The position numbers were made by a program, and so were the translations under genes. The notes below the pieces were generated by a model. It worked only from the letters and a program-made list of their open reading frames with translations. It ran no database searches and had not been told where the DNA came from. A stretch of 30,848 bases of DNA from a virus. Below, piece after piece: positions 1-30,848 of the stretch; within the stretch, counting starts at the first letter, position 1; every line of letters begins with the position of its first letter. The stretch lies in IMG/VR virus record IMGVR_UViG_3300030106_004702, positions 1-30,848 of that record; one strand, given 5' to 3'.

Positions 1-145
1 CGGGGAAGTCTTGACAGAATATAACATCCGGATTATGTTCATTAATGTTTACGTCATATCTTAATCTTAATGTATTTGTGATGAGGTTGTCTTCTTTTAA
101 GAACCCGCCATACATCTTTTCAAAATTGATATCAATTGTTTTCAT
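1..145 (-). CDS. Probable GT10-family (fucosyl)transferase, N-terminus only
   Basis: The reading frame starts at an ATG at 145 and runs off the left edge after 48 codons, so it is 3'-truncated by the window. A GGAG Shine-Dalgarno sits 7 bases upstream of the ATG. The visible part has a short beta strand (IDINF), then an aromatic/GGF turn, EDN, and PDVIFCQDF at its end. This matches the usual start of bacterial and viral GT10 alpha-1,3-fucosyltransferases (I-x-F-x-D-F-W-x-G-F, EDNFF, then a PDYLFYS-like strand). GT10 enzymes transfer fucose from GDP-fucose, and a GDP-L-fucose synthase gene lies at 3582-4538 in the same array, which supports the call. The catalytic part lies outside the window, so the family is inferred from the N-terminus alone. 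It overlaps the upstream gene by 14 bases. Confidence 0.55.
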   Translation of the reverse strand, partial: MKTIDINFEKMYGGFLKEDNLITNTLRLRYDVNINEHNPDVIFCQDFP

Positions 146-419
146 TGAGTTTCTCCATACTCACCACAACTTTTATTGCTCCGGCTAGCCGTTCAAAATC
201 ACCATTGAATTTCCTGCCGACAAACTTCTTCACATCTCGCAATTCTCGTCCCGTGTACGACTCTGCAAGTCGATCTCTTTCACTCCCTAGAGCAGCGAGG
301 ACGTGTTGAGACGATGGACGAAAACCATACTCACTCTCACAAAAATTCTTTACCTGTTTATTGGTTGCTTTGACACCCAAATTAAGGGATGCCTGTCTTA
401 TACTTTCACTCTTGTTCAC
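132..419 (-). CDS. Small unknown protein, possible helix-turn-helix
   Basis: 95 residues. I chose the GTG at 419 because AAGGAGG lies 8 bases upstream of it. A longer TTG-started frame to 443 would have no such site. The N-terminal half has the pattern SESIRQASLNLG, an N-K-Q-V-K-N-F segment, then YGFRPSSQHV. This resembles small winged-helix or HTH modules in which a short helical hairpin precedes a serine-rich turn and a recognition helix. The C-terminal half is basic and helical (GRELRDVKKFVGRKF). I do not recognise a family. It lies between the GT47-like gene (14-base overlap) and the GT10-like gene (14-base overlap), so it is co-translated with the glycan island. It could be a regulator or a simple accessory protein, and the DNA-binding idea is inference only. 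Confidence 0.6.
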   Translation of the reverse strand: MNKSESIRQASLNLGVKATNKQVKNFCESEYGFRPSSQHVLAALGSERDRLAESYTGRELRDVKKFVGRKFNGDFERLAGAIKVVVSMEKLNENN

Positions 420-1239
420 TATTGATGCCTCCTTCTCTAGCAACTATCCTTTCATAACATCCTTCAAACGAGTAGTGGCTCTTGTATACTTCGCCGCCTC
501 TGGTTATTAGGTTTTGTATATTATTTATATCTGCTGTCATTTGCATTAGCTTATCATATAATGAAGGTAGCTCACTTACGTGACACAGGACTCCATATTC
601 CTCAAAGCTAAGCTCGTCTGCGAATGGAATCCAGCGTTCATCATATATGTATACTGGTATCACTCTAGCTTCCAGAGCTTCACAGATTCTAAAAGATGTT
701 TTACCATACCCTCTAGGGCATAGAGCAAAAATAGAATTTACTAAAATCTCTTGAAATCTATCAAAGGTAATACTTTCACTAATGAATATGCCTTGTTCTT
801 TACTCAATGTGGAAGCCATAACTTCTCTAACATTGTGCCTTCCATGTATAGCTCCGACAAAACTGGCTAATATGGTTCTGTCTTTTGAGTCTTGTGTATT
901 ATGAGGCATACAGTTAAGAGGATATGCGTAGTCTCCCACACCTCCGGATGAATACACTTTTAAGTTTAAGCCGTCGATATTATTAACTATACCGTCATCC
1001 CATTGACATATGGTAAAATATTCTTTTTCTTTATCTAGCGAGTCGAGATACTGCTGCAGATCAGACATGTCATCATTGCAGTAATTCTTTGACACGTAAT
1101 AATTCGTCCAGCATACAGGTAAATATTCTTTCTGAGTCGATGGAGATTCCTTACGAAACCTTTTGTAGAAGTACTCTTCAAAAATTTCATAGTTATGTGG
1201 AGGGTTTTCATGGTTAGTTTTGATCGCAAAATCATCCAT
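406..1239 (-). CDS. Exostosin-like glycosyltransferase (GT47-type)
   Basis: 277 residues, ATG at 1239 with GGAG 8 bases upstream. The C-terminal half carries the exostosin hallmark: a strand-turn FALCPRGYGKTSFR at about residues 170-185, followed by ICEALEARVIPVYI and a D-x-R-W-I-P-F segment. In the exostosin family this region forms the GT-B nucleotide-sugar site, with the conserved R and E contacting the donor. The N-terminal half (aromatic-rich, CQWDDG near residue 80) is the acceptor-side Rossmann domain. The protein is shorter than eukaryotic exostosins but fits the compact bacterial and viral versions. It overlaps the GT32 gene by 8 bases at its 5' end. The likely role is adding one sugar to a viral or host-surface glycan. 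Donor and acceptor cannot be read from the sequence. Confidence 0.75.
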   Translation of the reverse strand: MDDFAIKTNHENPPHNYEIFEEYFYKRFRKESPSTQKEYLPVCWTNYYVSKNYCNDDMSDLQQYLDSLDKEKEYFTICQWDDGIVNNIDGLNLKVYSSGGVGDYAYPLNCMPHNTQDSKDRTILASFVGAIHGRHNVREVMASTLSKEQGIFISESITFDRFQEILVNSIFALCPRGYGKTSFRICEALEARVIPVYIYDERWIPFADELSFEEYGVLCHVSELPSLYDKLMQMTADINNIQNLITRGGEVYKSHYSFEGCYERIVAREGGINSEQE

Positions 1240-2038
1240 TGTAGTGCTCCGATTTCTCTGACCAACTTGAATGCCATAAGTGGCAGGCCATTGTCCAAGG
1301 TTTATAGAAGGATTTAATTAGCTCCTCGGTAGGATCATGTCTTAGAGCTGCTGGGAAAGGATGGAATGTCGTAGATGGATATATCATGACTCCTTCATCA
1401 CCAACGGTTTCCAAGTAATGAAGCACGCTTCTAGTCAAAGCCCAAGGCCCTGTCTGAAATAATACTAGCGTGTGTGGACATGCTATATTCCAAGGGTTGT
1501 CTAATCGCATCTGGTCTATACATATATCTAATATAGGATGGTTAGGCATTGATGCCATAATTCCGTTATTAAGTTGTACAGGTCTTTCTAGACATATACC
1601 GGCATAGAAACAATACTTATCATGAGCGTGGGAAAAGTTACCATTACATAAGAAGTCAACGTCTACATAAAGGCCTCCATACCTCTTAAGTATTTCGTAT
1701 CGCAGCATGTCAGACTTATGTCCAAAACTATCAGTCTTTTCGTAAAGTTCTCTGTTTATCATTTGAGGGAGGAAGGTTTCAACCTTCTCATCATCCCAAA
1801 GCCAAACTTCAAACTCTGGATTGTTATCTTTCCAACCCTGAAGGATGCCTTCATATTTCTCAGGGAGCTTACACCCAAGCCATATGAAGTGAACTATTTT
1901 AGGTATGGCGCAATCCTCGTCATTTCTAGCCAAATTGTTTTCATAAGCATTCTTGACCATATCCCAGTGCGGATCTTGCCTAGCAAATTCAATGTCAAAC
2001 AAAGATGTCTCTATCTGACACATTTCAAAGAAACTCAT
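1232..2038 (-). CDS. GT32-family glycosyltransferase (OCH1/capsular type)
   Basis: 268 residues, ATG at 2038 with GAGG about 8 bases upstream, located two bases after the stop of the FkbM gene. The order of motifs is typical of GT32: IPKIVHFIWLG at residues 45-55, WLWDD at 79-83, then SDMLRYEILKRYGGLYVDVDF at 109-129, whose D126-x-D128 is the metal/nucleotide-sugar DXD motif. NNGIMAS follows at about 157-163. The family uses a GT-A fold and transfers mannose, galactose or related sugars from nucleotide donors with Mn2+. Two helices of low complexity precede the domain (residues 1-40). There are no membrane segments. It sits inside the glycan island and is probably cytoplasmic. Its substrate is unknown. 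Confidence 0.85.
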   Translation of the reverse strand: MSFFEMCQIETSLFDIEFARQDPHWDMVKNAYENNLARNDEDCAIPKIVHFIWLGCKLPEKYEGILQGWKDNNPEFEVWLWDDEKVETFLPQMINRELYEKTDSFGHKSDMLRYEILKRYGGLYVDVDFLCNGNFSHAHDKYCFYAGICLERPVQLNNGIMASMPNHPILDICIDQMRLDNPWNIACPHTLVLFQTGPWALTRSVLHYLETVGDEGVMIYPSTTFHPFPAALRHDPTEELIKSFYKPWTMACHLWHSSWSEKSEHYNG

Positions 2039-2039
2039 A

Positions 2040-2681
2040 TTATAACCTCACGTACAGGGCATCGCCCCAGCTTTCTGATTGCCAAAATGTGTGAGCCCTA
2101 CCAAGCCCAAACTTATTCATAACCTCATCTATATCTCCTACCATTGGGCAGTTCTCATAGACCTCATCTCTATTAACCTCAATAACAGCTAGGTCAACTT
2201 GAGACAGGAATTTTAATCCTCCGGTAAGAACCTCTAGCTCGTAACCTTGAACATCAATATTCAAAAAGTTGTAACCAGTAGTATCAATACTATTATCTTC
2301 TAAAAAGTTATCTAGACACTCAACTTTTACTTCTTGCTTAGAATTAAATTTCACATGTGGGTGTTCTGTCAGGTGTTTCTTGGGTCTGTAGAGAGAACTG
2401 GAAGCGCCAGAACCGTTAGCAATCCCGCCGTCTGTGTGAGAGATAAACATTTCCGCTGTGTGCTGGTAGCTTCCTAAAGCAACATTGAAAATTCTTTCAT
2501 CTCCTATACACTTAGCCTTGACTATTTCGTATAAGCTTTTTTGAGGTTCAAACATTATTGTATTTGTTAGACCCATGGACCTATAAGCTTCTAGCTCCTC
2601 ACCCACAAAAGCTCCCACATGCAGAGCTCCGCCTATTTTGATTTGTAAATGTTCTGCTATTTGTTGTAAGTTGAATATCAT
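2040..2681 (-). CDS. FkbM-family methyltransferase
   Basis: 213 residues. I chose the ATG at 2681 because it overlaps the upstream stop as ATGA and has AGAGGG six bases ahead. A 13-residue longer frame has no such signal. The SAM-binding motif I is GALHVGAFVGEE near residues 17-28, with the acidic post-I residue in MFEPQ. The FkbM signature NFLNIDVQGYELEVLTGG follows, and ends with LAVIEVN. FkbM enzymes O-methylate hydroxyls, often on sugars in exopolysaccharide or glycoprotein clusters. That fits the surrounding glycosyltransferases, so capping or decorating a glycan is the likely job. The C-terminal segment (HTFWQSESWGDALYV) is aromatic and typical of the family. Confidence 0.85.
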   Translation of the reverse strand: MIFNLQQIAEHLQIKIGGALHVGAFVGEELEAYRSMGLTNTIMFEPQKSLYEIVKAKCIGDERIFNVALGSYQHTAEMFISHTDGGIANGSGASSSLYRPKKHLTEHPHVKFNSKQEVKVECLDNFLEDNSIDTTGYNFLNIDVQGYELEVLTGGLKFLSQVDLAVIEVNRDEVYENCPMVGDIDEVMNKFGLGRAHTFWQSESWGDALYVRL

Positions 2682-3604
2682 AATAAACCCTCTAATATAT
2701 TTATTTCTTGGTGGGGACATACTATATTATCTATAGTTATATCATCTAGTTTGATTCTTCGACCTTCGTCAAATTCGTCCTTCAGGTCTAGAGCTGTATA
2801 ATTATATACATCTCCACTTCTGTTTGCTGTAGTGTTCTGTACTCTATTGTTTGGGGAGTTAACTACAGCACTATATTCAAGACAGGTCATTAGCGGCGGC
2901 ATATCGAAGAAAAATCTCTGAAGTTTTGATTCAAACTCATTGGGGGTTTGGCTCCAAGCGTGCTTTGCTCTGGGGACTTCCCCGCAGTTATCGTAATGCT
3001 GGTTCAGGACGCATAATTCCTCAATAAATTTTTTCATATGACTAACCTTGAATATATGCCCATCTACAGAAAGTGGGTATGCCCAGTATCCACCAGTAGG
3101 GATTGAAGTTCTATTCCAAGCTAGTAAATTGCCTAGTCTCATTACCTCTGATGGAACGGCATCTCCTCTAAGGACACCGTCTCCATAATCTCTCATTGTT
3201 GTGTTCGCACCAAGCCTTAAGGACACACAACACGCATTGTTTTTAAATGCTAAGCTAACATCTTCTTTTGTTATCCCAAGGCTTTTGTAGATAATGTCAT
3301 CATCTGTAAAGAATGTTATGTATTCGACTGGGTCAGAGTATACTGCACGATAAGTTTCAGGCATTTCATCATAATACTTAGAGGTTATGATAGCTTGTAT
3401 ATCATCAAATATATTACGGCTCTGCTTAAAAAACACAACTGAAGGATGCTCAGTGATTAATTTTTCGTAACTTTCATCATAACCTTGAGATGTAGTATAC
3501 AAGACCACAGTCTGGCTACTAGGGAAAAAGTTCTTTTTTATGCTCTGTAGACATAGGTCAAGCTGTAGAGGTCTATCTTTGCTAAATACGATTGAGGTAA
3601 ACAT
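2678..3604 (-). CDS. GT-A-fold glycosyltransferase-like protein
   Basis: 308 residues. The ATG at 3604 is preferred because AGAGGAG lies just upstream (short, 4-base spacer) and the conserved core begins at once (FTSIVFSKDRPLQLD). Longer in-frame ATGs would place this site inside the gene. The sequence starts like a GT-A fold: a first strand followed by a KDRP turn, a helix with LCLQSIKKN, and then a second strand. A DDD triad (FFTDDDIIYK) sits where a metal-binding DXD would be. The C-terminal part has a run of small motifs (SLRLGANTTM, GYWAYPLSVDGHIF) of unknown role. It belongs to no numbered GT family I can name. It ends with an ATGA overlap into the FkbM gene. The donor is unknown. Glycosyltransferase is the best reading, but a nucleotide-sugar-binding non-enzyme is possible. 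Confidence 0.65.
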   Translation of the reverse strand: MFTSIVFSKDRPLQLDLCLQSIKKNFFPSSQTVVLYTTSQGYDESYEKLITEHPSVVFFKQSRNIFDDIQAIITSKYYDEMPETYRAVYSDPVEYITFFTDDDIIYKSLGITKEDVSLAFKNNACCVSLRLGANTTMRDYGDGVLRGDAVPSEVMRLGNLLAWNRTSIPTGGYWAYPLSVDGHIFKVSHMKKFIEELCVLNQHYDNCGEVPRAKHAWSQTPNEFESKLQRFFFDMPPLMTCLEYSAVVNSPNNRVQNTTANRSGDVYNYTALDLKDEFDEGRRIKLDDITIDNIVCPHQEINILEGLL

Positions 3605-4538
3605 CGAACTCCTCTGCATTGTCATTAAACCAATCTATAGTGCTTTCCAGTCCCTCTAGCAAGTCAATTTTTGGCTCATAACCCAGTCGTTCTTTGGCTC
3701 TAGTTATATCTAGCTGTCTTCTAGGCTGACCATCTGGATAGTCAGAATTAAAATATATAGCCCCTTTATAGCCCATTATTTCTGCAATAGTATGGGCAAG
3801 GTATTTTATTTGTATCTCGCCACCAGTTCCTATATTTATTGGTTCTGGAGAAACATCCTTTTCAAGCGAAAGAGCAATGGCGTCAGCACAGTCTTTAACG
3901 TGTAAGAATTCTCTGCTAGCATTGCCAGTTCCCCAAACCTCCACTGACTCTAAGTCAAACTTCATAGCCTTATGAAACCTTAGTATCAGTGCTGGAATTA
4001 CATGACTTATAGCAGGATCAAAGTTGTCATGAGACCCGTACATGTTAACAGGAATGAGATTAACACCGTTAAAATCGTATTGCTCATGATATGATTGCAC
4101 AAGCTGCATAAGTGCTTTCTTCGCAATTCCGTATGGTGCGTTTGTTTCTTCTGGATAGCCATTCCACATATCTTCCTCTTTAAAAGGGACAGGCGTAAAT
4201 TTAGGATACGCACAAACAGTACCGACCATTACGAACTTCTCAACCTTATTGATTCTAGAGGCTTCGATAGTGTTGGTCCCCATGACTAAGTTATTATATA
4301 TAAACAATCCGGGATTGTCTTTGTTTGCCCCAATACCTCCAACAGTAGCGGCTAGATGAATAACCGCGTCAGGCTTCTTGTGTTTGAAAAAATGAAAGGT
4401 CTCTTCCGAACATGTGAGGTCAACAGAGCTGCCTATTGGTAGCAAGTTGGTATAGCCTTGTGACTGCAGCCTGTCTACAACGGCCTTGCCTAAGAATCCT
4501 GTCCCACCTGTTATTAGAATTTTTTTATCTTTATGCAT
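3582..4538 (-). CDS. fcl: GDP-L-fucose synthase (GDP-4-keto-6-deoxymannose epimerase/reductase)
   Basis: 318 residues, a normal length for the family. This NADPH-dependent short-chain dehydrogenase makes GDP-L-fucose from GDP-4-keto-6-deoxymannose by 3,5-epimerisation and reduction. The nucleotide loop is GGTGFLG at 11-17, and HLAATVGG follows at 61-68. The active-site residues fall at the same numbers as in the well-studied E. coli enzyme: C109, Y136, K140 and H179. The position of the catalytic Ser107 holds threonine (GTVCAY), a conservative change also seen in relatives. The rest of the sugar-nucleotide pocket is present (NIGTGGEI, DGQPRR). GDP-mannose 4,6-dehydratase, which makes its substrate, is not in the window and may come from the host or lie beyond the left edge. 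Together with the GT10-like gene at the left edge this implies fucosylation. Confidence 0.92.
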   Translation of the reverse strand: MHKDKKILITGGTGFLGKAVVDRLQSQGYTNLLPIGSSVDLTCSEETFHFFKHKKPDAVIHLAATVGGIGANKDNPGLFIYNNLVMGTNTIEASRINKVEKFVMVGTVCAYPKFTPVPFKEEDMWNGYPEETNAPYGIAKKALMQLVQSYHEQYDFNGVNLIPVNMYGSHDNFDPAISHVIPALILRFHKAMKFDLESVEVWGTGNASREFLHVKDCADAIALSLEKDVSPEPINIGTGGEIQIKYLAHTIAEIMGYKGAIYFNSDYPDGQPRRQLDITRAKERLGYEPKIDLLEGLESTIDWFNDNAEEFDVYLNRI

Positions 4539-5577
4539 TGAATTGCTCCTTAGCCTGATTCCATCCGGTAATCATTTTGTCGGCTTCTTTATCAAGACCA
4601 AAGTATCTAAACACTTCAGCAGCTCTATGAAAGTTAGTATGGTTATTCAGAACGAAGTCTTTTCCTATCCTGCTAATACCATCTCGTTCTTCCTTGTTCT
4701 CTAAATAGTGATTAATCTTATATTCAAAGTCAGAGGGGGAGTCTGCAAAAACTACACCGTTACCGTAAAATATATTTCTTATAGATGTTATATTATCGGA
4801 TATACAGAAGCCTCCCGCACACAATATTTTAAAACATCTTTCATTGATGTCAAAGCCATATTCGTGAGCGTGTGGCTCGCTTAGGTTTGGACATATTTTA
4901 GCGGAAGCGAAGAGATTCTTCACATCGGAATCTGCTATTACGCCGCAGTATTGGTTCACATTAGTCCAAGGTTGGTTGCCAAATATTTTAATATTATAGT
5001 TGCCTACTGGATCGCAGAGCGGTGTTAAGTAAGCGTCTATGATCAAACCTTTATACGGCCAATATCCTCCTACAAAACCAATATCACAGGCGAGGCTGTC
5101 CTTATACTCTGAGTCTACATACTCTTCAACGTCTGCGCACATTATTAAAGACTTAGCATCTATTCCGATATCCTTGTACTTAGAATGAGTTATATTCATA
5201 GCAGGCTGATCGTAATGTATATGAACAAAGTCTGGCTGGCCAGTTTCGCTCTTTAGCTTTTCCAGCAGCTTAATCTGCTCTTCTGTAGCGTACAAAACAT
5301 TAAGTCTTGGGTCTGGAGCGATATCTCCCCAGTCTCCCGACCTCAAGCCAATCTTTAGGTGTGGCCTCTCGTATATACACTTTACAAGTGGGTTGGTCAA
5401 GTTATACGCTTGTCCCAGAAATATATCAGGTTCAAATGTATCAAAAGCATCGAAAGCACTCATATTGTGGCAGTCCCATAAAGACGCCTCATGTCCCGCA
5501 GCTCTAAATGCTCTAGCTAGTGCCGTCCTTTGGTAGTAATGAGCGTGACGACCATCGCTAGATATTAAAATCTTCAT
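4531..5577 (-). CDS. CgeB-like glycosyltransferase (GT-B fold)
   Basis: 348 residues, ATG at 5577 with AAGGA about 8 bases upstream. It has two Rossmann halves. The first strand and loop (KILISSDGRHAHYYQRTALARAF) and the D-I-F-L-G-Q segment near residue 55 match the start of CgeB/DUF3880-type glycosyltransferases. The C-terminal half has CDIGFVGGYWPYKG, then FASAKICPNLSEPHAHEYGFDINERCFKILCAGGFC, in which the DINERCFKILCAGGF stretch is the donor-binding region of this group. These enzymes occur in spore-coat, flagellin and phage glycan clusters. It is cytoplasmic, with no signal or membrane segments. It overlaps fcl by 8 bases and the nucleotidyltransferase gene by 20 bases. Confidence 0.75.
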   Translation of the reverse strand: MKILISSDGRHAHYYQRTALARAFRAAGHEASLWDCHNMSAFDAFDTFEPDIFLGQAYNLTNPLVKCIYERPHLKIGLRSGDWGDIAPDPRLNVLYATEEQIKLLEKLKSETGQPDFVHIHYDQPAMNITHSKYKDIGIDAKSLIMCADVEEYVDSEYKDSLACDIGFVGGYWPYKGLIIDAYLTPLCDPVGNYNIKIFGNQPWTNVNQYCGVIADSDVKNLFASAKICPNLSEPHAHEYGFDINERCFKILCAGGFCISDNITSIRNIFYGNGVVFADSPSDFEYKINHYLENKEERDGISRIGKDFVLNNHTNFHRAAEVFRYFGLDKEADKMITGWNQAKEQFNA

Positions 5578-6274
5578 TCTTTAAATCCTTCATACAATCT
5601 ATTTCTAATATTGACATATCTTTAGGTTCTACTGTGTAAAGATTACCACCTTTATTTATAACCATATTGAGAGCTTCAAAACTCAAAAATCTCTTTGTGT
5701 CTTCGGAAGACTTGTTGCATACACTTCTTAGTAGCTGGAACTCCTTGCCACAGAAGTATGCTATTTGCCCCCACTTTATAGGTAGTCCATGAGAAAATAT
5801 AGTAGCTTTATCTTTCACAGATGTGACTCCTACCTCTTTCTTGCTTAACATTCCACGGCTATCAGCTATAGCAAACGACTTAGAATAGTCCAGACTATCT
5901 AAGGTCGCTGCATTAAAATACAAATCCCCATGCATTATTAGTAGTGTTTCAGTTGTGCAGTTATTTACTAGCAATCTAAGTGTTTCAAATGATCCCGTAT
6001 TAGAGTAGTTTTGATTTTCTACCAATCTTACATTATCTCTAGGGTATCCTTTTTTCATTATCTTGTTTGCGCCTACACCTACACCTACAATTATTTCCGG
6101 CGAAGTGAATAGATTATTGATAAGATTTATCTGATAAGACAGTAGGCTATCAGAGCCAACCTTTATTAAGCTTCTAGGCTCATAAGATTTAATTTTGTTT
6201 CCTATACCAGCAGAAAGTATCCCAACAGTTGTAGAGTGAGCTTCTTTTTTAATTACTTTGGTGTATCTAGGCAT
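5558..6274 (-). CDS. Sugar nucleotidyltransferase-like protein
   Basis: 238 residues, ATG at 6274 with GGAGGA four bases upstream. It looks like the NTP-transferase fold that makes NDP-sugars. The N-terminal loop VGILSAGIGNKIKSYEPRSL takes the place of the usual LAAGxGxRLxPxTxxxPKxL, followed by IKVGSDSLLSYQI. A second strand holds IIVGVG, and LLIMHGDLYF replaces the metal-binding GD. The classic arginine of the G-x-G-x-R loop is missing, as an asparagine-lysine pair stands in its place. The protein is also shorter than RmlA-type enzymes and resembles the compact choline/sugar-phosphate nucleotidyltransferases of LicC type. It may supply an activated sugar or phospho-substituent for the island, but the altered loop leaves activity uncertain. 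Confidence 0.65.
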   Translation of the reverse strand: MPRYTKVIKKEAHSTTVGILSAGIGNKIKSYEPRSLIKVGSDSLLSYQINLINNLFTSPEIIVGVGVGANKIMKKGYPRDNVRLVENQNYSNTGSFETLRLLVNNCTTETLLIMHGDLYFNAATLDSLDYSKSFAIADSRGMLSKKEVGVTSVKDKATIFSHGLPIKWGQIAYFCGKEFQLLRSVCNKSSEDTKRFLSFEALNMVINKGGNLYTVEPKDMSILEIDCMKDLKNEDFNI

Positions 6275-7091
6275 TTTGTCCTCCAGAAATTATTGCAGCA
6301 TTATTCTGGAATATTTCCGGAGTCATCTTCATTGATTGGTTTTGTCCCGTTTCCCTTACTACTGATAAGGGTTCAGGAATGTGAGACATCATACACACAT
6401 CGGATAATCTCAACCATAAATCATAATCTTCGGTGCATCCTATAAACTCTTGGCTTCCGGGCCCATGTAGAGCGCTGTTATAAAACTCTTTGTTTTCTAG
6501 GTTGACTATTGATTCTAGAAAATCCTTTTTTATAACTCCAGCACTATGCACTATACATTGTCTACGCAGCTCATCCCTTGAGTAAGGGTACTTATACTCA
6601 TACTTATTGTAGTCTGAGCCATTGGTAGTCCTATGGATCACATAGTCGGAATAAGTTACGCCTATCTCCCCATGTTCCACCATCTTGTTTACATGTTTTC
6701 TTATTTTTGATGGAGCGTACATGTCATCTGCATCCAAGATAGCAATATAGTCTGCCCATTGCCACGCTTCCCAAATAGCGACATTCCTAGCAGTGCTAGC
6801 TCCAGAGTTTCTAATATTAAATACCCAAAGATTAAGATCATCACACACAAAAAATTTCATCGGCCCACTATAGTATGGAGTAGATACCTGATGTTCATCC
6901 GTGCCAGAAGTCCAGTCGTCTTCAAAGTGCTCATTAAGCATCTCCCAAGACCCGTCTGAAGATCCATCATCTACAACCACAATACGGATGTCACCCTCAT
7001 AATCCTGATTTAAAGCGCTTTTTATCGCTTCTACTACATATTTTCCATAGTTGTAATTGCTGATTATTATTGCTACTTTAGGGAGTTCCAT
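6267..7091 (-). CDS. GT2-family glycosyltransferase
   Basis: 274 residues, ATG at 7091 with GGGAGGA upstream. It is a textbook GT2: VAIIISNYNYGKYVVEAIKS at the N-terminus, VVVDDGSSDGS near residue 40 with the nucleotide-binding aspartates, GASTARNVAI near 97, and the DXD motif in ILDADD near 116. The catalytic-base region EDYDLWLRL lies near 222. Between the first two motifs there is an insertion of about 30 residues (CDDLNLWVFN) not present in the smallest GT2s. It probably adds a hexose or N-acetylhexosamine to a glycan in the cytoplasm. It overlaps the genes on both sides by 8 and 14 bases, consistent with coupled translation. Confidence 0.88.
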   Translation of the reverse strand: MELPKVAIIISNYNYGKYVVEAIKSALNQDYEGDIRIVVVDDGSSDGSWEMLNEHFEDDWTSGTDEHQVSTPYYSGPMKFFVCDDLNLWVFNIRNSGASTARNVAIWEAWQWADYIAILDADDMYAPSKIRKHVNKMVEHGEIGVTYSDYVIHRTTNGSDYNKYEYKYPYSRDELRRQCIVHSAGVIKKDFLESIVNLENKEFYNSALHGPGSQEFIGCTEDYDLWLRLSDVCMMSHIPEPLSVVRETGQNQSMKMTPEIFQNNAAIISGGQNA

Positions 7092-7899
7092 TTATAAAGT
7101 CCTCCCAAGACGAAACGAGGTCTGAATCTACAATCTCCATCTCACCCAACTTTTCCCTGAAGGTTACTTCTTGGTCTTCTCCTTCTACAGTGAATATACT
7201 GTTTCCTCCTAAAAGTTTATATATAGCAGTTTGGAATATAAAGCCATTGTTGCTCTCGTCATACGGCTCAACAACTACAAGTCTACGCAGCTCAATATTG
7301 ATGCGATTATGAACCTTTTCGATAATATCTGTTCTTATTTCTTCATTGGACGAGCCGACATAAACCCAGCCATTTTTGCCATGCTTGAACGCTTCATCAA
7401 TTAAAGAGAGGTCGCCAGACTCTACTAAGCTTAACACAATATGATACTCAGTCTCTTCAAAGTCAAAGCTAGAAGCCAACAGCTCTTGGAGCTCTTCATT
7501 GTACTCTACTTTAGGATTAATAATACATATGTATCTCGGAGAGCCTATAGTCTGTGTCTTTAGCTCATCTAGACGTTTCTTCATATCTGAGATTGCATTC
7601 TCACTAGAATCTCTAAGGAAAATGAAGAACCCCATTCGTGGACAAACTTCGTCCATCGCAGTTGCCTTTAAATCTTTTTTCTCTTCTTCTGTTAAATGGT
7701 TGAGCCATTCATCCGGTCTATACGTATTACAAAATCTATCAAAAACAAAACATTTTTTAGAATCTTTGTCTTTCTTTTCTTTTGTAAAAGTGGGATTAAA
7801 GGTAGGAATTCTACCCAGTTTGCAGGCTACCTGCTCCTTGCCTTTTTTATCATACTCAGCAAAAAGACAACCTTCACAATTTGTTTTGACTTTATACAT
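7078..7899 (-). CDS. Unknown protein with N-terminal cysteine cluster, in glycan island
   Basis: 273 residues, ATG at 7899 with GAGGAGA upstream. Residues 1-65 hold a cysteine cluster: NCEGCLFAEYD (C8, C11), ACKLGR (about C26), KKCFVFDRFCNTYRPDEW (about C50 and C57). The spacing suggests a small zinc or iron-sulphur knuckle, and similar FCNTYRP-ending modules occur in hypothetical phage proteins. The remaining 200 residues alternate strands and helices (RYICIINPKVEYNEEL, EYHIVLSL, GWVYVGSSNEE, RRLVVVEPYDESNNGFIFQ), like a GT-A-type Rossmann half without a clear DXD. It is flanked by the GT2 gene and a methyltransferase-like gene, so a role in the glycan pathway is likely. A diverged glycosyltransferase or a scaffold for one is the best guess. 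I do not recognise a named family. Confidence 0.6.
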   Translation of the reverse strand: MYKVKTNCEGCLFAEYDKKGKEQVACKLGRIPTFNPTFTKEKKDKDSKKCFVFDRFCNTYRPDEWLNHLTEEEKKDLKATAMDEVCPRMGFFIFLRDSSENAISDMKKRLDELKTQTIGSPRYICIINPKVEYNEELQELLASSFDFEETEYHIVLSLVESGDLSLIDEAFKHGKNGWVYVGSSNEEIRTDIIEKVHNRINIELRRLVVVEPYDESNNGFIFQTAIYKLLGGNSIFTVEGEDQEVTFREKLGEMEIVDSDLVSSWEDFINGTP

Positions 7900-8326
7900 G
7901 ATCTCTCCTCGCTACTATAATGCTTTGCATGTTTTGGGTGTTAATTTGTTTCTGTTCTATCGTAAGACCTGTTGAGGTTAGAAGGTCTGATACCACTTCC
8001 GCGTTTAAAACTGAGTACATTGGTATGCCTCCATTAAATAGCAGGGTATTAAGATCTTGTATATCAATACCTGTCTTATTGTACTGGTGACAGACAAAGT
8101 CGATATCCTGCTGGTATACAATAATCTTACCATTCAATCTAAGTTTTGATGCTATCTTAGCCACCAAAGAGCCTATACTACTATAGTTGTAGGCGGTCAA
8201 AAAGTTGTCAACTATAATTTCCGTAGCCTCAGAATTTTCAACAAACATATCTATGTTATTTATATCTTGTATCCAAGTGTGAGATCCGGAATCTTCTGGT
8301 TGTATATGTGATAATAATATTTTCAT
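7892..8326 (-). CDS. Methyltransferase-like protein lacking the SAM loop
   Basis: 144 residues, ATG at 8326 with AGGT nine bases upstream. The order of elements matches the second half of a class I methyltransferase: ATEIIVDNFLTAYN (like the motif IV strand, where D-x-x-x-A is usual), a helix LVAKIASKLRLNG, GKIIVYQQD (motif VI region), and a C-terminal hairpin EVVSDLLTSTGLTIEQKQIN followed by NMQSIIVARR. The glycine-rich motif I that binds S-adenosylmethionine is absent. The first 30 residues (MKILLSHIQPED) do not supply one. It could be a truncated enzyme, an accessory subunit of a neighbouring methyltransferase, or a diverged enzyme with a different cofactor site. It is intact as an ORF, with no stop or frameshift visible. 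Confidence 0.55.
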   Translation of the reverse strand: MKILLSHIQPEDSGSHTWIQDINNIDMFVENSEATEIIVDNFLTAYNYSSIGSLVAKIASKLRLNGKIIVYQQDIDFVCHQYNKTGIDIQDLNTLLFNGGIPMYSVLNAEVVSDLLTSTGLTIEQKQINTQNMQSIIVARRDHV

Positions 8327-8330
8327 TTTT

Positions 8331-9344
8331 CTACCTGTAGTTTTGTATTACTGTTTTGAATAATTCATTCCAGCTATTAGTGAATCTTTTTAAGCTGAAG
8401 ATATCTTGTATTGTGGCCTTTGCACTTTCGCCAAGTTTTCTAGCCTCGTCGGGATGACCAAGGAGATACAAACAATGTTCTCTCAGTTCGTCAGCTGAGT
8501 TAGCGAGAAGACCGTTCTCTCCATGTGTTATAATCTCTGGTATCATACAGTTGTTAGTGCTAACTATCGCGCACCCACAAGCCATAGCTTCCATCAGTAC
8601 TGTAGGGACTGGAGAATGTATAGAAGTATTCAAAAATACTGAAGAACTTTTATAAGCATTCCGAAGCGCTTCTGTCGTTTCGGCAGGTTTTGAAAAACCC
8701 GGACTGTCCCCAAGAACTTTAACAGGGAGCTGAGAATCTCCACCACTCACTATTTCATTCCACAAATTCCAACCACAACACCAGTCTCTATTTGGCCAGT
8801 CATTGACTACGGAAAGACAAACATTATCCCTATCTCTTTCCATACCTTTATCCCAAAATTCTGTGTCTATGCCATGCTCAACAAATGTGCAGTTCTCAGA
8901 TTCATGCTTACCCCAAGCTCCCATATTATATCTAGATATGAAGCTGTCGTGATCCACTGGTATATTATTAAAGCTTTGAACCTGACTAGAAATATCAAAC
9001 CTGATATCAGGAAGCACATGAGTGTGTCGTATAATTGGTATGTTGTATATTGACTGTAGCTCTTTCGCTATAGCTATTCTCTCGCAGCTTGTATGCGACA
9101 ATATTAGATCAAAGTTAATATGGGTAGGCACTTCTACTATTTCATGATAGTTCTTAGGAACTATACCATAATCTCTATTCCAAGTTTTTCCATGTTTGAT
9201 GGAATAAAACTCGTGTCCTGTCATACATAGATTCTGCTCGTATCTCTCATGGGTGCAGAATGTTAAGATGTTAAGTTTATTCTCTGGAGGAAAACACCTT
9301 CTCAATATAGACCTGACCGATTCTTGTGTTGCATTACTAACCAT
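8331..9344 (-). CDS. GT4-family glycosyltransferase
   Basis: 337 residues, ATG at 9344 with AAAGGAG seven bases upstream. It has a GT-B fold with two Rossmann domains. The C-terminal domain starts near residue 178 (NVCLSVVNDWPNRDW). It carries the GT4 donor motif SIHSPVPTVLMEAMACGCAIVSTN near 240, where the two glutamates of the E-x7-E pattern are represented by a proline-substituted first position and E near 251. This first-glutamate loss is odd and may affect donor choice. PEIITHGENGLLA, typical of GT4, follows. The N-terminal domain binds the acceptor and contains FDLILSHTSCERIA. The next gene overlaps by 8 bases. The enzyme is probably cytoplasmic and retaining. Confidence 0.82.
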   Translation of the reverse strand: MVSNATQESVRSILRRCFPPENKLNILTFCTHERYEQNLCMTGHEFYSIKHGKTWNRDYGIVPKNYHEIVEVPTHINFDLILSHTSCERIAIAKELQSIYNIPIIRHTHVLPDIRFDISSQVQSFNNIPVDHDSFISRYNMGAWGKHESENCTFVEHGIDTEFWDKGMERDRDNVCLSVVNDWPNRDWCCGWNLWNEIVSGGDSQLPVKVLGDSPGFSKPAETTEALRNAYKSSSVFLNTSIHSPVPTVLMEAMACGCAIVSTNNCMIPEIITHGENGLLANSADELREHCLYLLGHPDEARKLGESAKATIQDIFSLKRFTNSWNELFKTVIQNYR

Positions 9345-10443
9345 CTAGTAGCTCCTTTAACTGACGCCCAATAATAGCTGTATCATACGATGATGCGCCA
9401 TGCTTAGCGTTTTCACATAAATCGTCGTAAGACTTTTTGTTTGTAGTATACTGTTGGTACACAAGTCTCATCTTAGCTGCAAGATCAGATACGTCTGGCT
9501 CCATCCATTTTGAATCTGCCGTATACAAAGTGTCCAGAGTGTCCGTCGCTTCATAGCAGGGCTGTAGTGTGGATTTTACAGGAAAACCTACGCAGAAGTC
9601 ATCCATTCCAGTTCCTTGTGTGTAGATGACAGGCATACCTAAAGCCATAGCTTCCATAGCTGGTATACACCATGCTTCTCCAAAGCTGGGCATTACAAAA
9701 CAATGAGCCTGTTTCATCAAAGAATGTAGATGCTGATGCTCCAAGTAACCGGCTATCACAACTTCCTCTTTATACTTTTTCCCTGTCTTCAAAGATCTCT
9801 TCACATGTTCAGAAAGATCTCTAAATAAAGATAGACTCTGATCACTGCCGTATCCTGATTTATGAACCTTGAATAGTATATTCACAGGTTCAGATGGATG
9901 AAATTCAGTATGAAAAGCTCTTAAGAGCGCTTCTATATTCTTCCTCTTGCCCATCTCTCCAACAAAGCAGAAGTTAAAAGTACCTTCTAGTTCTGGAGCG
10001 TTAGCTGTGGACTCAACATTTTCATACTTAGATATATCCAAAGAGTGGGGAGCTATCTTAATAGGAACTTTGACGCCGCTTCTTTGGGACGCTTTTACCA
10101 TTTGCTTGTTAGGAACCCAAGCCTCATCCATAAGATTTATGCTTTTTTGCCACATTGAGTCAGAAAAGGAATGTGTTTCGGTCACATAAAACCCTATGTT
10201 TTTGAATCGTCTGTCATAGACATATAAATGTGGTAGCGTGTGTTGAATGCAAACGTCTGAGCCTAAAGAGGTATCGGACTCAAGCTCTAATATCCTACTC
10301 GGGACTTCAGCATCACCCCCATTAAATTTAATGGCTCTCGGCACAACATTTACTCCAGCGGAATCTAATGCGAGTATATTATTTATACAAGCGTTAGCCC
10401 ATCCAGTTCCGTCTTTGTAATTTCCTATATATACAACTTTCAT
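9337..10443 (-). CDS. GT4-family glycosyltransferase
   Basis: 368 residues, ATG at 10443 with GAGGTC ahead, five bases after the upstream stop. The N-terminal acceptor domain starts VVYIGNYKDGTGWANACIN, with a glycine-rich turn. The C-terminal donor domain begins with FNFCFVGEMGKRKNIEALLR near residue 155 (the conserved R-K pair contacts the donor phosphate). It ends with PSFGEAWCIPAMEAMALGMP near 252-272, in which the E-x7-E pattern is intact. The late segment YDTAIIGRQLKELL is the usual GT4 C-terminal helix that folds back. It is one of three GT4 genes in tandem, probably adding successive sugars to the same chain. Confidence 0.88.
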   Translation of the reverse strand: MKVVYIGNYKDGTGWANACINNILALDSAGVNVVPRAIKFNGGDAEVPSRILELESDTSLGSDVCIQHTLPHLYVYDRRFKNIGFYVTETHSFSDSMWQKSINLMDEAWVPNKQMVKASQRSGVKVPIKIAPHSLDISKYENVESTANAPELEGTFNFCFVGEMGKRKNIEALLRAFHTEFHPSEPVNILFKVHKSGYGSDQSLSLFRDLSEHVKRSLKTGKKYKEEVVIAGYLEHQHLHSLMKQAHCFVMPSFGEAWCIPAMEAMALGMPVIYTQGTGMDDFCVGFPVKSTLQPCYEATDTLDTLYTADSKWMEPDVSDLAAKMRLVYQQYTTNKKSYDDLCENAKHGASSYDTAIIGRQLKELLDG

Positions 10444-10447
10444 TTTA

Positions 10448-12088
10448 TTAAGACCTCAAATTTAATTGTTGGGCTCTTACGCTTTCCCACTTGTTATGTA
10501 GGTTTCTAATTTGAGCAAGTGAATCATAAGCTTCTTTTACGGTGAACCTCGCCCATGTTTGGACACTGTTCTCTATATGAGATTCATTGAAGTAGTATCC
10601 CGGCATGGTACTATGGGCCGAGCATTTGTAAGTCAAATCTTTGACCAGTCTTTTCCATTGATAGTTACCTATTGCTTCAGGAGTGTGTAAAACATGCTCG
10701 AATAAAAAGTTAGCCTGACCGTGTGGTGATAGTCCATCGGGAACGCTAGCGGCGGGTTCTATAATTTTCGGTGGTGATAGCCAAGTTTCAGATATATCTC
10801 TAACTGGAGTGCTATGGAAGAAGTCAGACCATACCTTTGCGGTTTTATCCCAGCTATAATGATTGAGACAATTCTCCCTCATCTTCATTCCCATTGTCTG
10901 TAAGTCTTCCCTATTCTTGCTGTAAAGCTCAATTAACTTCACTAATGTAGCATCGTTGTCAGGAATCGCTCTATTGCAACCAGTCTCACACTCTCTAGTG
11001 AGAGCTAAAGGTTTTAAAGGAATACCTCCAACATTTTTGACTACAGATTCCATAGCAGAGTAGTCTATTGCCAGAAGAGGCAACCCAGATTGAACCGCTT
11101 CTAATTGAGGCATCCCAAAGCCTTCACTATTCGCGTATTGAATGTATACATCAAACAGGTTATATATTCTTGCTAGGTCTTTTTCTTCTATCTTATTGTT
11201 GACACCAACCAATTCCTTGGAAAAACTATTGCAAGCTTTACAGGCTTGTATCGAATCACTAAAGAATGTTGGCGTTATATCTCCACACTTTTTACATCTA
11301 TAGGTAAACAACACTCTATTAGTTAATCCGTACTCTTGCAGCAGGTCTGGAATTTCCCACCCAACATCTGGATAATATGTGTGGCAATATAGGAAGCATT
11401 GGGGATCTTTGGTGATGTCCAAAAACTGTCTAAAAACCTTGAACAGGTCTGGATAAAGCTTTCTTCTTTGATTTCGCATCACTGTACCTATAATAAAAGG
11501 TTCTCCACCGATGCCCATACTTTCTCTGTGAGCCTTCTTGTTGGCTACTGGAAAGAAGCTATCACTCGCGCAAGGGGAGGCGATGTCGATAAAGTTTAGA
11601 GAATCGCACTGATTAGTCAGTGTCTCTTTGCCAAACTCAGAATACGCAAATACAGAGTCGGCGGTAGAAAAAGTTTCTATCCACTGTTTGTTCTGTGGGT
11701 AGGCATCTACAGTAGGCATTAAAGCCCAATGGAAATGATTTCTAAAGCTAGATCTTTGCTGAAATTCTACCATCCACCAATCTCTAATATCCATAACGAA
11801 ATCAGGCAAGAAGTCTAGCAACACCTGATTGAATGTGTACTCTCCAAATTGATAACTGGGATATGACTTATAATCATCCCACTCGGCGGAACCTTTTATT
11901 GGTTGGTTTGCGTAGACTTTCCAAGGAGTGTTTGGATTTACTGATGGCTGATCGCAATAGCAGGCGAGTTCTGCCACTTCAAATGCTGGATCTTGATGTA
12001 GTCTGGAAAGCACCTCCTTTGTGTAGACTGAGTACCCTGTAGGCAGGTGTGATGCTTCAGTACAAAATAATATTTTCTTACGTCTCAT
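10448..12088 (-). CDS. Large GT4-family glycosyltransferase with embedded zinc ribbon
   Basis: 546 residues, ATG at 12088. The N-terminal domain starts KILFCTEASHLPTGYSVYTK. The donor domain starts near 199 (IIGTVMRNQRRKLYPDL) and carries SEGFGMPQLEAVQSGLPLLA at 321-340, with an intact E322-x7-E330 pattern. Between these two parts, at 265-286, lies a four-cysteine module CKKCGD...CKACNS (C265, C268, C283, C286) spaced like a zinc ribbon, inserted in a loop of the donor domain. Such an insertion is uncommon in GT4 enzymes. After the GT4 core there is an extra tail of about 110 residues (from about 437 to the end) with no recognised domain. The gene overlaps the sigma-like gene upstream by 11 bases. 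Donor and acceptor are unknown. Confidence 0.85.
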   Translation of the reverse strand: MRRKKILFCTEASHLPTGYSVYTKEVLSRLHQDPAFEVAELACYCDQPSVNPNTPWKVYANQPIKGSAEWDDYKSYPSYQFGEYTFNQVLLDFLPDFVMDIRDWWMVEFQQRSSFRNHFHWALMPTVDAYPQNKQWIETFSTADSVFAYSEFGKETLTNQCDSLNFIDIASPCASDSFFPVANKKAHRESMGIGGEPFIIGTVMRNQRRKLYPDLFKVFRQFLDITKDPQCFLYCHTYYPDVGWEIPDLLQEYGLTNRVLFTYRCKKCGDITPTFFSDSIQACKACNSFSKELVGVNNKIEEKDLARIYNLFDVYIQYANSEGFGMPQLEAVQSGLPLLAIDYSAMESVVKNVGGIPLKPLALTRECETGCNRAIPDNDATLVKLIELYSKNREDLQTMGMKMRENCLNHYSWDKTAKVWSDFFHSTPVRDISETWLSPPKIIEPAASVPDGLSPHGQANFLFEHVLHTPEAIGNYQWKRLVKDLTYKCSAHSTMPGYYFNESHIENSVQTWARFTVKEAYDSLAQIRNLHNKWESVRAQQLNLRS

Positions 12089-12563
12089 TGAGTTGAACTT
12101 TTCCTATCGCAGAATAAAACAAGTCGTAATACTCCCTTTTTGTAAGGTGTAGGGAGTCACATATATCTTTTCGTGTAGACCCTAGAGACTTATATAGCAG
12201 TAGCTTATGTTCTATTGGCAACAGTTTAGCGGACGCTTTTTCTATAATATCTCTTACAGTGGAGGCGTATTCTTTATCCTCTTGAATCTCTGCAAAGTCA
12301 GCCAAACCAAGCTTAACTTTCTCCGCCCAAAACTTTTCCTTAGATAAGAATCTTAAGATATAATTCTTAGCACTAGAAAATACATAATTTCTCAGGGGTC
12401 CAATTTCAGGATCATAGTTCCTGATAGCATTGAGGGCACCGAGAAATGATACTTGCATTAAATCCTCTAATGGGATTGTCTTTACTAGGTTATTAAACTT
12501 AGCTGACAAATATAGTATGATGTCATAATAGTCATCTAGTAGTTCTTTTTCAGTCTTTACCAT
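12078..12563 (-). CDS. Phage sigma-70-family factor, compact
   Basis: 161 residues from the ATG at 12563, which overlaps the ssb stop by 14 bases. A longer TTG frame reaches 12662 deep inside ssb and is unlikely. Residues about 10-75 match sigma region 2: a helix ending in LSAKFN, then IPLEDLMQVSFLGALNAIRN (close to the EDLxQxGxxGLxxAIxxF core-binding signature), YDPEIGPLRNYVFSSAKNYI and LRFLSKEK. The end of the protein (IEHKLLLYKSLGSTRKDICD then KREYYDLFYSAIGKVQ) fits region 4, an HTH that would read the -35 element. Region 3 is short. It probably directs host RNA polymerase to a class of phage promoters. Its place directly after ssb and before the glycan island suggests the switch from replication to later genes. 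The absence of anti-sigma or autoregulatory sites is from eye inspection only. Confidence 0.75.
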   Translation of the reverse strand: MVKTEKELLDDYYDIILYLSAKFNNLVKTIPLEDLMQVSFLGALNAIRNYDPEIGPLRNYVFSSAKNYILRFLSKEKFWAEKVKLGLADFAEIQEDKEYASTVRDIIEKASAKLLPIEHKLLLYKSLGSTRKDICDSLHLTKREYYDLFYSAIGKVQLNET

Positions 12564-12873
12564 TGCAGATCTTAAAACTCTTGACTCTGAAGTTAATTTT
12601 TTCTTTACTTTGTTCTTCCGGCGTGACCCACTTTTGTTGTCTGGCACAAGATTCGATTGCAACTAAATCTCCTTTTTTACAGACTTTTTTAAAGGCTGTA
12701 GCTCCGCTGTCCCAAGCCTCGAAATCTAGGAAATCAACGCGCTTCTTCTTTGTTCCGTCTTTATCTTTTCTATACTCTTCTATAGCCAAAGAGAATGTTA
12801 CTAATTGCGTAGAGCCAACGTCTTTGATCACCGGATCACTAACAAGCCTACCTATAAATGTGCATATATTCAT
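12550..12873 (-). CDS. ssb: Single-stranded DNA-binding protein
   Basis: 107 residues, ATG at 12873 with a perfect AGGAGGT three bases before it. It is an OB fold of the bacterial SSB type: MNICTFIGRLVSDPVIK, then VTFSLAIEEYRKDKDG, VDFLDFEAWDSGATAFKKVCKKGDLVAIES, and a last strand INFRVKSFKIC. It is shorter than host SSB (about 170-180 residues). The flexible acidic tail ending in DDDIPF, which recruits host repair proteins, is absent. The protein stops at NGKD right after the fold, so interactions made through that tail in bacteria are not expected here. It follows the C-terminal polymerase half and probably coats single strands at the phage fork. A candidate promoter lies just upstream. Confidence 0.9.
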   Translation of the reverse strand: MNICTFIGRLVSDPVIKDVGSTQLVTFSLAIEEYRKDKDGTKKKRVDFLDFEAWDSGATAFKKVCKKGDLVAIESCARQQKWVTPEEQSKEKINFRVKSFKICNGKD

Positions 12874-12895
12874 AATACCTCCTGTCTTTACAAAT

Positions 12896-12925
12896 ATATT
12901 ATATGCATATCTTAGACTTGAGACA
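12896..12925 (-). promoter_or_regulatory. Candidate promoter upstream of ssb
   Basis: On the minus strand the pattern is TGTC (12925-12922), 18 bases, then TATAATAT (12903-12896). The second box ends 22 bases before the ssb start codon, leaving room for a start point and the AGGAGGT site. The same TGTC-N18-TATAATAT spacing occurs in the gap before the FmdB gene (27693-27722). The upstream box does not look like TTGACA. It could be read by a phage or host sigma factor. The evidence is pattern only. Confidence 0.3.
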
Positions 12926-14471
12926 CTTTATTAATTATTAAACTGGTGTCTTTTTTCTTAGATACTTGACCAAAAACTATAACCGTGTTACCTTCGTATA
13001 ATATATTCTTAAATTCATCATAAGCATCAGGAAACATTATAGCAGAGTCCAGCATGGCTGAGGAGTCTTCTACAGATAAGAACGCCATAGTTTGTCCGGG
13101 ATTTTTACCATTTTTAGTAACATACTCACGTAAAGAGTTTATATGGATAACTAAGTTAACTGAGCCGGTTTTTCCATTTAGTATTTCTTTACATGTAGAG
13201 TTGACTACAGCGCTTTGTACTGCGTCTGTCTTGCAAAATGTTAAAGACGTTCCCATATATTTCTTTTCTGTGTCCGCTATCCACTCTGGATAGTCCGTTA
13301 GATCAAACGGTGGAGACTCAATTACATTTCTAATGTCAAAGACCTTCATAAGCCTATTAGAATTTATCTTCAAATTATTTATCATATTATCTATAGAATT
13401 AACGAGGCTATCATCGCTAATGTAATTGTCAGCAAGCCACTGTCTTTCTCTAGCCGATAGATCTTTATAGCTCTTGTACTCGTAAATTAGCTCATTGCGA
13501 TGCTTACGGTTTTTGCTACCATTGAAGGCTCCAACCTTTATCAAGGACTCCATACATGTCTTGTTTATCTTAAGGCCTAGATTCAACAGAATATCCATCC
13601 ACGTAAATTCTTGAAATTTTTTACCTAATTTTTCTTCTATCTCTGGTATAAGGTCTAATAGTTTTGTAGTTTCTGAGTTGCCAACACCTTTGACATTGGT
13701 TACTCCAAAATATACTTTACCATCTTTAGCAGTAAATGATGAATAGAAATGCCCCAAGCGAGGAGGCAATGTTTCTATATCATATAGTTTAGCGTCGGAT
13801 ACCAGTTCTTTTATCTCTGTATGGGCATCTGGCTTTCTCTCTGAGTGATTGAGATAGGATTCAAAGAACTTAAGCTTTCTATGTACCTTACAGTAGGCAC
13901 TCCTGTATGCGTTTACCGCATATGAAACTGCATGCGATTTGTTGAATGCATAACGGTTTGACTTTTCAATCCACCCGAATATTTCTTCTGAGGTTTCCTC
14001 ATTAATATTATTCGCTGTTGCCCCTTTGATAAACGAACCTTTTAACTTGTTCATCAAATCGGCCTTCTTCTTGCCAATAGCTTTGCGTAAGTCATCCGCC
14101 TCTTTGAGGTCGAAACCAGCGAGCTGTTGGGCGATCTTCATGGATTGCTCTTGGTACACAAGAACTCCAAAAGTTTCCTTCAGGATTGGTTCAAGACTTG
14201 GATGTAGATATTTAACCTCGTCAATGCCGGCCTTACGATCAACGTAATGTTGAGTCATAGACTTACCCTCTGTGAACGCTTTCAAACATCCGGGCCTAAT
14301 CAAAGATATTAACGCTGCTAATTCTTCAATGTTGCGAGGACGCACTCTCTTCGCCCACGATCTTCCAAGTTGTGACTCTAACTGAAAGACCCCCTTGGTC
14401 TGACCTTCACAAATTAAATCCCAAACGCTAGAGTCGTCATAGTTATCAATATTAAACGTAGAATTCGCCAT
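12912..14471 (-). CDS. dnaE: DNA polymerase III alpha, C-terminal half (split)
   Basis: 519 residues from the ATG at 14471, chosen because GAGAAAG lies 9 bases upstream. A TTG six codons earlier would overlap that site. It begins exactly where the family's fingers region starts: GVFQLES at 27-33, the RPG motif at 59-61 (RPGCL), GVLVYQEQ at 102-109, GFDLKEADDLRKAIGKK at 119-135 and FNKSHAVSYA at 176-185, the segment that contacts the incoming nucleotide and template. A helix-hairpin-helix part ends near SLIKVGAFNGSKNRKHR, and the last 90 residues form an OB fold (AFLSVEDSSAMLDSAIMFP). None of the catalytic aspartates are here: they are in the N-terminal half at 15807-17378. The long tau-binding tail of E. 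coli DnaE is absent. The two halves presumably associate to form one enzyme. It overlaps the exonuclease gene by 20 bases. Confidence 0.92.
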   Translation of the reverse strand: MANSTFNIDNYDDSSVWDLICEGQTKGVFQLESQLGRSWAKRVRPRNIEELAALISLIRPGCLKAFTEGKSMTQHYVDRKAGIDEVKYLHPSLEPILKETFGVLVYQEQSMKIAQQLAGFDLKEADDLRKAIGKKKADLMNKLKGSFIKGATANNINEETSEEIFGWIEKSNRYAFNKSHAVSYAVNAYRSAYCKVHRKLKFFESYLNHSERKPDAHTEIKELVSDAKLYDIETLPPRLGHFYSSFTAKDGKVYFGVTNVKGVGNSETTKLLDLIPEIEEKLGKKFQEFTWMDILLNLGLKINKTCMESLIKVGAFNGSKNRKHRNELIYEYKSYKDLSARERQWLADNYISDDSLVNSIDNMINNLKINSNRLMKVFDIRNVIESPPFDLTDYPEWIADTEKKYMGTSLTFCKTDAVQSAVVNSTCKEILNGKTGSVNLVIHINSLREYVTKNGKNPGQTMAFLSVEDSSAMLDSAIMFPDAYDEFKNILYEGNTVIVFGQVSKKKDTSLIINKVSQV

Positions 14472-15141
14472 TCGCAAACGCTTTCTCAAATTTGGTTTTT
14501 TCGGAAATGTTTCTCTGAAACTTTAGAAACTTAATCAATATATTAGCCGTGTCTTTAACGTCCTGCAACGCGTCGTGAGCGTTCTCCTTGCTTTCTTCAG
14601 GGAAACCCATATAGTCTCTTAGAAAGTCCATACTGAGACTCTTGAAGTCCTTATTGTTCTCAGTCCAAGAGAAAACCATATCCATCAAATCTAACTTAAA
14701 GATCGGATTAAACACAGTCTGGCGACCCCTCGAATCTGTTGTACCATACATATCACACATTCTCTGTACGATTGGTAAGTCAAATCCGATAATGTTATAA
14801 CCTGCGGCGATTGGAGCAGTGTAAGATGTTCCCCTAAAGTTAAACTTATTGCAGAAGTCCTCAAACTTATTCCACACAGTTTTTGGTAGAGGGGCTTTTG
14901 CTAGATCCTTGCGATTCTTCCCTGTGATTTCAAGAGCTTCATCCTCAATAGGATCAAATCCAGCTTCAATAGCTTTCTTATCGTCCAATATAGGCCTAAT
15001 CTCACTATTGAACATTCCTCCCGGTTGAAGGGTAAGCTTACGCCCATGAAGGGCTATTGCTGCAATCTGTGTGGGCTGTGTCTTATGTGGATTTCTAGAT
15101 CCTGTTTCAAAGTCAAATACAATTATATCTCTATAGTTCAT
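14452..15141 (-). CDS. DnaQ-like DEDDh 3'-5' exonuclease
   Basis: 229 residues. The ATG at 15141 is chosen because GGAGG lies nine bases ahead. The three Exo motifs are complete: D10-F-E12-T in IIVFDFETGS (Exo I), D121 in GYNIIGFDLPIVQR (Exo II), and H189/D194 in ENAHDALQDV (Exo III, so the DEDDh subtype). The protein is about the length of the epsilon proofreading subunit. It lies between the two halves of the polymerase and directly before the C-terminal half, so proofreading for the split polymerase is the likely role. The polymerase PHP domain looks degraded and would not proofread. No clamp-binding motif is obvious in the last 30 residues. Confidence 0.9.
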   Translation of the reverse strand: MNYRDIIVFDFETGSRNPHKTQPTQIAAIALHGRKLTLQPGGMFNSEIRPILDDKKAIEAGFDPIEDEALEITGKNRKDLAKAPLPKTVWNKFEDFCNKFNFRGTSYTAPIAAGYNIIGFDLPIVQRMCDMYGTTDSRGRQTVFNPIFKLDLMDMVFSWTENNKDFKSLSMDFLRDYMGFPEESKENAHDALQDVKDTANILIKFLKFQRNISEKTKFEKAFANGEFYV

Positions 15142-15589
15142 TACCAACCACCTCCGCTAATAGATTAGATTTTATCTTAATTAATTGGTCAAAATTAATG
15201 TCTAATTCTTCCAAATAATTAGTCACCAGCCCTGCAACAATTTTACTTTGTGACTGTCCTGTGAAAGAACTCACCATCTGCATTTTGTCTCTAAGGTCTA
15301 CTGGAAATACATAACATACATTAGTTGTAGGATTGATAAAAGTTGTATCTGACTCCATAAGCTCAGTTATAGATTGAACATCCGCATCAGACAACTTAAA
15401 CCACTCGCCTTCAGTATTTTTACTAGAATACATTTTATGCAATGCAGCTTCACTTACAAGTGCCTCATCACAATCTGCCAATAGCTCAATATCAGGTCTT
15501 GCGGTTTTAAATTTTTTCAACCTCTCATGGGGAGTTTTCGCCTTACCGATCTTGTACTCATCACCTGATTTCATTAAATATGTTCTCAT
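15131..15589 (-). CDS. GIY-YIG (T5orf172/MUG113-type) domain fused to ribbon-helix-helix
   Basis: 152 residues, ATG at 15589 in an ATGA overlap, with AAAGGTG seven bases upstream. Residues 3-65 form a GIY-YIG fold of the T5orf172/MUG113 type: T3-Y4-L5 for GIY, Y12-K13-I14-G15 for YIG, R23 as the catalytic arginine, E47 in the SEAALHKMY helix as the metal-binding glutamate, and GEWFKL at 61-66. Residues 92-127 look like a ribbon-helix-helix DNA-binding domain: a strand CYVFPVD, then a helix LRDKMQMVSS, the turn FTGQS, and a second helix SKIVAGLVTNYLEEL. The combination suggests a sequence-specific nuclease. It sits between the two halves of the polymerase gene, as homing endonucleases do in other split phage genes. 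It could also be a phage DNA-processing or host-DNA-degrading enzyme. Confidence 0.75.
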   Translation of the reverse strand: MRTYLMKSGDEYKIGKAKTPHERLKKFKTARPDIELLADCDEALVSEAALHKMYSSKNTEGEWFKLSDADVQSITELMESDTTFINPTTNVCYVFPVDLRDKMQMVSSFTGQSQSKIVAGLVTNYLEELDINFDQLIKIKSNLLAEVVGNEL

Positions 15590-15804
15590 CTTACAGCACC
15601 TTTCAATTCAAAAAACTTATCAACTGCATCGTCTATATTCTTGTAAATCTTACTAAATTTTAATTTCTTAGAGTGTACTTGATAGGTACGAGACATCCCA
15701 TTTCTCGATGGTATGTAATTGCCTAAATTGCATAGGCTAATGTCTTTGTACTCGATAGCACATCCCGAAAATAGGACTGATTTATAATCCGATTTGATAT
15801 CCAT
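15586..15804 (-). CDS. Small unknown protein between the polymerase halves
   Basis: 72 residues. The ATG at 15804 follows the stop of the N-terminal polymerase half by two bases, and AAGGAG five bases ahead of it lies inside that gene's last codons. The sequence has a strand-rich first half with two cysteines (SGCAIEYKDISLCNLGNYIP) and a basic second half (KKLKFSKIYKNIDDAVDKFFELKG), which could be one small alpha/beta domain. I do not recognise a family. The stop is shared with the next start as ATGA, so it is co-translated with the GIY-YIG gene. Its role may be tied to that gene or to the polymerase. Confidence 0.6.
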   Translation of the reverse strand: MDIKSDYKSVLFSGCAIEYKDISLCNLGNYIPSRNGMSRTYQVHSKKLKFSKIYKNIDDAVDKFFELKGAVR

Positions 15805-15806
15805 TA

Positions 15807-17378
15807 TTACTCCTTAATCTCCATAATTTTGCTTAGTAGGTCAATGCCAAGTATATCAAACTTTACATGACCCTGATCTTCAAGATCTCCCATTTCAAAT
15901 CCAGCTATTAGGTTTTTACTTCTATCCTGAACCATAGGGCACACCTCTCTTAACTTTTTAGATGATATGATAACTCCTGCAGCATGTTTGCCTTGGGACT
16001 TTATTGTGCCCTCTATATCAATAGCCTGCTGAAAGACAGATGCTAAAGGGCCTATCAAATCATCTTCACTGTTGACCTTGCACCATCTATCTAAAATTTC
16101 TGGCTGATATAGTAGAGTCCACTTAATTAAAGACTTCTCTCCACTCTGCTCCATGAGGTCAGATACATCTGCTTCATTTGGTATGTTCTTAGTTATATCG
16201 TTCATCTCCCCAAAAGAAACATTACTGTTAATACGCATAATTTCTTTGAGAGCTGCCTTACCTTGTAGTTTGTTAAAGGTCAACATCTGGGAAACATTAT
16301 CTTCGCCATACTTTGACTTAATATAGCCTATAACTTCATCTCTTTTCTCCGCTGGAACATCTAGGTCAATATCGGGAAGTGATACATGACCATCGGTATT
16401 TCTACCAGCGTTGTAAAATCTTTCAAAAATTAAATCATATTGTATTGGGTCAATTTCTGTTATGCCGATCAAATAAGATATAAGACAGCCGGCAGCAGAG
16501 CCCCTTCCGGGCCCCGGAAGCCAACCTCTTGATCTGACGTGGTTGACAATATCTTGAACAATCAAAAAATAACCAGATAGATTAGCTTCAAATATAACAT
16601 CCATTTCCGTCTTAATTCTATCGAGATATTCTTGCTTTTTACTCTCGTCATTAACCTTACCTGTAACCGCAAGCAACTCTCTCCAACCATCCCTACATAA
16701 CTGTTTAAGGTAGTCATCTTCAGTGTAGTCGTCTGGACAATCAAACTTAGGCAGCATAGGCTGTCCTAGTATTTCATATTCCTCGCACTCATCAGCGATA
16801 TCTGCAGACCAGCTAATTTCTTCTTGAGTATACAGTTTTTTCACTTGCTCTGGCGAAGGAAGGTAAAAATCGTCTGAACTAAAAAACTTCTTTAACTTCT
16901 TATTATCGTCTAACTTGTTAGCAACCTTAGACATGTTGGTTTTTATGCCTGAGCAAAGGAGTATGCGGTGTAGTTCTGCTTCACATGACTCAACATAGTA
17001 GACTGGCTTTTGTTTGATGCTATCTGTAGATATAAGATTTTCATCTGAAATAGAATCAATAAGCTTATAAACGACCTCATCGGAATAGCTGTTCTTTTTA
17101 GATACTAAATCTATTAGAGAATACCAACCCTCTTTGTTCTTCGCTAATAAAGTTTTCGTCTTGCCATTTTCAAACTCAAATGTGCATCCTATTATTGGCT
17201 TTACGTCTTGCTTTCGGCACTCTTTAAAAAATGCTACAGCTCCAGATATAGTATTTATATCAGTGATGGCGCAAGCATTATAACCAAACTCTTTACATTT
17301 GGATATTAGCTTGTCGGGCTTTGAAAAACCTCTTTGCAGGCTAAAGTGAGTCTTATTGTTTAGTGGAACCCAGTTCAT
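15807..17378 (-). CDS. dnaE: DNA polymerase III alpha, N-terminal half (split)
   Basis: 523 residues, ATG at 17378 with GAGGT upstream. Residues 1-200 are a PHP domain. Its metal ligands look degraded (KTHFS at 9-13 in place of HxHxS, and TDIN at 39-42 in place of TDHG), so it is probably structural. The palm follows: GPGRGSAAG at 289-297, the catalytic D338 and D340 in PDIDLD, HAAGVI at 465-470, and the third aspartate D508 in KFDILG. The reading frame ends 15 residues later at a TAA, at a natural loop before the fingers. The missing fingers continue in the ORF at 12912-14471. There is no intein-type sequence at the end (the last residues are KIMEIKE). The two ORFs sum to about 1040 residues, near the length of a complete DnaE. 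The start overlaps the upstream nuclease gene by 26 bases. Confidence 0.93.
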   Translation of the reverse strand: MNWVPLNNKTHFSLQRGFSKPDKLISKCKEFGYNACAITDINTISGAVAFFKECRKQDVKPIIGCTFEFENGKTKTLLAKNKEGWYSLIDLVSKKNSYSDEVVYKLIDSISDENLISTDSIKQKPVYYVESCEAELHRILLCSGIKTNMSKVANKLDDNKKLKKFFSSDDFYLPSPEQVKKLYTQEEISWSADIADECEEYEILGQPMLPKFDCPDDYTEDDYLKQLCRDGWRELLAVTGKVNDESKKQEYLDRIKTEMDVIFEANLSGYFLIVQDIVNHVRSRGWLPGPGRGSAAGCLISYLIGITEIDPIQYDLIFERFYNAGRNTDGHVSLPDIDLDVPAEKRDEVIGYIKSKYGEDNVSQMLTFNKLQGKAALKEIMRINSNVSFGEMNDITKNIPNEADVSDLMEQSGEKSLIKWTLLYQPEILDRWCKVNSEDDLIGPLASVFQQAIDIEGTIKSQGKHAAGVIISSKKLREVCPMVQDRSKNLIAGFEMGDLEDQGHVKFDILGIDLLSKIMEIKE

Positions 17379-17868
17379 TATTTACCTCAAATTCATTCAA
17401 CTCTGAAATCGCAACATTATGGCAGTCAGCTCTAACAACAAAACCATTTGAAGGATCTATCTGGCCTTTAGTAAGCTTTCTAGCCTTCTCGAAATAATTA
17501 TCGTGAGTCAACCAACCTAGTACCCACGCCCTACCCCATCTTTTGTTTTTGTTTTCTATTCTAACGAAAACATACCTGTCACATTTTTGCCTAGTGTTAA
17601 AGTTTGCAACTGAGCAATCGTAGTAGGGCTTAGGGGGCGACGTGCATCTCTTTGTTTTAACATCATATTTGATTCCGTCTTTAGAAACCAAATCATAATC
17701 ATATGTGTTATTAATTGTACCATCAATAACAACATTTGCAACCTCTTCACCTAAAAAACCAGCAATATTTCCATCGCCTTTCATGATGGAGTTTTTAATA
17801 ACTCCCATCTCTCTAGACTTTGCCCATGCGCGTTTCTTCATATCTTCTGTAATTTTTACTTCAATCAT
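17353..17868 (-). CDS. PD-(D/E)XK-type nuclease
   Basis: 171 residues, ATG at 17868 in a TAATG junction with the Cas4-like gene. The core is GFLGEEVANVVIDG (E41/E42), DYDLV (D57 or D59) and YDVKTKR (D69-x-K71), which gives the E...D...D-x-K layout of the restriction-endonuclease fold. Later, CDRYVFVRI gives a core strand, and AWVLGWLTHDNYFEKA resembles the end of the fold. Similar compact proteins are common in phages as structure-specific or restriction-like nucleases. The lack of a recognisable DNA-reading domain argues against a true restriction enzyme, and a recombination or fork-processing nuclease fits the neighbours better. Confidence 0.7.
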   Translation of the reverse strand: MIEVKITEDMKKRAWAKSREMGVIKNSIMKGDGNIAGFLGEEVANVVIDGTINNTYDYDLVSKDGIKYDVKTKRCTSPPKPYYDCSVANFNTRQKCDRYVFVRIENKNKRWGRAWVLGWLTHDNYFEKARKLTKGQIDPSNGFVVRADCHNVAISELNEFEVNNELGSTKQ

Positions 17869-18881
17869 TATCCGGGAGCCTCATAATATCCAACATCAAA
17901 ACCTTCTCTAGTACAATTCTGTATAGTGTCTAACATTCCAAACTGTTCTAAATGATTGCTGACATGCCTGCACATACTCTCATTAGTTCCGGGCCAGTCT
18001 TTCTTGCAAAAGTCGCAAAGTTTTTGACACTTCCAATGAGACTGGGTTCTAGAAAGCATTCTAGGTCGTGTTGTCTTCTTGATTTCCTCAAACCTATCCT
18101 TAAGCATGCCTAAAAATTTACGTCTGTCACTTTCTTCAAAGCAGATACTGAAAGGACCTCCATCTCTAATAAAGTATATCGACATAATGGCATCACTATA
18201 TTCAGGAAAAAGGTGAGAAATCGCGTAATGATACAACATTAATTGCGGATCTTTACAGAGCTTCTCGTAAGTTTTTTCCTCGCCTGTCGCCCAGTTTAAC
18301 CTACGGCCAGTCTTCCAATCTATAACTTCAATCACATTATCGTCTACCTCTGTCACGAGGTCGATTGTACCCTTAATCGCAAGCCTGCCTTCTACTCTAG
18401 TACCGTCTGGCATATCGTATTCATATTTAGCCCAGTCCTCTTCGATGGGTATATCAAACTGTGGTTCAGCCGCTACAATATTTCTCTTTCTGGGATCAAA
18501 GTTTCCGTCATCATAGGTCAACGCTTCCCAAGTTAGTTTATCACAAAACTTATAATCGGCATTAGTGTAATGATGATTGCAGTTAGATGTATAGTGGTCG
18601 TAGCTACGCTTAAGGATTTCGTTTACAAATTTCTTTGTTCCGAGTCTACGTTTAGTAAACTCGACCTCTCCGATAGCGTCATCCTCAAGCAATAGCTCGG
18701 CCTTGTCTTGATGTAGCTTCTTGCAGCCAGCGAGAACTTCCATAACTTTATGTACAATAGTTCCTAACTGAGCCTTTTTACCAGATACACTTTGATGACC
18801 TAGAACATAAGTCATAAAGTATTGCATCTGACAATACTCGAAATTGTTGTAGCTAGAGCTACGTATATATGTGACTAACAT
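17868..18881 (-). CDS. Cas4/RecB-like PD-(D/E)XK nuclease with probable Fe-S cluster
   Basis: 337 residues, ATG at 18881 directly after the dNMP kinase stop, with AAGGCG upstream. The Cas4/AddB layout is complete: S-x-x-N-F-E-Y-C at 10-17 (C17), LGTIVHKVMEV with H44, GTIDLV with D174, EVIDWKTGR with D188 and K190, and the DPQLMLYHYA helix with Q213. A cysteine group C285, C289, C292, C304 near the end, with C17, could hold a 4Fe-4S cluster as in Cas4 and AddB. These are single-strand exonucleases used for recombination or end processing. There is no CRISPR array and no other cas gene in the window, so a role in phage replication or recombination with the RecA-like protein is more likely. Confidence 0.85.
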   Translation of the reverse strand: MLVTYIRSSSYNNFEYCQMQYFMTYVLGHQSVSGKKAQLGTIVHKVMEVLAGCKKLHQDKAELLLEDDAIGEVEFTKRRLGTKKFVNEILKRSYDHYTSNCNHHYTNADYKFCDKLTWEALTYDDGNFDPRKRNIVAAEPQFDIPIEEDWAKYEYDMPDGTRVEGRLAIKGTIDLVTEVDDNVIEVIDWKTGRRLNWATGEEKTYEKLCKDPQLMLYHYAISHLFPEYSDAIMSIYFIRDGGPFSICFEESDRRKFLGMLKDRFEEIKKTTRPRMLSRTQSHWKCQKLCDFCKKDWPGTNESMCRHVSNHLEQFGMLDTIQNCTREGFDVGYYEAPG

Positions 18882-19712
18882 TTATTCGCCTTCTTGTTTG
18901 ATAGCAGTAATACCGCCTACCAGTCCCTCAAAAGATGATTCTTCTGAGTCGATAGGTTCTACTGGCGCTTCTTCTTGTGCTACTTCTCCAAGCCAGCCCC
19001 ATTCATCCATAAGTTCCACAACCATTTTATTGGTTTCTAACACGCTTAAGTCTTGATTATCTATAACAGAGTCGTAGCCTTCAAATCCATCTAGAGCTAG
19101 TTCGCTATTATGGTTGTCTTTTAAGTTGCTTCTAGTGAGGTGAATAACCTTTCCTCCAGCTCTCTGAACGGCCTCTACTTCATTTGGAAATCTGCAGTCA
19201 GAAATCACTGCAATTAAAGGCTCTTCATTAGATATGTTTTTTATAGTTCTTTCTGTCCATATATCAGAGTAGATGCCCCTACAAATATCAGTGCCAAAGA
19301 CCTGTAAGAATTCTCTAGCTGTCATTCGACCCGTTTCATCACCGTCATAGCCGGGAATATCTTCCCATCTAATCCATGTCAGACTGTTTTTTTCAGCATT
19401 AGAGCCATAACACTGCTCCTTACTTAAACCAAAAAGTCCTGTAGCTATCTCTTTTAAGGGGGAAGCAAACGCATAATGCTTGATGAACGGCCACATATTA
19501 TCGACAGCCCAAAATGCGAATTCAATATCCTCTCTAGTGACATCTAAAACTCCTTGATTTGAGCCGTCAGTAGAAACTATCAACTGGCCTTTGTCTGATA
19601 TAGCAAAGTCATCGAGCAGTCCATGAGACTTCATTTGATATCCGTGCAGGAAATTACAGCAAGTGTTTTTGCCTGACTGTTTTTTACCCGCAAATGCTAA
19701 AATTCTAGTCAT
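18882..19712 (-). CDS. Deoxynucleoside monophosphate kinase (T4 gp1-like)
   Basis: 276 residues, ATG at 19712 in a TAATG junction, with AAGGGGT upstream. A P-loop GKKQSGKNT lies at 9-17. The gp1-type signature follows: AREFLQVFGTDICRGIYSDIWTER near 133-156, then ISDCRFPNEVEAVQRAGG near 169-187 and VIHLTRS. These enzymes turn dNMPs to dNDPs and feed phage DNA synthesis. An acidic tail (VAQEEAPVEPIDSEESSFEG) extends beyond the family core and may be a flexible arm. With the dUTPase at 22776-23195 it makes a small nucleotide-supply set beside the replication genes. Confidence 0.85.
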   Translation of the reverse strand: MTRILAFAGKKQSGKNTCCNFLHGYQMKSHGLLDDFAISDKGQLIVSTDGSNQGVLDVTREDIEFAFWAVDNMWPFIKHYAFASPLKEIATGLFGLSKEQCYGSNAEKNSLTWIRWEDIPGYDGDETGRMTAREFLQVFGTDICRGIYSDIWTERTIKNISNEEPLIAVISDCRFPNEVEAVQRAGGKVIHLTRSNLKDNHNSELALDGFEGYDSVIDNQDLSVLETNKMVVELMDEWGWLGEVAQEEAPVEPIDSEESSFEGLVGGITAIKQEGE

Positions 19713-20749
19713 TAAAGTACCCCTTCAAGTTCGTTTATAATTTGTTCTTTGATTTGTTCTATGCTCATTTCACCAATATCTTTCTCTGATATGTCTGGAC
19801 GGTAGTAATTAAACCTCCTACCTCCCTTTTTAATGATTTGTTCAGCGGCTCTTTCACCAGCCTCATCGGTGTCTGTTAAAATTACTAAATTTAAAGCTCC
19901 ACTCTGTTCGAGCAAGACTAACTGTTCGTCACTTAGACTTGCGCCGAATATACCGACGCAGTTTTTAACACCCGCTTCGTGCATTCTCCATACATCACCC
20001 TGACCTTCTACTAGCACGGCAGTTCCTGTATTTAGTATCTCTTCTTTGGCCACGTTCATGCCGTATAAGTATGCGCTTTTTCTAAACCCTTTACTATGCA
20101 GCCATTTTGGTTTCATCCACTCGGAAGAGGCGCGGCCAATACATCCAACATAATTATAGTCTTCATCGTAGATTGGGACAACAATTCTTCCAGACATTGG
20201 CTTATTTTTATTATTGCACATTCCAATGTCAAAGTTTACCAGAGTTTCTTCTTGATAACCTCTATTGATATAGTATTTAGAAGGTATGGCAATGCTTTCA
20301 ACTATTTCATTTCTAGAAATCTTAGGAGCTTCTCTAAAAGGACTTCGTTCAAAAGTTTCAAGTATCTTGATATCATTATTAGTTTCAACGGCAGTGTTTG
20401 GTATATCTTCTGCCTTGAGGTCAAGAAATTTTAAGCAGAAGGAGTAAGCCGTATAGATATCTATCTCTTTACTGAGCTTGTTTGCTAAAGCCCCTCTAAC
20501 AAAACCAAAGAGACTCTTAGAGTAATCTTCTTCACAGTGCTGCGTCCAGCACGCCCAATTACCTTTAGAGGTATTGCCATCAGTAAAGATACTACACCCC
20601 ATCGGATTATCACCACCATGAATAGGGCAAGCGAAGGATAGTCTGTTAGGATGCTCTTCGTACTCTATATCAAAATACGACATTATGTCGTGTAGTCTGG
20701 GAAATAATTTATTCGATATCTGAAATATCTGTGTATTGTTCAACGCCAT
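19712..20749 (-). CDS. dnaG: DnaG-type primase (CHC2 zinc finger plus Toprim)
   Basis: 345 residues from the ATG at 20749. A longer frame to 20830 lies deeper in the helicase gene and has no better signal, but the 41-base overlap here is also long, so the start is uncertain. The zinc finger is FACPIHGGDN (C41, H44) with NWACWTQHCEE (C67, C72). The Toprim part has VLVEGQGDVWRMHEAG (catalytic E) and LVILTDTDEAGERAA (D-x-D). The protein is shorter than bacterial DnaG and lacks a clear C-terminal helicase-binding domain. It makes RNA primers for the phage fork, probably with the helicase encoded just upstream. Confidence 0.88.
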   Translation of the reverse strand: MALNNTQIFQISNKLFPRLHDIMSYFDIEYEEHPNRLSFACPIHGGDNPMGCSIFTDGNTSKGNWACWTQHCEEDYSKSLFGFVRGALANKLSKEIDIYTAYSFCLKFLDLKAEDIPNTAVETNNDIKILETFERSPFREAPKISRNEIVESIAIPSKYYINRGYQEETLVNFDIGMCNNKNKPMSGRIVVPIYDEDYNYVGCIGRASSEWMKPKWLHSKGFRKSAYLYGMNVAKEEILNTGTAVLVEGQGDVWRMHEAGVKNCVGIFGASLSDEQLVLLEQSGALNLVILTDTDEAGERAAEQIIKKGGRRFNYYRPDISEKDIGEMSIEQIKEQIINELEGVL

Positions 20750-22193
20750 TTTCTGTGTCAAAGCCTTTATTCTTAGTATCGCTGGATTTGCGGAGCTCGT
20801 TTCTCGTTCGACCTTCCGAAATCTTTCCAAACTTGCCGATCATATCCATGTTGATATAGTCTCCATCATCAAGACCAGACCCGTGTCTGGCGACAATCGG
20901 CACCAATTTTCTGTTACCGTTTTCTTCAAGATCATCCGCCATCTCTTCATCTGATTTCATCTTAAAAATACTAAAGCTAGTACATAGCCATATGAGTCTA
21001 TCAGATCCAGAAACAACGTCTGTTGATTCTTTTGTTATACCGTCTCGATTAAGCTGCACAAAGCTCAGGCATGGTACATCATACTTGACAGTAAAGTTAT
21101 GCAGTTGTGTTATTTGAAAGCCTAAGACTTGAAACTCCTGCATTGAATTAGATATACTGTCGGAGTTCATAAGTTTAAGGTAATCATAAATTATGAGACA
21201 GTCTTTTGTTCTTCCATTTTCGTCAAAGCCTACCTCTTGATATATCCACTTACGCATAATGCTTAGTATGTTTTCAAAAGGTTGACCCGCAATGCTTACA
21301 TAATGATAAGGTATATCCTTTAGATGTTCGGCTCCCTTTTCTACCTTTTCAACATCTAGCTCGTTATTTGCAAACTTACCAGCAGCAAGCCTGTTTATTT
21401 CGACATTGCTTAAATTTGCCAGCATTCTATTCAGGTGATCTTCCTTAGACATCTCAGTATCTAGCATTAGTACTGGGATATTTAAATTCTTCGCCACATG
21501 TAGAGCTACAGCATCTCCAAACATAGACTTACCTACTTTAGGTCTAGCAGCAATTAGGTCAACACATTTTCGTCTTAAACCTCCACCTATAGCCTCGTCA
21601 TAGACTGGAAACCCAGTGCTTATGCCAATAGACATATCTTTGTTTTCTTTGAGGTATTGGATATATTCATCAACCTCATCGCCAATAATCTCAGGCTTGT
21701 TACTTGCTCTCTGATATATTTTAGAAGTGACCTCTAAAACAGGCGATTCAATTAGAGAGATGATGTCATTTATATCTTCATCTCCAGTGACTTTGTCTAT
21801 CTCAGAAGAACAAACCTTCAAAGTCTTTTTGACATCACGAGCGACTTTAAGTTTTGAGATTTTAGCTGCATGGATTTGTACGTTTTCCTTATTTATAGGA
21901 AAGTTAAATAACGATCTTATAAAACCTATCTCTTCTGGACTACTAATATTTTCATAGAAGCCTAGTTGATTGGCTGAAGATAGCAGGGAAGAAAGCTCCA
22001 CGCTCTGAGAGTCTTTCATAGACTTCTCAATACACTTGAAGATGATTTGGTTCATCTCGTTTGTAAAATAGCTAGAGTCAACAAAATCAATATCAAGATA
22101 GCAGTCTAATCCATACTGACATATTCCAGCCAGCACAGCTCGCTCAGCCGCTAAGTCTTCTAGCTTCCGTTTATTTTCTTTATTTCGTACCAT
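20709..22193 (-). CDS. dnaB: DnaB-type replicative helicase
   Basis: 494 residues from the ATG at 22193. A 12-residue longer frame is in the data but lies deep in the small upstream gene. The N-terminal helical domain has AERAVLAGICQYG near 16-28. The RecA-like domain starts with ISTGFPVYDEAIGGGLRRKC, then Walker A ARPKVGKS near 216-223, LMLDTEMSKEDHLNRML (H1a), the Walker B strand DCLIIYDYLKLM and the LSFVQLNRDGITK motif (H3). GSDRLIWLCT and VARHGSGLDDG near the end fit motif H4 and the arginine-finger region. The last 40 residues are charged and probably disordered. This protein unwinds DNA 5'-3' at the phage fork and would load the primase. No loader gene is apparent next to it. Confidence 0.9.
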   Translation of the reverse strand: MVRNKENKRKLEDLAAERAVLAGICQYGLDCYLDIDFVDSSYFTNEMNQIIFKCIEKSMKDSQSVELSSLLSSANQLGFYENISSPEEIGFIRSLFNFPINKENVQIHAAKISKLKVARDVKKTLKVCSSEIDKVTGDEDINDIISLIESPVLEVTSKIYQRASNKPEIIGDEVDEYIQYLKENKDMSIGISTGFPVYDEAIGGGLRRKCVDLIAARPKVGKSMFGDAVALHVAKNLNIPVLMLDTEMSKEDHLNRMLANLSNVEINRLAAGKFANNELDVEKVEKGAEHLKDIPYHYVSIAGQPFENILSIMRKWIYQEVGFDENGRTKDCLIIYDYLKLMNSDSISNSMQEFQVLGFQITQLHNFTVKYDVPCLSFVQLNRDGITKESTDVVSGSDRLIWLCTSFSIFKMKSDEEMADDLEENGNRKLVPIVARHGSGLDDGDYINMDMIGKFGKISEGRTRNELRKSSDTKNKGFDTENGVEQYTDISDIE

Positions 22194-22327
22194 AATAATC
22201 CAATATTGGCCATAGCATAAGAAATCCACATCAATGCGTGTGGATAATCTTTTTGTTTAATACATGAGCCGCATACGATAATATACATCAATGCGGAAAC
22301 AGCTATCGCTGTCATACCAAAAGTCAT
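22160..22327 (-). CDS. Very small membrane protein, two TM segments
   Basis: 55 residues. The ATG at 22327 follows the TAA of the gene before it directly, with AGAGG seven bases ahead, and the stop (TAG) is at 22160. Residues about 5-22 (TAIAVSALMYIIVCGSC) and about 31-46 (ALMWISYAMANIGLLW) form two likely membrane helices, joined by a short charged loop (IKQKDYPH). The ending is basic (EIKKINGS). The YAMANIGLLW pattern recurs in many small phage membrane proteins of unknown role. It overlaps the helicase start by 34 bases and is translated in another frame. Confidence 0.65.
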   Translation of the reverse strand: MTFGMTAIAVSALMYIIVCGSCIKQKDYPHALMWISYAMANIGLLWYEIKKINGS

Positions 22328-22426
22328 TTACATACCTCTAAATATATAAAATCCCATACAAATAGTGGCGCTTAAAAATACACCGAGTAAAAAATCTTTC
22401 CATTCTAAAGTTATCGCTTTTTTCAT
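22328..22426 (-). CDS. Tiny single-pass membrane protein
   Basis: 32 residues from the ATG at 22426, which overlaps the upstream TAA as TAATG, and the TAA lies directly before the next gene's ATG. The N-terminus is basic (MKKAITLEWKDF), then about 18 hydrophobic residues (LLGVFLSATICMGFYIF) and RGM. This is enough for one membrane helix. The tight fit between two real genes, with coupled start and stop, argues that it is translated, but its size leaves doubt. Confidence 0.5.
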   Translation of the reverse strand: MKKAITLEWKDFLLGVFLSATICMGFYIFRGM

Positions 22427-22773
22427 TATCCAAAAAATCCTTTAATCTTAGTTAAAATATCACCACCTCCAAAACCTCCTTTGAAGATAACTAGGTATGC
22501 TACTATAGCACCTGCGATGATAAAAAACAACCATTTTCTTTTAGATGCAACCGCATAAATCTTTTCTTTTAATGCATTCAGCTTCTCTAATCGGTATTCC
22601 CGTCTTTCCTTTACTTTTTCTTTACGTTCTTCTTTTCTATCTTCTTTAGCTTCTCGACGAACCTCTCCTCTAGTCCTAACAGCTTCTTCTGCGGTAGGTT
22701 CTTCGGGTGTCTCTTCTTGACTTCTAGCAGCTTTCCTCTCGGCTAGTATTTCTTGTAATCTGTTAAAAGGCAT
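22426..22773 (-). CDS. Charged coiled-coil protein with C-terminal membrane anchor
   Basis: 115 residues, ATG at 22773, two bases after the dUTPase stop. Residues 1-75 are very rich in K, E and R (about 40-70: VRREAKEDRKEERKEKVKER) and should form a long helix or coiled coil. Residues about 83-97 (WLFFIIAGAIVAYLVIF) are a membrane segment. The end has a glycine-rich turn and an amphipathic helix (ILTKIKGFFG). The order, with a cytoplasmic charged domain and an anchor near the C-terminus, resembles tail-anchored proteins. I do not recognise a family. It heads a run of three small membrane proteins. Confidence 0.65.
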   Translation of the reverse strand: MPFNRLQEILAERKAARSQEETPEEPTAEEAVRTRGEVRREAKEDRKEERKEKVKERREYRLEKLNALKEKIYAVASKRKWLFFIIAGAIVAYLVIFKGGFGGGDILTKIKGFFG

Positions 22774-22775
22774 TA

Positions 22776-23195
22776 TTATCTCCCAGTGCTGCCAAAACCA
22801 CTATCGCCTCGGTCAGCCTCATCTAAATTTTCAACTTCTATAAAATCTACATCCTCTACCTTTTGTATAAGTATCTGAGCAATCCTATCACCCGGCTCTA
22901 TCATAAAAGTAGATTCTGAAGTATTAAGTAAACAAACTTTGACTTCTCCCCTATAGCCGGAGTCAATTACTCCAGCTAAAACGGCAATGCCATTTCTTAC
23001 CGAAAGGCCTGATCTTGGCCAAATAAGCCCAACACACCCTTCTGGTATTTCTATAGCAATTCCTGTTGATACCAGTTTCCTGCAACTTCGCATGACAGCG
23101 TCTGTCTTGGAGGCATACAAATCCCATCCAGCATCTGTGACGTTCGACCGTGTTGGAACTCGTGCGGTTTCTGATAATAGTTTTACTTTGACCAC
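22776..23195 (-). CDS. dut: dUTPase
   Basis: 139 residues. The start is GTG at 23195 (TAGTG junction) with AAGGAGAAG ahead. All five trimeric dUTPase motifs are present in order: DAGWDLYAS (1), WPRSGLSVR (2), GVIDSGYRGEV with the catalytic D and Y (3), PGDRIAQILI (4) and RGDSGFGSTGR (5, the P-loop-like tail). The length is typical. It hydrolyses dUTP to dUMP, keeping uracil out of phage DNA and feeding dTMP synthesis. Confidence 0.95.
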   Translation of the reverse strand: MVKVKLLSETARVPTRSNVTDAGWDLYASKTDAVMRSCRKLVSTGIAIEIPEGCVGLIWPRSGLSVRNGIAVLAGVIDSGYRGEVKVCLLNTSESTFMIEPGDRIAQILIQKVEDVDFIEVENLDEADRGDSGFGSTGR

Positions 23196-23629
23196 TATCT
23201 TCTCCTTCCAGACAGGCAGGCGTCACAAACAAACCATTCTCTTTTATGAGATTCATGTACATCAAAGATCTGTCCGCACTCCTGACATTTTTGAGATATC
23301 ATTTTAGAAGGGTTTCTTCTTTCTGTTAGTGCAACATCTGGCGTAATTATATCCACATGTTCTGTCTTGTCGTCCACAAACTGATTTACTCTATCTTTAA
23401 TAGAATTCACTGGTACGTGACGTTCTCCTTTAGCCTCTGATCTTTCAGGCATAGAAAAATCATCGACAGAAACTTTTCTTATTGGCTTCTCTTTTGGCTG
23501 CACTACAGGCTCAGGTTCTTGAACGGTAGAATTGTCGGCTATAAGCTGATTAGCCATAGCTATCAATTCAGCATCGTTCAAGGCTATACCCTTTCTTAGG
23601 AGGTCTTTAGCCGTTTCCAGTACGCTCAT
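23195..23629 (-). CDS. Unknown protein with C-terminal four-cysteine zinc ribbon
   Basis: 144 residues, ATG at 23629 in a TAATG junction, with GAGGAT upstream. The first 30 residues are a helix hairpin (LLRKGIALNDAELIAMANQLI). The middle is a proline- and charge-rich linker (EPVVQPKEKP). The C-terminus has CQECGQIFDVHES then WFVCDACLSG, giving a C-x2-C...C-x2-C zinc ribbon with a histidine pair between. This resembles DNA- or RNA-binding ribbons of phage regulators, but I see no named family. It lies between a small unknown and dut, in the replication region. Confidence 0.6.
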   Translation of the reverse strand: MSVLETAKDLLRKGIALNDAELIAMANQLIADNSTVQEPEPVVQPKEKPIRKVSVDDFSMPERSEAKGERHVPVNSIKDRVNQFVDDKTEHVDIITPDVALTERRNPSKMISQKCQECGQIFDVHESHKREWFVCDACLSGRRR

Positions 23630-24096
23630 TAGTATCCTCTTTTCTTCCCTATGTCATGCAGTACCGACGCCATTTTCTTCACAGCATCTATCTTGCCTGA
23701 CAGTCTATTTATTCTAGCCTCAGCCGTTAGCTTTAATCTATTTAACTCTGCGGCTAAGGGGTTTTCTTTTATAGCAGAGTAGTAACGCATCTCCCATTTA
23801 GCGTACTGCCCTCCATAGTTGTCCATTTTATCTGCGACGATAAACCAGATGCTATCGCTACAAAATTCTACAACTGTCTTTTCTTTATTATGTAGGGTTT
23901 GTAGATATTCGGCATGTGAAAATAACACAAAGCTAAAAGAAAGCGCTTTTTCTTGACTCAATGATCTGATATCATCAGACTTCATTGACATAATTTCAGC
24001 GACTTCCTCATTCTTTTCAGCTAAGTCTATGTTTCTATCTTCTATCCAGTCATCGACTTTCTGTAGAAATTCATTTACTTTCTGCTCGTTAGTCAA
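23629..24096 (-). CDS. Unknown helical protein beside the nuclease and RecA genes
   Basis: 155 residues from the TTG at 24096, chosen because GGAGAG lies seven bases upstream and gives an 8-base overlap. An ATG at 24129 or 24126 without a Shine-Dalgarno would add 11 residues. The protein is almost all helix: EQKVNEFLQKVDDWIEDRN, then a helix with FSFVLFSHAEYLQTLHNKEK, a tryptophan/aromatic core (SIWFIVADKMDNYGGQYAKWEMRYY) and a C-terminal coiled coil. I recognise no family. It may be a recombination accessory, given its neighbours, but there is no direct sign. Confidence 0.55.
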   Translation of the reverse strand: MTNEQKVNEFLQKVDDWIEDRNIDLAEKNEEVAEIMSMKSDDIRSLSQEKALSFSFVLFSHAEYLQTLHNKEKTVVEFCSDSIWFIVADKMDNYGGQYAKWEMRYYSAIKENPLAAELNRLKLTAEARINRLSGKIDAVKKMASVLHDIGKKRGY

Positions 24097-24502
24097 ACTT
24101 TGCTCTCCATTGTTCTTCAGACTCATCATAATTTAGTTCAATCAAAGTCATATGGTTTAGTTTACACCAAGCTCTTTTATCTTTGTCTCTCGCTTGAGCT
24201 TTGAAAAAAGCCATCTTGTCTTTGTGAAAAAATGAATTAAACTTAAAGTGCTGTTCCCCGTGTACTTCTACGATCAAATCTCTATTAGGTACATATAGGT
24301 CAGCATACAAAAGCGTTCTCCTAGAACCTGTTTTAGTTCCCGGTAGTGTCACTTCCTCTAGTATTCTATCATAAGGATATACTTCTTTCAAGATGGATCT
24401 TGCTTTTTTATGCAAAGAAGATCTGTTTTTTTCATCTACTGAGGCTTGGCTTCTAGAGGGGTTCCACTTCCAAGTTTTACCATCAAGACCTTCTACGTGC
24501 AT
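24089..24502 (-). CDS. DUF559/Vsr-like PD-(D/E)XK nuclease
   Basis: 137 residues, ATG at 24502 in a TAATG junction with the RecA-like gene, with AAGGG upstream. The core is LLYADLYVPN with D68, DLIVEVHGEQHF with E79, then a long helix with DKDKRAWCKLNHMTLIEL. This is the layout of Vsr/DUF559-type nucleases, in which an E-V-x-G-x-x-H segment and a W-C/K helix complete the site. The first 40 residues are basic and could bind DNA. It is probably a DNA-processing nuclease that works with the recombinase. Confidence 0.7.
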   Translation of the reverse strand: MHVEGLDGKTWKWNPSRSQASVDEKNRSSLHKKARSILKEVYPYDRILEEVTLPGTKTGSRRTLLYADLYVPNRDLIVEVHGEQHFKFNSFFHKDKMAFFKAQARDKDKRAWCKLNHMTLIELNYDESEEQWRAKFD

Positions 24503-25566
24503 TAAAGCATACCCTTTATTTCATGCTCTAAGATAGTAACTACCTCTTCGTTACTTAGCAAGAAGTTGTACAGCTTTTCTTGCCCCTGAAACTTTACTGC
24601 TTTGAGAACAGCATCTACATTATCTGTGTCAACTTCAGGTTTAATTTTTTTGACAGTCTCTTTGTGGGCCAGCATAAACTCGCAAGTCAACCAAGCTCCC
24701 GCCTTAGCTATGAGTCCAATGTCCAATGCCAACATTACGAGCTCTTGTATCTTGTCGATTCCGTGCCCATATTTAATCCAGCTTTGGCACTCAGTTCCGG
24801 GAGATCCCATAGAAGAGCAGACAACTTTCCAGTTTACCGCCTGACCGACCTGAGTATCTGACTGAACCCAAGGAGTGATTGACTTCACTTCCATTCTAGT
24901 GTCTGCCTGATATTGAATTTTTCTCCCACAATCAGGCATTCTTGAGGCTCCATATCCAGAGGTGTTCGCAATGAAGTGGGTAATGATGATCAGTGTCGCC
25001 TTTTGGTTTGGGACTATTTGTCCCATTTTCTTGCAAAACACAGATAGAATTTTTGGTAGACCTGCGCGTCCGGGAGTCATGTCTCCATCCAGCTCTTTTT
25101 CGGGCATTAGAGAAGAAGTAGAATCAATAATACAGACACAACCTTCATTTTCTTTAGCGCTAACTAATTTGACTGCGATATCTAGAAAAGCCTCTGCGCT
25201 TAATGGTTCATCCTCAGAGTGAATGATCTGCATCTTTTCTTTGTCAAGACCATCTACACCAAGTAGGTTCATTTCTTTTAGCCTACCCTCTGCGTCTAGG
25301 TATATAATAGGTCTTCCATCCTTTTGGCAGTTTGCTGCGATCTGTAACGCTGTTGTAGTCTTGCCGCATTTAGGATCTCCGGTAAGAATAACCCAAGAAC
25401 CTTCTTTAATCCCACCATTTAACGCTAAGTCAATAGAGGGGCTGACACTAATGACTTTATAGTCTTTTCGCCTTTCTAAAACTTGGTTTCCGGTAGAGAT
25501 TACATTGCCATATTTTTTTACAATTTCTTTTACAAACGACGGATCGTCTTTCTTAACTCTCGGCAT
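24502..25566 (-). CDS. RecA/UvsX-like recombinase
   Basis: 354 residues, ATG at 25566 with AAGGA upstream. The RecA fold is clear: ISVSPSIDLALNGGIKEGS at 39-57, Walker A GDPKCGKTT at 63-71, PIIYLDAEGR near 90 with the catalytic-type glutamate, Walker B GCVCIIDSTSSL near 143, and the TLIIITHFIANT strand (L2-like) near 190. The length is near RecA, and the N-terminal helix is short. Compared with RecA the sequence around the ATP site is divergent. It would form filaments on single-stranded DNA for recombination-dependent replication, alongside SSB and the nucleases here. Confidence 0.85.
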   Translation of the reverse strand: MPRVKKDDPSFVKEIVKKYGNVISTGNQVLERRKDYKVISVSPSIDLALNGGIKEGSWVILTGDPKCGKTTTALQIAANCQKDGRPIIYLDAEGRLKEMNLLGVDGLDKEKMQIIHSEDEPLSAEAFLDIAVKLVSAKENEGCVCIIDSTSSLMPEKELDGDMTPGRAGLPKILSVFCKKMGQIVPNQKATLIIITHFIANTSGYGASRMPDCGRKIQYQADTRMEVKSITPWVQSDTQVGQAVNWKVVCSSMGSPGTECQSWIKYGHGIDKIQELVMLALDIGLIAKAGAWLTCEFMLAHKETVKKIKPEVDTDNVDAVLKAVKFQGQEKLYNFLLSNEEVVTILEHEIKGML

Positions 25567-25987
25567 CTTTATTCCTTAACTTTGAAAAAAGTGTTTTAGA
25601 TCCAAACGGTTTTCTTGGCTTTGCATTTGGATCTGATTTCTTAATATTTAACTTTGTTTTCGCAACAGTTGTTTCTTTGACACTGTGGTTAGAGATTTCT
25701 TCTTTAACCCAGTTTGGCAAGGCAGAATATACTCTTTTGTTTTTATTTATTATATAATCGTAAACCCTCTTCTCTCCAAATTCAGATATGAGTTTGTTAC
25801 ATCTCTGTACCTGTCTGGTGTATTGAGCTTTTTGCGTTTTCGACCAGAACTTGTAGGCTAGAGATCCCTTGTTGTCTTTCTCTGCCTTCCTTTGGACGAG
25901 TATCTCGGCTATGTATTGTGCAGTGGTACAGTACTCACCCGTTGAGGGTGATTTGAACCTGCTCACTTTGCTTCTTTTCTGAGCCAT
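25553..25987 (-). CDS. Basic unknown protein upstream of the RecA-like gene
   Basis: 144 residues from the ATG at 25987, overlapping the previous gene by 53 bases. A GTG at 25966 is an alternative. The N-terminus has GEYCTTAQYIAEILVQRKAEK. The centre reads KFWSKTQKAQYTRQVQRCNKLI, then FGEKRVYDYIINK and PNWVKEEI, a layout seen in other phage hypotheticals that precede recombination genes. The last 40 residues are very basic (KPRKPFGSKTLFSKLRNK). Nucleic-acid binding is likely. It is not a UvsY I can recognise. Confidence 0.6.
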   Translation of the reverse strand: MAQKRSKVSRFKSPSTGEYCTTAQYIAEILVQRKAEKDNKGSLAYKFWSKTQKAQYTRQVQRCNKLISEFGEKRVYDYIINKNKRVYSALPNWVKEEISNHSVKETTVAKTKLNIKKSDPNAKPRKPFGSKTLFSKLRNKDAES

Positions 25988-26444
25988 CTTTCCAGATCAT
26001 ATAAGATAAATTTTCTTGAGTAGTTTTTCTAACTTGGGCAAAGTCTACAAATGAACACTCAGGCCAGCTGTATTTTTTGATTTCTACATGTTGAAGATCA
26101 TCCTTTAATATACCAAAAGTCATATGTTGATATGATGGGCCATCTCCAGTGTTCATGTCGATGTCTTTTGAAAAGCCTCTAAGTATGAAGAATCCGTCTA
26201 GACCATTCTCATCCTCGAAAACAATCTCTTCTGGAGCGCCCATAACTATTACCTGAGCTTTACATACACACCTGCCGTTTTCTTCGCAATATTCTTGCAG
26301 TCTAAGCCAAGGACTTTCTTCTACTCCCGGACGTTCATAGTCTCCCCAAACAATCGTGTCATCGTCAAGAGTACATTTCCAAGTCATAGAAATGTCCTCC
26401 ATGATTAGCTTTCTAATGTGGTTATCTCTTTGAGTGCATATCAT
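25935..26444 (-). CDS. Unknown acidic protein
   Basis: 169 residues. The ATG at 26444 is chosen because AAAGGAG lies six bases ahead. A longer frame to 26528 lies inside the gene upstream. The protein is mostly beta: MTWKCTLDDDTIVWGDYERP, then CVCKAQVIVMGAPEEIVFED, GFFILRGFSKDI and HVEIKKYSWPE. The repeated strand-turn pattern suggests a small beta domain. I recognise no motif. It lies between an HTH-like protein and the basic protein before RecA. Confidence 0.55.
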   Translation of the reverse strand: MICTQRDNHIRKLIMEDISMTWKCTLDDDTIVWGDYERPGVEESPWLRLQEYCEENGRCVCKAQVIVMGAPEEIVFEDENGLDGFFILRGFSKDIDMNTGDGPSYQHMTFGILKDDLQHVEIKKYSWPECSFVDFAQVRKTTQENLSYMIWKDGSEKKQSEQVQITLNG

Positions 26445-26445
26445 C

Positions 26446-26769
26446 TTAGTCTCCTTTGATTTTATGAATAACTCCCCTATATCTTGCAGGGGTAGGATCT
26501 TCCTTTGGGGGCTCTTTCTTGTATTCATCAGCTCTCATGGAAGCGCTCTCCGTCATAGTGACAACTCCGTACTTTTTGTTTCTGGCCATTAAATCTCCAG
26601 ACGTAGGAGCTTGTGGTGCAGCCTCTTCCTGCTGCTCAAGCGAATCAGAAAATTTCTTGACAGAAGCTTCCGACCTATCAAGCTGTTCCGCCAACTCTTC
26701 TGTGGGCAGATGTTGATTATCTGTGATATATTTTTTTTCATCTTTGGACAGTGGACCTTTTTTAGCCAT
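26446..26769 (-). CDS. Small protein with N-terminal HTH-like segment
   Basis: 107 residues, ATG at 26769 with GGAG eight bases upstream. Residues 7-40 read KDEKKYITDNQHLPTEELAE, then QLDRSEASVKKF: a helix, a loop, and a recognition-helix-like segment, as in planctomycete and phage HTH proteins that choose targets by a leucine/glutamate-rich hairpin. After a Q/E/P-rich linker, a second conserved-looking part (MARNKKYGVVTMTESASMR) leads to a basic end. It may be a DNA-binding regulator. The assignment is by pattern only. Confidence 0.55.
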   Translation of the reverse strand: MAKKGPLSKDEKKYITDNQHLPTEELAEQLDRSEASVKKFSDSLEQQEEAAPQAPTSGDLMARNKKYGVVTMTESASMRADEYKKEPPKEDPTPARYRGVIHKIKGD

Positions 26770-26770
26770 G

Positions 26771-27106
26771 TTAAATCTCCATCATTAAACGTCTTGCTCT
26801 AGTAAAGAAAATTCTATCTTCACTAGATATATAATCAATATAATGGTTAAATACACTCTCTTTAACCTTCTTAAAGGAAAAGTATGGCCTGCCTTGCTTG
26901 CCTTTATCTGCTCCAAACGGGTCAAATAAATCTCCTCTTCCGTATAACACATAATATGTATAGCTGTCACCAGCAATTACCTTCTTGGCGAAAGCATTTT
27001 TCTCTTTATCAGGAACGCTACCTAGAGTCCCGAAAAGTTGTATCTCCGTCTTAGGTGGCTGAGGTATATCCAAGCCATCTAAATTTTCATTCTCCCATCT
27101 AGCCAT
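26771..27106 (-). CDS. Unknown protein, strand-rich
   Basis: 111 residues. The ATG at 27106 is chosen because GGAGAGAG lies upstream of it. A longer frame to 27172 lies inside the neighbour. The order of segments is a polar N-terminus (ENLDGLDIPQPPKTEIQLFG), then VIAGDSYTYYVLYGRGDLFDPFGADKG and a basic end with FNHYIDYISSEDRIFFTRARRL. No motif is recognised. It overlaps the next gene by 8 bases, so its translation is probably coupled. Confidence 0.5.
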   Translation of the reverse strand: MARWENENLDGLDIPQPPKTEIQLFGTLGSVPDKEKNAFAKKVIAGDSYTYYVLYGRGDLFDPFGADKGKQGRPYFSFKKVKESVFNHYIDYISSEDRIFFTRARRLMMEI

Positions 27107-27326
27107 TAACTCTCTCCAATTTATCTTTAATCTTGCGTATGCAGTCGGCCCTGTTAAGACCTTCAACTGCAATGACTGCTTTATTATTTATTCCATGTTT
27201 TTGAATTACATCTTTAGAAACAGGCATCGGATACAATGTTCCATCGGACATCACTTCATGTATCCGTATATCAAATGTGACTATTGCTTTGTGAGGGCTT
27301 TCAGCTCTATTGTTCTTGCTAGACAT
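27099..27326 (-). CDS. Small unknown protein
   Basis: 75 residues from the ATG at 27326, with AAGGG ahead and an 8-base overlap with the FmdB gene. The frame could also start two codons earlier. The sequence contains a strand KAIVTFDIRIHEV, a turn MSDGTLYPMPVS, a helix DVIQKHGINNKAVIAVEGLNR and a basic end DCIRKIKDKLERV. This looks like one compact alpha/beta domain. I recognise no family. It sits in the run of short genes between RecA and PhoH. Confidence 0.5.
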   Translation of the reverse strand: MSSKNNRAESPHKAIVTFDIRIHEVMSDGTLYPMPVSKDVIQKHGINNKAVIAVEGLNRADCIRKIKDKLERVNG

Positions 27327-27666
27327 TATCACCCTTCTCTATATATCTTTTCTTTTCTTGTGCTGTCATCTTGTTGATTTTATTTCTGAACCTGTTTACT
27401 TCTTTATCTTTAATATGCTTGTCCATATTATCAGCCTTCATCTTGTCTTGAAGCTCATAATTTCCCATTTTTTGAGTATTTCTATCTGCAAGATGTTGCA
27501 CAGTCGTAGGATCGCCTTTTACGAAAGCGTTAGGCGCTTGTAGAATGACCCGCCTGTATTCCTCTAGCCCACACTCAGGGCACTTTGTCAGGGGTCTATC
27601 GGAAAATTTTTGGAATATCTCTTCGGAAAAGCCGCAGCTACGACATTCGTAATCATAAGTTGGCAT
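27319..27666 (-). CDS. FmdB-family zinc-ribbon protein
   Basis: 115 residues, ATG at 27666 with AGGAG 7 bases ahead. The first 40 residues are a typical FmdB ribbon: MPTYDYECRSCGFSEEIFQK with C8 and C11, then LTKCPECGLEEYRRVI with C29 and C32. The long C-terminal helix (about 75-110) is charged and may dimerise. FmdB ribbons are common small regulators in bacteria and occur in phages. A role in transcription or RNA binding is likely but not proven. A candidate promoter lies before it. Confidence 0.8.
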   Translation of the reverse strand: MPTYDYECRSCGFSEEIFQKFSDRPLTKCPECGLEEYRRVILQAPNAFVKGDPTTVQHLADRNTQKMGNYELQDKMKADNMDKHIKDKEVNRFRNKINKMTAQEKKRYIEKGDNV

Positions 27667-27692
27667 GTAAAACTCCTGTAAATAAGTCTATG

Positions 27693-27722
27693 ATATTATA
27701 GAATTACCTATCGAGTTTGACA
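27693..27722 (-). promoter_or_regulatory. Candidate promoter upstream of the FmdB gene
   Basis: On the minus strand the pattern TGTC (27722-27719), 18 bases, TATAATAT (27700-27693) matches the one before ssb exactly in both boxes and spacing. The TATAATAT box lies about 26 bases before the ATG, and the upstream box is in the end of the membrane-protein gene. Two other TATAATAT copies I found, inside genes (4991-4998, 8923-8930), lack TGTC at this distance. The evidence is pattern only, and the copies could be chance. Confidence 0.3.
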
Positions 27723-28027
27723 TCTATTTTCTTCAAATTTTCTGAGAATTGTTGCAATGTGCTTATGGTTGTTTCTCTAGCTACTTTCTCTGCGGCCTCA
27801 GTAGCGTAAGCCTCGACTTCTATTGGCAGTTCATCAGAAAGCGCCTGAAGAAATGCCTCAAACTTCATAGCTGTATCAGTCTGGATCGTATGTCCATGAT
27901 AAACTCCATCTTCCACAATTCTAAGCCTTTTCTCTAATTGATAGCTATTATATTCAGCCCTAACTCCTATAACTAAAATAGCAGCTAAAAAGATCCCTCT
28001 AAAAATATTTGACTGGTTCATCGTCAT
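27704..28027 (-). CDS. Small membrane-anchored protein after PhoH
   Basis: 107 residues from the ATG at 28027. An ATG two codons later is an alternative. Residues 8-24 (IFRGIFLAAILVIGVRA) form a probable membrane helix or uncleaved signal. The rest is mostly helix and acidic, with AMKFEAFLQALSDELPIEVEAYATEAAEKVARE and a final LQQFSENLKKIDVKL. I recognise no family. Position and size resemble phage inner-membrane proteins. The start overlaps the end of the phoH gene by 29 bases. Confidence 0.55.
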   Translation of the reverse strand: MTMNQSNIFRGIFLAAILVIGVRAEYNSYQLEKRLRIVEDGVYHGHTIQTDTAMKFEAFLQALSDELPIEVEAYATEAAEKVARETTISTLQQFSENLKKIDVKLDR

Positions 28028-28697
28028 CTTCTTTCTTGTTTAATCTTATAAGAATTTTGGAGACAATATCGCTTCGCACGATATCGCTATAGTCAAGCTC
28101 ACAAACTCCTACACCGGAGACATCAACTAATTTTTCCATACAGGTGTGCAAACCTCCTTGTTGCTTACCTAAGTCGGATTGCCTTAAGTCTCCATTTATC
28201 ACAGCTTTGGATTCTTTACCAATTCTAGTAATAAACATCTTGATTTGCTCAAACGTAGCGTTCTGTGCTTCATCAAGGATCATAAAGCAATTATGAAAGT
28301 TTCGCCCCCTCATATATTCCAAGGGGCAAAGTTCAATAATGTTTTTATTCCTATACGCCTCGACGGTATTCTTGGTAAGATACTGGTTCATTTCTTCTAG
28401 TATAGGTATTAAGTACGGGTTAATCTTTTCGACTAAAGTTCCCGGAAGATGTCCTAGACCTCTACCCGATTCTACAACAGGTCTAGTGATAATGATTTTA
28501 TCTACCTTCTTCTCGATTAAATATTCACATGCCATTCCCACAGATACACTGGTTTTTCCTGAACCTGCTGGCCCTGAGCAGAATGTCACATCAGACTTGT
28601 GGATATGACCCATATAGTCTTCTTGATTTCTAGTCTTTGGTCGTAGTATCTTTCGGCGCTGTCTAGTTGCGGGCTTCTTCTTTGATTGTCTTGCCAT
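27999..28697 (-). CDS. phoH: PhoH-like ATPase
   Basis: 232 residues, ATG at 28697 in a TAATG junction. No clear Shine-Dalgarno, so translation may depend on the upstream gene. The PhoH set is complete: a basic leader, FCSGPAGSGKTSVSVG with Walker A at 42-50, IIITRPVVESGRGLGHLPG, a helix with EKINPYL, CFMILDEAQNAT with Walker B near 138-148, and INGDLRQSDLG near 163. It lacks the PIN domain of longer relatives. PhoH is frequent in marine phages, with no settled role. RNA-linked helicase activity has been suggested for the family. Confidence 0.9.
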   Translation of the reverse strand: MARQSKKKPATRQRRKILRPKTRNQEDYMGHIHKSDVTFCSGPAGSGKTSVSVGMACEYLIEKKVDKIIITRPVVESGRGLGHLPGTLVEKINPYLIPILEEMNQYLTKNTVEAYRNKNIIELCPLEYMRGRNFHNCFMILDEAQNATFEQIKMFITRIGKESKAVINGDLRQSDLGKQQGGLHTCMEKLVDVSGVGVCELDYSDIVRSDIVSKILIRLNKKEDDDEPVKYF

Positions 28698-28993
28698 TAA
28701 TTGTTCTCTACTGTTATAGTTTTAATTTCTGAATCTTGACACATTGGACACATCGGCTGAGAGCCGGGCTCATGTATCCCGAGTTGGTGATGAGTCATGA
28801 GGATTGCTTGCATTATCTGTGAATCCCTAAGTCTCGCATGTAAGGGTAATTCCATTAGGTCTTTCCCTATAGGGATTTCAACTTGTATTGCTGGGTCCTT
28901 ATCCATTATATGTTTGAACATATAGAAAGAGCCCGCTAAATTCAGCAAAGATAGTGAAAAAAGCACGTAAACTGCGTTCTTATAGAATTTCAT
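28697..28993 (-). CDS. Small membrane-anchored protein with CPMC motif
   Basis: 98 residues from the ATG at 28993, chosen over a TTG in-frame at 29005. No strong Shine-Dalgarno. Residues 5-25 (KNAVYVLFSLSLLNLAGSFYMF) form one membrane helix. The outer or inner part has VEIPIGKDLMEL and a helix with MQAILMTHHQLG. The end has a CPMC pair (QPMCPMCQD) with two histidines not far before, which could bind a metal. It lies between the DUF1501 gene and phoH. No family is recognised. Confidence 0.5.
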   Translation of the reverse strand: MKFYKNAVYVLFSLSLLNLAGSFYMFKHIMDKDPAIQVEIPIGKDLMELPLHARLRDSQIMQAILMTHHQLGIHEPGSQPMCPMCQDSEIKTITVENN

Positions 28994-28997
28994 TATA

Positions 28998-30212
28998 TTA
29001 ACCAAACAGTTCGGTTATAACCTTACCAGAGTTGGCGATCTTCATAGGTCTACCACTGTTGCTAGTAAACGTAGTGCCCAAAGAAATACCTAATGCCTTA
29101 CATACAGAAGCCATAACATCCTGAGATGAATGTGGTTCTGTTTCAACACGAGTACCATCTGAGTTTGTTTCGCCAATAGCGATGCCGCCATTCATTCCGG
29201 CTCCACCAACGACAACACTCCAGCTTCGTGCCCAGTGGTCACGACCAGCATTACCGTTAATTCGAGGAGTTCGACTGAACTCACCCATCCAAATAATCGC
29301 TGTGTCTTGTAGTAACCCACGCTGTTCTAAGTCTTCATACAGCGCGCTCATGCCTTGATCTAACATGGGCAATTTCGTATCTCTCAAAGTAGGAAAAATA
29401 TTTTGATGATTATCCCAACCACCTAGATTAACTTCGATAAAAGGTACGCCAGCTTCTACTAAGCGTCTAGCCATTAAGCATCCCTTACCAAAATTATTAT
29501 CTCCATATCTCTCTTTCACATCTTCAGGCTCGCTAGCCACTTTCAGTGCGTCCATCTGTGAACTTGTTAAGACATTGAATGTTTCCTTGAGGATCGCCTG
29601 ATGTTCTTTTGCTAGTGATCCTCGCCTTTGATTTATAAAATTATTTTCAATAGCATCCAAAGCGTAGGCTCTCTGATAAAATCTTTGGTCTATTTTCATA
29701 TCTAGATTTCTAATTCTGCCATCGCTATTTACAGAAAAGGGATTGTATTTAGCTCCAAGAAAACCAGCTCCCATACTACCTCCTCCTACGGATATAAACT
29801 GAGGAATTGCGATGTCTTCTCTTTTTAACTGATGAGATATTACAGATCCATAGCTTGGATGGTCAATAGATGGATTAGGCACATAGCCGGTATGCATGTA
29901 ATATCGTCCTCGCATATGATCGGCTTCACGAGTGCTCATACTGCGAATGATTGCAGCGTTATGCATTTGTTTGGCCATTAAAGGCATATGCTCACTAATC
30001 TGAACGTCGCCACTGGTGGCAATAGGACGAAAAGGCCCTCCGGTTGGAGCACCGGATTTTAAGTCCCAGATGTCCATCGTGGAAGGCCCACCCCCCATCC
30101 ATAATAAGATAGCTGATTTACCATTCTTTTTTAACTGGTTTTCATTTGCCTTAACTGTCTCCGCTAGAGACAAAGCACTCATTACAGATGTTAAAAATGT
30201 ACGCCTTTTCAT
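28998..30212 (-). CDS. DUF1501 protein (alkaline-phosphatase-like superfamily)
   Basis: 404 residues, ATG at 30212 with AAGGA seven bases upstream. It begins MKRRTFLTSV like a twin-arginine signal, but the following hydrophobic stretch is short (SVMSALSLAE), so export is doubtful. The DUF1501 order is intact: LLWMGGGPSTMDIWDLKSG near 36, AAIIRSMSTREADHMRGRYY near 87, SYGSVISHQL, FISVGGGSMG, then FIEVNLGGWDNHQNIF near 258 and IIWMGEFSRTPRINGNAGRDHW near 306, ending VCKALGISLGTTF. The family lies in the alkaline phosphatase/sulfatase-like group and is most abundant in Planctomycetota, usually beside DUF1549/DUF1553 genes, which are absent here. I read it as host-derived, possibly a surface-related enzyme. 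It looks richer in G and C than the replication genes. Confidence 0.88.
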   Translation of the reverse strand: MKRRTFLTSVMSALSLAETVKANENQLKKNGKSAILLWMGGGPSTMDIWDLKSGAPTGGPFRPIATSGDVQISEHMPLMAKQMHNAAIIRSMSTREADHMRGRYYMHTGYVPNPSIDHPSYGSVISHQLKREDIAIPQFISVGGGSMGAGFLGAKYNPFSVNSDGRIRNLDMKIDQRFYQRAYALDAIENNFINQRRGSLAKEHQAILKETFNVLTSSQMDALKVASEPEDVKERYGDNNFGKGCLMARRLVEAGVPFIEVNLGGWDNHQNIFPTLRDTKLPMLDQGMSALYEDLEQRGLLQDTAIIWMGEFSRTPRINGNAGRDHWARSWSVVVGGAGMNGGIAIGETNSDGTRVETEPHSSQDVMASVCKALGISLGTTFTSNSGRPMKIANSGKVITELFG

Positions 30213-30222
30213 AATTTTATCC

Positions 30223-30848
30223 TTATGTTGTTATTTCTAGTTGAGCAGGGGCATCTTCTGAGTCCTCGTACATTTCAACGTATACCATTTGGTTGTTACC
30301 TCCAGACTGTTCAGTTTTTGGGTAGAATGCGATAACTATACTATTACCCGAAGACCATCCCGACCTATCCACAACCTCCTGAATTGCAGTTTTGATATCG
30401 GGAGAGACTAAGAAAGTTCCATTAGATGCACTTCTAATCGTTCCGTTTCCAGTGTCTGTATTGCTACCCCAAGCTACTTCTGCTGTGGTGTAATTACTGT
30501 GGTTGAGACCGGCTGCGGTTGTTGGAGCGGCCTGATTGTCTGCGTCATAAGCAGCTACATAGAAATTATAATCAGCTGAATTGCCTGAAAACCCTCTCTT
30601 ATTAAACTTAAAGTAGGCACTCTGAATAGTAGCCCCTTGGTCTACAGCAATATTTTGGAACCTAAAGTATCCTGCAAAGTAATCAGTATTACCCTCATCA
30701 TCCTGCACACCAATGTATTCTTTTGCATTACTATTTGAAAAGCCTGCGTTATAAGTTGAATTTGAACTAGAACTACTGTTTCTTCTAGCTTTACCATCGT
30801 CTGCACCAGTGCTTATAGTATAAGTATTTGTGCCGCCGCCGTAGGCAC
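30223..30848 (-). CDS. DNRLRE-like protein, C-terminal part (5' truncated by window)
   Basis: The frame is open to the right edge, so at least 208 residues are present and the real start lies beyond the window. A GTG-started 161-residue subset is only the part after an internal codon. The upstream part is a Ser/Asn/Gly-rich segment (30721-30830). The rest fits a DNRLRE-type beta domain: DYFAGYFRFQNI then AVDQGATIQSAYFKFN, a long strand set with DYNFYVAAYDADNQAAP, DIKTAIQEVVDRSGWSSGNSI and a final VEMYEDSEDAPAQLEI. Such modules sit on extracellular surface proteins and, in viruses, on tail or fibre proteins. A virion structural or host-binding role is plausible but not proven. Confidence 0.6.
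   Translation of the reverse strand, partial: AYGGGTNTYTISTGADDGKARRNSSSSSNSTYNAGFSNSNAKEYIGVQDDEGNTDYFAGYFRFQNIAVDQGATIQSAYFKFNKRGFSGNSADYNFYVAAYDADNQAAPTTAAGLNHSNYTTAEVAWGSNTDTGNGTIRSASNGTFLVSPDIKTAIQEVVDRSGWSSGNSIVIAFYPKTEQSGGNNQMVYVEMYEDSEDAPAQLEITT

What the first reader, a model, noticed from the sequence alone, without database searches (positions are those of the whole stretch)
12912..17378. DNA polymerase III alpha is split into two genes, with three genes between
The N-half (15807-17378) ends 15 residues after the third catalytic aspartate (KFDILG). The C-half (12912-14471) starts a short distance before GVFQLES. Nothing essential appears lost, as the two add up to about 1040 residues. 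There is no intein sequence at the break and the C-half has its own ATG and Shine-Dalgarno, so the halves are made separately and probably assemble in trans. Split replicases are known for some T4-like phage polymerases interrupted by homing endonucleases and for cyanobacterial DnaE with a split intein, but this break point and partner set look different.
Basis: partly seen in the sequence, partly recalled or inferred. Interest (0 to 1): 0.82.

Follow-up and report, generated by a model that had tools for sequence, protein, structure and literature searches.

The report
Phage replicase made in two pieces
A large, uncultured group of aquatic phages makes its only recognisable DNA-copying enzyme, a relative of the bacterial chromosome replicase, as two separate proteins with the proofreading enzyme's gene lodged between them; the arrangement is old and kept by selection, and suggests that this enzyme can be built from two chains without being glued together.

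Summary
Window 17378-15807 and 14471-12912 (minus strand) encode PHP+palm+thumb (523 aa) and fingers+HhH+OB (519 aa) of one DnaE-type Pol III alpha. The break lies in the palm-fingers linker (E. coli about 570-581). Nothing is lost: the linker pieces sum to 35 residues, as in a naturally fused relative. No intein or intron is seen. The order N-half, small ORF, DEDDh exonuclease, C-half, SSB recurs in 212 IMG/VR loci (some contigs counted twice), down to about 44% identity. Both halves are under strong purifying selection. In 18 relatives of 87-244 kb it is the only A-, B- or C-family polymerase found. So it is a fixed two-chain replicase with its proofreader co-encoded, not an artefact. Of the three genes between, the exonuclease and the small-protein slot are constant; the GIY-YIG-like gene is a recent insert. 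Six contigs carry a fused gene, probably a re-fusion, which supports one enzyme from two chains. Precedents exist: a minimal split version in jumbo phages (PMC7824862) and phage P1201, broken in the same linker. I call it a new variant of a known kind. Assembly in trans and polymerase activity are inferred, not shown.

The parts
15807..17378 (-). DnaE N-half, 523 aa: PHP, palm, thumb; catalytic motifs GPGRGSAAG, PDIDLD, KFDILG
   Evidence: Pfam PF02811 + PF07733 complete; aligns to E. coli alpha up to residue 563; AF2 model pLDDT 87.6, pTM 0.83, Foldseek hits Pol III alpha E about 1e-33
12912..14471 (-). DnaE C-half, 519 aa: fingers, HhH, OB
   Evidence: PF17657, PF14579, weak PF01336; aligns to E. 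coli alpha from residue 591
14452..15141 (-). DEDDh 3'-5' exonuclease, probable proofreading subunit; always between the halves in split members
   Evidence: PF00929, phrog_192 'DNA polymerase exonuclease subunit'; D10, E12, D121, H189, D194 invariant in 29 sequences; dN/dS at most about 0.03
15586..15804 (-). small protein, 72 aa, function unknown, alpha-beta4-alpha; conserved in the window's lineage
   Evidence: family in 99 loci, replaced in 84 loci by an unrelated roughly 60-aa protein in the same slot; AF2 pLDDT 83.7; no PDB fold match, best E 0.37
15131..15589 (-). MUG113/T5orf172 (GIY-YIG-like) protein, optional insertion
   Evidence: PF13455/PF10544; of the loci, found only in the window and L036
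12550..12873 (-). SSB, next gene after the C-half
   Evidence: PF00436; same place in relatives
17353..17868 (-). u171, unknown, overlaps the N-half start; shared with the fused group at 62% identity
   Evidence: no family; present in A and F lineages, absent in B
17868..18881 (-). PD-(D/E)XK exonuclease, conserved upstream neighbour
   Evidence: PF12705
19712..22229 (-). DnaG-like primase (19712-20830) and DnaB-like helicase (20709-22229), rest of the replication module
   Evidence: phrog_47, phrog_19

Best explanation
The window belongs to a large clade of uncultured phages whose replicase is a two-chain DnaE. The N-chain carries PHP, palm and thumb with all three catalytic aspartates; the C-chain carries fingers, HhH and OB. 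The chains are translated separately from one gene cluster and assemble non-covalently at the palm-fingers boundary into one C-family polymerase. The exonuclease encoded between them acts as its epsilon-like proofreader. Shown: gene structure, completeness, recurrence, purifying selection, absence of intein or intron at the break, absence of another family A/B/C polymerase in the large relatives. Inferred: assembly in trans, polymerase activity, exonuclease partnership, role of the small protein.
For: Domains complete across the pair. Linker between KFDIL and GxTKGxFQ is 13+22=35 aa in the window and 35 aa in the natural fusion L166. Across 178 N-halves the stretch from KFD to the end is only 18-32 aa, and C-half heads are at most 69 aa in 187, too short for intein parts. 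No Rfam intron. Split with exonuclease between in 212 loci. dN/dS: N 0.016-0.053, C 0.014-0.051, exonuclease at most 0.034. 18 contigs of 87-244 kb: one palm unit and one fingers unit each, no PolA or PolB. Six contigs fuse the halves, a Rosetta-stone argument that they form one enzyme. P1201 is independently broken in the same linker while its relative Stickynote has one gene. The N-half folds alone in prediction and matches Pol III alpha.
Against: No biochemical or proteomic data; no two-chain structure could be predicted here. No isolate with this arrangement in the phage collection. Completeness of the large contigs is not stated, so another polymerase could lie outside them. No bacterial-type clamp C-domain was found, and I see no obvious clamp-binding motif in the C-half, so processivity is unexplained.
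Confidence: 0.86

Rival explanations
1. The halves are joined after all, by trans-splicing of a split intein, by an intron, or by frameshift or bypass between exonuclease and C-half.
For: Inteins occur in this DnaE family at other sites: split inteins at GRG|SAAG in L163 and L203, a continuous one at RPG|C in L111. The exonuclease and C-half overlap by 20 nt in another frame.
Against: No intein-sized tails or heads at the break in about 180 sequences; no Rfam intron; two or more intact, conserved ORFs lie between; the exonuclease-C overlap is not conserved, ranging from -17 to several hundred nt.
Confidence: 0.04
2. The N and C products are not one polymerase: the gene is decaying, or one half has a separate job while another enzyme replicates the genome.
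For: The PHP metal residues are degraded in the window's lineage.
Against: Strong purifying selection on both halves, catalytic residues kept, no other A/B/C polymerase in 18 large relatives, fusion of the halves in one lineage.
Confidence: 0.06
3. About origin only: the fused group F is the primitive state and the gene was split later by moving the exonuclease into it, rather than F being a re-fusion.
For: More distant DnaEs are fused except where broken by inserts; the AU test does not reject F outside the split clade (p 0.075); F has a long branch.
Against: F falls inside the split clade in the N+C trees (SH-aLRT 99; 24 log-likelihood units); F shares u171 at 62% and three glycosyltransferases in the same order with the window's lineage, and u171 is absent from lineage B.
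Confidence: 0.25

Closest known systems
Split minimal Pol III alpha of group 2.2 jumbo phages (Iyer et al. 2021, PMC7824862)
   Same: C-family catalytic subunit encoded as two standalone proteins in phages, proposed to reconstitute in trans
   Different: Theirs is a minimal catalytic core, in distantly located genes, divided between NTP-binding and Mg/template-binding parts, beside a family B replicase; here all DnaE domains are present, the genes are neighbours with the exonuclease between, the break is after the third Asp, and no family A or B polymerase was found
Corynebacterium phage P1201 gp59/gp58 (NC_009816)
   Same: DnaE in two genes broken in the same palm-fingers linker, no intein, second gene with its own SD and GTG
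   Different: Genes overlap, nothing lies between; a relative (Stickynote, 64% identical there) has one gene, so it looks like a single recent event or a sequence error; about 31% identical to the window
Cyanobacterial split DnaE with split intein
   Same: DnaE encoded by two genes
   Different: Joined by trans-splicing; here no intein pieces at the break
Phage DnaE genes interrupted by inteins or homing elements (phage G gp329-331, Cellulophaga phiST, Bacillus phage Jayan)
   Same: Interrupted DnaE reading frame in phages
   Different: Breaks at GRG|SAAG or near PD|xD inside the palm, in phage G with intein or homing endonuclease at the break
Split DNA polymerase of OM43 phages (MEP401 type, PMC10580990)
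   Same: Marine phage DNA polymerase gene in two pieces with a small ORF between
   Different: Another phage lineage and, to my understanding, another polymerase family; the authors discuss introns and homing endonucleases

Membership tests
DnaE-type C-family DNA polymerase (Pol III alpha) | palm with three catalytic Asp (PDxDxD and KFD) | tested here: met
   PDIDLD and KFDILG in the N-half, the aspartates invariant in 27 sequences; PF07733 complete
DnaE-type C-family DNA polymerase (Pol III alpha) | fingers, HhH and C-terminal OB in this order | tested here: met
   PF17657, PF14579, PF01336 in the C-half; OB is below its cut-off
DnaE-type C-family DNA polymerase (Pol III alpha) | one polypeptide chain | tested here: not met
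   Two genes in 212 loci; it is filed as a two-chain variant, functional unity being inferred
DnaE-type C-family DNA polymerase (Pol III alpha) | beta-clamp binding motif after HhH | tested here: inconclusive
   No conserved Gln motif seen in the A2 alignment by eye; not tested with a profile
Proofreading exonuclease (DEDDh, epsilon-like) | D-E-D-D-H catalytic residues | tested here: met
   Invariant in 29 sequences
Proofreading exonuclease (DEDDh, epsilon-like) | physical association with the polymerase | not testable with these tools
   Only gene position and phrog_192 membership
Split-intein DnaE (cyanobacterial kind) | intein N- and C-parts at the break | tested here: not met
   Tail and head lengths
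Intron-interrupted polymerase | group I/II intron at the break | tested here: not met
   No Rfam match up to E 1 in 12500-17900
Split minimal Pol III alpha of jumbo phages (PMC7824862) | minimal core, distant genes, companion family B polymerase | tested here: not met
   Full domain set, neighbouring genes, no PF00136 in 18 relatives

The most novel reading that the evidence does not exclude
The split replicase is a true multi-subunit enzyme in which the small protein encoded between palm chain and exonuclease is a dedicated subunit that bridges the chains or the exonuclease. Two unrelated small proteins fill that slot in the two main lineages, so replicase assembly would be a controlled step with an exchangeable bridging part.
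Probability: 0.2. Interest if true: 0.8.

Novelty: new variant of a known kind. Interest (0 to 1): 0.6.

Why it matters
It indicates that the main bacterial-type replicase tolerates, and over long times keeps, a break exactly between palm and fingers. That makes a structural question (how independent are the catalytic and the fingers/HhH/OB parts of Pol III alpha?) directly testable with natural two-chain enzymes and a natural fusion of the same family as control. It also shows that gene-by-gene annotation hides the replicase of a large group of aquatic phages, and adds a replicase to the list of enzymes that phages carry in pieces.

Tried and rejected
Sequencing or assembly error: rejected by recurrence in many contigs. 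Intein at the break: rejected. Intron: no Rfam match. Exonuclease-C fusion by frameshift: overlap not conserved, and the A-run near the overlap is not in the frame needed for a classical -1 slip. Duplicate KFD remnant in C-half heads (suggested by alignments starting at query 47): it is a different, CGC-containing N-terminal extension. Fold of the small protein: no PDB match. Bacteroides phages DAC16 and kin, hit by the exonuclease: the neighbours are terminase and ligase, not DnaE. Host from cellular genomes: among the hits only two binned contigs carry the split phage form, L241 (Lokiarchaeota bin) and L242 (Flavobacteriales bin), probably phage contigs in bins, so the host stays unknown. 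Jayan break as Rfam intron: no match. Literature searches for a split Pol III alpha in phages gave only PMC7824862.

Full report
What is there. The window is an IMG/VR virus record of 30,848 bases. On the minus strand, 17378-15807 encodes 523 residues with a PHP domain and the complete DNA_pol3_alpha palm/thumb domain, and 14471-12912 encodes 519 residues with fingers, HhH and a weak OB match. By alignment to E. coli Pol III alpha the N-half runs to residue 563 and a few beyond, and the C-half picks up at 591 with about ten residues before, so the break is near E. coli 570-581, in the linker between the last palm strand and the fingers (domain names after Pfam and established structures). All three catalytic aspartates are in the N-half. 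The structure predicted for the N-half alone is confident (pLDDT 87.6, pTM 0.83), ends with the KFDILG strand and one helix, and its best solved matches are Pol III alpha chains at about 1e-33.

Nothing is missing. From KFDIL to GxTKGxFQ there are 13 residues on the N-chain and 22 on the C-chain in the window, sum 35; in the naturally fused relative L166 there are 35, in other fused phage DnaEs 41-44.

No splicing. Among 178 split N-halves the stretch from KFD to the stop is 18-32 residues, and the C-half heads before GxTKGxFQ are at most 69 codons counted from the previous stop. There is no room for intein parts. No Rfam family matches the region. The intervening genes are intact.

What lies between. 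In 212 loci where both halves were found (some contigs counted twice), the DEDDh exonuclease lies between them. Its catalytic residues are invariant and it is the most conserved of the set in most pairs (dN/dS at most 0.034). Between N-half and exonuclease there is a small protein: the window's 72-aa family in 99 loci, and an unrelated roughly 60-aa family with a CC motif in 84 loci. The 72-aa family is predicted as alpha-beta4-alpha without a match in the PDB. The GIY-YIG-like gene of the window is, among the loci, found only in the window and L036. Other members carry other cargo in this stretch: HNH-type nucleases, sugar genes, a sulfotransferase-like gene (the assignments are my reading of the sequences).

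Sole replicase. In 18 relatives on contigs of 87-244 kb there is one palm unit and one fingers unit each and no family A or B polymerase. These contigs are not stated to be complete, so this is strong but not absolute. Both halves are under strong purifying selection. In the window's lineage the PHP metal ligands are lost while basal members keep them, which fits proofreading by the separate exonuclease; that link is inference.

Fused relatives. Six contigs (loci L166=L198, L169=L201, L199, L200, L202, L203) carry one fused DnaE (1139 aa in L166; interrupted by an intein in L203) with the exonuclease directly upstream. The neighbourhood where visible is the same: PD-(D/E)XK, u171, exonuclease, DnaE, SSB, glycosyltransferases. 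In trees of N+C they fall inside the split clade beside the window's lineage with SH-aLRT 99. Holding all split members together costs 24 log-likelihood units, p-AU 0.075, so this is favoured, not proven. Shared u171 at 62% identity, absent from the other main lineage, agrees; the exonuclease tree also puts F on the window's side but is poorly resolved. The best reading is an old single split and one later re-fusion with the exonuclease displaced. Fusion in one lineage of two chains that are separate in others supports that they form one enzyme.

Independent break in the same linker. Corynebacterium phage P1201 has gp59 (652 aa) and gp58 (476 aa), overlapping genes broken between its KLDCLG and TGIFQFEG motifs, with GGAGG and a GTG start at the break; Stickynote, about 64% identical in this part, has one gene of 1097 codons. 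Either this is a second natural split in the same linker or an error in that record.

Relation to the literature. Iyer et al. (PMC7824862) report a split minimal Pol III alpha in group 2.2 jumbo phages, in distant genes and beside a family B polymerase. PHROG families also show breaks elsewhere: two N-type families end at about window residue 327-329 and one C-type family starts at 334, that is just before PDIDLD. No paper found describes the arrangement of the window. The library holds open-licence papers only, so an earlier description cannot be excluded.

Verdict. Observation confirmed; interpretation supported with the refinements above. It is a new variant of a known kind: a full-domain, two-chain DnaE with the proofreader gene inside the split, fixed in a large aquatic phage clade. 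Trans assembly is the most likely mechanism (0.86) and is untested.

Noticed in passing
L163:885-4018 and L203:1427-5981: The N-half (or fused DnaE) is broken at the catalytic motif GPGRG|SAAG by a split intein: N-intein with a stop, a separate ORF that looks like an endonuclease, then a C-intein ending in VHN|SAAG. Phage G carries a continuous intein at the same site.
   Followed up: partly
L111:5893-8289: The C-half carries a continuous intein of about 250 aa with an HNH-like part at RPG|C, ending HN|C.
   Followed up: partly
L322:41400-45400 (Cellulophaga phage phiST): DnaE is broken into two frames just before TLPDIDTD; the RefSeq table shows no CDS there. Could be a small split intein or an insertion.
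   Followed up: no
window 15586-15804 and L030:7869-8054: Two unrelated small proteins occupy the same slot between N-half and exonuclease in the two main lineages.
   Followed up: partly
window 15807-17378, PHP part: PHP metal-binding residues and about 100 residues of the PHP region are lost in the window's lineage but kept in basal members.
   Followed up: partly
L241 and L242: Split phage-type DnaE on contigs binned into a Lokiarchaeota and a Flavobacteriales genome; probably phage contigs, possible host hint.
   Followed up: no
window 406-10443: A run of glycosyltransferase genes and an NAD-dependent epimerase gene downstream of the replication module, partly shared with relatives.
   Followed up: no
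window 12078-12873: The sigma-70 region 2 ORF overlaps the SSB ORF by about 110 nt in another frame; its true start is unclear.
   Followed up: no
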